DNA of 64,000 bases from Ariolimax columbianus. Its lineage: Eukaryota > Mollusca > Gastropoda > Stylommatophora > Arionidae. Below are positions 1 through 64,000 of the stretch, in pieces. The stretch is taken from NCBI GenBank assembly GCA_036924085.1, contig JAVGWX010000011.1, forward strand, positions 32,424,386 to 32,488,385, in the 5' to 3' direction. Position 1 is the stretch's first letter, and each line of letters starts with the position of its first letter. The notes under the pieces are model-generated. The model searched no databases and had not been told where the DNA came from. It saw only the letters and a list, made by a program, of their open reading frames with translations. Made by a program: the position numbers and the translations under genes.

Positions 1-960
1 TGATCTGTACAGACCGTAGACAGCCTACAGAGCACTGTAAAAATGCCTCATATCATGCCTGTTAGCAAATGTTTTAATATCATCATCTTTCTGACTGAGC
101 CACGAATCTTGCATATCACGGAGCTGTCGCTGTACAGTCGCTCGAGCTCTTGTGAAATCATTTTTTGTTCGGCACAGAATGAGGATCGTTAGTGTATGCT
201 CGGTGGGTGCGGTGCTTCTCGTCTAGCAGGGGCTTGATCAATTCACAGTTCTCATCAAACCAATCTTGATGGCTTCCTCTTTCAGAGAGCATCAACGGCA
301 GTAAAGTGAACCGTTTTGATAAAGGTGGCCCAACTGGATTATATGTCAGTCTTAGTCAGTCAATTTTATTTAGCTGATCTGTCAACGTTTGAACAAATTA
401 TTGTCATGCGCAGGTATTTCTGAGACCGGAGATGTTGAGACGTTTTGTGGGCACCTAGGAGCTTGGATACGAAGGTTCATTTTACAAGTCACTAGTCTGT
501 GGTCCATCCAGCATTCTGCTCCACACAAAGCCTTTGTCACACATACATCCTGGCGATCCCTTTTGTGAACAATGACATAACCAATCAGGTGCCAGTGCTT
601 TGACCGTGGGTGCATCCAAGGGGTTTTATTGCGGTTAGGGGGACGAAACACTGTATTGGTAATCAGAAGTTCGTTCCCCGCACATGGCTTCAAGAGTAGG
701 TGTCCGTTATGATTGCAGCTACTGATGCCATTCCTGCCAATCACCCCGACCCATGAAACAAAGTCAGCAACCACTCGAGTATTTTAGTCACCCAGAAAAA
801 TAAACTTATTTTTCTTTGGTTCAGTTTCGATTAGTTTCTCCAAATCATGGTAGAAATTTTCCTTGGCGTCTGCCGAGTTACTCATAGTTGGGGCATATGG
901 ACTCGTGATGGCGGCGTGTTTGATTCTGGTCAAGGTCATAGACGGTTATTAATCTCATTT
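1..960 (-). mobile_element. LINE-C copy 1: decayed CFDP2-type endonuclease segment
   Basis: The minus strand encodes the C-terminal half of an exonuclease-endonuclease-phosphatase (EEP) domain of the kind annotated as craniofacial development protein 2-like, which is the RTE/BovB-type LINE endonuclease. A 130-codon stretch (774 to 382) carries the conserved block HPRSKHWHLIGYVIVHKRDR followed by a Trp-x-Asp-His-Arg end motif (CWMDHRLV) that supplies the catalytic Asp-His pair. Upstream, at 890-780, the reading resembles an FxGDxN metal-binding loop but has a stop in it. Downstream, at 330-240, a QDWFDEN linker that normally follows this domain is visible. Frame breaks separate the pieces, so this is a dead relic. 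It runs off the left window edge, where the RT would lie. Confidence 0.75.
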
Positions 961-1309
961 GGAGCACTGGGGGGACCACTAGCCTTCGTTACCGAAATTC
1001 TTAACGGTGAAATCTAACCTATTTCTAGCGCTTGAACTCACTAAACCTGAATCGTCAGTGCTGCGATCACATTACGGACTGGGCCACACTTTCGCCAGAG
1101 TGTTGATAAACCAATGAAGAGAATGAAGCACAGAACTATCAGAAAGTTCACACGGTATACACAGTCGAGTATTTACCACTGAAATGTTGTCGTTCTGTGT
1201 CTGGTGGTAGCGGTTTGACTGTTGTTAATAGCCTTGACCTAGCAAACCGTTGGTCGGCGAAGTCTCTAGGTCAAATTGACCTTTGCGGTTGAACGATATT
1301 GGCATGTAC

Positions 1310-1611
1310 ATAAATGTAAAGTCATACACATGGGAAGATCCAATGAGGAATTTCTGTACAACATGGGAGAAAACAATATTAGGAAGATAGAAAAGTAAAG
1401 TGACCTAGGAGTTATAATAGACCATGCACGTACGGTGGGGGAGCAAGTCCATGGAGCAGTGAAAAAGCTAATGCAATGCTAAAAAGGATTTTTTTTTTTA
1501 TTACACAAAGGAGCAAGGAAATGATATTCCAACTGTATAAAGCATTAATAAGACCTGAATTGGAGTACTGTGTTCAGGCAGAGAGTGGAAATAAACATGC
1601 TAGAAAGGATA
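1310..1611 (+). mobile_element. CR1-like LINE fragment (thumb/C-terminal RT region)
   Basis: The plus strand reads as the region just after the RT active site of the CR1-like family found at 53.8-55.4 kb and 62-64 kb. Recognisable words are HMGRSNEEF, MGENNIRKIEK, VIIDHA, KANAML, and LYKALIRPELEYCVQ. The first part is broken by stops. The fragment ends abruptly at about 1611, where a LINE-A copy in the opposite orientation begins, so the LINE-A probably inserted here or the two were joined by deletion. The CR1-like continuation is not found on the far side of LINE-A apart from a 3' UTR scrap at 5545-5605. Confidence 0.7.
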
Positions 1612-4368
1612 CTTCCTCTTCTTCGTACGCTGTCAAACTTTTTTTTTTTCGAAGAAAGCAGCGGTCATCCCGAGGCTGTCGACACTGCCATAGAGCTTGT
1701 CTAGTGTTGCCATTGATGATGGCCACATGTGCTTTCTCTGGTCCTCGTATGTCGGGCAGTTTTGCATCAGATGTTCAGCGGTCATTTTCCCGGTACCACA
1801 AGTGCATTCATCAGTGCCACCTATCTTCAATTTATTGAATAGGTGGTACCTCAGTCTATTGTGGCCTGTGCGGAGTCTGAAGACAACGACCTGCTCTCTT
1901 CTGTTCAACTGGTAATAGGCATCGTTTTTTGTGTAGCCAGTATGTTCTGTTTCCCATTTGGCTATGTATCTGGGCCTAATAAGCCTTTTGGACTCTTCGT
2001 AGGTCACACTAGAATCTGGTTGTGGTAGTCTTGCACCTTCTTTTGCCAGTCAGTCTGCCTCCTCGTTACCTTGGATGGTACAGTAGGATGGAACCCACTG
2101 AACCACTACTCTTTTTGGTACGGATTGCTGGCATAGTTGACAGAGTACTGCTCTTATATCAATAAGTTCAGTATTTTTCTGGCTTTTTAGTGATGTGACT
2201 ACGGCCAGGGCATCTGTAAACAGGACTATCTGGCTTTCATTGCTTTCGCCTGTCAGCATTGCTTCTACTGCAGCCCTCAGTGCCTCTGCCTCCGCTCTGA
2301 AATAGCTTGAGAATTTTCCAATTGCCACTGACAGTGTTATTCTTATACCGTTTGGTAGGCTCAGGAATACCCTTGCCCCTCCGTTCTGTGTTGTGTTTGT
2401 TACAGAACCGTCGGTGTATGCATGGGTCCATTCCATGCTTGGATAGTTTTCCGTTATGTACCTTAGGGTTATGTCTCGTCTTTTTTTTTCAGTATGGCTG
2501 TTCTTGTTTCCAATACCTGGTATATTTTCTACCACCTCCGGAATGATATGCTGCTTCCAGGTAGGCTTTTGTGTACAGTAGGGATGGGCTTTGGTGTTGT
2601 TATGGTGTTCATAGGGTCTTCGCTCATCTTTACTTTGGCTATTTCTGCAAAGTTTCTCCGCTTTAGTTTCCCATTTCCAAATCTATTTAGTCTCTGATGC
2701 ATTGGATGGTATGTCAGTCTTCTGAGTTTCTCTGCTGGGCACTGCGGTCTCTTCTGTCGGTCATGGATTGCAGATTTGTAATCTTTTCAAGTTCTATAAT
2801 TGGCGTTGAACAATTTGTTCCTCCTGTTATAACTCTCATGGCTTGGTTTTGAAGTTTGCTAATTTTATCGAAGTTCGCCTTTGCTGCTGTTGTCCATGCC
2901 GCAATGCCATACTCGAGAACTGGTCTCACTCTTCCAGTGTACAGTTTCTTTAGTATTCTTTCGTCTGCTCCCCAGCTTGTGACAGCAAGTTTCTTCACGA
3001 TTGTCATTCTTTGTCTGGCTCTCATTCGGTTTCTCTCAATCTGACTTTTCCATATCATGCGGCGATCAAATGTGACCCCCAAGTAGTTTATGTTGTCGTT
3101 TTGCTGCAGGTATTTGCCGTTAAGACTTTTTTTGGTGTTCTGGGGGTTATTTGAAAGCGCGAATATCGTATATGTTGTTTTTTCCTCGTTTATTTTGACC
3201 AACCATGAGTTCGCCCACTCCTCCAGCGATGTTAGGGCCTGCTGCATCCGATTGCTTGCTACGGTGAGATTTTTTTTCAGAGGTCCACATAGCCAGATCA
3301 TCTGCAAACATGGAGCTGTGGACTATTCTTTGTATATTGTCTGTGATGTTTATATACACCAGAAAAAGTGTGGGTGACAATACTCCCCCTTGGGGTACTC
3401 CATGCTCCAGTGTCACCTTTTTGCTCATCTGCCCTTGTACTTGAACTCTGGCCTTTCTGTTTTTGAGATAGTGGCTGATCCATCTGTACATTTTCCCACA
3501 TACTTCACTTCTTCGTAGCTTGACTTTAAGTTCCTCTTTCCACTCCTTGTCAAATGTCTTCTCTAGATTCACCCAAACCGCTACTGTATGCTTTTTCTCT
3601 TGGTAAGCATCCTCTATTTCCTGGGATATGAGAGTTATCTGGTCCTCAGTGGATCTGAGTTGTCTAAATTAACTTGCTGTGGAATTAGTATGTGTTTTTC
3701 TTCCAGGTGCCACATCAGTCTTGTGTTTATCATACGCTCCTTCAGTTTTCCTACACAGCTCAGTAGACTGATAGGCCTGTATCCATTTGGATCTGTTCTA
3801 TCTATTTCTTTCTTTGGTACTGGTATAAGTACAGCATCTTTCCATGCCTGCGGTACAATTCCCCTTTTCGAGCTTTGGTTCAGGACTGATAGTAACTTCC
3901 CCTTTGCTTGTTTGGGCCAACCCCATCAGCATTTCGTTTGTTACCCCATCTTTTCCGGGCGAATTCTTTTTCTTTAAAGTTCTCATGGCCTCTTCCATTT
4001 CATTCATTGTTAGTTTTGCCATCATGTGCTCCTCTGGTGCCATCTTGATGTTATTGTGGCTCTTTTGTTCTTCACTAATGTCTGTATGCCTGTCTGTAGG
4101 GACATCAATGTGGTTTGCTCTGGCATAATGTTCTATAAAGGCGTTTGCTGCTTTTTTTCCAGTAAGCATGTTGTCGCCCTGCTTGATGGTAATTTGTTTA
4201 TTTGATGGTGTTTCGTCATTCATGACTCTGACTAAATTCCATAGTTCGTTCCCTTCTTTATCTAAATTGAGGTTTTTCTGTTTTTCCAGCTGTCTCTTGT
4301 TATTTGGTTTAGTGTTCTTTTGTATTTCGCCGTGATGGCCTTGAGGGCGATATTTGCCTCCATAGATT

Positions 4369-4456
<88 letters not shown>

Positions 4457-5165
4457 ATGTTCCTAGCATTTGAGACTTCATCCTCCGCTTTCTGCAGTTC
4501 ATGATTTCAATATGGCTTGTAGTTTTTCCTTGCCCCTCTTGGGATGGTTTCGGTGGCTGCTTGCAGTATTGCTTGGCTTAGGCGTTCCACCATAGGTTTC
4601 ATATTGTTATTTCGTGTGTTGATGGTTTCAAACAGTCCATCTGTCAGTATTGCAAATCTGTCCCAGTCGGCTCGTTTATAGTTCCAACGTGGGAGCGGTT
4701 TTATTTCCCGTGGGCCTACTTCCATATCAACTTCTAGCCTAATTGGCCTGTGGTCGCTACCTGCCAATTGCTTGAGCCCCTGGCGGTCTATTTTGTGGTG
4801 AATATCCCCGGTGGAAAAGGCCAAGTCTGGAGTGGAAGTGGAATGCCATGTTCTAGAATAGAAGCTTGGGCTGTCCTACGGCCTATTGATAAGATAGAGA
4901 TTTGTGTCTATCTCCCAGTCTTCCACTTCATCACCTCTGTTGTCTGTGTCTGAATATCCCCATCTCCCCATCTCTCCGAGTGGCTGTTGAAGTCTCCAAC
5001 CACTAGGCAGCTTGAGTCCTTGATTTCCATACTCAAGAGCGACAGGTCTTTAGTTGGGTGGGCCGTACAGGTTGAAGATGCGGATCTTCGTTTCTTGTGT
5101 CATTATGTCGACTCCTACAATTTCTGCTTGTCCAGTGTGATTGACAGCTACCGCGCTACCCGGTA
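1612..5165 (-). mobile_element. LINE-A copy 1: endonuclease-RT-RNase H retrotransposon, decayed
   Basis: This minus-strand element reads from the endonuclease to its 3' end. Near 5000 is an endonuclease loop GDFNSHSERWG. The RT is in pieces from about 4300 to 2714, with FADDLAMW at about 3300-3275. RNase H covers 2535-2050, with YTDGSV, an AEAEAL glutamate, TDALAVV and GNEEAD catalytic positions. A C-terminal knuckle of C-x-C-x(8)-H-x(4)-C type lies at 1800-1750. The 3' end is CGTACG followed by an imperfect (GAA) tail at about 1612-1627. Frameshifts and stops break the frame many times, and a long (CT)n tract has expanded inside it at 4370-4455. It is the longest LINE-A copy here and shows the family's domain order. 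The 5' boundary is uncertain and no target-site duplication was found. Confidence 0.85.
4370..4455. repeat. (CT)n microsatellite inside LINE-A copy 1
   Basis: About 85 bases of CT dinucleotides with three TG interruptions. It lies in the linker between the endonuclease and RT of LINE-A copy 1 and produces the Arg-Glu runs seen in the minus-strand translation. Confidence 0.9.
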
Positions 5166-5400
5166 TGCGTCAGGGTAAGACGCCGGCCAGTAAGGTACTG
5201 GAGGTCGCGCTGTTCAAATCACGATGAGACAATCATTTATTCACGTCGACCTTCTGGCATTCCCGCGGATCTCTGTGTAGTAGAGAATGGACGCCCGTGC
5301 GCCGCGTTAAGAATCCGTCGACAGTTCGAAATCGAAAAGAGTAGCCTTAACGGCCGCTGCGTGGGCATAATTCAAAATTATATTTAAAATCTACCCAATC
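5135..5400 (+). mobile_element. Possible tRNA-derived SINE abutting LINE-A
   Basis: The block starts with a run resembling a tRNA-like promoter: GGGTAAGACG is A-box-like, and CTGTTCAAATCAC about 45 bases later is B-box-like. A GC-rich body follows with no coding potential. The spacing and order fit a polymerase III SINE head. No second copy lies in the window and no target-site duplication is visible. It may equally be unrelated GC-rich DNA. Confidence 0.3.
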
Positions 5401-5544
5401 TATTACGGGATCCTCACCGATGCTATGGAGTTTGTTCGTTGTGCTGGGATTATCAATAAAAAATAAATGTGGAGATGAACAGAGCATGTATTGGTTTAAC
5501 CGTGTGCAATGATGTTGATTCTTCGACTAAACTAAACTAACTAA

Positions 5545-5605
5545 ACCAAATTAAAGTTGTTGTACACAGATTCTGCAGAGCCTTCTAAACCAATAAAATG
5601 AAGTT
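5545..5605 (+). mobile_element. CR1-like 3' UTR fragment
   Basis: The sequence matches the 3' end of the CR1-like family: a TGTACACAGATTCTGCAGAG core, then CCTTCTAAACCAATAAAATG, then an AAGTTGAATT tail that is a decayed form of the family's (TTAAG)n terminus. The same words occur at 53.80-53.86, 59.44-59.50 and 62.00-62.06 kb. Coding sequence is absent, so this is a truncated or deleted copy. Confidence 0.6.
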
Positions 5606-5699
5606 GAATTAAATCAAGGGACATAATCAGTAGCGTATACTTGGGTGGTTAATGTTGGCTTCCACCTCCTCCATGGAGAATATACAAATTCTCCTATTT

Positions 5700-5975
5700 T
5701 AAAACAGCAAACTATGTATGTCAATTGACCTGGTATGGACATATATCACGATCGACGGGGCTGACCAAGACCGTCCTGCAAGGCACTGTGCCTGGGAAGC
5801 GTGGGAGAGGGATACTAAAAAAGAGAAGGGAGGACAATATAAAAGAGTGGACGGGAAGGTCTATAGCTGAAACTAATACCCTGACGAAAAATCGAGACGT
5901 ATGGCGGAAACTAGTTCGACAAGCTGCAAACGGTGTCTCAACGGCCTTCTAGGTTACGGGACTGATGGTGAAAGT
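5700..5975 (+). mobile_element. LINE-D 3' end fragment
   Basis: An open frame of 75 codons encodes the C-terminal tail of an RTE-like ORF2: TWYGHISRS, TVLQGTVPGKRGRG, then EDNIKEWTGRS and a NRDVWRKLVRQAA end. This block follows the RT in LINE-D relatives and has no catalytic residues. After the stop the element ends with GGTTACGGGACTGATGGTGA, a decayed (GAT)n tail. It is 5'-truncated. Related fragments lie at 26.8 kb, 40.6-41.1 kb and 41.4-42.8 kb. Confidence 0.75.
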
Positions 5976-5989
5976 ATGCCTATTGAGGC

Positions 5990-7210
5990 TCAGTTTTGTC
6001 ATATATACAATAATTCTGGTCTCCTTTCTTTACTCAAAAACTTTTCAATCACCAAATCATAAAATGAGCCATTCAGTATTCTGAATTATCTACTTTAAAG
6101 GCTGACAATCACATTAGCCATGACGCTAATTAGCACGTGAGTACATCTTGAGTTTTAATGTTTCATTTGAAATTAACTCGCATACCAGAAAACAGTTCAC
6201 TCAGCGTGAGTGGTGATGTGTCTTTGCCCTGTTGCAAACTGGGTAGGGCCAAACCTCTCCTGGGCGATGTGTTTTAGGCCATTATTGTCCCGTGTGTTTC
6301 ATTTACCAGCCATACCAAAACCGACACTTTCTGCAAATAGATTGAAAAGCGTCAATCTCGTGAAATCTGCCATGCGTATTAGATCGTGGAAAAACGTGGA
6401 AATATTTTATAGGTATATATCTTGCGTCTTGGATGTTTGCCATGCTTTACTCTGGTGTGTTTTATCCTCTCATGGATCTTTAATTCCGGATTACACCAAG
6501 CTGTATGTTTTCTTGCTTTATCATTTCTGGTTATTTACACAACATTTCCTGTTGAGTGTATTCATCACGGCTGTATTAGATAGCGCATTCACCGTACTTC
6601 TTCACTTTCTCTATTTAGTGTCTCAAAAGTAGTTGTGATGTCATGCCATGTTTCCTTTCTAGTAGCTTTCTCTACTATTCTTTTTTTAATTTGAAACAAT
6701 TATTAGCTTTTTCTCTTTTATGACGGTTCTTTTGTGCTGTGTCATTACCACTGGCAAATTAACGGTATCTAAACATGCCTTTGGGATTACTCAAGAATCT
6801 GTTATATTTCATCTTTGTCTTTATCATGTTAACATGTAATCCATTTATATTTGGATTGTCACACCTGTTTTTATATGATTTTTTTTATGTAAGGAGATTA
6901 TGTTTTAAATCATTAATTCATCAATCACCTTTTCGCTTCAATGTGAAGCGTGTACTACCACTGCAGTTGGCTTATTTTAAAAGAAGCATTTTTCTAGCAT
7001 TTGCAATCGTTCCCATTTTCGTAATAATTTGAAGCATTGATTTTAATTGCATCTGGTACATTTACTTCTTCATCTTATTCTTCGATCATTGTTCATTTGG
7101 GCCTTTGATTCTTTAATAAATGTTGCTGTCTTTTTCAGGGTCTGAATACTGCGATACAGTTTCTCTTCGCTGAAAGTCGGCGTGTATCACATTGTTATCC
7201 TTAGAGTATA
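5990..7210. other. Intergenic DNA, nothing classified
   Basis: AT-rich sequence with short chance frames. On the minus strand around 6530-6420 a short run (AWCNPELKIHERIK) faintly resembles the linker between endonuclease and RT in LINEs, but it is too short to assign. No RNA gene, repeat or promoter signal was recognised. Confidence 0.5.
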
Positions 7211-7216
7211 TGTATT

Positions 7217-7229
7217 GAGGGCAGTGTTG
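7217..7229 (+). repeat. Left 13-bp target-site duplication of the 28S-derived retroposon
   Basis: GAGGGCAGTGTTG occurs here and again, identical, at 8879-8891 immediately after the (GAA)n tail. Direct repeats of this length at both ends of a tailed insert are the mark of target-primed reverse transcription. Confidence 0.85.
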
Positions 7230-7607
7230 CGGCCAACACTGAAATGACTGACATGCCAAGACCACTTTCTGGGGTCTAATATGGAACTGGTGCTGGATTT
7301 AGACCCTCAGAAATCTGGGGTTATGCCCTCTGTGGCTCGGTTGGTCTGCATCCAGTGTTTGATGAAGGAATTGACGGAAGAGCACTATCAGGAGTGGAGC
7401 CTGAGGCTAAAATTGACTAAACACGCCAATAGTGTAGAACGACTGTCAAAAGAGAGCACCTTCGGAGGGTCTAATAGTGAACATGTGCTGGTATTAGACC
7501 CACGGAAGACAGGTCAGTCTCCAAATCCCCAAATGAAAGAGCGGAAATCGCAGAAATCGCAGGCTCCAGAAACTGGGCCATTGACAAACTAAAAGCCCTC
7601 TATTGAT

Positions 7608-8075
7608 ACGGTCTGGCTAATATTGAACGGGTGCTGGAAATAGACCCTCTGAAGACAGGTCAGCTTTACCCTACAAATGACAATGCTCTGCTACGGTAAT
7701 CCTGCTAAGCCCGAGAGGAGCCGCAGACATTTTGGTTCACGTACTAGGCGGATAAGCCAACGGTTCGAGGTGAGGGATTACGGCCGAACGCCTCTAAGCC
7801 AAAAATCCCGCCCAAAAGCAGCCCAGCACGAATGCAAAGGGAGGCTTCGACATGGTGGGGACCTCGGGGTCACGCTCCAGCCCCGCCCGGTCAAGCCGCA
7901 GAATGAGGTCTCTGCCGTCCGCTGATAAAAGCGGGCGGGAAGCTGCTCGATATTCACCCAATACGGCGATGAGGAATGAAATCATTTGTAGAAGACTTAG
8001 TTCTCGGTCGGGTGCCCTAAGCAGTAGATCAGCTACCTCACTGCGAACTGCTGAGACTCAACCCTTGACCATGTC
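7608..8075 (+). pseudogene. Diverged 3' terminal segment of 28S rRNA
   Basis: Order and wording follow the last several hundred bases of animal 28S rRNA. The block near GCTGGAAATAGACC...GACAGGTCAG comes first, then TTTACCCTAC and GGTAATCCTGCT. CGAGAGGAGCCGCAGACATT, ACGCCTCTAAGCC and CCCGCCC follow. The end is AATCATTTGTAGAAGAC, AGCAGTAGATCAGCTACCTC and GAGACTCAACCCTTG. It differs from functional rRNA at many normally invariant positions and lacks the rest of the molecule, so it is not a working rRNA gene. It forms the core of the surrounding retroposon. Confidence 0.85.
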
Positions 8076-8109
8076 CGCTCCCTAGGCGGACATCTCCGTG
8101 CAAGACTAG

Positions 8110-8245
8110 GCTTGTCACCTGGTCAAATGCACTATTTCGAGAGGAATCACAGGTCGCTGACATTTGGTCCACGTGCTTGGCTGATAAGCTACCACCTGAG
8201 GGATTACGGCCGAACGCCTCTAAGCCAGAATCCCGCCCAAAATCT
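8110..8245 (+). pseudogene. Second partial copy of the 28S 3' segment
   Basis: Repeats the part of the rRNA from TTCGAGAGGAATCACAGG through GACATTTGGTCCACGTGCTT and GGGATTACGGCCGAACGCC to AGAATCCCGCCC. It is closer to the canonical 28S wording at several places than the first copy (for example CCAGAATCCCGCCC), which suggests the two copies diverged independently after an internal duplication. Confidence 0.75.
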
Positions 8246-8778
8246 CAGCACCGCTGAGATGGGAGGCTACGACATGACTGGGGCTTGTGTCCCGGCCCAA
8301 TCGAGCCGCAGGAATGCACCTGGTAAAATGCACTCCTTCCTCGCTCTTTGCATCTGTCTGCTATCAGTTATTCCAATGGACGCAGAAGAGATGCAGTCCA
8401 GCGGACACTGCACCTCCTGTCCTATGGGGGCAAGCTCCCGGGTGGCGGGGAATGCTAGGCGTACCATCACTGCAGATGAGCCGAGAAAATAGAGCGAGCA
8501 AAAAGATACCTCACTCATATGCATATGCTACGTTCCTGGCAGGACGTGACGATCCTGGGAAAAAGTCACACTGGACTGCCTCTCTTCCGGGATAGTACAA
8601 ACTAGTACATAGTCCATCATATCATTGCCAAACGCTATAGACACGAGTAGGGAAGACTCGATAGTCCTGCAAGACAACTTCCCAAGAGAGACAACTCTGA
8701 CCAAAAACAACTGCTGCCTTGCAGTTAGGCTGGAGACAGCCAAAGGCTAAGGAGGGCAACCCTACAGAAACGCCTGTT

Positions 8779-8850
8779 GAAATCGGATGCACTGAGCCAC
8801 TGGCTAACAAATTAAATCAGTGCAACGTAAATATCGCTGTAAACAGCGTA
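8779..8850 (+). repeat. SINE-type conserved 3' domain in the 28S-derived element
   Basis: GAAATCGGATGCACTGAGCC followed by ACTGGC, an A-rich spacer and CAGTGCAACG parallels GAAGTCGGAACACTGGGCC...CACAGTGCAACG in the tRNA-headed SINE at 23891-23945. ATATCGCTGT...AAAC also parallels the SINE copy at 60.1 kb. This links the rRNA-headed element to the SINE family of the genome. Confidence 0.6.
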
Positions 8851-8878
8851 CGATGAAGAAGAAGAAGAAGAAGAAGAA

Positions 8879-8891
8879 GAGGGCAGTGTTG
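8879..8891 (+). repeat. Right 13-bp target-site duplication of the 28S-derived retroposon
   Basis: Identical to the left repeat at 7217-7229. The exact border with the (AAG)n tail is ambiguous by one or two bases. Confidence 0.85.
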
Positions 8892-9008
8892 AAGTACACG
8901 TGAAATTAAAATAAGGCGAGGCTGCAGCGGTTCTGTGGATGTGTATAATGAGAAAAAAACAGGAAAAAAACTAGTAAAAGTTGATTAAGGTTGAGCTTAA
9001 TCAAAATT

Positions 9009-9095
9009 TAAAAATGGGTATGGTCAGATACCGCACCGAGACGAGAACACAAACAAAACCTACGTTACGACCAATAGGCCTTCATCAAGGACAAC
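9009..9095 (-). repeat. Left arm of an inverted repeat; Penelope/LINE 3'-end-like motif
   Basis: Read on the minus strand, the arm contains GATGAAGGCCTATTGGTCGT, then AACGTAGGTTTTG, and ends with GTGCGGTATCTGACCATACC. The same sequence in opposite orientation is at 11866-11945. The GATGAAGGC...GTAACGT wording resembles conserved ends of Penelope-like and some other retroelements, where it can be part of a hammerhead ribozyme. A weaker partial match (CTACGTTACGACCATAG) is at 46700-46725. Confidence 0.65.
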
Positions 9096-9099
9096 AACA

Positions 9100-9330
9100 C
9101 TGAACTAACAAATCAACATATAAGAAAAAATGGTCAACTCATCTGTTTCAGGTAGTAGACGCTGTGATTCTGTTGTGGTCAGTTCGAAGAAGTAATATGC
9201 TGATCTGGTCTTTTCTGGACAGTTGGTAGCATCAGTCATCTGCGTGGTATTTGGGGTGTTCTTCTTGCCACTTGTTCTTCTCCTTCTTCATTACGCTAAT
9301 CATGGTTTGCCTTTCAGGATCAGGTTGTAA
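9100..9330 (-). mobile_element. RNase H-type LINE C-terminal fragment
   Basis: The minus strand reads KNKWQEEHPKYHADD followed by YQLSRKDQISILLLRTDHNR. This is the linker between RNase H and the C-terminal knuckle in LINE-A/B relatives (YYQLNRREQVVVFRLRTGHNR in LINE-A). It is frameshifted and lacks the knuckle itself. It sits directly upstream, in its own orientation, of the inverted-repeat arm at 9009-9095. Confidence 0.55.
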
Positions 9331-9429
9331 AGATGTATCTAGCACAAGCCCTACCGTGTGTCTCAGGCACATTAACCGCCACATATATTTCCGTAAGTTA
9401 CCGTTGTATATCAATAACATTTCTTGTTG

Positions 9430-10700
9430 TTGGGGCGGGGGAGTGTTTGCTGTATGGTGTCTTGTTTCGTGACCACACCATTTTACTTGCTATCTTTTTA
9501 TATAGTCTAATACTGATAATGTTCCCACTAGTCTCCTGATGTCATCGTTTTTCATCATATCTCTCCTTGTTTTTTCGAAAGCATTTCACTTCTATTGTTA
9601 CGATTTGTCGTTTTTCAATTTATGTCATTGTCCAGTTTTGACATTGGTAGCAAAATGTCGGAACGAAAATCGTGTTGCATAAAGCTCTTTTGGTAGTTAT
9701 TGTCACGTGCTTGCAATTAAGTATTGGTGTTAATTGTTCAATGATCTAATTTGCCGTTTGTATCTTTGTTGGATTTCCGCTGTGATTCTTCCGTCTGCTG
9801 ATAAGGTGATTCCAAAATTATGTGAAATCTTTCACCTGTTTGATTTGCTGCTTGTCTAGATATTTCTATGACCTATGTTTTTTCTACGCTGATATTCAAG
9901 CTGTATTCTTTACATGTCGAATTAAGTTTATCAATATGTTGTTGCATTTGTATTTCTGAAACTGCTATGACTAGTTATTCGTCTGCGAAAAGAAGTTCGT
10001 TTAAAAGTTCACCAATGTTTTCTTCATCTGGGTTGACAGTTTCACATACGTTGTCTAACATCTACGATGAACAACATCCTTTTCGCACGACAGATTTAAA
10101 TGATATTTTCCGAGACTTCGGTTATTATTCTCACAAATCACTGTCTATTAACATAAAAACATAGGTTGATTAGGTAATTGATTACTCCATAGTCAGCTAA
10201 TATTTTTCATAAACGTTGTCTATCTAACCGATTGAAAGTTTTTTATGGATCTACAAACGCAACATATTGTTTCTGATCGTATTTAATTGTTTTATCCACC
10301 AATTGTCTGGGAGCAAAAATGACATCCCAACAATTTCAGTTTTTTCTAAAGTCCATATGTGTATCGTTGAGTTGTGGTTCGATGATGTAGCATTATATTG
10401 TTTTTATGATAATTCAAGATATTTTGCCCCTTTACATTGTATTGCCCTTTTATTATGGGTTTTTCTTCTTAGTTGACCAGGTATTCTTCCTGTATCAGTT
10501 TCGTTCCTTCTTTGTTTTTCGACGTCCCATTGCGATGTTATTCATTATATCACTGATTTCTGGAACTCGTGAAACATTTCCGCTAAGGCTGTTTTTAATT
10601 CGTTCAGTTCAGTTTTCTTGTGGGATCTAAGTGCCATTATGACTGGCTGTCAATGAGAATCACGATTTGTTCATGCATATGGTTTTTGGAGATATTTCTG
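9430..10700 (-). mobile_element. LINE-E: decayed RT relic
   Basis: The minus strand reads through the RT palm of an RTE-like element. KTIKYDQKQYVAFVDP, then KTFNRLDRQRL and KILADYGV, lie at about 10310-10200 (the FVDxxKAFDxVxR motif with its catalytic Asp). The active-site loop appears as LLFADE at about 9985, so the second aspartate of the FADD box is replaced by Glu. It is followed by VSEIQMQQHIDKLNSTCKEY and LNISVEKT. Numerous stops make it non-functional. Nothing in it identifies a specific named family. Confidence 0.65.
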
Positions 10701-11450
10701 CTGCGGTATTAAGATCTTCAAGTGGGCTCTGGGGATGTTTGAGAACTTGCCTGTGGTTATAGTCTTGCTTACCTTCTTCCCATTCATCTGTCTGATTCAC
10801 CACAACTCCTGCTCCGTCCCTGGTAGGACTGGTAGCTCAGTCATCTATATAAGCAAGTTTCTCCTGTCTGCTGGATACTTAGCGGCTATGTACTGTTCTG
10901 TGATACATCTCCTCTCCAGGTCTGTCTGAACTCTTTTTTTCTTTGATCTCTTCTATTTTTCAAATAAGGAGTGAGCATACCAAGGGTAAGAGTAGTGCCC
11001 ACTGACTGTACCGGCCTTGGTTTTGTTTGTCACAGCACTTGGTTCTTGAGTGTCTATTCCTTTGAGTTTGACACTGAGAGGAACAGCCTACGTGTTCTGA
11101 AGTCACGCTCAGCCGACAGTTCAGCCTCAAGAAACATGTTTAAAACTTACAAACAAAGCTACAGTTATTGAACAGCATCGCTACTACAAACTGGGGTTTA
11201 GACAAGGACCCTCTGAGAGACTTGTATCATGGCCATGTACACTATGCTTTAGAATACAACAGTGCACTCCTGACAGCTGCTTACAAACTAACGTAGAATC
11301 CCTGAACAGATGGAGAACAATGCCTTGCTCTTCATAATGGAGCAATGATGTAACAACCATAGTTGCAAGTTAAATTCAGGCACCTGTGAAATTCCTTGAG
11401 ATGGGGAGGGACTCGGCTGCTTTGGAAGCTTTTTAAGGGAGGGGGGGGGG
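10700..11450. other. Intergenic DNA, no assigned feature
   Basis: No coherent coding signal or repeat was recognised. A run of about 15 G residues occurs at 11438-11453, next to the LINE-B relic that follows. Confidence 0.5.
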
Positions 11451-11459
11451 GGGTAAAGG

Positions 11460-11785
11460 AATTAACAAAGATCACCCCATTAAACGTATTGTAGAGAAAA
11501 TGGCAGCAAAAGCAAAGAATAAAACAGAAGTCAGTCTTCCACCATGTGAGTAAGATTTTAGGCAGATACCAACCACCTTCAAGAAAAAAAAAAATATCGA
11601 GAGCAATTCAGTATAAAGAATTGATGCCTTACCAGAAGAATGAATGCACGTCTATACTGATGGGTGTGCTTTTAAGGCCGCCATTAAAGCAGCATTACAG
11701 AAAGTATCAAAAAAGAACATCTAATGAGCTGTTTGATGTCTATGGGGAGATATATTCAAACTATGAGGTATGAAGACGATGACAA
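11460..11785 (+). mobile_element. LINE-B-like RNase H fragment
   Basis: Two frames together read MHVYTDGCAFKAAIKAAL and then NELFDVYGEIYSNYEV. These correspond to the start of RNase H (catalytic Asp in YTDG) and the block just before the catalytic Glu in LINE-B relatives. One frameshift separates them. The rest of RNase H is absent. Confidence 0.55.
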
Positions 11786-11865
11786 AATGTAACTTAAAAA
11801 GATAAATGGCACAGACAACACCCACGGTCTGATAAAGTTGAAACATACTACTCTATGCCAAGTAG

Positions 11866-11945
11866 TTGTCCCTGATGAAGGCCTATTGGTCGTAGGTTTC
11901 GATTGTGTTTTTGCCTCGTTGCGGTATCTGACCATACCTATTTTT
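11866..11945 (+). repeat. Right arm of the inverted repeat
   Basis: CCCTGATGAAGGCCTATTGG followed by TCGTAGGTTTCG, and later GCGGTATCTGACCATACC, is the inverse of 9009-9095. The arms are about 2.8 kb apart. CTGATGA followed by the short GGCC/GGTC helix and a G-containing core is hammerhead-like, but the second conserved box is not the canonical GAAA. Confidence 0.65.
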
Positions 11946-11984
11946 AATTTTTATTAAATTTAATTTTAATTAACTTGAAATATT

Positions 11985-12295
11985 TTCTTTTATTATTCTA
12001 TGCCAGGACAATTTTCAGACTAAAAACAGGTCATTGCGGACTACAAAATCATTTGTTCATCAATTTAAACATTGGACACAGACAGGCATGTGACCATGTG
12101 GGGAAGACAAACAAACAGCGAAACATGTTATACTGGTCTACCGGCTCCACGAGAGTAGCAGAGTGATTACATAGCTCTCCCTAACCCAATTGCGAAATAA
12201 ATTGTATGGCAATGAGAGAAGCCCGAGGAGGACCGCCGGTGTTATGAAAGAAATAGATGCGATTATTTTAGAGCGAACGATGAAGAAGAAGATAT
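11985..12295 (+). mobile_element. LINE-B C-terminal fragment with (GAA)n tail
   Basis: The frame begins TIFRLKTGHCGLQNHLF, the C-terminal block after RNase H. A decayed knuckle region follows (HVGKTNKQRNMLYW). The end is GAGCGAACGATGAAGAAGAAG at about 12272-12293, a LINE-B-type terminus. It probably belongs with the RNase H fragment at 11460-11785; the inverted-repeat arm lies between them in place of about 150 missing residues. Confidence 0.6.
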
Positions 12296-12394
12296 ATAAA
12301 GTCCAAATAAACAGCACTGGAAGTAGAAATGTACCACTTGAAGAGTGTACTTGCTGCTTTCCCGACAAAAGCCGAAAGCATCGTAATCTTTGAT

Positions 12395-12594
12395 TTGATT
12401 TATTGGCATCCTGTCAGTCTCGAGAGACAATGGACCACGCGAGAGATGGACCTTAGTCAGTTGTTGTCCTTGCTTTCGCACGTTTGGCGTCTGCATCCTG
12501 GCGCATCTTGGTTTTCTCTGCCTGCAAGCCAGCACACAAAGCCTGCCTCCAGCCGGGCCTGTCTTTGGCAAGTTTCTCCCAGTTGCAGGTGTTC
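12395..12594 (-). mobile_element. LINE-C copy 2, 3' part (beyond the LINE-A insertion)
   Basis: On the minus strand this continues the LINE-C frame after the insert: NWEKLAKDRPGWRQALCAG, then KTKMRQDADAKRAKAR. This is the C-terminal tail of CFDP2-type LINEs. It is followed by GTCTCTCGAGACTGACAGGA, a typical 3' UTR end. Bases 12583-12594 (TTGCAGGTGTTC on the plus strand) are the duplicated target. Confidence 0.8.
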
Positions 12595-14225
12595 TTCTTC
12601 TTTTCTTCTTCTGCGTACGCAATCAGACAGTAACCATTATTTTTTCGAAAAAAGCGGCGGTCATCCTGAGGCTGTCGCCACTGCCATAGAGCTTGTCTTG
12701 CAGTTCCACTGGTGATGGCCACATCTGCTCTCTCTGATCCTCGTATGTCGGGCAGTTCTGCAGCAGATGTTCAGCGGTCATTTTACCAGTACCGCACGGG
12801 CATTCGTCGGTACACCCTATCTTCAATTTGTTGAATAGGTGGTACCTCAGTCTATTGTGGCCAGTGCGAAGTCTGAAGACAACGACCTGCTCTCTTCTGT
12901 TCAACTGGTAATAGGCATCGTTTTTGGTGTAACCAGTATGTTCGGTTTCCCATTTGGTCATGTATCTGGCTTTGATAAGCCGTTTTGACTCTTCGTTCGT
13001 CATACTGGTATCTGTTTGTGGTAGTCTTGCACCTTCTTTTGCCAGTCTGTCTGCCTCTTCGTTGCCTTGGATGTTGCAGTGTGATGGGACCCACTGTACC
13101 ACTACCCTTTTTGGTGCGGACTGCTGGCACAGTTTGCAGAGTGCTGCTCTTAAGTCATTAAGCTCAGTGTTTTTCTGGCTTTTTAGCGCTGTGACTACGG
13201 CGAGAGCATCTGTCAGCAGGACTATATGGCTTTCATTTTCACTGTGTGTCACCATTTCTTCCACTGCCGCCCTCAGTGCCTCTGCCTCCGCTCTGAAATT
13301 GCTTGTGTACTTACCAGTAGCGAATGACAGTGTTATTTTTCTGCCATTTGGTAGGTTCAGGAATGCTCCTGCCCCTCCGTTCTGTGTTGTGTTTGTTACA
13401 GAACCGTCTGTGTATGCATGGGTCCAGTCCATGCTTGGGTAGCTTTTCGTTATGAAGCTTAGGGTAGTATCTCTCCTTTCTTTTTCAGTCTGGCAGTTTT
13501 TGTTTGCAATACCTGGTATATTTTCTACCACCTCTGGAAATATATCCTGCCTCCAGGTAGGTTTTCGTACAGTAGTGATGGGATTTGGTGTTGTTAGTGC
13601 GTTTATGGGATCTTCGTGCATCTTTGCTTTGGCTATTTCTGCAAAGTTTCTCCGCTTTAGTTTCCCATTTCCCAAATTGTTTAGTCTCTGGTGCATTGGA
13701 TGGTCGGTCAGTCTTCGGAGTTTCTCTGACTGCAGCTGGGCTCTGCAGTCTCTTCTATCGGTCATGGATTGCAGTTTTGTAATCTTTTCAAGTTCTTCAA
13801 TTGGCGTTGACTTCATGCCACCTGTTATAATTCTCATGGCTTGGTTTTGAAGTTTGCTAACTTTATCGAAGTTCGCCTTCGCTGCTGTTGTCCATGCCGC
13901 AATGCCATACTCGAGAACTGGTCTCACTCTTCCAGTGTACAGTTTCTTTAGTATGCCTTCGTCTGCTCCCCAGCTAGTGCCAGCAAGTTTCCTCATGATT
14001 GCCATTCTTTCTCTGGCTTTCATTCGGTTTCTCTCAATCTGACTTTTCCATGTCATGCGCCGATCAAATGTGACTCCCAGATAGGTTGGGTTGTCGTTTG
14101 GCTGCAGGAATTTGCCATTTAGACTTAATTTGGTACTTTGGGGTTTTAATGAAAGCGAGAATATTGTGCATGTGGTTTTCTCCTCGTTTATTTTGACCAG
14201 CCATGAGTTCGCCCACTCTTCCAGC
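12595..14225 (-). mobile_element. LINE-A copy 2, inserted in LINE-C with a 12-bp TSD
   Basis: This 5'-truncated LINE-A of about 1.63 kb is flanked by TTGCAGGTGTTC at 12583-12594 and 14226-14237. It starts within the RT, just after the active site, at LEEWANSWLVKINEEK. It contains the rest of the RT thumb, the full RNase H (YTDGSV, FRAEAEAL, TDALAVV, GNEEAD all present), the C-x-C...H...C knuckle and the 3' end GCGTACG plus (GAA)n. Because it lacks the endonuclease and the FADD box it cannot move itself. The clean duplication shows that it arrived by target-primed reverse transcription. Confidence 0.9.
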
Positions 14226-14314
14226 TTGCAGGTGTTCATATCCAACGCTTTCAGGTCACGCTTACAAACAGCTTTGTAGCGGAGGAAGAGTGTACCTTTG
14301 TCATGGTTGCCCAT
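12623..14314 (-). CDS. Chimeric 563-codon frame: LINE-C tail fused to LINE-A RNase H region
   Basis: The frame is open for 563 codons. About the first 28 residues (GTLFLRYKAVCKRDLKALDM and a few more) come from the C-terminal part of LINE-C. From LEEWANSW onward it is LINE-A: RT thumb, RNase H at about residues 285-420 and the Cys/His knuckle at about residues 505-530. The join is at the target-site duplication and is in frame by chance. There is no promoter or start context to suggest expression. It should not be annotated as a host gene. Confidence 0.75.
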   Translation of the reverse strand: MGNHDKGTLFLRYKAVCKRDLKALDMNTCKLEEWANSWLVKINEEKTTCTIFSLSLKPQSTKLSLNGKFLQPNDNPTYLGVTFDRRMTWKSQIERNRMKARERMAIMRKLAGTSWGADEGILKKLYTGRVRPVLEYGIAAWTTAAKANFDKVSKLQNQAMRIITGGMKSTPIEELEKITKLQSMTDRRDCRAQLQSEKLRRLTDHPMHQRLNNLGNGKLKRRNFAEIAKAKMHEDPINALTTPNPITTVRKPTWRQDIFPEVVENIPGIANKNCQTEKERRDTTLSFITKSYPSMDWTHAYTDGSVTNTTQNGGAGAFLNLPNGRKITLSFATGKYTSNFRAEAEALRAAVEEMVTHSENESHIVLLTDALAVVTALKSQKNTELNDLRAALCKLCQQSAPKRVVVQWVPSHCNIQGNEEADRLAKEGARLPQTDTSMTNEESKRLIKARYMTKWETEHTGYTKNDAYYQLNRREQVVVFRLRTGHNRLRYHLFNKLKIGCTDECPCGTGKMTAEHLLQNCPTYEDQREQMWPSPVELQDKLYGSGDSLRMTAAFFEKIMVTV

Positions 14315-15240
14315 GGCCAGCTCTCAGTATTTGGAATTCGACCGTCCCCCATTCTGTATATGTGAGCAAACCCCCGCCAGAGACACTGACGAAGGATCGT
14401 AACTAAACTAGAAATCGTTGCACGGTTGTTTGTCACTCTGTCACTCCATTATATTTCAAGTATACTCCTCAAGCATAGCATATGAAAAGTAGTTAGCCTT
14501 TTGTTTTCCTGTGACGCATACAAGGTCTACATGTCGCAGGCATAGAGCAAGGTACTAAGTGTACAGGATCTGTTCACAGCAACCTTTGTAGAGGTGATCA
14601 TACTCTCTGTGAGAGTATGACAAGTGCTGCTGAGGCCATTCCTAATCTCATTTGCAGCTCTGTGTCCAGTAAAAGATTGTCGGTGGTGATAGATCCGAGG
14701 TAGTTAAAATTATCGACTGCCTCCAGATGTGTATCGCTTAGAGAATCCGCACCCTGAGCCAACACTTTCGTCTTGTCTAGCAGATACGAGTCTAAACAGA
14801 TCACAGGATTTTGTTAATATATTAATGAAGATCTGTAATTCGGCTTCTGTGTGGGCGACCAGGGCTGCATCGTCTGCGACGAACATTTACCGAATGACAG
14901 TTTCCTTTCTCTTAGTGCACGCAGTCTGTTCACCTTTCTCTTAGTGCACGCAGTCTGAACAAACTCCCATCTGACCTAAGTATGCAGGAAAACCCCTTCT
15001 GAAGCAGTATCGACGGCGTTTTTGAGTACGATGGAAAAGTAAATGCCGAATAGAGTCGAAGCCTGGACACAACCTTGTTTAATTCCTCTGTAAACCTAAT
15101 GTCAAAGGCCTCAGATTCCTGAAGCTTTAGGAGTTAACTTAGAGATCAAATCAGTAGCCCATAGGCATTCAGACACTGTACTTAATGCCAGTCTGACCAC
15201 TCCTGCGACTTCGCCGATGCCAAGTAATATCGTCTTGTCG
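14226..15240 (-). mobile_element. LINE-C copy 2, RT part
   Basis: On the minus strand, 15100-14950 gives a GIKQGCVQASTLFGIYFS block (RT motif before the active site). The active-site loop follows at about 14890 as FVADDAALVAHTEAELQIFI, with both aspartates kept. Next come KTKVLAQG and VDNFNYLGSITTDNLLLDTE at about 14770-14660, then HIYRMGDGRIPN and LRYKAVCKRDLKALD up to 14238. Several frameshifts separate these blocks. A short tandem duplication of about 29 bases lies at 14900-14958. The 3' part continues at 12594-12395 after the LINE-A insertion. Confidence 0.8.
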
Positions 15241-15369
15241 TTCACTTGTATACACCGGCTGCGTGGAGGGGGAGGATATGCTGACTGGGCAACAGCGGTC
15301 CTCGCGTCAACATGCCCAGGCAGGCGCTAGAGAGAGATCACAGTAAAAATTAAACCCATGGCAAAGAAG

Positions 15370-15510
15370 ACTTCAGTGAAGCACCGTGACCACAGGTATA
15401 ACAGAAGACATCCAGGCGATAAACGATGTTCGCAAGACCTCAATCATAAACAAGGATCTATCTCAAAAAGCTTCAGGTCGACATCGTCACCCTAAATCTC
15501 CCTAGATACC
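15370..15510 (+). mobile_element. Endonuclease N-terminal scrap
   Basis: One plus-strand frame reads DIQAINDVRKTSIINKDLSQ and then KLQVDIVTLNLPRYQ. This matches the beginning of CFDP2-type endonucleases (RKT..IxxEL..LxVDIVALQETRL). The catalytic Glu of the QET motif is lost, and the fragment stops there. Confidence 0.5.
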
Positions 15511-15544
15511 AACCAGCTTATCACATCCCGTGTAGTCAGATTAG

Positions 15545-15645
15545 TTATGCAATGGATTCCTGGTCACTCAAATATATATGGCAATAACAAAGCTGACAGA
15601 CTGGCTAAGAAGGGATTAAGTCAAGAACAACAATATACGAAAATA
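15545..15645 (+). mobile_element. RNase H fragment of a LINE-B relative
   Basis: MQWIPGHSNIYGNNKADRLA followed by KKG is the last part of an RNase H domain (the QWIPSHxxxxGNExAD motif). The catalytic Asp of KADRLA is retained and the usual Glu before Ala is replaced by Lys. It ends in a poly-G and (CA)/(TA) region. Confidence 0.6.
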
Positions 15646-15649
15646 ACCA

Positions 15650-15722
15650 TAAAGGGGGGGGGAGAGGAGGGAGAAAGAAAAAAAACACGTGCGCACGCAC
15701 GCACGAACACACGCACATACAT

Positions 15723-15808
<86 letters not shown>

Positions 15809-15815
15809 GCACATA
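15650..15815. repeat. Compound microsatellite: poly-G, GCAC, (TA)n, (CA)n
   Basis: A G run at 15653-15662 is followed by GCAC-type repeats, ACATAC units, about 65 bases of pure TA, and a short (CA)n. Frames across it give low-complexity Tyr-Ile runs, which are artefacts. Confidence 0.9.
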
Positions 15816-17550
15816 TCTAAATAATATACATATTACATAAGTGCTTACAGATAGTTTTCTGAAAGTTCACCTATAATTTCTTATGAATTTGAAAGCCATT
15901 TTTTTTTTTAAATTGTGTATTAGAGGTTTCTGAAGAACTGCTCCTTCGTGCACGAATAGGAAGCTAAAACTTGAATGCTAAAACCTAACTGTCATTTTGA
16001 AGAAAAAAATGTTATGTGGAATTAGAATATGCATTGAAACTTAATGGACTACCACATGGTAGGAACATTTTGAAAAACAATTCAGTCTGTCGTGAAAACG
16101 CGGAGCATCAAGATTACCAAAAACAAAACGTATGAAATGTATGCATTACATATTCTTTAACTACATGTGCTACAATTTCTTTAATATATAATTGAAAAAC
16201 AGGAAATTCATGGCAAATAATCTGAACATGATAACAATACGAAGATGGAAGACGTTGGTCTGAAAATAGATCACAGACAGTGCGGTCATGTCTTTTTTTT
16301 TTTTGGTCCATAAATGCCACATTACGGCAAGACACTTAAGCAGCAATTGTTTGAAAACTTAATTGATATATATTGCAGACGACTTAACAGTTCTAAATAA
16401 TCTTCAAGAAATGCAGCCATGTCAAACAAGCACATATGCCAGTGCATATTCATATTATTGCAAGGCTCGGTTTAGAAGCATTCGGTTGGTCATTGCAAGT
16501 GTTCTACGCGTTCAGGATTACATATTAATAACAATAAAACAATATTTATATTTTGATATACCGTAAGACATAATATTTCAAAACAAATATTCTCTTGTAA
16601 TCAGTTTTACATACTTCAATATGTTGTAAAAATAAAGGCTGAGGCTATCTGCATGCACATAAATCTAAATGAGAACGCATTGTGTTTATCAGATAGGCAC
16701 AGGGAAAATATAATTCACCACTTCATTAAAAATAGGATTTGCAAACTTATGTGATGGTGAGCAGGCGGATGATCAAGCAATCATTACCTGCATGGGGTTG
16801 TAAATAAAATGTAGGACTTTCAAAGCTAATTTAAAAATCAAGATACAAACACGCAACATCTCATGGAGAGAACAAGTTTGAGACCTATATGGTATAATAT
16901 TTTTTTTTAAACATTCACAACCAATGAAGAAACAATACACGATACAGAGCGCTGATCAACAAAAAAGTGAAAAGAGAGTGCCAGACAGCAGGAGAGAACC
17001 TGCATCACTAAATTCGTGCAACACCACAGAAAAACTAGAGGTTCAATTCACGAAGTTGATTGGCGAAAAGAATAATAAGCCAAATGCTAACACGAGCAGA
17101 CATGCGCATTTGGGATACGAGAATGAATCGAGGCATAGTGATGTCATCGTGGAATGTTTGCATGCAGATAGCATGAAATAAATACAAACACTAATGTTTT
17201 CAAATGCTTTAAATATCAGTGTCTTTGTGATTGTGTTTTGGTTGCTTTGTTTATTGACTAGCCTAAGAATCGGTTTAATTCAATAGACGTACGATAAAAG
17301 GTATCAAAGTACAATTACTACTTGTTAAAGATATATCAAAACAAGTGACACGATTAACACACCTGAAAACACCAAAGAAATGGTTGTAGCATCTACAGTG
17401 TTATATCCAAGGCTGTTTGTGCAAAACAAAACCATGTTGGCTACCACACTGTAGTAAGTTACTCGTTCGCACATCTGTAAGAACAGTATACAAGAAGCCG
17501 CAAAAAGTGCCTTTCTTCTGTTTCTGAAATGAATAAAATGGGGGGAAAAC
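15815..17550. other. AT-rich intergenic DNA with one weak frame
   Basis: No element was recognised. An 85-codon plus-strand frame at 16924-17181 (MKKQYTIQSADQQ...HADSMK) is hydrophilic and rich in Asn, Lys and Ser. It has no motif I recognise, no splice or promoter context I would trust, and an ATG close to its left end. It could be chance or an old exon. Confidence 0.4.
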
Positions 17551-17629
17551 TACAAAAATGTTGTCAATATTAACAAAATATTATGACAAGTTTTGGTTGC
17601 TAATTTGTATTGTTGCGTTGTGCGGGAAT

Positions 17630-17720
17630 GATAGTATGTGTGTGTGTGCGTGTGTGTGTGTGTGCGTGCGTGCGTGTGTGTGTGTGCATGCGTGCGAGTG
17701 TGTGTATGTATTTTTATTTG
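17630..17720. repeat. (GT)n microsatellite
   Basis: About 80 bases of GT with GC interruptions (TGTGTGTGCGTG type). Confidence 0.9.
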
Positions 17721-17944
17721 TTACTAAAAACATCCAGAAAGTATTTATGTCTGAAAAAGCCCTTATACGTGATCCCTTTATCTGATGTGCAGTGATTATG
17801 AACATGCGTATACAGAAAGGCTCTATAGTTACAAGACACACGCTTGTAATAATGGTCGCTTTCTAGTCGCTGAAACTAGACCTGATCCACATTTGTTTCA
17901 GTCAGCCGGTTTGTCAGAAAATGGATTTATTGTAACTTTAGTAT

Positions 17945-18170
17945 CTGGGATTGGATGTGTTATGTTATTTATGTTGTGTTATCTTATGGTATTATGTTTC
18001 GTTGTGTTGTTTTGTTATGTTGTTAAGTTATGTTGTGTTTTTATGTTATGTTGTGTTGTTATATTATATCGTGTTGCAGTGTTATGTTGTTTTATGTTAT
18101 GTAATGTTATGTTATGTTATCTAATGTTATGTTATGTTATCTAAAGTTATGTTATAAAGATGCGAGAGTG
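17945..18170. repeat. Degenerate (TTATG)n satellite
   Basis: About 220 bases built from TTATG/TGTTA pentamers with substitutions, becoming more regular toward 18120-18155. Frames through it are low-complexity Cys/Leu/Val/Met artefacts. Confidence 0.85.
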
Positions 18171-18204
18171 TTTGGGTACTGAAGGTTCGTGTAACTTGTT
18201 GGTT

Positions 18205-18540
18205 GAATATACACTTCTGCTCAGTCCTCTTAGGTCTTCATCTTTCTCTCCCATATTTTATCAGTCCTGTTAGGCCATCATCTTTCTCTTCTATGTTGTA
18301 TCAGTTTTCTTAGGCCCTCCTCTTTCTCTCCCATATTGTATCAGTCCTCTTAGGCCATCATCTTTCTCTTCTATGTTGTATCAGTCCTCTTAGGCCATCA
18401 TCTTTCTCTCCTATGTTGTATCAGTCCTCTTAGGCCATCATCTTTCTCTTCTATGTTGTATCAGTCCTCTTTAGGCCCTCATCATTCTTTCCCATATTGT
18501 ATGTCCTCTTAGGCACCCATCTTTCTCTCCATGTTGTATG
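18205..18540. repeat. 40-bp minisatellite, about eight units
   Basis: Units of exactly 40 bases start at 18261, 18301, 18341, 18381, 18421 and 18461. The pattern is TCAGTCCTCTTAGGCCATCA plus TCTTTCTCTTCTATGTTGTA, with diverged units at both ends. No coding meaning. Confidence 0.9.
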
Positions 18541-19097
18541 GTTAATCTCTTGCAATTTATGGATTCCCACATACATGTGTTGCAGTGTGCAGCATCCAAC
18601 AATTAATTACAATTAATAGATTTCAAAATGACCCCTATCAAAGACCTATTCTATAACATTCGGTGTTTCTAAAGTCAATGTCAGTTCCATCATTCTGTGC
18701 ACTCCTACATGACCAGTTTAGTAAACCACACAAGCCAGTGAAGGCTAGGTGTCCGTTATCCCCTCTTGTTGCAGATATTCAAGTTTGTGTCTTCCGTGCA
18801 AGGATTGTCCATCATTCACGATGAATAGCATGGTCATTGATAATCACCTCAGAGTGGTAGTAACTTCCTCAAAGCGTGTTTCTTACTGTAGTTACGTATG
18901 AGTCTCTGTCTCTCATTCACTCAAAGGCTTCCATCATCTGACTTCTCCCCATTCAGCGCTGATCCGTCATTTTACCTCTGGCTACTATTTCCCATTGCAC
19001 CATGCTCTGCATGTCCTGTCAGTGGTAATTATGTGACTCAGTTGTAGTGAGTTTACTATTCGTTCTCATCAATTGTTCCCCTTTGCTGTTAATCTAG

Positions 19098-19682
19098 ATT
19101 GTGATCCCACATCTAACAGTTTTCTTTGCCTTTGCCATCCATGATATCCCACATCTAACAGTTTTCTTTACCTTTGCCATCCATGATATCCCACATCTAA
19201 CAGTTTTCTTTGTTTGTGCCCTCCATGATATCCCACATCTAACAGTTTTCTTTGCCTTTGCCATCCATAATATCCCACATCTAACAGTTTTCTTTGTTTG
19301 TGCCCTTCTTGATATCCCACATCTAACAGTTTTCTTTGCATTTGCCATCCAAGATATCCCACATCTAACAGTTTTCTTTGCCTTTGCCATCCATGATATC
19401 CCACATCTAACAGTTTTCTGTGTTTGTGCCCTCCATGATATCCCACATCTAACAATTTTCTTTATATGTGCCAACCATGATATCCCTCATCTAACAATTT
19501 TCTTTATCTGTGCCATCCATGATATCTCTCATCTAACAGTTTTCTTTATCTGTGCCATCCATGATATTCCTGATCTAACAGTTTTCCATGTCTGTGCTAC
19601 TGATAGCGTCCCACATCTAACAGTTTTCTTTGCCTATGCCATCCATGATATCCCACATCTAACAGTTGTATGTGTCTTTAAA
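19098..19682. repeat. 42-bp minisatellite, left block of about 14 units
   Basis: The unit is GATATCCCACATCTAACAG, then TTTTCTTTGCC, then TTTGCCATCCAT, with a 42-base period (for example 19143, 19185, 19227). Since 42 is divisible by 3, the array stays open in more than one frame on both strands (198 codons on plus, 126 on minus). That explains the repetitive proteins predicted there. The array resumes in decayed form at 19950-20170. Confidence 0.9.
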
Positions 19683-19945
19683 AGTAAAGTAAAGTAGCCC
19701 ATAGCATTACTGCCGTAGCAGTGTGAGATGTTAGCGATCTCACATTTCAAAGGCTCGGCTATATGACAGCGGTAGCCATCTCTTCTCCCTCGCCACTTTT
19801 ACTTCCCGGACTGAACCAGTACCCATTTAAGGCTGGATCGACTCGGGCACGTTGTGTTCTGAAAAAACATTTCCGCCTCAACTGGGGAATGAACCCAGGA
19901 CCAATCAGAAGGGAAGCCAGCTCGTTAACCATAGCGCTACGCTGT
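19683..19945 (-). mobile_element. tRNA-derived SINE inserted in the 42-bp array
   Basis: On the minus strand an A-box-like TAGCGCTATGGTTAACG is followed about 35 bases later by a B box, CCTGGGTTCATTCCCC (consensus GGTTCGANNCC). A unique body comes next, and the tail is (ACTTT)n at 19683-19697. It splits the minisatellite into two blocks. Its tail differs from the (GAA)n type, so it probably uses another LINE partner. Confidence 0.75.
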
Positions 19946-19949
19946 TCCC

Positions 19950-20170
19950 TTTGTCTGTGCCATCCATAATATCCAATATCTAATAGTTTTCTTTGTCTGT
20001 GTCATCCATGACATCCCATATCTAACAGTTTTCTCTGTTTGCGTCATTCGTGACCACATCTAATCATTTGCTCCGTTTGTGTCATTCATGAAATCGCATT
20101 TAATAGTATTATCTGTCTGCCCGACACTTGACATCCCATATCTAATAGTTTTTCTTTCTCTGCGCCATCA
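19950..20170. repeat. 42-bp minisatellite, right decayed block
   Basis: Five or so diverged units continue the same pattern (CATCCATAATATCC, TCTAATAGTTTTCTTTG) beyond the SINE. The greater divergence suggests this is the older edge of the array. Confidence 0.75.
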
Positions 20171-20465
20171 CATTTTCGCTACCTAAGTTGTTAACTTTAT
20201 TTAGTATGCGCAATCGTATGCTTACATCATGATGCTACCAAGAATGTATCTCACCATCGCAATGGGTGTATCCCTAGTCCTAGCGCGACATAATATCTGC
20301 CGTATTCGTTCATTATGATACGTTTCAACCTTTCACATTGTGACTTTGACAATGTAGGACGCCAAGTCTATAATCAGCAACCGACATGTGACCGTGTTGA
20401 AGGAAAATCATATAGTCACCATTATCTGTAATACTGCAAGACATTGCTTCCCCATTTAATTTGGC
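20170..20465. other. Intergenic DNA, nothing recognised
   Basis: Unique-looking sequence with no frame, repeat or regulatory signal I could support. Confidence 0.5.
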
Positions 20466-20469
20466 TTGG

Positions 20470-20780
20470 CTAGGCTTCGTTCGTTCTCAATCTCCTTATA
20501 CCAAACCTGGAAAGGGCTTAAGTAGCAGAATGTAGTCTAGAGAACGGAATGTGTTGTGTCGTAGTTTACAGTTTCATTGTGATATTTGCACCTTTCGGTC
20601 CAACACATCCGACTTCAGCAAGCATTTTTTTAGTACCGGGATAGCAGTCCTTCTTCGATCCCTAATCCTTAGCCAGTTTGCTCTGTTGCAGCCTGTTATC
20701 CAGGATCACCGCGTGTAGGTCTTGGTTTGATCTATAAAGTGTTTAGTTTCCAATCGCAAGCGAAAATGGCAACATCATCA
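20470..20780 (-). mobile_element. SINE with conserved 3' domain
   Basis: Read on the minus strand, it carries GAAGTCGGATGTGTTGGACC, then GAAAGGTGCAAATATCAC and CTGTAAACTACGACACAAC. The end is GGAGATTGAGAACGAACG. The same block recurs at 32.94, 41.17 and 60.02 kb. Upstream lies a diverged head with GGGATCGAAGAAGG in place of a B box, so a tRNA origin is possible but decayed. Confidence 0.7.
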
Positions 20781-21177
20781 GACATGTGTTGTGATATGAA
20801 ATCGCATATGACTCTTCAGCGCGTGAGGCACACGTGAAAGGATTAGCAGTTGGGCTGTTCTACGATGTGTGCTTTCACATGAGGGTAGTATGGGGTGTGG
20901 GAGGAAGAGGGCCTGCGCTTCTTCTGAGTTTTAGCACCTATGTTCTGCTCGCCGACGAGCACTTTGTGTGCTGGTAGTGGCACCAAGCGAAGATCCTGTT
21001 CCAGTCGCTACAGGCGGCCACACCAACAGAAGCCACAAAATGTTAATTATCAACAACAACAACAAATCTGGTTTTTTTGTCTTTGGCGCGTGGAACATAA
21101 AAAGAACATGACAAGATAAAAGACCAGATTTGAGGACAGAAAGATGGCACGCTGCAATATGAATATAGTTATGTCAG

Positions 21178-21188
21178 ATCAAAGAAAC
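21178..21188 (+). repeat. Left TSD of LINE-A copy 3
   Basis: ATCAAAGAAAC is repeated exactly at 23481-23491, just after the (GAA)n tail. The match may extend two bases (AG) upstream into the tail. Confidence 0.85.
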
Positions 21189-21283
21189 CTCTCAAGCAAA
21201 CAGCAAGAGAAAGCTGGAAAAACAAAACGGAAAGCCTAAACCTGGACAAAGACGGCAACAAGCTATGGAAGCTAGTCAGAGCC

Positions 21284-22219
21284 ATGAACGACGAAACCCC
21301 GTCAAACAAACAAATTACCATCAAGCAGGGCGAAAACTTGCTCACCGGTAAGAAAGCCGCAAACGCTTTTGTCGATCACTATGCCAGAGCAAACCACATC
21401 GAGGTCCCTGCAGATAGGCATACAGACATTAGTGAACAGCTAAAGGGGCACGACAACATCAATACAGCACCTGAAGAGCACATGATGGCCAAATTAACAA
21501 TGAGCGAAATGGAAGAGGCTATGAGAACATTTAAAAAAAGGAAATCTCCCGGAAAAGACGGGATAACAAACGAAATGCTGATGGGGCTGGGCCAAACAGC
21601 GAAGAGGAAACTGCTATCGGTACTGAACCAAAGCTGGAAAAGGGGAATTGTACCCCAGGCATGGAAAGACGCAGTACTGGTGCCAGTACCAAAAACTGGA
21701 AAGGACAAAACAGATCCAAATGGACACAGGCCCATCAGCCTACTGAGCTGTGTCGGCAAGCTGATGGAACGTATGATAAACACCAGACTGATGTGGCATC
21801 TGAAAGAAAAACGAATACTAATTCCACAGCAAGCCGGCTTTAGACAGCACAGATCCACTGAGGACCAGGTCATCCTCATAGCCCAGGAAATAGAAGATGC
21901 CTACAAGGCACAGAAACACACAGTAGCTGTTTGGGTGGATCTGGAAAAGGCATTTGACAAAGTCTGGAAAGACGGAGTCAAGCTAAGAAGAAGTGATGTT
22001 TGTGGGAAAATGTACAAGTGGATCAACCACTACCTTAAACAAAGAACGGCCAGAGTCCAAGTACAAGGGCAGATGAGCAAAAAGGTGACACTCAAGCAGG
22101 GAGTACCCCTAGGGAGCAGACGAAGGCATACTAAAGAAACTGTACACTGGAAGAGTGAGACCAGTTCTCGAGTATGGCATTGTGGCATGGACAACAGCAG
22201 CAAAGGCGAACTTCGATAA
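21284..22219 (+). pseudogene. LINE-A copy 3 RT frame, active site deleted
   Basis: 311 codons. The RT fingers and palm are well kept up to KVTLKQGVPLG (about residue 278). After the deletion the frame is wrong (SRRRHTKETVHWKS is a shifted reading of LINE-A thumb sequence). Without the FADD aspartates no reverse transcription is possible. The correct thumb frame resumes at 22155-22604. Confidence 0.8.
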
Positions 22220-22649
22220 AGTTAGCAAACTTCAAAACCAAGCCATGAGAGTTATAACAGGAGGCATGAAGTCAACGCCAATTGTAGAACTTGAAAAGAT
22301 TACAAAACTGCAATCCATGACCGATAGAAGAGACTGCAGAGCCCAGCTACAGTCAGAGAAACTCCGAAGACTGACTGACCATCCAATGCACCAGAGACTA
22401 AACAATTTGGGAAATGGGAAACTAAAGCGGAGAAACTTTGCAGAAATAGCCAAAGCAAAGATGCACGAAGATCCCATAAACGCACTAACAACACCAAAAC
22501 CCATCACTACTGTACGAAAACCTACCTGGAGGCAGGATATATTTCCAGAGGTGGTAGAAAATATACCAGGTATTGGAAACAAAAACTGCCAGACTGAAAA
22601 ATAAAGGAGAGATACTACCCTAAGCTTCATATCGAAAAGCTACCCAAGC

Positions 22650-23459
22650 ATGGACTGGACCCATGCATACACCGACGGTTCTGTAACAAACACTACACAG
22701 AACGGAGGGGCAGGAGCATTCCTGAACCTACCAAATGGCAGAAAAATAACATTGTCATTCGCTACTGGTAAGTACACAAGCAATTTCAGAGCGGTGGCAG
22801 AGGCACTGAGGGCGGCAGTGGAAGAAATGGTGACACACAAAGAAAATGAAAGCCATATAGTCCTGCTTACAGATGCTCTCGCCGTAGTCACAGCGCTAAA
22901 AAGCCAGAAAAACACTGAGCTTAATGACTTAAGAGCAGCACTCTGCAAACTGTGCCAGCAGTCCGCACCAAACAGGGTAGTGGTACAGTGGGTCCCATCA
23001 CACTGCAACATCCAAGGCAACGAGGAGGCAGACAGACTGGCAAAAGAAGGTGCAAGACTACCACAAACAGATACTAGTATGACGTACGAAGAGTCAAAAC
23101 GGCTTATCAAAGCCAGATACATGACCAAATGGGAAACCGAACATACTGGTTACACCAAAAACGATGCCTATTACCAGTTGAACCGAAGAGAGCAGGTCGT
23201 TGTCTTCAGACTTCGCACTGGCCACAATAGACTGAGGTACCACCTATTCAACAAATTGAAGATAGGTGGTACCGACGAATGCCCGTGCGGTACCGGTAAA
23301 ATGACCGCTGAACATCTGCTGCAGAACTTCCCGACATACGAGAATCAGAGAGAGCAGATGTGGCCATCACCAGTGGAACTGCAAGACAAGCTCTATGGCC
23401 GCGGCGACAGCCTCAGGATGACCGCCGCTTTTTTCGAAAAAATAATAGTTACTGTCTGA
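22650..23459 (+). pseudogene. LINE-A copy 3 RNase H and C-terminal knuckle
   Basis: 269 codons, in frame with the thumb segment at 22155-22604 but separated by one stop. RNase H begins WTHAYTDGSV. The second catalytic position is changed (FRAVAEAL), while TDALAVV and GNEEADRLA are kept. The C-terminal knuckle is CPCGTGKMTAEHLLQNFP, where the final Cys of the knuckle has become Phe. Confidence 0.8.
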
Positions 23460-23744
23460 CTGCGTACGAAGAAGAAGAAGATCAAAGAAACTGGCTACAC
23501 ATTCTTTTGAAAGAAAAAAACCTGCGATGTATGTCAACTCGTTCGCTAGATTGTCTAACCAAAGAAAATGTGTTAATGGTGAATTTAAAACTTTCACGGG
23601 GAAACAAATAAAAACACTACACCGATCAGCTTTTATGAGTCATGAGTGACCAGCCTAGAGAATATGAAGATTAAGATATATAGGGAACTGAACACTGTCA
23701 TCTTGTCAGTCCCAAAGTCAAAGAAGCTCATCATCCTTCGTATG

Positions 23745-24000
23745 GAACGGCGTGGGCTAGTGGTTAAGTGGCGCGGCTCATAATCCGAAGGTGCTGGGTT
23801 CGATTCCCATCACAGCACCGGCCGTTATCCCCGTGAGGCAAACCCTTATAAAATGCACAAGGATGCAGACCCTTACATAAAATGCATGCCGAAGTCGGAA
23901 CACTGGGCCGACAGGCGCAAAATAAAAACCACAGTGCAACGCACACAGACTTGGGGATTGGAGAAATAAGCAGAACGCAAACAAATAAACAATTAAAAAA
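23745..24000 (+). mobile_element. tRNA-headed SINE with intact A and B boxes
   Basis: The head reads GGCGTGGGCTAGTGGTTAAG (A box) and, 40 bases on, GGGTTCGATTCCC (a perfect B box), inside a tRNA-like fold. These are internal polymerase III promoter elements. The middle holds a short duplication (CCCTTATAAAATGCA and CCTTACATAAAATGCA). The conserved 3' domain GAAGTCGGAACACTGGGCC begins at 23891, and the end is GGAGAAATAAGCAGAACGC plus an A-rich tail. A diverged, internally deleted copy lies at 42063-42218 on the other strand. Confidence 0.85.
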
Positions 24001-24284
24001 TGCCTCCTTGGTTACTGTAATGCTAGTGTGGAAACAGACCAAATTGTGATCGTATCAAAACTCAACCTTACACCTAGCTGAAGCGCCATCATCAGGGTAA
24101 ACAAATCTATGAAGAAAATCGACATTTCAAAAGTGGGCAGTAGAGGACTAGCAGAGAACTGTCAGCTGAAGGATGAACAGTCAGTTATGTATGGCATCGG
24201 TCGGGTACTCAAAAAGACACTGTCTACTTAATTAAAGGTTTCACACAATCTAGGACATGAGCCCGGACTGGTTGCTGGGACATT

Positions 24285-24650
24285 TTGTTCTGCAGCCAAA
24301 CGGATGAAATTTTGATATATCCAGAAATAAATGGTTCAAATTGGTTTTACGATGACATGGAAGGCAGGCTATTATCTTCTATCAGGATTGACAAGGCAGG
24401 TGATGCTTCTGGAAGTCTACTAACGTCATGTCTTCAATTCAAATGCATAGCTCTGTTCACCGACAAGGGCCAGATTCTAGAGATCTTGGCAGAACATTTC
24501 AAAGCTATTCTGAACTATCCCTCGACCATTAACGATCAAGCCATAGCACGCATGCCAAAAGTCGCAACCAACGAAAAGATCGACTCCCTCCCTGTGCCTA
24601 TTAATTTCGAGCACCGAAGCTTGATGCTATAGCCCTCCAATTGTTGTTAA
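24285..24650 (+). mobile_element. LINE-C fragment (segment before the RT)
   Basis: A 115-codon frame contains LFTDKGQILEILAEHFKAIL, then NYPSTINDQAIARMPKV. This matches the segment between endonuclease and RT in CFDP2-type LINEs (KxxILERWxEHFxxxLNRPSxIxDEAIxRLPQV). No catalytic motif is included. It is cut at about 24650 by a CR1-like fragment in the opposite orientation. Confidence 0.7.
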
Positions 24651-24654
24651 TTGC

Positions 24655-25165
24655 CTCCGTAAAACAGATTGATCGTAATCCTACTGTCTCCATGTCTCTT
24701 TGGATAATTTATAAAAGCTATGGGACCTTGGAGCAGTTTTCTTTTGTGTAGACAGTGTCAAAGTACTGATTGAGTAGATTAGCTGGCAGATTAGCCAAAG
24801 TCCTTATTCTCACTTATTATTTGTGTGTGTGCTTGTTATGAGAGGACCTACTTTGTCTTTCGTTCTTTGTTTATTTCTAACATAAGAAAAGAAGCTTTTA
24901 CTTTCAGTCTTCATCCTATGAGAAAGTTTCTTTTAAGTCTATTTTTGCTGCTTTATTCACTTTCTGAGCTATGTTGAGCTTGTCCAAATATTTAAAATAT
25001 GTTTCTTTCGATTTACCTGCCTCTATATATTTTGTCCATGCTTTATTTTTAGCTCTTCTACATAGAAGTGCAACCTCCATATGTTTGGCCTTAACTGTCG
25101 ACCACTTTTGGGTACGAATTTCATTAACTTTAGAATTGCAAGCCGGTGGCTGCATGCCTCTTTAG
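24655..25165 (-). mobile_element. CR1-like fragment (segment before the RT)
   Basis: It corresponds almost base for base to 63570-64000, the linker preceding the RT in the CR1-like family. The minus-strand reading includes RRAKNKAWTKYIEAGKSKET and YFKYLDKLNIAQKVNKAAK. It contains no RT motif, is broken near 24750, and looks like a piece left by deletion. Confidence 0.75.
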
Positions 25166-25690
25166 ATTTTCTGACAGTTGCCGATGATTATTTTACGCTC
25201 ACAACGTGTAACTGGACCTCTTAATTTATTGTCCGTCTCCGACAGAACTGGCGTCGATCTCACCTTCTTTCAGATCAGGAGACACTTGAAACTTGTGGGA
25301 TTTGAAATACCCACCATTTCGCGCTTTCGTTCGTTCGTTTCTCGAGAAACTATCGCATACCTCTCAGCTATTGCAACCGCCATAGAATATATTTTCAGAT
25401 ATGAAAACTAAAATTTAAGGAGATTTATTCCAATGCTGTATTTTTGGGATCGATGTAGGGTCTCGCCCCGACGTCCCACCTACATCAATGGATCTGATGC
25501 GATGACATAGTCACTCACACCCAGGGTACAGTGATGGTCACAGCTACTGTCTGATCTCACCTGTACAACTGTGTCCATACCTACTCTTTGGTGACCCTGT
25601 TGATAACTGAGTTTGCTATGGAGGCGACCGAGTACCTGGCGGTATAACCAGTAGTGGAGCAGTTTGAGGCCCCCACTAAGGTGACAGTGC
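25165..25690. other. Intergenic DNA, nothing recognised
   Basis: Mixed-composition sequence with no element, frame or RNA signal I could support. Confidence 0.5.
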
Positions 25691-26815
25691 AATACCCATC
25701 GACGAGTAGACTACGCTATGTACACATGTTTCATAGATTACACCAAGGTCTTTGATACGGTAAAACATCAAAATCTGTGGAAAATCATGAATGAAATGGG
25801 GTTTCCTGTGCATATTATTCATCTCATTGAAACATTACACCATGATCAACAAGCCGCTGTCCTAGTATCTGGGCAAACATCAGATTGGTTTGCAGTACAA
25901 AAGGGAGTAAGACAGGGATGTATCCTCTCGCCTTATTTATCCAACATATATAGGAATGTATAATAAAAAATGTTCGAGAAGACGAGAACATTGAAAGTTT
26001 CGACCCATCTACGATTGGCGGGTACGAAATTTCCAGAGTTACTATACGCAGACGACCCAGTGATATTATCAAGAAGTGGAGAAAGGCTAAAGCAGCTAAT
26101 TTCAGCCGTAAATGGACACAGTAAAGATTAAAACATGTTTATAAACATAAATAAAACAAAGATATTGACCACCGACAAAACACAATGTCAGCATAAATTT
26201 ACAGTGGGTGGTGGAAATAGATCAGGTCACACACATTTTGAATATCTGTGTTCCAGAATTGACAAAAATGGCGACCGCTCAAAAGAAATCAGAAGAAGAC
26301 TAGCTATGGCAATGCAGAGACTGAACAGCCTGAAGAAATTATGGCAGAGCACCAACAAAATGATAAAAGTAAAAGTCTTGAGAGCCTGTATTTTTCATGT
26401 GGCAGCTTATGGCTACGAATCATGGACGATTACCAAAACTTCTAGACAAAGAATCGAATCCTTCGAGTCAAAATGTTACAGAAAGATCCTCAGAATACCC
26501 TGGACAGAGAAAAAGACAAATCTAGACATTCGGCAAGAGTTGAGCATAGAGGAGAACTGGTTTTTCAATTCCAGTTTGGCTTGAAAATGCAAATACTTTG
26601 GTCACATTAAGAGACACAACGGTCTCGAGAGAACAGTGATGGAAGGTATGGTGCCAGATAAAAAAGGAAGGGGTAGACCAAGAAGACGATGGCACCAAGA
26701 TATCTAGGAATGCCTGGGTATGACTGCGGCGGAGGCTGGAGGTTTGGCAAGGGAACGAGTTTCTTTCAGACAGTGATGGGAGCGACGTTCTTTAAAGGAC
26801 ATGCTACATGGTGAT
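25690..26815 (+). mobile_element. LINE-F: decayed RTE-like element, 3' two thirds of ORF2
   Basis: From 25718 the frame gives CFIDYTKVFDTVKHQNLWKI (RT motif with catalytic Asp), then VQKGVRQGCILSPYL. The YADD box near 26040 is shifted out of frame and damaged. The thumb follows (NININKTKILTT-like, then GHTHFEYLCSRIDKNGDRSK and YGYESWTITK). Next is ESFESKCYRKILRIPWT, and a tail with KYFGHIKRHNGLERTVMEG is at about 26585-26640. The element ends CATGGTGATGATGAACAT, a (GAT)n tail. The same family, in the opposite orientation and more decayed, is at 49.5-50.6 kb. Confidence 0.75.
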
Positions 26816-26990
26816 GATGAACATATATCATGATCGGTAGGGCTAAGCAAGACCGTTCTGCAAAGCACTGTGTCTAGGAAGCGTGGGAGAGTGATATCAA
26901 AAAGAGATGGGAGGACAATATAAAAGAGTGGACGGAAAGGTCTATATCTGAAACTAATACCCTCGCGAAAAATCGAGACGTGTGGTACAG
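26815..26990 (+). mobile_element. LINE-D 3' fragment
   Basis: Close to 5725-5910 in sequence: GACCGTTCTGCAAAGCACTG, GAGGACAATATAAAAGAGTG and GAAACTAATACCCTCGCG all recur. It directly follows the LINE-F tail and stops without its own terminus. Confidence 0.7.
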
Positions 26991-26999
26991 TGCAGCAGA

Positions 27000-28420
27000 A
27001 CATTGAGGAACAATGGGAATTGTTAAAAGGAGTCAAAACAACATATATCTAAAGAGATTTTGTCAGTGATAAAACATCGTGCAAAGAAGAAATGGATGAC
27101 TAGTGAAATATTGCAATTAATGGAGGAGAGACGGAATAGTAAACACAATAAGGAAGAATATGACCAATTAAATGAAAAAATAAGATTAAAATGCAAGATA
27201 GAAAAAGAATTGGTTAGGACGGAATTGTATAGAGATGGAAATGCAGCACAGAACAGGCACAAACTCTATGTATTAAAGAGTAAATGAAATAACAGGGCGG
27301 GGAACACGCACGGCAGCCGGATGCTTGAAAGGAAAGGGTGGGAGTGTTAATGGGACAGGAGGATATCATTGGACGATGGACAGAGTACATCTGCGAATTG
27401 TGTGAAGATGATAGACCAGACTTAATTGAACAAGTCGAGTGTGACGGGACATCAATACTGGTGACAGTGGTAGAGAATTGAGAAAATAAATAGAGAAAAT
27501 AAAGGGAGGAAAAGCACCAGGGCCAGATAACAAAAGAATTGAAGAAATTACGGCCTTGAGAGTTTTCGGGATAAATTTGATAACAAAATTGTTGAATGAT
27601 ATTTACGATTGAGGATATATTCCAAATTATTTACTGTCAACGTTCATAGCGCTCCCGAAAAAAACACGACTTATTTGAATGTAAGGAACACCGCACTATT
27701 AGCCTCATGAGCCGCTTGACAAAGATACTATTGCCATCGAGATGAAAGTCAACGTATATCTGTGTTTCACAGACTATGTTAAAGCGCTCGACAGGGTAAA
27801 ACATACGGAGCTCACCCAAATGCTGAAATATTTACATATCGATGGCAAGGACCTCAGAATCATTCAAAATATGTATTGGGGACAGACTTGTGCTATACAA
27901 ATTAACAAGTGAGAGATTATAAACAAATAAAAATGGGAGTAAAGCAAGGTTGTGTTCTGTCCTGCGACCTGTTCTCTCAATACATCGAATTCATCGTAAG
28001 AGACATACAGACAATACCAGGAATATCAATTGGAGGACAAAACATAAATAATCTACGATATGCTCATGATAGTGTCTTGATAGCCCAGAATGAAACCGAC
28101 TTGCAGGAGATGGTAGACATGTTAGTTCAGCAAAGCGAAAACAAAAGCTTCAGCTTAAATAAGAAGAAATCGGAAGTGATTGTAGTTCACGAAGTACCGG
28201 ACTCGTCAAAAAACATGTCGTGACAACGGGAAAGAAAGGAAATATAGACAGAGGTAGGCCGAGAGAGAAGATGCTGGACAGCCTGATAGAGAATGGCATG
28301 GACGACAATCAATACAGATTTGGTAAACGACACGCGTGATAGAAATAGATGGAGGTCCGTGATCGCCAATGCCAACCGATAGGGCACCTGATGATGATGT
28401 ATTACAATTTGTACAAATTG
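27000..28420 (+). mobile_element. LINE-G: decayed RTE-like element
   Basis: Several frames together give the segment before the RT (SVIKHRAKKKWMTSEILQLM). A palm block with the FxDYxKAxDxVxH motif (LCFTDYVKALDRVKHTEL) is at about 27760-27820. MGVKQGCVLSCDLFSQYIEF lies at about 27930. NINNLRYAHDSVLIAQNETD at about 28040 shows the active-site YADD changed to YAHD. A C-terminal GRPREKMLDSLIENG-like end at about 28255 precedes a (GAT)n tail near 28390. Stops separate the pieces. Confidence 0.7.
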
Positions 28421-28589
28421 TATGATCATTTCGGCCGTATAATTAAAATAAAACACACAAAAGTATAATCAAGCATTGAAGATAATGAATTTAAGAAACT
28501 ATGCAATGAACAAGAAAACAAATTCGCCAATGAGGCGGTGGAGGGTAGCATCGACACTATAATCACAATCAAGAGACACAGTAGAAGAC

Positions 28590-29060
28590 TTAAGTTCTTT
28601 CTTCAGCATTGTCTACGCAAAATAATGAAAATCAAGTTGTAGGAAAAAATTACCAACACGAAGTTATTGTATCAAGCCAAGCTGTAATCCGTCATGGGGA
28701 CACTCAGTAGTAGAAGACTGAGGTAGCTGGCACGTGTAAAGAATGGAACACAACCGCATACAATAGTTCATTGAATTTCAGAAGGGAATAGACCTGTAGG
28801 TCAACCGATGTTAAGATTGAAAGATGTATGCAAGATCTAAATGAAAGACTTGTCCACATACTTTCAACGGTGGAAGGTAGTTGCTGAAGATATAGTTGCA
28901 TGGAAAATAACATTATATAGAGGTGTAGAGACTTCTAGAGAAACATTAAAAAACAAATGAGAAAGCAAGCAAAAAAGCCAATGTAGGCATATTTGAAAGA
29001 CATGACCCAACTGTGGTAAAGTGTGCCTATCTGAAATCGGCAAGATCAGCCATCAAATGA
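28590..29060 (+). mobile_element. LINE-C-like C-terminal fragment
   Basis: Across frameshifts the plus strand reads LKFFLQHCLRKIMKIK, then SSRRLRWLARV. KEWNTTAY and NRPVGQPMLR-type blocks follow, corresponding to the (L/R)RWLGHVxRM...RPVGRPxLRYKDVCK tail of CFDP2-type LINEs. It contains no RT active site. The 3' end is unclear. Confidence 0.5.
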
Positions 29061-29159
29061 GCTGCAAAACGAGTCCTTTTTTCACTTGAAATCATTTGTA
29101 AAGATGAAAAAGGTATCTCGTATATATTCGTTTATACTCGTGTTGCAAATACAAAACTG

Positions 29160-30019
29160 TTTTCGGTTCTAGACCTATCTGATATCATTTGTCTGATTTT
29201 GTTAAGTTTGTTGTTGAGGGTTGCAAGAAAAAAAATCTTTTCAGTTCTAGACCTATCTGATATAATTTTTCTGATTTTTTGGGGGTTTTGTATGTGCTTT
29301 TTTATTGCGGGGATGGGGGAGGGGTAAGGAGGGGGGGGGGCAATGTTTTCAAGAAAAAAACTGGTTTCAAATGTAGGTCTTTCTCATATCCTTTTGTCTG
29401 ATTTTGTTGGGGTTTTGTGTGTGCTTTTTTATTAGGGGGGAGGAGGTAGGGGTGAGGAGGGTGGGGGGCAATCTTTTGAGGACAAAAACTTGTTTTTAAA
29501 TGTAAGTCTTTGTTATATCCTTTTGTCTGATTTTGTTGGGGTTTTGTGTGTGCTTTTTTATTGGATGGAAAAGGTAGGGGTGAGGAGGGGGTGGGGAGGC
29601 AATGTTTTCAAGAAAAAAACTGGTTTTAAATGTAGGTCTTTACAATATCCTTATGTCTGATTTTGTTGGGGTCTCGTGTGTGCTTTTTTATTGGAGGGTG
29701 GGGGTAGGGGTGAGGAAGGGGTGGGGAGGCAATGTTTTCAAGAAAAAAGCTGGTTTCAAATGTAGGTCTTTCTTACATCCTTTTGTCTGATTTTGTTTGG
29801 GTTTTCTGTGTGCTTTTTTATTGGGGGAAGGAGTAGGGGTGAGGAGTGGGGGGGGGGGGGGGGGCGATGTATCAACAAAAAAAAACAGGTTTGAAATATA
29901 GGTCTTTCTTATATCCTTTTGTCTGATTCTGTTGGGGTTTTGTGTTCTTTTTTATTGGGGGGAAAGGGTAGGGTAGAGGCGGGGGTGGGGGCAATGTTTT
30001 CAAGAAAAAAACTGGTTTT
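29160..30019. repeat. 130-bp G-rich minisatellite, left block
   Basis: Units spaced 127-135 bases start with CAATGTTTTCAAGAAAAAAA at 29341, 29469, 29600, 29730, 29865 and 29992. Each holds GTAGGTCTTTCTTATATCC, TTTTGTCTGATTTTGTTGGG, TGTGTGCTTTTTTATTGG and a variable G-rich end with runs of up to 16 G. The array was split by LINE-A copy 4. Frames through it are artefacts. Confidence 0.9.
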
Positions 30020-32283
30020 CTTCTTCTTCTTCTGCGTACGCAGTCAGACAGTAACCATTATTTTTTCGAAAAAAGCGGGGGTCATCCTGAGGCTGTCGCC
30101 ACTGCCATAGAGCTTGTCTTGCAGTTCCACTGGTGATGGCCACATCTGCTCTCTCTGATCCTCATATGTCGGGCAGGTCTGCAGCAGATGTTCAGCGGTC
30201 ATTTTACCAGTACCGCACGGGCATTCGTCGGTACACCCTATCTTCAATTTGTTGAATAGGTGGTACCTCAGTCTATTGTGGCCAGTGCGAAGTCTGAAGA
30301 CGACGACCTGCTCTCTTCGGTTCAACTGGTAATAGGCATCGTTTTTGGTGTAACCAGTATGTTCGGTTTCCCATTTGGTCATGTATCTGGCTTTGATAAG
30401 CCGTTTTGACTCTTCGTACGTCATACTAGTATCTGTTTGTGTTAGTCTTGCACCTTCTTTTGCCAGTCTGTCTGCCTCCTCGTTGCCTTGGATGTTGCAG
30501 TGTGATGGGACCCACTGTACCACTACCCTTTTTGGTGCGGACTGCTGGCACAGTTTGCAGAGTGCTGCTCTTAAGTCATTAAGCTCAGTATTTTTCTGGC
30601 TTTTTAGCGCTGTGACTACGGCGAGAGCATCTGTAAGCAGGACTATATGGCTTTCATTTTCTTTGTGTGTCACCATTTCTTCCACTGCCGCCCTCAGTGC
30701 CTCTGCCACCGCTCTGAAATTGCTTGTGTACTTACCAGTAGCGAATGACAATGTTATTTTTCTGCCATTTGGTAGGTTCAGGAATGCTCCTGCCCCTCCG
30801 TTCTGTGTAGTATTTGTTACAGAACCGTCGGTGTATGCATGGGTCCAGTCCATGCTTGGGTAGTTTTTCGTTATGTATCTCAGGGTTGTATCTCCTCTTT
30901 CTTTTTCAGTCTGCCTGTTTTTGATTTCAATACCTGGTATATTTTCTACCACCTCTGGAAATATATCCTGCCTCCAGGTAGGTTTTCGTACAGTAGTGAT
31001 GGGTTTTGGTGTTGTTAGTGCGTTTATGGGATCTTCGTGCATCTTTGCTTTGGCTATTTCTGCAAAGTTTCTCCGCTTTAGTTTCCCATTTCCCAAATTG
31101 TTTAGTCTCTGGTGCATTGGATGGTCCGTCAGTCTTCGGAGTTTCTCTGACTGCAGCTGGGCTCTGCAGTCTCTTCTATCGGTCATGGATTGCAGTTTTG
31201 TAATCTTTTCAAGTTCTACAATTGGCGTTGACTTCATGCCACCTGTTATAATTCTCATGGCTTGGTTTTGAAGTTTGTTAACTTTATCGAAGTTCGCCTT
31301 CGCCGCTGTTGTCCATGCCGCAATGCCATATTCGAGAACTGGTCTCACTCTTCCAGTGTACAGTTTCTTTAGTATGCCTTCGTCTGCTCCCCAGCTAGTG
31401 CCAGCAAGTTTCCTCATGATTGCCATTCTTTCTCTGGCTTTCATTCGGTTTCTCTCAATCTGACTTTTCCATGTCATGCGCCGATCAAATGTGACTCCCA
31501 GATAGGTTGGGTTGTCGTTTGGCTGCAGGAATTTGCCATTTAGACTTAATTTGGTACTTTGAGGTTTTAATGAAAGCGAGAATATTGTGCATGTGGTTTT
31601 CTCCTCGTTTATTTTGACCAGCCATGAGTTCGCCCACTCTTCCAGCGATGTTAGGGCCGTCTGCATCCGATTTCTTGCTATGGTGAGATTCTTTTCAGAG
31701 GTCCACATAGCCAGATCGTCTGCAAACATTGAGCTATGTACTCTTCTTGGTATATTCTCTCTAATATCGTTTATATATACCAGGAAGAGTGTGGGTGACA
31801 GTACTCCCCCTTGGGGTACTCCCTGCTCGAGTGTCACCTTTTTGCTCGTCTGCCCTTGTACTTGGACTCTGGCCGTTCTTTGTTTGAGGTAGTGGTTGAT
31901 CTACTTGTACATCCTCCCACAAACATCACTTCTTCTTAGCTTGACTCTAAGTCCATCTTTCCAGACTTTGTCAAATGCCTTTTCCAGATCCACCCAAACA
32001 GCTACTGTGTGTTTCTGTGCCTGGTAGGCATCTTCTATCTCCTGGGCTATGAGGATGACCTGGTCCTCAGTGGATCTGTGCTGTCTAAAGCCTGCTTGCT
32101 GTGGAATTAGTATTCGTTTTTCTTCCAGATGCCACATCAGTCTGGTGTTTATCATCCGTTCCATCAGCTTGCCGACACAGCTCAGTAGGCTTATGGGCCT
32201 GTATCCATCTGGATCTGTTTTGTCCTTTCCTGTTTTTGGTACTGGTACCAGTATTGCGTCTTTCCATGCCTGTGGTACAAATC
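30020..32283 (-). mobile_element. LINE-A copy 4: best preserved LINE-A, inserted in the minisatellite
   Basis: A 5'-truncated LINE-A of about 2.26 kb begins inside the RT fingers (VPQAWKDAILVPVPKTGKDK). It carries the whole RT palm (WVDLEKAFDKVWKDG; FADDLAMW at about 31715), thumb, RNase H and C-terminal knuckle. The 3' end is GCGTACGCAGAAG plus (GAA)n. The only break of the frame is one TAG at 31901-31903, where other copies have Trp (YKWINHYLK). In RNase H the catalytic Glu position reads Val (FRAVAEAL). At the 5' junction CTGTGGTACAAA occurs twice in tandem. No clear TSD was found, perhaps because the repeat array was rearranged. Confidence 0.9.
30044..31837 (-). pseudogene. LINE-A copy 4 main frame: RT active site, thumb, RNase H, knuckle
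   Basis: 597 codons open from MTLEQGVPQGG. FADDLAMW is at about residues 38-45, the RT thumb follows, RNase H spans about 315-450 (YTDGSV, TDALAVV, GNEEADRLA), and the knuckle is CPCGTGKMTAEHLLQTCPTY near 550. Upstream of the first Met the same frame continues beyond the single TAG stop to about 32280. The endonuclease is missing, so it could not be autonomous even without the stop. Confidence 0.85.
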
Positions 32284-32830
32284 TGTGGTACAAAAAATAC
32301 AAAATTGCTTTTTTTATTGGGGGAGGGGGGGAGGGGGGGAGGGGTGAGGAGGGGGGGGAGGCAATGTTTTCAAGAAAAAAACGTTTCAAATGTAGGTCTT
32401 TCTTATATCCGTTTGTCTGATTTTGTTGGAATTTTTTGTGTGTGCTTTTTTTATTGGGGGGAAAGGGTAGGGGTGAGGAGGGGGGGGGGGCCAATGTTTT
32501 GAAGAAAAAAACTGGTTTTAAATGTAGTTCTTTCTTATATCTTTTTCTCTGATTTTGTTGGAGTTTTGTGTGTGCTTTTTTTATTGGTGGGGAGCGGGGA
32601 GGGAAGGGGTAAGGAGGGTGTATGTTTTCAAGAAAAAAACTGGTTTCAAATGTAGTTCTTTCTTATATCCTTTTCTCTGATTTTGTTGGAGTTTTGTGTG
32701 TGCTTTTGTATTGGGGGGGGGGGGGAGGGGATATGGAGTGATGAGGGGGGGGGGAGAATGTTTTCAAGAAAAAAACTGGTTTCAAATGTAGTTCTTTCTT
32801 ATATCCTTTTGTCTGATTTTGCAAACAGGC
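32284..32830. repeat. 130-bp G-rich minisatellite, right block
   Basis: Continues the array with units at 32362, 32492, 32621 and 32758. G runs reach 13 bases. The first stretch after LINE-A (32284-32305) is not array sequence. Confidence 0.9.
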
Positions 32831-32934
32831 TATATGTTACTGTTATTATTACAATTGGGCTGGATTACCTCTTTTATCAACTTTTTGTATGTATGTTAAA
32901 TTTATGTTATAAATTACGTTTGTTTCCTATTGGT

Positions 32935-33085
32935 ATACTTCTTCGTTTGTTCCCAAATTCCCGCTACAAAGCTTGAAATTGGCTTTGCCAGTAGCAATAT
33001 GTAGTCTCGAAAACGAAATGCGTTGTGTCGTAGTTTACAGCTTGCACATTTCGGTCTGTCACATCTGACTTCAGCATGGCATTTT
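32935..33085 (-). mobile_element. SINE copy (conserved 3' domain)
   Basis: The minus strand matches the SINE at 20.5 kb: CTGAAGTCAGATGTGACAGA, GCTGTAAACTACGACACAAC, GCATTTCGTTTTCGAGACTA, and an end AACAAACGAAGAAG. It is more diverged and lacks a recognisable head. Confidence 0.7.
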
Positions 33086-33094
33086 GGGGGAATT

Positions 33095-33232
33095 AGAAAG
33101 CCTTCTGTTGATAATTGTATTTCAGTTATGTCATTAATAATTGGTAAGCCTTCTATTGATAATTGTATTTCAGTTATGTCATTAATAATTGGTAAGCCTT
33201 CTATTGATAATTGTATTTCAGTTATGTAATTT
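33095..33232. repeat. 48-bp tandem repeat, three units
   Basis: Three near-identical 48-base units (GCCTTCTATTGATAATTGTA, TTTCAGTTATGTCATTAATA, ATTGGTAA). The 48-base period keeps frames open on both strands, which explains the repetitive short peptides. Confidence 0.9.
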
Positions 33233-33289
33233 AACAAATGTAAAAATATTTCTGATAAAAGTCAGCGAAACATCTTTTATTTTTTGTTT

Positions 33290-34840
33290 TCAGATCTGAG
33301 TTCCCTTGCAGTTCAGTTAGATTTTATTTACAAAGAAGGTGAGCTTGTTCCACGTCATCATCAAATCGAGTTTATGAAGAATATTTTAAAACGTGCTTCT
33401 TGTGCTCGTAAATCTCGAAACCTGGTGTTGAATTCTTCATTCAAAGACATCAATGTATCCGTAGATCCGCTGCCGGAGATGGTGTGTCCCTCTGGTATTC
33501 CCTGTGCGCTTCATGTTTTGCATCGAGAATGCCCTGTATTTCCAGATCGTTCTCATCAAACCAGTCCTTAAACGATGAGCGCCTCAAGGTCCTCATAAAA
33601 CTTATCTTTTGTTTCCTGAGGTTTTGTCATTGTGGGTGCGTATGCACTGATAAGTGTTGCATGGCGCCCTCCTATTAGGGGGAGACGCAGTGTAATCAGG
33701 CGGTCATTAATTCCTCTGGGCATGCTTGTGAGCTTGTCGACCATGTTGGTCTTGATGGCAAAGCCAACTCCAGCTTCACGGCGTTCTTCTTTGCTGCGGC
33801 CGCTCCAGAAGAAAGTATAATGAGCGCCTTCTTCTGTGATCTGTCCTTCCTCTGCCAGTCGTGTCTCGCTCAGGGCATCTATGCAGATGTTGTATCTAGC
33901 CAGTTCCCTGGCGATCAGTGCTGTCCGCCGTTTGAGTCTGTTTGCTTTGGCGTTGTCCAGTAGCGTGCGGACATTCCATGTTGCAAGCGTGATGAGTAGT
34001 TTTCGTGATCGTTTTTTGCCTGTCCCGCCGCTGCAGTTTGGGGGCCCTGCCAGTTGCGAGCTGCTAGTCAGGGTGTGATCTGTAGGGTGATGTCGTGAAT
34101 TGCGCAATGTGTTTATAGTGCGGGAGATGTGCGCAGGATCTTCCTCACTCTCTCGTCCGGACTCAACATGTTCTAGAGGCAATACATTGTCAAGACTTCT
34201 AGTGAAGGGTTCGGATGCAGACAGTATGGTGTCAGCGTGTGCCTCATTTTCTCGGTAGCCCTTCCCTTCTCTTTTATCGCTGGGGTGGAGCTTTGAGGTA
34301 TCTGTTTCTGAGTGCATTTGTTTGTGTATTCTTCTTCCACCTCTCTTTCCTCTGGTCTTTCGCCTTGATTGTATACTTATGAGTTCCGATGCCTCCTCGG
34401 TTAAGTGTATTTTCAGCACACGCAATAGATGTAGATCTGAGTTTGAAGGGACGTAGTGTGCTGATCGTAGCGCGATGAGCTCCTTTCTGAAGTACCGTCT
34501 ATTTGACGGGGTCAGGATGACCTCCTTCGTTTCAGTGTTCATGCTTCGTTATCTGAGTCACGATACAGCACGGAGCGACACTAGCTTTTGACCTGGCCAA
34601 GTTTCGGCCAAGCATTGTCCCGTCGAAACTGTACACATTAAGTCTACCTTTCACGACTAAAAATACACTGTTATATACTACGTTGCATCACTTCTTTCAC
34701 ATTAGTATGTTTAATTCACAAGTCGGCACATTTCCGGGAATCACGTTAATAGTCCGAGAGTTATCATAGAAAACACAAACAAAACACCGTTTTATCAAGA
34801 GGTAAATCGATTGCGGCCATCCCCGGCGCCATCTAGTAGT
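33290..34840 (-). mobile_element. LINE-C copy 3: 5' end with endonuclease, internally deleted
   Basis: It runs on the minus strand from a GC-rich start (GATGGCGCCGGGGATGGC at about 34835-34815), possibly the element's true 5' end. A leader and a 324-codon frame follow. The CFDP2-type endonuclease is cut after its first half: it ends at [13 protein letters not shown] and the sequence resumes at [13 protein letters not shown], the linker beyond the domain. The FxGDxN and SDH-type catalytic motifs are thus deleted. The copy then decays toward 33290. Confidence 0.8.
33568..34542 (-). CDS. LINE-C ORF2 N-terminal frame: leader plus half endonuclease
   Basis: 324 codons. Residues 1-180 are a basic, Ser/Arg-rich leader ([17 protein letters not shown]) with no motif I know. 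From about residue 186, [20 protein letters not shown] opens the endonuclease (N-terminal catalytic Asn). [13 protein letters not shown] follows with the catalytic Glu, then [20 protein letters not shown] and SAYAPTM. The frame stops where the C-terminal half has been deleted, so no active enzyme is possible. The ATG choice is not supported by any context beyond its position. Confidence 0.8.
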
Positions 34841-34857
34841 AGTAGTAGTATAAATAT

Positions 34858-34899
<42 letters not shown>

Positions 34900-34902
34900 C
34901 CC
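34838..34902. repeat. (AGT)n microsatellite between two LINE-C copies
   Basis: About 60 bases of AGT with one interruption (ATAAATATT). On the minus strand it is (ACT)n. It lies exactly between the 3' end of LINE-C copy 4 and the 5' end of copy 3, so it is probably the 3' tail of copy 4. Confidence 0.9.
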
Positions 34903-34904
34903 CG

Positions 34905-35940
34905 TTTTAGTCATGTTTGACTTAAGTTGATGCTTTTCCTTTTCCTTTCAGTGTTGTCTTTTCACTTCTAATTTTCGCCTAGCCTGATGTGGATCTTCAG
35001 GTTACATTTACATTTAGATCGGCCTGCAGCTATGTCTTTCCAAGAACCATATCCAGAGCCTTTATGGCCCGCGTCTTTGAACCGCAGCTGTGGTCGGCTA
35101 GCTGTTCTTTTACCACACGCCAGCTGTCCATGAAGAATATCTTTGGGGATGCGACCGTCTTCCATGCGACGAACATAACCAAGTCATGGCAGTCTTCGTT
35201 GGCGAATAAGGGTGTACATACCTGGAAGAGAATAACATCTCCGCATTTGTTCCCCTGTCCTCTCCATGAGATGCCAAGGATGATTCGCCGTAAGTGAAAG
35301 ATGTTGAGTCTATGCTCTTGTTTGGAATATGGTGTTCTCGTTTCGCTGCCATATAGAAGCGTCCTGACGACACAGCCATTCTAAGCATTATCTTGAAATT
35401 GGTTGTAAGTTTAGGATTTTCCCAGACACGTGTTGTGAGACGAGAAAATATGGTAGCAGCTCTGCCAATGTGATTGCCCAATTCGGGGTCTAGGGAGAGC
35501 TTATCATTGATTAGCGACCCCAGGTAAGTAAACTGGTCCACAGTTGCCAGTTCATAGTTATCGATAGTGATGGTTGGAGTGTATCTACGTCTTGGCCCAG
35601 CACAATTGTTTTATTCTGGCTTATTGTGACGCCGAAATCTTTGCACGCATGTCAGAAGCGATCTATAAATCTCTGGAGTTCATGCAGACTTTGACTGACA
35701 ATTGCAGCGTCATCAGCAAATAACAAGGCCCTGACAGTAACTTCCCTGATCTGAGTATTTAGCTTTGAGTCTCGCAAGATTAAAAAGACGGCGATCTGAT
35801 CTAGTGTGAAGGCAAATCCCTTCTGTTGCATTTCCAAATGCGTGCTTTAGTAATAGCGCAAAGAAGATTCCGAATAGTGTTGGGGCCAGGACATAGCCTT
35901 TGAATATTAAAGGAAGGTGATATATTACCGTCGAATTGGA
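34905..35940 (-). mobile_element. LINE-C copy 4: RT C-terminal part
   Basis: The minus strand gives ALLFADDAAIVSQSLHELQR at about 35738, the RT active site with both Asp. MDQFTYLGSLINDKLSLDPE is at 35541, then RVWENPKLTTNFKIMLRMAV. CSSHGRRSHPQRYSS is a shifted reading of the same GRIPKDILHG region, which appears in its own frame at 35165 as MEDGRIPKDILHGQLACGKR. Frameshifts separate the blocks. It ends at GGGGC followed by the (ACT)n tract. Confidence 0.8.
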
Positions 35941-37150
35941 CTGTTCCTTTCATTTTCTAATGAAATTACACTATAAGCTGCAGTAGTTTGTTAGGACAGC
36001 TTATTTATGCCATCTTTAGACCTATCACCAAAGAACTTACGTTTCATATTAATATTCCATCTTTTTTTTTCGTCACGACATGATTTTATTTCTCAAAATT
36101 CTCACAAATCTGTTTTTCTTTGTAAACTACAATTTATGTCAGTTAAATTGTGACTAACATATCCTGCCAAATGCATTAAGTGGGGAGTTCTCATTATATT
36201 ATATTTTTTTCAAGCGAGCTTGAAACCCGTCATTGTTTGTTGTGATAACTAAATATATGGGAGTAATAATTTGAAACTAGTAGCTTGCAACCATTTTGAA
36301 TTTGTTTTTCATTTTTTGGGACTGACCCAGAGGCCTGTTTGAGAGTCTAGATCTTAAAAACTGCTGATGCTAGACAATAAATTCAATTTGTATTCAAAAG
36401 AAGATTGATCATACTTTCACAACAGCCCAACAAAATTCAATTTACCGAAAAAACGCACTTTGACTAGATTCTAGGTGGCACTCTTCCTTATCTTTTGCCC
36501 AAACGAGTTTAAGTGTGAATGATAAGGTGGCAGTCTAAAACACATATGACCATGCTATTGGACCAACTTGTCTATATGAAATATATTTTCCTTTCATGTT
36601 TATATAACTATACAAATCTCATTCTAATTACATAACTACTATCTTGTATTGAATATTGTGTGCCCTTTTGGCAGTTGGTGCTAATGTTGATCACTGGTGG
36701 TCGCCGGTTCTGCCCTGAACAAAGATAGCTTTCTTCCTACGTTCGTGTGTCTGCTGCCTGGGGAGTCTTAATGTACATCTCACTTTGGCTCAGAAAGCTA
36801 TGGCCGACTCGTCTCAGCTGATTCTTGTGTACAATCGGTTGGTTCGCGATATCGGCAGCAATAACAGATTTCTGTTGAACTGCCACTGAGTTTAAACCCT
36901 CAGGGTAGCTCTCGTTCTCACAGAACAGAGCAATCACTATGAAGACTACAGATATATTTCATCCTGTTTTCTATGCATGGGTACGTTCACTTATATCTCG
37001 ACTTCACAGATCAGAGCGGTCAATGTGGAGACTGCAGATAGGCTCACTTATCTTTAGTTGATCATAGAAAGGCTACGATTTCATTCCAAAACGCACAAAT
37101 TTAATGACCCACTGGAGCAAAGTGAGACATCCTTCTAGATCTGATCTCGA
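35940..37150. other. AT-rich intergenic DNA, nothing recognised
   Basis: No frame or repeat stands out. A moderately GC-rich patch at 36680-36920 has a 66-codon minus frame without a known motif; I do not call it a gene. Confidence 0.5.
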
Positions 37151-37153
37151 ATC

Positions 37154-37164
37154 GAATCTCGAGT
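37154..37164 (+). repeat. Left TSD of LINE-A copy 5
   Basis: GAATCTCGAGT is repeated at 39639-39649 after the (GAA)n tail. The first G/A may belong to the tail. Confidence 0.8.
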
Positions 37165-39638
37165 GAACAAGAGGCACGACAACATTAATATGGCACCAGA
37201 GGAGCACATAATGGCAAAAACTAACAATGAATTAAATGGATGAGGGCATGAGATCTTTAAAGAAAAAAATAGAAATCGCCCGGAAAAGATGGCGTAACAA
37301 ACGAAATGCTGATGGGGTTGGGCCAAACAGCAAAGAGAAAGTTACTATCAGTCCTGAACCAAAGCTGGAACAGGGGAATTGTACCGCAGGCATGGAAAGA
37401 CGCTGTACTTCTACCAGTACCAAAGAAAGAAAAAGATAGAACAGATCCAAATCATTACAGGCTTATCAGTCTACTGAGCTGTGTAGGAATACTGATAGGG
37501 CGTATGATAAACCTCAGACTGATGTGGCATCTGGAAGAAAAACACATACTAATTCCACAGCAAGCAGGCTTTAGACAGCACAGATCCACTGAGGATCAGA
37601 TAACTCTCATAGCCCAAGAAGTATGGATGCTTATCAGGAGAGAAAAAACACACAGTAGCGGTTTGGGTGGATTTAGAAAAGGCATTTGACAAGGTCTGGA
37701 AAGAGGGACTTAAAGTCAAGCTACGAAGAAGTGAAGTTTGTGGGAAAATGTACAGATGGATCAGCCACTACCTCAAAAACAGAACAGCCAGAGTTCAAGT
37801 GCAAGGGCAAATGAGCAAAAAGGTGACACTTGAGCAGGGAGCACCCCACGGGGGACTACTGTCACCCACACTCTTCCTGGTATAAATAAATAACATCACA
37901 GAGAATATACCAAGAAGAGTCAACAGCTCCATGTTTTCAGACGATCTGGCTATATGGACCTCTGAAAAGAATCTCACCATAGCAAGTAATCGGATGCAGC
38001 AGGCCCTAACATCGTTGGAGGAGTGGGCGAACTCATGGCTGGTCAAAATAAATGAGGAAAAAAACAACATGTACGATATTCTCGCTTTTAAACAAACCCC
38101 AAAACACCAAAATAAGTCTCAACGGCAAATACCTGCAGCCAAACGAAAATCCAAACTACCTGGGAGTTATATTTGATCGGCGCATGACATGGAAAAGTCA
38201 GATTGAGAGAAACCGAATGAAAGCCAGACAAAGAATGACAATCATGAGGAAACTTACTGGCACCAGCTGGGGAGCAGACGAAAGTATACTAAAGAAACTG
38301 TACACTGGAAGAGTGAGACCAGTTCTCGAGTATGGCATTGCGGCGTGGACAACAGCAGCAAAGACGAACTTTGACAAAATTAGCAACCTTCAAATCCAAG
38401 TCATGAGAGTTATAACAGGAGGCATGAAGTGAACGCCAATTGTAGAACTTGAAAAGATTACAAATCTGCAATTCATGACCGACAGAAGAGACTGCAGAGC
38501 CCAGCAGCAAGCAGAGAAACTCAGAAGACTGACAGACCATCCAATGCATCAGAAACTAAATAATTTTGGAAATGGAAAACTAAAGCGGAGAAACTTTGCA
38601 GAAATAGCCAAAGCAAAAATGAGCGAAGACCCTATGAACGCATTAACAACACCAAAGCCCATCCCTGCTGTATGCAAACCTACCTGGAGGCAGCATATAT
38701 TTCCAGAGGTGGTAGAAAATATAACAGGTATTGGAAACAAGAACAGCCAGACTGAAAAAGAAAGAAGAGACATAACCCTGAGATACATAACGAAAAACTA
38801 CCCAAGCATGGACTGGACCCATGCATACACCGACGGTTCTGTAACAAACACAACACAGAACGGAGGGGCAGGGGTATTCCTGAGCCTACCAAATGGTAGA
38901 AAAATAACACTGTCAGTGGCAACTGGAAAATACTAAAGCAATTTCAGAGCGGAGGCAGAGGCACTGAGGGCTGCAGTAGAAGAAATTGTAACAGAAAAAA
39001 GAAATGAAAGCCATATAGTCCTGTTTACAGATGCCGTGGCCGTAGTCACAGCACCAAAAAGCCAGAAAAATACTGAACTTAATGAGTTAAGAGCAAAACT
39101 CTGTCAACTAAGCCAGCAGTCCGCACCAAATAAAGTAGTGATACAGTGGGTTCCATCCCACTGTAACATCCAAGGCAACGAGGAGACAGACAGACTGACA
39201 AAAGAAGGTGCAAGACTACCACAACCAGATTCTAGTGTGACCTACGTAGAGTTCAAAAGGCTTATTAGAGCTAAATACATGACCAAATGGGAAACAACAT
39301 ACTGGTTACACAAAAAACGATGCCTATTACCAGTTGAACCGAAGAGAGCAGGTCGTGTTCTTCAGACTTCGCACAGGCCACAATAGACTGAGGTACCACC
39401 TATTCAATAAATTGAAGATAGGTGGCACTGACGAATGCTCGTGTGGTACCGGGAAAATGACCGCTGAACATTTGCTGCAAAGCTGCCCGACATACGAGGA
39501 TCAGAGAAAGCAGATGTGGCCATCACCAGTGGCAACACTAGACAAGCTCTATGGCAGTGTCGACAGCCTCAGGATGACTGCTGCTTTTTTCGAAAAAATA
39601 CAGGTTGACGTCTGACAGCGTACGACGAAGAAGAAGAA
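37165..39638 (+). mobile_element. LINE-A copy 5 with TSD, decayed
   Basis: A 5'-truncated LINE-A of about 2.47 kb lies between 11-bp repeats. It starts in the linker (GGCACGACAACATTAATATG), then RT fingers and palm: QAGFRQHRSTEDQ and MDLEKAFDKVWKEG at 37667. The active site reads FSDDLAIW with Ala changed to Ser. A stop lies in LFLV*INN at about 37883. Thumb and RNase H follow with two or more frameshifts (YTDGSV near 38830). The knuckle is CSCGTGKMTAEHLLQSCPTY at about 39437, and GCGTACGACGAAG plus (GAA)n ends it. The RNase H Glu codon is the ancestral one here. Confidence 0.9.
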
Positions 39639-39649
39639 GAATCTCGAGT

Positions 39650-40470
39650 ATACACTGCCCTCTGTCTTTTAAAGACCTACTCTAGCCCCTTCAGACCAAG
39701 TTGGCCGCCGACTGTTCCTTCCGAGCCGATCAGTCATCCATTAATCATAGCATGGCTCCTCCCATCTCTAATCACATTCTTTTATCTATACCGGTCACTC
39801 TGTCTTTCTAAATGTAAATGCCTGGCCTAACATTCTCGGCCGCATAACGAAGGGGCGTCGCTAACTCTCCCTCGCAATTCCAACCCAATCTGACGATAGC
39901 GTTGTGTTAATCATAGCTTTTACCACCATTGTCAATACCTTCCCAGTCACTTTTTGGCTAAAGAGAATAAGTCCCCGGCCCCAATCTCCTTTGCATGATA
40001 GGTTCCCACTATGTACTTGTTGACAAAACTGTTAATAACATATGGAACACAACGAAGGCGGACATAACTGTTCAAAATAGTGGGCTTTGGTTTGCAGCTG
40101 AACAATTTATCTATCTAGAAGGACAGATTTAATCAATAATGAATGGGGTAATCATTTCAGAAGACTGGTTTCATTAGTAGCGCTGGTTGTTGCAAACCGT
40201 AAATAAAGAAAAGAAGATGAATAATCAGCTTATTTTAGGCACGATTCTGTGAAAGGATACTTCTCAACAGTGATTTGTTGTTTTTGTACCATTAATTTGC
40301 TTTATTTCTTTGTGTGGATGATGTATGGATTGATTATAAAACTTTGGCACAATTTGGGTTTTGATGAGTTCTGTAATTTAATTGACCTATATATGTGACC
40401 TTTCATGGGTATTCTCCCGATGTGCCCGACGGCCTTCTATATAAAGTTGGTCTTGATGAACCCATGACCA
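39650..40470. other. Intergenic DNA, nothing recognised
   Basis: Unique-looking sequence; no coding or repeat signal was identified. Confidence 0.5.

Positions 40471-40472
<2 letters not shown>

Positions 40473-40560
<88 letters not shown>
40473..40560. repeat. (TA)n microsatellite, about 86 bp
   Basis: Nearly pure TA over about 86 bases, immediately next to the (CAT)n that ends the LINE-D copy to its right. Confidence 0.95.
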
Positions 40561-40561
<1 letters not shown>

Positions 40562-40564
40562 ATA

Positions 40565-41090
40565 TATCATCATCATCAGTCCCGTAATCTAGTAGATCGT
40601 TTAGACACGTTATTGCAGTTTGTCGAACCCGCCATACGTCTCAATTTTTCACAAAAGTATTAGTTTCAGCTATAAATTTTCCTGTCCACTCTTTTATATT
40701 GTCCTCCCATCTCTTTTTTTCGTCTCCTTCTCCTACGCTTACCAGGCACAGTGCCTTGCAGAATGGTCTTGTCAGCTCCACCGATTGTGACATATGTCCA
40801 TACCATGGCAATTCTCTTGTTTTTACTCTAGTCAATAGGTTTTTATATTGACCTAACTTCTTACTAACAATTTGAAGAACACTTTCGTTTGTAATGCGAT
40901 CCAAAAATGAAATGTCACGAATTCTTCGCAAGCATTTCATTTCCATTGGGAAACATTATACGTTTTAGGACCGCTGTCAGAGTCCATGTCTCACACTGGT
41001 AGAGGTATGCCGAGTTGACTTTTGTATCCGTTAAAGTCAGCTTCGATTTAGGGCGAATGTTCTTGTCTTTCCAGATAATTACTTTTCACT
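40565..41090 (-). mobile_element. LINE-D 3' part
   Basis: The minus strand gives YQCETWTLTAVLKR at about 41010. A 101-codon frame follows: MEMKCLRRIRDISFLDRITN, LPWYGHMSQSVEL, RWEDNIKEWTGKFIAETNT. It ends ATTACGGGACTGATGATGATG at about 40568. This is the thumb-to-C-terminus part of the RTE-like ORF2, without the active site. Confidence 0.75.
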
Positions 41091-41154
41091 GCGACCATGG
41101 ACATCGTTGGTTTGAATGAATCTCCGATCTAGACCCCTCCGCGTTCACATCTGT

Positions 41155-41166
41155 TCACATATATTT
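41155..41166. repeat. TSD flanking the SINE at 41.2 kb (left)
   Basis: TCACATATATTT, repeated exactly at 41330-41341. Confidence 0.85.
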
Positions 41167-41329
41167 CTTCTTCTTCTTCTTCTGCGTTCGTTCTCAATCT
41201 CCCGCTACCAAACCATGAAAGGGCTTAAGTAGCAGAATGAAGTCCATAGAACGGAATGCGTTGTGTCGTAGTTTACAGCTTGACTGCAATATTTGCACCT
41301 TTCGGTCCAACACATCCGACTTCAGCAAG
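41167..41329 (-). mobile_element. Short SINE with perfect 12-bp TSD
   Basis: 163 bases between two copies of TCACATATATTT. On the minus strand it starts CTTGCTGAAGTCGGATGTG, continues through GACCGAAAGGTGCAAATATT and GTAAACTACGACACAACGC, and ends GAGAACGAACGCAGAAG plus (AAG)n. It contains the conserved 3' domain but no tRNA head, so the copy is 5'-truncated at the domain boundary or belongs to a headless subfamily. Confidence 0.85.
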
Positions 41330-41434
41330 TCACATATATTTATTTGAACCGCGCAATACTTTCCATAGGTTCACCTTCGAACATATTCAGGTTTAAAATA
41401 CTCTCAGGGTCGTTGGCCATGCTCTTACTCTTCC

Positions 41435-42800
41435 TTCAGATCAGATCAGGTCATTCCGTAACCGGTGAGGTCATTGGGGCACACATGAAGACATCCTCAC
41501 AAGCCCATGCCGCCCTTCTATGTCAGCGGCCGCTGAATGTGCCTCTTCTGGTCGGAGATTGGTCCATTCTTTTATGTTGACCTCCCACCTCTTTTTGGGA
41601 CTGCTTTTTCTTCATCTACCTTGCACCTTTCCAGTGCAGGATCTTATTTGCAAGAATATTTGGTCTCGATATGTGACAGTACCAGGCGAGTTTCCTTCTT
41701 TTGACATGTTGCCAAGAGGTCTTCAAAAGGCCCTATTGATGTTGTAATTCTGTCTCGTATTTCCTCATTTGTAACTCGATTTGTGTACGTGACGTTTGAA
41801 AGTCTTTGGAAACATCTCATCTCCAAGGCCTGTATCCTTCGCTGAAAGTCAGCTGTAACTCCCCATGTCTGACAAGCACACAGAAATATATTGACAGGAT
41901 CAATGTACGCATTAATCTGATTTTCGTGCCTAGTGCAAACCGTTTATCTTTGCCAGATTTTGATAAGCTATGCAAGCGCCGCTATTGTCTATGGTATTCT
42001 GGCCAGCACCTTACATTTTGATCCTTCATCACTGACAATCGAAACCAGATTTTTTTTGATTTTTTTTGCGTTCGCCTTATTTCTCTAATCCCCAAGGCGT
42101 TGCACTGTGGTTTTTATTTTGCGCCTGTCGGCCCAGTGCATCGGACTTCAGCATGCATTTTATGTAAGGGCCTGCTTCCCCCCGCTTTTTATAACCACTA
42201 GCCCACGCCGTCCCCTGAACCCAGATATTTAAAAAGGTCAACCACTTCGAGCTCCTGGCCATTAGCTTTTATCCTACTGTTGAAGCCCTCGGCGTTGTTG
42301 GTCATTATTTGTCTTTCCAACGTTTATCTCCATAGCATAGTCAAGAGCTGTTTCATCGAGCCTTCTGACCCATTCCTGGAGTTCTGCTTCTAAACCCGCC
42401 AACTCGTCGATGTCATCTGCAAAACGAAGATTGGTAATCGTTCGGCCCTCTAACTTGACAGCACCAACGTGACCTCAAGTGCCTCATTCATAATTCCCTC
42501 AAGGAATATATTTAAAAGATTGTACAACTCTGTCTAGTACCAACTGATGTGCGAAACATGTCCCCTCGCCTCCCATTCATAAGAACTGCGCTGTACACAT
42601 TGTCATACAGGTTTTCAAGGACCTTCATAATATTTCCATTCATCGGATACATCTTCATGGTTGCCCATATTGCTTTATGAAATACCCTATAAAACGCCTG
42701 CTTAAAATCAACAAACACATGTTACAGTTTTAACTGCAGTTCTATATATTTCCCGCTTACCAGCCTTAAATTAAATGTCTGTTCTTTAGTGCTTCTTCCC
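41435..42800 (-). mobile_element. LINE-D RT region, interrupted by a SINE
   Basis: The minus strand gives MFVDFKQAFYRVFHKAIWAT at 42718 (the motif FVDFKKAFDRVWH with Asp changed to Tyr), then VGTRQSCTIF. LRFADDIDELAG at about 42430 has both active-site aspartates. RRLDETALDYAMEIN is next, and LFKYLG at about 42230. After a SINE insertion the frame resumes with SIVSDEGSK at about 42045. Then come ALEMRCFQRLSNVTYTNRVT near 41830 and the end of the element, with TTACGGAATGACCTGATCTG at about 41450. Confidence 0.75.
42063..42218 (-). mobile_element. tRNA-headed SINE inserted in LINE-D
   Basis: The minus strand begins GGACGGCGTGGGCTAGTGGTT (the A box as in the SINE at 23745), jumps across an internal deletion that removed the B box, and continues with the 3' domain (CTGAAGTCCGATGCACTGGG, CCGACAGGCGCAAAATAAAA) to GCGAACGC and a run of A. 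Flanks AAATATCTGGGTTC and AAAATCTGGTTTC on the minus strand are an imperfect duplication of the LINE-D target. Confidence 0.75.
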
Positions 42801-43004
42801 TGCCTGAACCCTGCTTGCTCCTCAGCAATGATGAGGTTTCAATCGTTCGAGGATTATCTAAGCATCGCTGTGCTAGGGTGGAGGATGAGGCTTATTGTTT
42901 TGTAATTTTGGCACAGTTTTCGGTTTCTAGACATATGTAACGGTACAACCATTGATTTTGTCTAGAAGTCCGGCCAGTTTATGTCGCCCATATGTTATTG
43001 TTAT

Positions 43005-43125
43005 TGTGCGTGGTGTGTGTGTGTGGTGTATGTGTGGTGTGTGTGTCTGTATTGGCTGTGTGTGTGGTGTGTATGGTGTATGTGTGATGTGTGTGTGTGT
43101 GGTGTGTATGGTGTGTCACGTGTGT
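43005..43125. repeat. (GT)n-rich tract
   Basis: About 120 bases of GTGTGGTGT-type repeats with TATG interruptions. Confidence 0.9.
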
Positions 43126-44081
43126 GAGGTGTTGTAATAGTTCCCGCCGGAGCAAGGGGAGTTTAGGATGTCTGAACATGTTGAAGCTTAAAGCTACCTG
43201 AATTCATGTCAAGGTCACTCACCGTCTCAGCAAAGGAGAACAGAGTTGGGTTAAGGAATGTGGACAGGTAGAAACTGGCCACTGGCCTTCCGATTTTGGT
43301 AGGGGGAGATTGATTGACAGACGAAATTGGCAGCGGGGCTTGCTGCAAGAGAATGAGTGACAGGTGTACAAAGTGTTTCGTCCAATGGGTCTGAAGATGA
43401 CCATCACCTGAGATCGATGGGTCAAGCTCTGGCCTTGCTTGAGGAAATATCACTCGAGACAAAGTTTAGCTCGGGAGGTTGGAGAGAGAGAGGCTGGATA
43501 GAGAGAGGCTGGAGGAGAGATGGAGAGTGAGAGAGAGAGAGACTGAATGTAGATAGTATGTTTAACTCACCGACTTAGATAGAGGAGCGATTGATAGACG
43601 GTTGGACGAATGTTTAGTGATAGAACTGGATCGCTCAAATAGGTGTGTGAGTTTTGCATTAATAGATAATCTGAAAGTGTGTTTGTAAGCAAGGACACAT
43701 TGTGAACGAGTTATGTCGAGATCGCCCGCCTGAGGGGATTTCAGTGAGGAAGAGTATTTGATAAGGTGTGCTAAAGACGCAGTTAAGGCGATGTGTGTGT
43801 GATGTAATTGCAAGGCAATAGAACTGGGTTTTTAGATAGTTGGAAATTCCATCAATAGCTAATGCTTACAATTCCCGTTTTAGTAGAATGTTTAGTTAAG
43901 ATGATATGTATTATATTGTGTTTGTAACTTCTCTACTCATTCTATGATATGAGTATGATTTAATAAATATGCCACCTGCTGTGTGATATGGCATTTACTG
44001 AGTATGGTCATGATGATGTGGATGAGTGTGAGAATGTTCTAAGTTAGAATAACGGCCAGGGCAAACAGTGGGATCTGCTAC

Positions 44082-44432
44082 AGGTGTGTATGTGGTGCGT
44101 GTATGTTTGTGGAGTGTGTGTTTTGTATGTGTGTGTGTGTTTATTTTGTGTGGGTTTGTGGAGTGTGTGTTTTGTATGTGTGTGTGTGTTTATTTTGTGT
44201 GTGTGTGTTGTGTTTGGTGTGTGATGTGTGTTGTATTTATTTTGTGTGTGTGTTGTGTTTGGTGTGTGATGTGTGTTGTGTTTGGTGAGTGTTTTCTGTG
44301 TGTGTTGTGTCTGTGTTATGTGTGTGGTTATTCTGTGTGTGGTTATTATGTGTGGGGTCTGTGTGCTGTGTTTGGTGTAGTGTGTGTGGTGTGGTGTGTG
44401 TGTGTGGGTATGGGTGTGTGTGTGTTTTATAT
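44082..44432. repeat. Long GT-rich array with higher-order duplications
   Basis: About 350 bases of GTGTGTTTTGTATGTG-type sequence. Longer duplicated blocks are visible, for example GTGGAGTGTGTGTTTTGTATG at 44109 and 44159, and GTTGTGTTTGGTGTGTGATG at 44207 and 44251. Open frames through it (up to 164 codons) are composition artefacts. Confidence 0.9.
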
Positions 44433-45640
44433 ATATATTTATGAATATATTCATGAACAGAAAATTTCTTTCAAAGAGACAAGTTGGTCCAAGAGTATGT
44501 TTATATGTGTTTGAGTCTGCCACACAAAGCTTATTCAACTCATTTGAGTAAAAGTAAAGAGATGAGTGTCGCGTATAATCTGGTCAAAATGCATATTTTT
44601 AGAAATATAATCATGTCGTAACGCGAAGATAAGAAAGAATGTTAATAGGAAACGTAAGTTCTTTGGTGATCTGTCTACCAAAGGAGCAGAGATCGAACTG
44701 TGACAATTTAATTAGTGGATTGTGGGTTAGGCCTGTGATTACGTTTTTGCAAACGCAACAACATCAACATTTAATCTTTTTAAAGCTCACTGATCATAAA
44801 GTGATGGAAATTGTATAACCTTGTGAATCACATTTAATTTTAAAGTGAATATCACAATGTTCATGAAGAGTTGAATGGAAGACAATAGAATAATTTGCAT
44901 TTGTATAATAATCATTTTTTCAATAGTTACAGAACTTGTTTGTCACTTTTGTTTTCACAATGCACAATTGCTAGACACAAAGAGGAATGGTCTAGACAGT
45001 GAGTTTGAGTTTCATTAAAGCAGAAAGAATATTAATATACATCATTTTCTTCGTGAAATCAAATGTATATATATATGGGTAATGTGTGTGTGAATTCAAT
45101 AAACAGGTGCGTTGTGTTAGCATTGAGGCGTGTTGAAAATGACTTGCAGATGTTCTGTGGTATTATGAACTTGTCACTACCAAATTAGAAAAACAGCCAC
45201 AACAAATGTGTCCACATAAGAAAGCTGTAGCAGATGAAACTGTTCAAACAAACACACCAGTAACATACATGCTGTTGTTATGGCTAATATGAAACCAGTA
45301 TTTTAGGACCGCGATAGGAATAAACTACTAAAAAGTGTCTTGATAGAAAAACACAAAATATCATTGATTTACTGAACACTGCTGTCTTGAAATTATGTCC
45401 CAAGAATAAGAATCGTGGTCTAACTATTGTGAAAGCTGTTGTTGCTATTGCAGTTTCTGTTTAAAATGATTGTACAACATCTCTGTTGGTAATGCAGGAA
45501 ATAGAATTACATACTTGCATGTATCTGAGAAAGTCCTGTAAACACAAGAACGTTTTGTGGCAAAAATGTATCTCAAAGAAAATCTGTTACGGCATCTTAT
45601 AATGCCAGGAGAGAAAAAATTAGATTTGTACTGAATTATT

Positions 45641-46497
45641 GGCCGGTAGTTACTGGAAGGTATATATATATCAGGTTGGAGGTCATTGATAAGAATCAAG
45701 GTATGTAATCATCAGAAAATGGTAAAAAATTGTGTCAAACTTTCTGCCGAAAACCGTAATGTGCAAACGGTCTGTGTGATACCTTTTTTGTTTTCAAATT
45801 GTCTTGCAACTTTGCACACTCATTATAGAAAACAATGGCTTAGCTAACTATGAAAATAAACAATGTGTAAGAGTTATTATAATTTGGAGTATCACATTTT
45901 CTAACAAAATTGAGTAAATATTTGAATTTTCATAAAAATACAATCGTAAAAGACGTAGCTTAGGCTGTAGTCTATAATGAAAGGATAATCTTGAACATCA
46001 TTATACAAAAAAATGAAGTGTATACGATTAATGACACAGATTAAATTACATGCAGAGTTTTGCACATTTTTTAAATAAATATTTTCACTATTTTAAAAAA
46101 CATTACGTTCTAAAATAATATTTGGAATGCTACATTAGACAAAATGATACAAAGATGTAGGGTGATCATCTTTATAGCACCTGCCCAACTTTTATATGGT
46201 TATATCAATTTTTAATACAGTTACAATAAAGTTTTAAAAATAATACCCTTTACTAGGTGGTACTCGTTAAAGGACAAGTAGCAGCTAAAATAAAACTTTC
46301 ACACTATGCGATATGAAAGAAAGTATGCAGCCTTCTCAAGATAGACACATTTTATTGAGCTAAATGTGAGGACCATGTCATGAAAGACGAAAATGGCTAT
46401 TGAAAAAATGGGGACTGTCGTTCTTCCTTCCGAGAGCAGTCATCAGTGTGTTGGAATATCCGACTTTGATTAAGTGAAAAATTAACCCACATGTTTG
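45641..46497 (+). repeat. Unclassified 870-bp interspersed repeat, copy 1
   Basis: Aligns over its length in the same orientation with 50965-51840. Shared words include GCCGAAAACCG, AAGAGTTATTATAATTTGGAG (TATAATTTGGAG in copy 2), GTCTATAATGA, GCACCTGCCCAAC and ATATCAATTTTTAATA. AACTATGCGATATGAAAG-like, GAGGACCATGTC and ACATGTTTGCTT also match. It has no open frame, no RT or transposase motif, no inverted ends and no tail. It is AT-rich, about 15-20% diverged by eye. Confidence 0.75.
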
Positions 46498-46605
46498 CTT
46501 GGATCACCAAATGCACCAAAGACTAAATGGATCAAGAAGAGGAATGTTAAAGCGAAGTAATTTTGCAGTCCAGGCAAAAGTGAAAATCAAAAATAATATT
46601 ACAAT
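46498..46605 (+). mobile_element. Scrap of LINE-A/B RT thumb
   Basis: Reads DHQMHQRLNGSRRG, LKRSNFAVQAKVKIK, comparable to DHPMHQRLNNLGNGKLKRRN and FAEIAKAKM in LINE-A. Divergence suggests an older or related family. It begins exactly where the 870-bp repeat ends. Confidence 0.55.
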
Positions 46606-46714
46606 ATTTATGGAGATTAAAGTTACAGCGGTACTGGAGGCTTATAGTCAATAAGAACACATATAGGTAAAGCCTCAGTGTCCGTACCAGGACAAAAACA
46701 AAACAATACCTACG

Positions 46715-47180
46715 TTACGACCATAGACATAAACACATGCCATATTCAAGAACTGTTTCATCGAGCCTTCTGACCCATTCCCGGAGTTCCGTCGGGATGT
46801 CATTGGCAAAACGAAAGTCGGTAATCATTCTGTTCCTATTCTTGACAGTTCCAACATGATCTCCAAGTGCTTCACTAATAATACCCTCAAGAAATATGTT
46901 GCAAAATGATGGGGAGAGTGTATATCCCTTTCTCCCACCACAAATGCGCTGCGCGAAACCAGTCCCCACGCCTCCCATTCACAAGAACTGCGCTGGACGT
47001 CTTGTCGTATAGGGGTTCAAGGACATATATCTATTGATTTTATATCTCCTACTGGTTGCCCACAGCGCTGTATGACAAACCTTATCAAACGCTTTCTTGA
47101 AATCAACAAACACATGATACAATGTGTGTTGATGTTCCAGATATTTTTAGTTTACAGTCTTAAATTAAAGATCTGTTTAG
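46715..47180 (-). mobile_element. LINE-D RT scrap
   Basis: On the minus strand at 47110-47090 VDFKKAFDKV-like sequence is visible in broken frames. GRKGYTLSPSFCNIFLEGI (RxGCxLSPxLFNIFLE) is at about 46930, then TDFRFANDI (the FADD box with Asp to Asn) at about 46815 and RRLDETVLEYGM at about 46760. It is dead through stops and an altered active site. Confidence 0.65.
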
Positions 47181-48680
47181 TAGTGTTGGCCGCAAAAACT
47201 GAGTATAGTATTTGTATACAGTGTACATTGTACTAGGTGCCTGTAGGACTATTTCATTAGATCTATCAGAACTAATATATACAAATGTGAATAACTGCAA
47301 ATGTTTATTACATATTAAATATTAAAAGTTAATTTCATATTATCAAAAATGCACGTTAGAAGATGTGATATAGTGAAATAAGGCTAAGATGGATTTTTGG
47401 TGTTAGGTTGCTGTTGTTTTTTTTTCCTGTTATTTTTTAATGTCCTCAATGAGTAAGAATACTCTTTTGTGCGCCCTAAAAAGGGCTCTAAGAGGCGGGT
47501 TGCAGTAGCTTTCCTAACATCCCGAGCATGCTGTTGAAGGTAGATTGGGGGGAGAGGGGGTCCTTCAGGCGGTTGTGCTATGCTAGACTTCATCTGCGTG
47601 TTGCTAATTACTATTGGGCTCACGTGACTTCCCATCTCGTTAGCTAGTTTGCCATGAAAACAGCCAGTTGCCAGGGAGACCTGCGTGTAAGTGCTGTGTG
47701 GGTCTTGGTCAGTATATTTTATCTGATCCTAACCATCGCCCTAACTAAAATGCCCGATCAGTATTTTTTGTCTGACCAGGCGGTAGTCTCTCCTCTTCAT
47801 TTTGGGTATTCCGTGGTTCAAACAAAAATCAAAAATGAATACATTATTAAATAACTATAATATTGAGGTCATTTTTACTGAGAACACAGACGCAATGTAT
47901 GTTTGCTGTAAAATATCTAAAAGTCAACTGGCAGCACAGAATCTGTTTTAAATAAATAAACATAGAGTACAAGATGATATCATCTATACCACGTCTAATC
48001 ATCTTATCTGGAATCAAAGTATTAGCTACTTTAAACTGAAATGAAACTATCCGATGTTGGCTTGTCTGACTGTAATAGAAACTGCTCTTTTGCATCTCTT
48101 TTCAAGTGATGCCCATGGTATGTGCCATACCTGCCTTACCTAAGATACACCACTGGTTATCATACAAAGATAAAGGCACGTGTTTGTTACACAGTAGTTT
48201 CTTTTTTTTTTCAATTCGGAAAGTACATTTATTAGTCGACATGTTGGTATATCATGAGAAGATACAAATTTAAATAAATTTATATTAACACGCACAGACA
48301 AAATTGCTTTTGGATAGAAATAAAAGAATACATATAGGGAGAGATAGACAAAGAGAACATTCTGGGCAGTTTAATATGAGAGTAAGGAAAAGGATCAGCA
48401 ACATATATTAACAACAGTCAAGTGTGGCCAACAGTCAAGTGTGGCGAGTCACGATGTTGGCATTGTGTTTGAAAGCTGCTACTGTTGCATAACGTTAGCC
48501 ATTGGCGTGTAACTGTGTAAACTGTAGGCATGTTACATCTAGTTAACATAAATTAGCAATTCAAAAATAAAAACTGTATATCAAACATAATTTTTTGAAA
48601 CAGCGGATTATATTTGTGAGATTCTGTTTGTTACGTACAACGTTTGTTTGAAATTACTCATTTGCAATATGTGTTTGACC
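47180..48680. other. Intergenic or intronic DNA
   Basis: A patch at 47390-47640 is richer in GC and has an 83-codon minus frame (MGSHVSPIVISN...), but no motif identifies it. If the exon at 48685-48869 is real, this would be its first intron or include later exons. Confidence 0.4.
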
Positions 48681-48684
48681 TCAC

Positions 48685-48869
48685 CTTGACTTGCATTCTC
48701 TGTTAGAGTTATGAGATTCTGCAGTGGTATTCTCATCAATAGTTGTGTCTGCTGCTGCGCTGTCATCAGCATTAAAAGAGTTCCTTAGTGTGTCATTGAT
48801 TAATCCATTTTCACTTAGGATGATAGAATCCAAGTGCACAGGCTCCTTAACTGAAACCGATTCGCTCAT
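48685..48869 (-). CDS. Candidate first coding exon of a host gene
   Basis: The minus strand opens with ATG at 48869 and reads about 61 codons of an acidic, Ser/Asp/Asn-rich peptide (MSESVSVKEPVHLDS, later ADDSAAADTTIDENTTAESH). It ends at GTCAAG|GTGAGG, a good splice donor at 48685/48684. Without splicing the frame stops within a few codons. No domain is recognised; the composition suggests a disordered N-terminus. It sits in one of the few stretches free of transposon sequence. A TATA-like box and a CRE-like palindrome lie upstream. A chance frame is possible. Confidence 0.4.
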
Positions 48870-48932
48870 TTCTATACGATAATAACGTTGTGTACAACGA
48901 CTCTATTCCTGCTGCTTTGCCAATGGGGAATG

Positions 48933-48984
48933 TTTGCATATTGACGTCACCAGGTGTCAAGAAATATACCTCATGGTTTTTATA
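48933..48984 (-). promoter_or_regulatory. Possible promoter: TATA-like box, CRE palindrome, octamer
   Basis: On the minus strand TATAAAA is at 48984-48978, TGACGTCA (a full CRE palindrome) at 48949-48942, and ATGCAAA (octamer-like) at 48939-48933. A CCAAT-type ATTGG lies nearer the ATG. The TATA box is about 110 bases upstream of the candidate ATG. The order is unusual, since the CRE lies downstream of the TATA box, so this is suggestive only. Confidence 0.35.
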
Positions 48985-48989
48985 CCCGA

Positions 48990-49545
48990 TCAGAGCAAGT
49001 AAGTTACGGACACGCTCGGTGAACTTGTAAAGCTATCACTGCACTTCAATGTTATTAGAATGCGCATGGCTGCTAGTTTGTAAAGTGCAAATACTGAATT
49101 GAAGTCTACCGGTTCCCACCTTTATTATTAACACATTATTGCGCAATTGTGAGAAGGGCTTACCAACACAGAATAAGCATAAAGCGTTTCGTGCAATGTC
49201 AGCAGACCTGTCTGAACTGGTTCATAAAGCAACTTTCCTTTTTTCAGAATGTAAAGCTGACACTCCTAGTCTTTTAAATTTCTTTTGAGACCTGGAGCAG
49301 AGATAAATAGCATATATAAAATGTAGAGAATCGATTGCGATTTTTAAAAAAAGATATATATACATGTTATAGAGCAATATGAACCATACAGAACAACGTA
49401 AGTTATAACGAACAGCGTAAAAAAATAATAACACAGAATTATAAAACTTCAATACCTTTAGAAAATGCTATTGCCTAGTTACTGTTTTATTCGCTAAGAA
49501 TTTTCTACTCGTATTTGGCAATATATTTCTGGTAACGATTTGTTA
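48990..49545. other. AT-rich intergenic DNA
   Basis: Nothing recognised. Confidence 0.5.
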
Positions 49546-50620
49546 GCCAAATCATCATCATGTAGCATATCCTTTGCAGAACGTCGCTCTCAAAACAGCC
49601 GACCAATAAGACTCTCGATCTGTAACCAGAAATTCCGCCTCTGTAGCTGTCATCTTCAGGCCATCCGTAATGTAGTGTGTGCATCTTTAATTCGGACTGT
49701 CTCTTTACACCTCGTCAAGACACTATACCCTTGAGTGTCGTTCTCTCCAGCCCATTTTACGGTGTTTGGTGTGGTCAAAATATTTTAGCTGTCTAGACAA
49801 GCTGTTGTTTACTAACCAATTTAACTGGAGACCACGTTCTTGTAGGATATCTGCATCTTTTCCTTTTCGCTATCCGTGGTATTTTGAGGTTCCTCGTGTA
49901 GCATTTTAATTCAAAAGATTCAATTGTTGTCGTAAGTGTTTGTGTGATGGTCCATGTGTTACATTCGTACGTTGCCACCGGAAAGATGCAAGTCCGCCGG
50001 CTTGTTATGTTCGACAGTTTATTATAGTTCTGCCACAAGTTTATCATTGTATTCAACCTCGGCATTGACATATCCATTCTCCGTCTGACTTCCTTCGGGT
50101 AGTCTCCATTGTTGCTTATAATTGAGCCAAGGTACTCAAACCGTGTGAGTTGCTCAATCTCTTGTTGTTATAGAACAACTTTAGGCTTGGTCTTTGCCTT
50201 GTCTGTGCTCACTATCTTGGTTTTGCTCATATTCAGGTATATACCTATATCTTCGCTGTGTTGTTTTACCATCATGACCATCCGTTCCAGTCCCGCAGCG
50301 TTCTTTGAGAGATCAACTGTGTCATCTGCATATCTGAGCTCTGGTATCTCGTACCCGTCGATTGTTACAATTTCCACCGTTAATGTTCCTCATTATGGAT
50401 TCGGCATATAAATTAAATTGATAAGGCGAGAGTATGCATCCTTGTCTTACGCCCTTTTGAACTTCAAACCAGTCTGACGTTTTGCCGGCTATTCTGACCC
50501 CTGTTTGTTACTCCTGGTATAGTGATTCGATCAGCTGAATCAAGTGAGTTGGGAACCACATGTCTCTCATTATGTTCCACTACGCTTAGTGTTGTACACA
50601 ATCGAAAAACGTTATTTAAT
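49545..50620 (-). mobile_element. LINE-F copy 2, decayed
   Basis: Opposite orientation to the copy at 25.7-26.8 kb. On the minus strand the active site reads ELRYADDTVDLSKNAAGL at about 50335, followed by IGIYLNMSKTKIVSTDKAKT. YECNTWTITQTLTTTIESFE is at about 49940. The end at 49548-49590 (GAGCGACGTTCTGCAAAGGA, then ATGATGATG) matches the first copy's tail. The GVRQGC block near 50440 is also visible. Frameshifts separate all parts. Confidence 0.75.
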
Positions 50621-50964
50621 ATATAAAGCAAGTGTGTACGTCCACATTATCAAGAGCAACAAAGATGGCGCCGTAACCGGCTACGTATACATTGCACTGC
50701 TGGTTTATTTCATTATGGATGCTGCCAGACCACAGATATGCCTGGAATTCACACTAGTCGACGACTTACACTTTTGTTCACGAAAACGTGTTGTTGTTTT
50801 TCATTTAGACTAGTTAATTCGTTCGGGTTTTTTTTTGTGTGTTTTCTTCGTCCGATTATCATGGTCTGGACATTGGCTATGTGAATAGCACTACTCTTAA
50901 ACATAGGTCATATTTCATGGTCTAGTTCACATGGCTGAACTTCGCGAGATTGTAGTGGATGATT

Positions 50965-51842
50965 GACAGGCAGTTACTGGAGAGTTTATTTATCAGGAAG
51001 TAGATCATTGATTAGAATCAAGATATTTAATCATCAAAAATCGTTAAAAAATAGTTTCAACAATTTTTGCCGAAAACCGAAATGTACAGACTGTTTGTGT
51101 AATACATTTTTTTTGTTTTTCAAGCAATTGTCCTACAAATGTGCACATATATTCTTTAAAAAAACCATGACTTTGTTGCGATCTATGGAAATCATGCTAT
51201 CTTACAATGTGTAAGAGTTATAATTTGGAGTTTCAATTATTTTGATAAAATTGAGTGAATATTAAAATATTCATTAAAACACAATCGTAAAAGATGTAGC
51301 TTTGGCTGTAGTCTATAATGATTGAATAATCTTGATAATGATTATATTAAAAAATGAAGTATACATGATCAATGACACAGGAGAAATTACTTACAGAGTT
51401 TTGACATTTTTTCGAAAATAAATTACCAGTATTTTTTCTTTAAATTACGTTTTAAATTAACACTTGGAATGCTACATTACAATAAATGATATCATGACGT
51501 AGGGTCATCATCTTTAGAGCACCTGCCCAACCTTTATATGGATATATCAATTTTTAATAAACAATTATAAAAATAATACCTCTCACTAGGTAGTGTTTCT
51601 TAAAGCCAAAGTAACAACTGAAAATAAAACTTTCAAACTATGCGATATGAAAGAACTAAAGTATGCAGCCTTCTCAAATATATACAAATATTATTGGGCT
51701 AAATGTGAGGACCATGTCTTGAAAGCGGAAGAGTGCTTTTGAAAAAAAGGTAGACTGTTGTTCTTTCTTCTGAGAGTAATCATCAATGTGTTGGAGTCAT
51801 CCGACTAGGATTAGGTGAAAAATGAACCTACATGTTTACTTT
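50965..51842 (+). repeat. Unclassified 870-bp interspersed repeat, copy 2
   Basis: Second copy of the repeat at 45641-46497, same orientation, ending at ACATGTTTACTT. Flanks on both sides differ from those of copy 1, so this is an element rather than part of a larger segmental duplication. Confidence 0.75.
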
Positions 51843-51844
51843 CC

Positions 51845-52330
51845 GAAAAATAGAAGTTTCCATCACCTTGGCAAAACGGTCCAATTCAGGGCCACCCCAA
51901 TCAGCCAGAAGATTGATCTCAGAACTGAATTGTAACCATTTATTATTTGCTCTAGCATCTTTTATAAAACTGAACCAATCCATCTGAAGTATGTACTTTA
52001 TATGTTCTATATTTCGTGTGCTTTTACATTTTCACACATTTTTTCTACGAAATGCTCAGTTGCTTTTTACAGCTCCTAAAACACATGAACTACATTTCAA
52101 ACGGGCATTGTGCGGAACCTAATGTAGAAAATTGGAGAGATGCCTATGCCTAAAAAAATGCATTTTATAAAAAATGTACAGTAAATTATTTTCTTAAGGG
52201 ACAAAACAATTCCTTTGCTAACAAATATCAAAAGAACTAGCCACTTTATGAAAATGGAACTACTTGACACAGTGTAAATTAGAAAGTAATTGTGACATTG
52301 AAAAGATAAACTGACGTGCAAATAATCGCG
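51845..52330. other. Intergenic DNA, nothing recognised
   Basis: No frame or repeat that I can support. Confidence 0.5.
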
Positions 52331-52688
52331 CATATCGTCTCAGTGTAGCTTCCTTGATTCTTGTCTGTTCCATAAATGTTTAGACAGAAGAGATTTTACT
52401 ACGGCAGGCAGAGCAATATGGACCAATGTTCTCCCAATTATTAGGGCAAATGTCGCAGTTTTTCAGTGAGGCTTTCAGAGTGTCTTTGTGACGTTTTATT
52501 TGGCCTAGCTTGTCTGATTCAAGCTCGCCATAGAATATTTTCTTTAGAAGACGCTCATCTGACCTGTGGACAACATGGCCAGTCCATCAAAGCTGGAATT
52601 TGAACAAAGTTGTGTGGATGCTTGTCATGCCAGCCTGCGACATAACTTCTACATCTGTGATTCTATCTTGCCATTTTATGTTCAGCAG
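52330..52688 (-). mobile_element. LINE-C type 2, C-terminal part (outer element of the nest)
   Basis: The minus strand reads KWQDRITDVEVMSQAGMTSI, then WTGHVVHRSDERLLKKIFYG, then IKRHKDTLKASLKNCDICP and a WENI..YCSACRSK end. This is the C-terminal tail of a CFDP2-type LINE. Its upstream part continues at 57466-58155. The frame across both pieces is continuous at LRKLLNI and KWQDRIT once the insertion is ignored. Bases 52678-52688 (ATGTTCAGCAG) are the duplicated target. Confidence 0.85.
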
Positions 52689-53279
52689 TGGGGGATAAGG
52701 ACTGCTATAGGTCTCATCTAAATAATGAGAAATGTCTGCAGCAAACTCAACCGAACCTTGTGGTGGTACTCCCTGTTCCCACTAACACGGCATTAGCAAA
52801 TGGCGAGAAACTGGCGTCAGCAAGCCAGTCCACCCAAGTCTATGGAGGTAAAATTTTAGACCATGGGTGAGACAAACCCTATAAAACCTCTGGCAGAGCA
52901 GGTCCTCCAATAGATTCAGCAGATTCTGGACCCATCGGCGCGTGGACATGTCCAGATCCCCATTGAGACCTCGCCCAGGCATCATTCCTGGTTAAACAAA
53001 GCACCCCGAGCAAGAGCAAAGTCTGCCCTAACAAGACAAGGTGCTGAAGATGGCCAAAAGATACACTACAGCAAGCAGGCTGTCATGTAAATACGCAATA
53101 TGAAAGTATGCCTATATCTACAAAACGTCATGGCGCTCGGCCTGTGATGCACAACCAGGCAGGTACGGTGCCGAGTCCCCCGTGTTGAAAGAGCCCAACC
53201 TTTAATACTGGATGTCCTTCTCGGTTGCCACGTGAATTCAGGAGGCACGAGAATTGAGCGACTGGTCAAACAAAACCAA

Positions 53280-53705
53280 AAACAAAGGAAAGATCACTTA
53301 AGATAATAGACTAGAATGCTGAAGGTGTCAACGGCAAAAGAGATGGTTATAGTAAATAATTTAAGCTTTATGAAGGGCAAATAAATGCATGTTGCTTGCA
53401 AGAAAAGCATCTCAACAAAGATATAGCCTTCAAAATTAGAGAATAGGAGTGCTAAATGTCTGACTGCCAAGACAGGCAGAAAGGTGTAATTCTGATACTT
53501 GTGAAATATAGCAGCAATGCATATCAGCATGTAGTATTTATGGAGGGGGGAATTCAAGATGCTACATCTCAAGACAGAAAGTACAGAATTTCCCCTGCTA
53601 CATTATTACTGTCCAAGTGATCACCCACTGCCACTGAACACTATCCCAATAAAGGAAAGACTGATTGTGTATGGCGATTTCAATAGCCAATCGCAGAGCT
53701 AGGGC
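53280..53705 (+). mobile_element. LINE-B endonuclease remnant
   Basis: Broken frames give CxMSDCQDRQKGVILILVKY, then YYCPSDHPLPLNTIPI and ERLIVYGDFNSQSQS. These are the middle and the GDFNxHxxxW loop of an APE-type endonuclease. The domain is cut by a deletion that fuses it to the RT. Confidence 0.6.
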
Positions 53706-53793
53706 TACGATACCACTCCCAAAACCAGGGAAAGATGGGTCTAATACCAATAGCTATAGACCAATCAGCCTCACAAGCTGCATCTGTAAAACT

Positions 53794-55399
53794 TAACTTA
53801 ACTTAACATCTTTATACTGGTTTAGAAGACCCTGCAGAGTCTGTATACAACCAGTTACATTTACATCACCTTGCTCTAAAATCTATGCGCATCCAGTTTA
53901 TTCTTAAATGCATTAACTGTCCCTGCCTCCACTACCTCCCCTAGCAATGCATTCCAAGCAGACACCACTCTCTGACTAAAAGAATATTTCCTAATATCTA
54001 ACCTGGACCTCTCTTTAATCAGCTTGTAGCTATGCCCTCGTGTTATTGTAGGTGGCTGTATTTTAAAAAACTTGTTATAGTCTAATTTATCGATTCCTCT
54101 GATCATCTTATAAACCTGTATTAAGTCACCACGAATTCTTCTCTCTTCGAGACACTGTAGGCCGGTTTTTCTGAGTCGTTCCTCATAACTGTAATTCTGG
54201 GATCCCACTATCATCTTTGTCGCTCTTTTTTGTATTCTTTCTAGCATGTTTATGTCCCCTCTATGATAAGGACTCCACACCTGTACACAGTACTCCAATT
54301 TAGGTCTAACTAAAGCTTTATACAGTTTGACGATCACTTCCTTGCTCCTATGTTTAATATTTCTTTTTATCATACCTAACATTGCATTTGCCTTTTTCAC
54401 TGCTACCTTAACTTGCTCACTCACCTTTCCTGTATGATCTATTATAACCCCTAGGTCCCTTTCCTTATCTATCTTTCTAATATTGTTTTCTCCCATTCTG
54501 TAATTATGTTCCATATTGGATCTACCCATGTGGATGACTGTACATTTATCTACATTAAACTCCATTTGCCAGCTTACAGACCATTCTCGAATTTTATCTA
54601 AATCCGACATCAATATATCCACTTCCGCTTTAGATGAGACACTACTGCATAGTTTTGTGTCATCAGCAAATTTTGCAATCATGGATCTCATATCAATGTC
54701 CAAATCATTTATATATATCAAGAACAAAATTGGTCCCAAAACCGAGCCCTGTGGCACACCACTTTTCACTTCACTCCACTCAGAGTACTCCTTATTTATG
54801 CCCACCCTCTGCCTTCTTCCCGTTAACCAATTTTCAATCCATTTGGCAACTTCGCCACCTATTCCATGTGATTTTAACTTTCGAAATAATCTTTGATGAG
54901 GTACTCTATCAAAGGCCTTTGCAAAGTCTAGATAAATAACATCCACTGGCTCCCCTTTATCTATGATTTTAGTAACCTCCTCCATGAATTCTAAGAGATT
55001 TGTTAAGCATGATCTCCCTCTAGTAAACCCATGCTGACTATTTCTAATTAGATTAAATTTTTGTAAATGCATTACAATGTTTTCTTTGATTATTGACTCT
55101 AACAATTTACAGACTATGCTCGTTAAACTCACCGGTCTATAATTTGCCGGATCTGATTTTTTGCCTTTTTTGAATAAGGGGATCACTCCTGCATCTTTCC
55201 AATCCCGTGGAACAATCCCTTTTGTAAGTGATTGAAAACATAATATAGCCAATGGTTTTGCTAGTTGGTTTCTAATTTCATACAGCAATTTTGGGTGAAT
55301 ACCATCTTGACCTGGACATTTATTCACTTTCAACCCCTCCAATTTTTTAAAAACCATTTCCTCTGTAATACAGATTGATCTTAATCCCGCTGTATCCAT
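53794..55399 (-). mobile_element. CR1-like LINE inserted in LINE-B
   Basis: A 5'-truncated element of about 1.6 kb whose 3' end is (TTAAG)n-like (ACTTAACTTAACTTAAC on the plus strand at 53791). It cuts the LINE-B RT between SLTSCICKT and MECIINLRLQW. A few extra bases at the right junction (GGAATGGATACA) make a near-palindrome with the element's own ATGGATACAG start, so no clean TSD can be read. Its RT frame is fully open, making it the youngest-looking CR1-like copy here. Confidence 0.85.
53876..55399 (-). CDS. CR1-like reverse transcriptase, 507 codons, open
   Basis: This frame holds a complete RT domain. Fingers have VNKCPGQDGIHPKLL and RDWKDAGVIPLFKKGKK, with NYRPVSLTSIVCKLLE following. 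QHGFTRGRSC is at about 120. The palm has VIYLDFAKAFDRVPHQRL at about 153, with its catalytic Asp. GVPQGSVLGPILFLIYINDL is at about 215, then the active site MIAKFADDTKLCSS at about 240. The thumb and C-terminal part follow (LYKALVRPKLEYCVQVWSPY; RIQKRATKMIVG). The endonuclease is absent because of 5' truncation, so it is not autonomous. The first Met is a truncation artefact, not the natural start. Confidence 0.9.
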   Translation of the reverse strand: MDTAGLRSICITEEMVFKKLEGLKVNKCPGQDGIHPKLLYEIRNQLAKPLAILCFQSLTKGIVPRDWKDAGVIPLFKKGKKSDPANYRPVSLTSIVCKLLESIIKENIVMHLQKFNLIRNSQHGFTRGRSCLTNLLEFMEEVTKIIDKGEPVDVIYLDFAKAFDRVPHQRLFRKLKSHGIGGEVAKWIENWLTGRRQRVGINKEYSEWSEVKSGVPQGSVLGPILFLIYINDLDIDMRSMIAKFADDTKLCSSVSSKAEVDILMSDLDKIREWSVSWQMEFNVDKCTVIHMGRSNMEHNYRMGENNIRKIDKERDLGVIIDHTGKVSEQVKVAVKKANAMLGMIKRNIKHRSKEVIVKLYKALVRPKLEYCVQVWSPYHRGDINMLERIQKRATKMIVGSQNYSYEERLRKTGLQCLEERRIRGDLIQVYKMIRGIDKLDYNKFFKIQPPTITRGHSYKLIKERSRLDIRKYSFSQRVVSAWNALLGEVVEAGTVNAFKNKLDAHRF

Positions 55400-56014
55400 G
55401 GAATGGATACAATGGAATGCATTATCAACCTAAGGCTGCAGTGGTACCTTGAGACTCAAAACCTTCTTGCACCACAGCAAGCAGGTTTTAGGAAATACTA
55501 CTCCACTGAAGACCAGGCAACATACCTCTCCAAAGAGATTAAGGACGCATTCCGTGGCAAGAAATTGGTACTAGCAGCATGGATAGACTTAAGGAAAGCT
55601 TTTGATAATGTTTGGAAAGAAGGACTTTTAAAGAAACTGAAAAAGAATGGAGTAATAGTTGGAATGTACAAATGGATAAAAGGATACTTACATAACAGAA
55701 GAACCAGAGTACAACTAGATGGCCTCAAGTATAAGAATTGTGTATTGCATCATGGTATACTTCAGGGAGGGGTTCTTTTGCCTACACTTTTCAAAGTCTT
55801 CATCAATGACTTGATGGCTGAACTGCCACAAGGAACAAAAATTGCAATGTGCGCAGATGACTTGGTAATATGGCGTACAAATGATCATGCAACAGTGACT
55901 ACCAAAATGCTGCAAAGAGCTATTGTTGTCTTGACCTCATGTAGCACTACGCTTTTCACTCTCTCCCCAAAACAAAAAGCTGGAATTATTAAGACAAATG
56001 GATATCTCAGATAA
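55400..56014 (+). pseudogene. LINE-B RT, segment after the nested CR1
   Basis: About 203 codons: INLRLQWYLETQNLLAPQQA, GFRKYYSTEDQ, AAWIDLRKAFDNVWKEG (catalytic Asp), ILQGGVLLPTLFKVFINDLM, and the active site IAMCADDLVIWRT with both aspartates. It ends by frameshift in the thumb, which continues decayed to about 56450. Confidence 0.8.
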
Positions 56015-56497
56015 GATAAAACAACCACCTATCTTAGAGTTACATTCAATGATAGGTTGACATGGAGGGAAAACGTCAACAAGGCTGCCAAAAAAGCCAG
56101 GAGGAAGTTAGCCATCCTGAGAAAATTAAGTGGAACCACTTAACAAAGTTTACCAACAAGGTATACGGCGACATCTGGAATATGGGTCAGCAGCGTGGTG
56201 CCCAGCAGCAAACACTACCCTAAAAGAGGTGGATAAGGTGCAAAACTAGGCACTTAGGGTCATAACAGGAGCAATGAAATAAACACCTATAGAGAAAATA
56301 GGGAGGATACAAGCACTAAGAGAACACAGAGACACAAAGGTATTAACACAGACAGAACAGTTCCTCTGTAAGCCGAGCCATCCAATGAAAGACAGATTCA
56401 AAATTATCAACAATGGGAAGACTGAAAAGTAGTTTTATGGATCAGGCTTCACCGGCAAATTATAGATCTACCTGAAGTTGACATCCCCCTAAAGTCT

Positions 56498-57474
56498 GTG
56501 CCAAAACAAACCCCCTGGAGAGAGGAGCATGGACTATCAGTATACATTCAAACAAAAGGGAAAGGAATACTAGACAAGGATGAACAGAACAGTGGGCAAC
56601 GTAGGATAGTGACTCTCAATTTCCCTGATGAAGAATACCCACAAGACCTTTGGGTCAAAGTATACACTGATGGGTCAGCACAGAATGCAGTAAAGAATGG
56701 CGCAGCGGGAGTGTGCATAGAATACCCAAACAACAACAGGGATACAGTCAGAACACCAACTGGGAAATTCTCTCAAACATATGATGCAGAAATCCAGACA
56801 ATCAAGGTGGCAAGTGAGAAAATATTGAACACCAATGCACCAATGTCAGTCCACAACCTGCAGTATTTCTGACAGATGCCCAATCAGCACTCCAAGCACT
56901 AAAGTCAGAGAAACTGCTAGGGCTACAGGCTGTACTGTGTGAACTGAGCAACCAGCACAAGATTGTCATGCAGTGGATACCTTCTCATTGTGGAGTACCA
57001 GGTAACGAGAGAGCAGACCGACTGGCAAAGGAGGGTGCTGCAGATGAGCAACCAGATGTGGTAGTTATATACCAACAGAAGATAAGGATGATCAAATCAA
57101 TCAGAAAGCCACCAACATTAACACCAGACGAATACCATAAGATGAGCAGACAAGAACAAACTGTTGTGTCGCGCCTTAGAACAGGACACAACCGACTCCG
57201 CAGCCACATGCACACAAAAATGAAGATTTGCTACTCATCCATGTGTACATACGGACAGGAACCAGAGACTGCAAGTATATACTACAGAACTGCCTCGAAT
57301 ATAATATACAGAGAAAATCTCATTGGCCCAAAGAAACAACACAAAAAGAGAAATTTTATGAACCTATATATGAACTACAAAAGACAGGGAAGTTTATACA
57401 GAAGACAACATTGCAGATATAGACATATTTTCAAGCAAACGAATGAAGAAGAAGATGTTCAGCAGTTTCCTTAG
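56498..57474 (+). pseudogene. LINE-B RNase H and C-terminal region
   Basis: RNase H starts VKVYTDGSAQNAVKNGAAGV (first Asp). SQTYDAEIQTIKVAS follows (catalytic Glu). A frameshift at about 56870 separates FLTDAQSALQALKSEK (second Asp) and MQWIPSHCGVPGNERADRLA (last Asp). All four catalytic positions survive. After this come RQEQTVVSRLRTGHNRLRSH and a decayed knuckle. The true 3' end lies at 57454; the last codons of the open frame run into the flanking LINE-C. Confidence 0.8.
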
Positions 57475-58155
57475 GCTGCCCAGATGAAAGTGGTCAAGCT
57501 TCTTTGTATGTCGACTGTACATAGTTCAGGTTTCAGAAGCGTACAGAAGAGTTGGTAGAACTGCCGCATAAACCTTCAATTTGGTTATAAGCTTAATTTC
57601 TCTCCGGTTTCAAACTGAGGATCTTAGTTTTCCAATTGCTACACCTGCTATTGCAATTCTCGAGTTAACTTCATCATCAATATGGACTGCTCTCGAGAGT
57701 GTGCTAACAATGTATACAAAAAAATTTCTGACATTGATAGTAATAGATGGTTCACTGCGCACAGTTCTTGGGGGCTGCTTGGTGCAGCCCTTCAGTCTTA
57801 CTGGTAGAAATGGTGAGACCAAAATTATTGCAAGCCACAGCAAACATGTCAACAGTACATTGCATTTCAGTCTCTGAATGGGTATTGAGAGAAGTTCACA
57901 TAGGGTCTCAATTTGTACTCATGTTCTTGCTTGCAGTCTCGTCAGATTGAAGAGCTCACAGTCTAGGCAATAGCGGAATTTGTCTCCAACAACACTGCCT
58001 ATGAATGCATTAGTCAACATGGCAGTGAACATCATGCTGAAAAGGGTAAGGTTATGATGCATTTTTGCTTTACTTCATTTGTGACACCAAAGGGCTCATA
58101 GTGTTCCCCATGTTCTTGAACTCGAGCCAACATGCCATCATGGAACTGTCTAACC
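57466..58155 (-). mobile_element. LINE-C type 2, RT part (outer element of the nest)
   Basis: The minus strand gives VRQFHDGMLARVQEHGEHYE and PFGVTNEVKQKCIITLP at 58140-58040 (normally GVKQGCVLAPTLF). MMFTAMLTNAFIGSV and FNLTRLQART follow. The active-site segment is missing or scrambled near 57860. Then TITINVRNFFVYIVSTLSRA, VHIDDEVNSRIAIAGVAIGK and ETXTMYSRHTKKLDHFHLGS up to LRKLLNI at 57466. Continues at 52688 beyond the LINE-B insert. Confidence 0.85.
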
Positions 58156-58361
58156 ATTATAATAAATGATTTTTTTTGTATTCCATGTCACTCATGGGCC
58201 ACATGAACAAATGAAAAAGACTAAATTGAAGAAATTTGAAGAATCAGTTTTCTTCCACAGCCTCTGCCATTTTAACAATTGCATTAAAACTTTGTGTATG
58301 ATTAGAAGTTACACATAAAACTTATTTCTTCACAAAACAAACTACTTACATGTGAAAGTAT

Positions 58362-58835
58362 AATGCTGAGACCCAGAGGTGATAAACCACTGGTTCCCCC
58401 TTCTGGACAAGGTCTTAACTTAAGCAGACGCAAACGATATGAATGAACAGATGCTGACAAAACTGGTTTTGTGCAGTTGCAGTCAAGATTTATAAGCTCC
58501 GCAAGAGGGAGATTTGGCTGTGTCCAGAGATTCTGCTATGGTGAGAGTCTCACTTCAAAGGAGTGCATGCAGCGCCTGAAAGATGCAGCTGCTCAGGAGG
58601 CTTCTACAACAAGAGAATGTGGGGAAGAAGCGATAGAGGCAGGAATACACAAACCCAGAGTCGAATAACAGCTCAAAATGAGGATGATTTGGAGGAAGGT
58701 TGCAGATGTGGACAACCTGTTGGCATCGATTGGATCCAGTGTGATTTGTGTGATAAGTGGTACCACATAGAGTGTCTAGATATTGCTTCCATCATTCAAG
58801 ACCTGGAAGGACACATAGTAAAGAGAGGTGCTTAA
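58362..58835 (+). pseudogene. PHD-finger protein fragment, one frameshift
   Basis: Two overlapping plus frames join across a single-base shift near 58660. The first (MQRLKDAAAQEASTTRECGE) is a charged helix. The second carries CRCGQPVGIDWIQCDLC, DKWYHIECLDI at 58701-58790, the zinc-binding pattern of a PHD finger (C-x-C...W-x-x-C-x-x-C-x(4)-H-x-x-C), truncated before its last two cysteines. Two AATAAA signals follow at 58890 and 58900. PHD fingers bind histone tails in host chromatin proteins and also occur in ORF1 of some retrotransposons; which applies here is open. Confidence 0.55.
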
Positions 58836-58889
58836 TGCCCTACAGCTAGGTGCCTGTTACCCCAATTGCTCAGTTCTTGGTATAATGTT

Positions 58890-58905
58890 AATAAAATTGA
58901 ATAAA
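58890..58905 (+). terminator. Two AATAAA polyadenylation signals
   Basis: AATAAA at 58890-58895 and 58900-58905, about 55-70 bases after the stop of the PHD-finger frame. They are in an AT-rich context, so chance is possible. Confidence 0.4.
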
Positions 58906-59079
58906 AAATACTTTGAGATGTATTTTGAGTGCACAATATCTTTGTAATAGTGTGTAAATGGTATTTCTATGATGGATTGAGTTGAATTGCTTAAACACAT
59001 GCTTGGGTGTGAATAAATCACAATAATTATATCAAGTTATAAAAATACTGGTACTTAATGCCCTGCTTTAATGCAAAGA

Positions 59080-59500
59080 AGAGCTAAACAAATGATCGTT
59101 GGATTTCAGAATTACAGTTATGAGGAAAGACTCAGAAAAAACTGGTACAGTGTCTATAACAGAGAAGAATTTGAGGTGACTTATTACACATTTATAAATT
59201 AATCAATGGAAAGGATAAATTAGACTATAGTTTTTCAAAGTTCAATAGACTACAAGAACAAGGGGGCACAGCTTTAAATTATTTAAAGACTGGTCCAGAT
59301 TAAATATTGGAAAATATTTTTTTAGTCAGAGAGTAAATGCTGGAAATGCATTGCCACAGGATGTGGTAAAGGCATGGTCAGTTAATGCATTCAAAAATAG
59401 ATTGGATTATCTCAGTCATTTTTAGTATGAGTGGAGTGAAATAAACTGGTTGTATATGTCTTTGTAGAGCCTTCTAACCAATATAATTAAGTTAAGTTAA
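59080..59500 (+). mobile_element. CR1-like 3' fragment
   Basis: Reads QRRAKQMIVGFQNYSYEERL, then a broken middle, then FFSQRVNAGNALPQDVVKAW-type sequence and NAFKNRLDYLSHF at the stop. The family 3' UTR (AACTGGTTGTATATGTCTTT, CCTTCTAACCAATATAATTA) and AGTTAAGTTAAAT tail follow. It is more diverged than the copies at 53.8 and 62 kb. Confidence 0.75.
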
Positions 59501-59599
59501 ATAATAGATTCCTTATTCTTCACATAGTTGCTTAGTAGTATGTTCACTATTGTTGATATAACAATATTAGAAAAATCAATAACACTGGTACCACACACA

Positions 59600-61950
59600 A
59601 AACAATGCGGATTACCAATATTTACCCATCTATTTCTTGATCTAGTTTGATGTTAACAAGCCTTTTCAACACTTCCTTCTGGTTTTTAACTTTAAGATAG
59701 TTCTTTTTATGTTCAAGAGATACCAGCTTTTCAAATATGCTGTTACAGATATTAGAAACAAGCATGTATTTAGAAAGGTACTTGAGCTCACCACTGTTCA
59801 ATATTTGAATTAGTTTGAAATCTTGTGCATTCTTCAACTCCAGACCTGTGTCTTGTGTAACTTTCTAAATGCATCCTTCACATGAAATTCTTTTGCAAAT
59901 GTTATATGAAATGTATCCCCCTACATACATCAGAGCTGGAATGACACATTCATCAATCTTCCCTAGAGTCACATTGCAGAAAATTGCTCGATAACTGCAT
60001 TATTGTTTTCTACTGTATCATATTTTTTTTCTGCGTTCGTTCTCATTCTCTTGCGACCAAACTCTGAACAGAGCTTTGCAAGTAGCAGGTTGTAGTCCGG
60101 AGAACGGATTGCACTGTGTTGCTAGTTTACAGCTTAACAGCGATATTTGCACCTTGTGGTCCGAAGCATCCGTCTTGTATCATCTAAGTTACAAACAATT
60201 TTCTCTAAAGTTGATGTAGCCATTTGTAAGTGTTAAAATTTTCTGAACACGTAGCTTTCTTTAAGATTCATATAACTGTTGCAGTGAGATATGGTATTTC
60301 CTCCTGTCATTTGTCTATAATCACTAAATCTTTCTTCTAAATTATCCATCTGGAATTTTTCTGCTAACACATATCTGCATTTTGTTTTCAGTAAGAAAAC
60401 AACTTCTACCATTGCCAAGCTGAAATATCAAAGGAAAAAGAAAATGTCTTTTTGTTAATCTATTTATGTGCAGTTTGCTCTGCTTCTCCCAGATATCAAG
60501 CCATGTGCATACATTTTCAAGAAATTCTAGTCTCTTCAACTGATGTGAACAGCTGCTTGTCTTTGTTGTTTTCTCTGATTCCCAGTGATGGAGTAGGAAT
60601 ATTTATCATGCTCCATCACTTTACAATAATTGATAAACATTCCACTGTGCCCAGATAGACTATCAAAGTTTAGTCCTTCTATTGATAACGCTGCTATAGT
60701 GCTCTCATCAAACACTTTTAGAGTTAGAGAAACCTTTTGTCTCTCAAATGTTGATGGATACAAAGACTTCAGAGACAGCAGAGATTTAACTAATTTCTCA
60801 CTATATATGTAATACAATGTTCGAAAATGAGAAAAAGAGGCTTTCTGTAAATTGGTCTTGTTTAAAAAATTTGAATACAAGATAGTCAGTTGGCCATCTT
60901 TTTGATTGATCCATTTGTTTCTCACTGACTTAAGAATGTGAACTGTATCAATAATAAGAAATAAGGGTCGTTCTGGACAAGCAGAGATACATTTTAAAAT
61001 TGTTCCTGTTTATAGATTTATTGTCTGTTATGATAGGCTGTATTTTAAAACCAATGCTCTCTACAGATATCAAACTGCAAAATTATGTAAATTTCATCAG
61101 CTGGTATATTACCACAGGAATTAATCTAATAACAGCTTTATATGGTGAAAACACACTGGAGATAAGTAGTGCATGCTCAGATTTTGCAGCTTCATCTATT
61201 TTATTTGATGCTCCACCAACAATTTGATTTCCCTTGTAGGAAAACTGTGGTTTTATATGATCTTTATCAAACTCCATGTTGACAAGTTTCTCATGGTCTT
61301 GTATGAAAGCTGCATTCTTCTTGAACTAATGTTATTTTTGTCTACAGCACTGTAATTTTAATATTCATTATGAGAAGGATTTACAAATTTATCAAGGTGA
61401 TCCAACAGTGTCTCTATTTGTGAAAACTTTGTGAGGACATCTGGTTGTTTGCATTGTTTCTGCAAATCAATGCCCATTCCTTTTAGTAAATGCTGAAAAA
61501 TGGAGGGTTTGGTCAATTTTGAGTACTTTTTAAGCTGCACGACACCCAATTTTACAAATTAAAATACGATCTTCTTTGACAATTCTCCAATCTTTCAGGT
61601 TTTTCTCATTAAAAATTTACCAAAGCCTTTCTACATTGTCAAATGAATTTCTCACTACATAATCAACATGGCTTGCCATACTAACAACCATTGCTGTTTC
61701 AATTAATTTTGTTTTCGTTTCTCACGGTTTCTCTGCTTCGAAGTGCTGGGACTAGTAGACGATAAGTATGATGGACAATTCACAAAAATTATTGGGAATG
61801 CACTAAAACAAAGTTTTGCTCTTTTCCTGGTAACTGCTAGTACACTAGCATCATCACATGTCACAGAATCAATTTTCATGACTTCTGATGGATATAAATG
61901 TTTCTCACACACAACAGTGTATCTTTAATTTCAAAATTATCACAAGAGAT
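59600..61950 (-). pseudogene. P-element/THAP9-like transposase relic
   Basis: Broken minus-strand frames follow the order of P-superfamily transposases. CDDASVLAVTRKRAKLC and NCPSYLSSTSPSTSKQ are at 61850-61720. NKIDEAAKSEHALLISSVFS follows, then VESIGFKIQPIIT at about 61050. TVHILKSVRNKWINQ at about 60930 matches DVPHLLKxIRNNW. STFERQKVSLTLKVFDESTI lies at about 60750 and LEFLENVCTWLDIWE at about 60530. KFQMDNLEERFSDYRQ at about 60355 matches FQxDPLExRFxxYRQ, and ELKYLSKYMLVSNICNSIFE is at about 59775. These enzymes use a DDE/D RNase H fold to cut and paste DNA. Many stops make it dead. A SINE interrupts it at 60022-60175. No N-terminal THAP domain or terminal inverted repeat was found. Confidence 0.75.
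60022..60175 (-). mobile_element. SINE inserted in the P-like transposase relic
   Basis: About 154 bases between two copies of TGTATCAT (60014-60021 and 60176-60183). On the minus strand it reads GACGGATGCTTCGGACCACA, AGGTGCAAATATCGCTG, GTAAACTAGCAACACAG, then GAGAATGAGAACGAACGCAG and an A run. It is the same short, headless form as at 41167-41329. Confidence 0.8.
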
Positions 61951-61999
61951 TACTATCCGCCATTTTTTCCTGAAACCTTAATTTTTCGGGAAAAGCAAT

Positions 62000-64000
62000 G
62001 ATAAACTTAACTAAACTTAAAGTCTTTATACTGGTTTAGAAGACTCTGCAGAGTCTGTATACAACCAGTTCCATTTACATCACCTTACTCTAGAAGCTGT
62101 ACGCATCCAATTTATTCTTAAATGCATTAACCATCCCAGCCTCCAGCACCTCCCTTGGCAATGCATTCCAAGCATTCACAACTCTCTGGTTAAAGAAATA
62201 CGTCCTAATATCTAATCTGGACCTCTCCTTAGTCAACTTGTAGCTGTGCCCTCTTGTTTTTGTTGGTGGTTGTATTTTAAAAAACTTGTTATAGTCTACT
62301 TTATCAATTCCTCTGATCATCTTATACAACTGTATTAAGTCACCACGAATTCTTCTCTCTTCTAGACACTGTAAGCCGGTTCTTTTTAATCGTTCCTCCT
62401 AACTGTAATTCTGGAATCCCACTATCAGCTTTGTCGCTCTTTTTTGTATTCTTTCCAGCATGTTTATATCCCCTCTCTGATAAGGACTCCACACCTGTAC
62501 CACAGTACTCCAATTTTGGTCTAAGTAGTGCTTTATACAGTTTGACTATCACTTCCTTGCTCCTGTGTTTAATATTTCTTTTTATCATCCCTAACATTGC
62601 ATTTGCCTTTTTTTACTGCTACCTGAACTTTGCTCCCTCACCTTACATGTATGATCTATTATAACCCATAAGTCCCTTTCTTTATCTATCTTTCTAATAT
62701 TGTTCTCTCCCATTCTGTAATTATATTCCGTATTGGATCTACCCATGTGCATGACTGTACATTTATCTACATTAAACTCCATTTGCCAGATTACAGACCA
62801 TTCTCGAATTTTATCTAAATCCGACCTCAATATATCCACTTCTGCTTTAGATGAGACACTACTGCATAGTTTTGTGTCATCCGCAAATTTTGCAATAATG
62901 GATCCCATACCTTGGTCCAAATCATTTATTTATATAAAGAATAAAATTGGTCCCAAAACCGACACCTGTGGCACTCCACTTTTCACTTCACACCACACAG
63001 AGTACTCCTTATTTATACCAACCCTTTGCCTTCTTCCCGTTAACCAATTTCCAATCCATTTGGCAACTTCCCCAACTATTCCATGTGATTTTAACTTTCG
63101 AAATAATCTTTGATGAGGTACTCTATCAAAGGCCTTTGCAAAATCCAGATAAATAACGTCCACTGGCTCCCCTTTATCTAATATTTTGGTAACCTCCTCC
63201 ATGAATTCTAATAGATTTGTTAAGCATGATCTCCCTCTGGTAAACCCATGCTACCTATTTCTAATTAGATTAAATTTATCCTAATGCATTACAATGTTTT
63301 CTTTAATTATTGACTCTAACATATTTACAGACTATGCTCGTTAAGCTCACAGGTCTATAGTTTGCTGGATCTGCTTTTTTGCCTTTTTTGAATAAGGGGA
63401 TCACTCCCGCATCTTTCCAATCCCATGGAACAATCCCTTGTGCAAGTGATAGAGAACATAATATAGCCAATGGTTTTGCTAATTGGTCTCTAATTTCAAA
63501 CAGCAATTTTGGATGAATACCATCTTGACCTGGACATTTATCCACTTTCAACCCCTCCAATTTTTTTAAAACCACTTCCTCTGTAATACAGATTGATTTA
63601 AATCCTGCTGTATCCATGTCTCTTTGAAAAATATCTACAGTCTCTGGGATCTTGGAGCAGTCCTCTTTTGTGTACACTGTGCCAAAGTAGTGATTGAGCA
63701 GATTTGCTGCCTCCCTATTCTCACTTATTTTTTTTCCTGTGCTGTCTATGAGAGGACCTACTTTGTCCTTCAATCTCTGTTTATTTCTAACATAAGAGAA
63801 GAAGCTTTTACTATCAGTCTTGATCCTCTGAGCAAGTTTCTTTTTAAAGTCTACTTTTGCTGTTTTATCCACTTTCTGAGATATGTATTGCTTGTCCAAA
63901 TATTTTAAATATGTTTCTATTGATTTACCTGCCTCTATATATTTTTTCCATGCTTTATTTTTAGCTCTTCTACATTTAACTACAATTCTAGTTATCCACT
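62000..64000 (-). mobile_element. CR1-like LINE, frameshifted, running off the right edge
   Basis: Same family as 53794-55399. The 3' tail (AACTTAACTAAACTTAAAG on plus) is at 62006-62025, the C-terminus at 62090-62329, thumb at 62340-62650 (MLGMIKRNIKHRSKEVIVKL), active site IIAKFADDTKLCSS at about 62890, and palm DVIYLDFAKAFDRVPHQRLF at about 63150. Fingers VDKCPGQDGIHPKLLFEIRD lie at about 63550, and the pre-RT linker starts near 63899 (SQKVDKTAKVDFKKKLAQRI). At least four frameshifts or stops interrupt it. It extends further 5' than the intact copy and continues beyond the window. Confidence 0.85.

Follow-up and report, generated by a model that had tools for sequence, protein, structure and literature searches.

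The element at positions 7230-8878 of the window, by which we mean the whole 64,000-nucleotide stretch of Ariolimax columbianus DNA that was analyzed, is in our judgment likely a 5′-truncated copy of a 3.5-kb, non-autonomous, internally deleted LINE derivative. Both this derivative and an intact LINE begin with 18S rRNA behind a likely 5′ external transcribed spacer (5′ ETS), and we predict that Pol I makes their RNA by reading on from pre-rRNA into copies that reside in ribosomal genes. The ETS-18S leader and a start common to the full-length copies make it probable that the ribosomal-gene polymerase launches the family, and this supports in substance an earlier proposal of a Pol I or read-through transcript.

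Comparison with other copies and with an intact LINE on contig C5 resolves the window copy into an old rRNA-derived LINE 5′ UTR, the start of the LINE frame and the LINE 3′ end, all on the forward strand, as are the other features of this copy. A preliminary description of the locus had reported a perfect 13-bp target-site duplication (TSD), a (GAA)n tail and internal duplications, and all three are borne out. The TSD, GAGGGCAGTGTTG, is exact at 7217-7229 and 8879-8891, where its GA overlaps the GAA tail, and ∼1.65 kb lies between the two repeats; at up to two mismatches the sequence occurs five times in the window (twice exactly) versus 1.30 expected, and 0 of 100 shuffles reach five matches. 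Tandem-repeat detection places the tail, (GAA)8.7 with a 100% match, at 8855-8880. A 28S stretch that we take to be the peptidyl-transferase region is found three times by internal repeat comparison (7276-7322, 7471-7517 and 7617-7663, the last running on into the 28S 3′ end), and further duplications are present in the element. The copy opens with CGG (7230-7232), the last three nucleotides of the 18S leader, which places its 5′ truncation at family position 1873 of 3524.

The rRNA-derived body that had been proposed is confirmed for the 28S 3′ end at 7682-8074, identified by Rfam as LSU_rRNA_eukarya (62.1 bits, E 3.7e-12, model 3005-3399 of 3401; 65.6 bits when a smaller stretch is scanned), but the proposal was incomplete, in that it missed an old 18S fragment at 7365-7425 (SSU_rRNA_eukarya, E 1.2e-10, 41.8 bits, under the gathering score of 50). 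The family consensus gives 88.9% identity between this fragment and the modern leader. A second, diverged 28S stretch lies at 8120-8243 (model 3017-3153, E 7.1e-5, under the gathering score). The non-rRNA portion of the LINE 5′ UTR and the LINE frame start occupy 8377-8832, with 83% identity to the C5 LINE, and the LINE 3′ terminus, GCGTACG-(GAA), at 8843-8869 is common to five LINE copies of the window. The stretch at 8760-8827, previously read as a SINE-like domain, does resemble, at 74% over 73 nt, a SINE-like repeat found at 42169-42098, but it is equally part of the LINE frame start. The rRNA parts of the window copy are decayed and its TSD and tail are pristine, which suggests that the source had already diverged from rRNA before insertion. 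As a separate observation, the end of the 5′ TSD and the first element bases (7222-7241) form an inverted repeat, CAGTGTTG-CGGC-CAACACTG, perhaps by chance or microhomology.

The genome (2.29 Gb, 401 contigs) was searched for further copies. The family search gave 5,527 first-look candidates, and all 40 that were scored, the window copy included, match at 97-100% identity and lie on 17 contigs. A single copy, which had been named as the outcome that would speak against a family, is not what was found: the join between modern 18S and body occurs at 5,820 places in the genome (≤2 mismatches), and the reversed pattern, used as a control, at none. As had been anticipated, the dispersed copies carry independent TSDs. 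A TSD of at least 10 bp surrounds the whole unit in 31 of the 40, with sequences that differ between copies; the lengths are mostly 12 (14 copies) or 13 (9 copies) among the 40 scored, and 24 of the 31 begin with GA when leading A's are ignored. The other nine comprise four copies with a 5′ end outside the fetched sequence, one at an N gap, one with 8 bp and three in which none was found.

One region of C1 (103571649-105417321) is a tandem array of mostly ∼57-kb units, with at least 28 junctions on one strand (103.57-105.42 Mb). Ribosomal DNA was considered for these junctions and rejected on reading one unit (601 + 1,001 nt), where another LINE lies upstream and no 18S follows the tail; this marks a tandem segment carrying one element copy there. 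In the same unit, the sequence 3′ of the element tail recurs ∼2 kb upstream of its junction (104144650).

Pattern searches of viral contigs returned 0 matches, and a pattern search of genome contigs returned two places that we attribute to chance. There was no match to the element in the phage search, and none of its open frames matches the protein collection at E ≤ 0.01. The plasmid search gave a single 61-bp match (87%) to the 18S fragment, in the 1,764-bp unannotated NZ_CP050525.1 (Acinetobacter baumannii), which is probably stray eukaryotic 18S.

Longer copies show where the family begins. Among the 39 other scored copies, 21 reach the first base of the window copy and then extend at least 13 nt upstream into 18S. 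With 5 kb of upstream sequence fetched for 20 of these, 13 are seen to share one identical start nucleotide, (A)TCTGGGGTAGTTG (with a single-base change in one copy), 1.80-1.88 kb upstream of the window copy's first base, and each has its own 12-14-bp TSD. The start pattern of these full-length copies is (A)TCTGGGGTAGTTGTCTCGCC, in its shortest form (A)TCTGGGG. Six of the remaining seven are truncated inside the leader, and one meets an N gap. A consensus built from the 13 runs to 3,524 nt and comprises 635 nt 5′ of 18S, the first ∼1,240 nt of 18S and then the body, which is the same after 18S in 13/13; individual copies differ from it by 0.2-1.5%, segment by segment. From its position directly upstream of 18S, the 635-nt segment is likely the 5′ ETS. 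The 28S rRNA head that had been assigned to the element is thus not its head, since full-length copies begin with 18S behind this likely ETS. Among ten loci scanned with Rfam, the SSU model scores 915-951 bits in six, is partial in two and is absent from two that are strongly truncated; the 28S part is detected in all ten.

The partner of this family is found at the C5 locus (L073, L072), which has two relatives whose bodies match the family to position ∼3,501-3,510 and then continue into LINE coding sequence. The first is intact, with a single 1,304-codon frame in which Pfam identifies endonuclease (PF03372/PF14529), RT (PF00078) and RNase H (PF00075). With an APE-type endonuclease, RT and RNase H together in one protein, it is an RNase H-bearing APE-type LINE, presumably of the I group, with Nimb or Ingi as candidate clades. 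In the intact LINE, the ETS-18S leader starts at the family's common 5′ nucleotide, the 3′ end is a (GAA)n tail, and both flanks carry the 12-nt TSD ATATCAATGTCC. The insertion splits another LINE, and a paralogous, uninterrupted site within such a LINE lies in the window at 54690-54702 (context 54670-54722), where the 12-nt sequence is found once. This uninterrupted site indicates that leader and LINE inserted as one unit.

LINE comparison also locates five truncated copies of the C5 LINE family in the window, with 84-97% identity: 1612-5168, 12598-14225 and 30018-32283 on the minus strand, the last 96% identical to the intact LINE, and 21181-23481 and 37169-39641 on the plus strand. Tandem arrays of ∼128-130 bp lie beside and inside LINE copies (29266-30019, 32326-32821). 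The 3′ end motif GCGTACG-(GAA)n has eight matches in the window versus 0.14 expected, and five of these are LINE 3′ ends. Protein relatives of the window's LINE, among the matches listed, come from the molluscs Elysia, Littorina, Batillaria, Gigantopelta, Ostrea and Dreissena where named, and one is labeled as a Solemya gill symbiont. The element body, its last ∼20 nt excepted, matches the 5′ UTR and frame start of the C5 LINE. Because these are fused to the last ∼20 nt of the LINE, we read the window element as an internally deleted derivative. LINE-type mobilization, as the preliminary description proposed, is supported; the LINE 3′ end, the (GAA)n tail and TSDs are common to element and LINE.

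The C5 LINE and the family consensus were compared part by part, with identities computed without gaps. In the leader, mismatches number 9/627 in the ETS (1.4%) and 2/1234 in 18S (0.2%; 99.84% identical). Going inward along the body, they rise to 9/130, 18/144, 105/519 and 78/502 (7, 12.5, 20 and 15.5%), and the leader (11/1861) differs from the last two body parts (183/1021) with a Fisher P of 1.6e-72. The simplest reading of a leader that is 99.84% identical in its 18S, on bodies that are 7-20% apart, is that the leader has likely been refreshed from functional rDNA. The body values do not form a clean gradient, and we count this against our best explanation. Within the 13 full-length copies, singletons are spread evenly (96 per kb in the ETS, 69 in 18S and 76 in the body), which indicates that decay after insertion is alike in leader and body. 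Variants at five body sites, perhaps from two events, set apart two groups, each of five copies; 12 leader alleles are common to two copies, none of them within a body group, and no leader variant is linked to the body groups.

Older layers of the same kind are present. A decayed 18S/body junction recurs inside the family body (145 bp, 79%), the C5 LINE holds two further decayed copies of this junction, and 18S extends past the usual junction by 158 nt in L072 and by 405 nt in L078. The decayed inner junctions and the variants with longer 18S suggest that leader renewal happened repeatedly. In the genome as a whole, 18S beyond the junction is found at 223 places, and no regular tandem cluster is seen among the matches listed. 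In L078 (C6:12642440-12643240), the 405-nt extension is followed by an old 18S piece that joins 28S at a GGGT common to both, a fusion that may illustrate the origin of the body's 18S/28S layers. Elsewhere, L077:70-180 (C1:27732050) has a full-length ETS start inserted in 18S at GATAGCTCTTTC, 53 nt beyond the usual junction. This double leader was considered as a second rDNA residence or an amplified lineage and rejected; its junction occurs once in the genome (≤2 mismatches), as befits one nested insertion.

An insertion into 18S exactly at the junction, with the 12-nt GACTCAACACGG, which begins with GA as do 24 of the 31 TSDs, as its TSD, is attractive, but this idea is weakened by L072, whose body start, directly after the junction, can be aligned in register with decayed 18S (score 22). 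The body start of the window family scores 13 against 18S, and shuffles of that stretch reach 15.5 (300 shuffles). Given the register seen in L072, the boundary may mark the point where refreshed and old 18S met, by conversion or a template switch, and not necessarily an insertion site. Neither an rDNA-resident copy nor an rDNA array was recognized in the assembly. An exact search for the element tail joined to downstream 18S gave 0 matches with an approximate 18S query one base off that of this genome, and intact 18S across the site was found at one place, with one mismatch allowed and a query two bases off this genome's 18S.

These observations can be accommodated by a cycle that passes through the ribosomal genes. 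Source copies of the LINE and its derivative would sit in the rRNA gene, where Pol I would read through them from the rDNA start; position 1 of the full-length copies, judging from its location and common use, would be that start. The LINE protein would then recognize the shared 3′ end and prime on the (GAA)n end of the read-through RNA, and target-primed reverse transcription would write the transcript into a new, dispersed site. Source copies would remain in rDNA, and there the upstream rRNA would be kept fresh by exchange among units (concerted evolution); earlier rounds would have left the decayed rRNA layers that now form the 5′ UTR. Since dispersed copies would lack a promoter, most of them would be inert. 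In its fullest form, this account has a LINE and its parasite derivative living in 18S genes, where Pol I launches them together with the entire ETS-18S leader, scattering thousands of copies outside rDNA and continually adding old leaders to the 5′ UTR, which would thereby become a layered record of past rDNA residence; we are inclined to accept this form, with modest confidence.

The leader could be acquired without any rDNA-resident copy if the LINE RT, while copying element RNA, jumped via the old 5′ 18S stretch onto abundant pre-rRNA and copied to its 5′ end. Jumps of this kind are considered to underlie L1 chimeras with 28S rRNA (n = 18; PMC13174262) and tripartite chimeras (PMC2104539). 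Recurrent jumps should scatter, however, whereas one and the same modern-18S/body join is found at all 5,820 places (≤2 mismatches) and in the C5 LINE, and a single jump would yield a copy without a promoter. We regard template switching as unlikely, and that we do not place it lower is chiefly because the L072 body start aligns in register with 18S past the boundary.

The model of the preliminary description, in which the 28S 3′ end joined a SINE 3′ module to give a new SINE, could draw on the SINE-like stretch at 8760-8827, on the LINE-type tail and on the existence of 28S-derived SINEs, of which SINE28 is an example. The C5 LINE contradicts it, as the 5′ UTR and frame start of this resident, autonomous LINE match all but the last ∼20 nt of the body. 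Full-length copies that open with 18S behind a likely ETS, a length of 3.5 kb and the seven TTTT runs of the consensus also speak against a SINE fusion, and we consider it very improbable. Dispersed rRNA pseudogenes, or an assembly artifact joining rDNA to repeats, would be in keeping with an assembly in which no rDNA array is recognized and 18S runs beyond the junction at 223 places. This is even harder to credit, because TSDs of at least 10 bp flank the whole unit in 31/40 copies, 18S is followed by the same body in 13/13 full-length copies, and the C5 LINE has a paralogous empty site.

Transcription of retroposons usually depends on Pol II or Pol III, and R2-like elements use Pol I yet stay in rDNA. 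A Pol I launch, if true, would be an uncommon strategy for a mobile element with dispersed copies, and a dispersed family with an rRNA precursor leader would show rDNA as a launch pad for genome-wide retroposition. The leader start would show where Pol I initiates in this species, and the decayed 18S and 28S layers offer a record of how a LINE 5′ UTR is built. On the practical side, rRNA-based annotation and contamination filters can meet thousands of non-rDNA 18S pieces in such genomes.

Two SINE-like families were also seen in the window. One, of ∼150 bp, lies at 20475-20628, 32938-33085, 41174-41329 and 60023-60176, and two of its copies terminate with GAACGAACGCAGAA, which resembles the LINE 3′ end. 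The other lies at 23780-24001 and 42049-42194, one copy having a tRNA-like head, GGTTCGATTCC, and a core that resembles the LINE frame start (8760-8827); this family may have taken the core from the LINE or given it.

Among known classes, a SINE is short and has an internal Pol III promoter from tRNA, 5S or 7SL; the consensus here does not fit this, as it runs to 3,524 nt and starts in likely ETS and 18S. ARAGORN predicts no tRNA gene in the window, and a permissive 9-mer B-box search gives four matches; both are weak as promoter tests. The element does share its 3′ end with a partner LINE, as SINEs can. It has the makeup of a SIDE, in which both LINE ends are joined and the coding part is lost, as it matches the C5 LINE 5′ UTR to ∼3501-3510 and then has only the LINE 3′ terminus. 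SINE28 is likewise a retroposon with a part derived from the 28S 3′ end, and is described as a SINE; a 28S-derived 5′ head is not found here, the 28S part being an old layer inside a LINE 5′ UTR and internal in full-length copies. In the open-licence literature searched, at the level of titles and abstract openings, no LINE or SINE that is dispersed and carries an ETS-18S leader is described.

The R-elements (R1, R2, and the 18S-inserting R7 and R8) are LINEs thought to be transcribed with rDNA and are site-specific within it. The copies examined here, in contrast, lie at varied sites and carry ETS-18S as cargo, and their LINE is a single-frame, RNase H-bearing one. Pokey of Daphnia (PMC3315735) lives in rDNA and elsewhere, as is proposed for the present family, but it is a DNA transposon, and the accessible part of its account mentions no rRNA leader. 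The L1/28S rRNA chimeras (n = 18) also fuse 28S segments to a LINE, mostly in sense; in the report on them (PMC13174262), they are a few single events ascribed to template switching or ligation, whereas the structure here is heritable and amplified. The nearest parallel in logic is offered by the R2 and R2/R1 SIDEs found in Drosophila (PMC3414825). These LINE derivatives, too, are non-autonomous and internally deleted, and they depend on being co-transcribed with 28S and on the 3′ end of an autonomous LINE. They differ in that they insert in rDNA and are freed from the rRNA by a 5′ ribozyme; here the 40 scored copies are dispersed over 17 contigs instead of sitting at one rDNA site, the rRNA leader is retained in full, and general Rfam scans list no ribozyme at the gathering threshold (window and 10 loci) or at E ≤ 1 (a smaller stretch). 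What the two systems would have in common is an internally deleted LINE derivative that uses the 3′ end of its autonomous partner and is co-transcribed with the rRNA genes, the last of these being suggested here by the ETS-18S leader.
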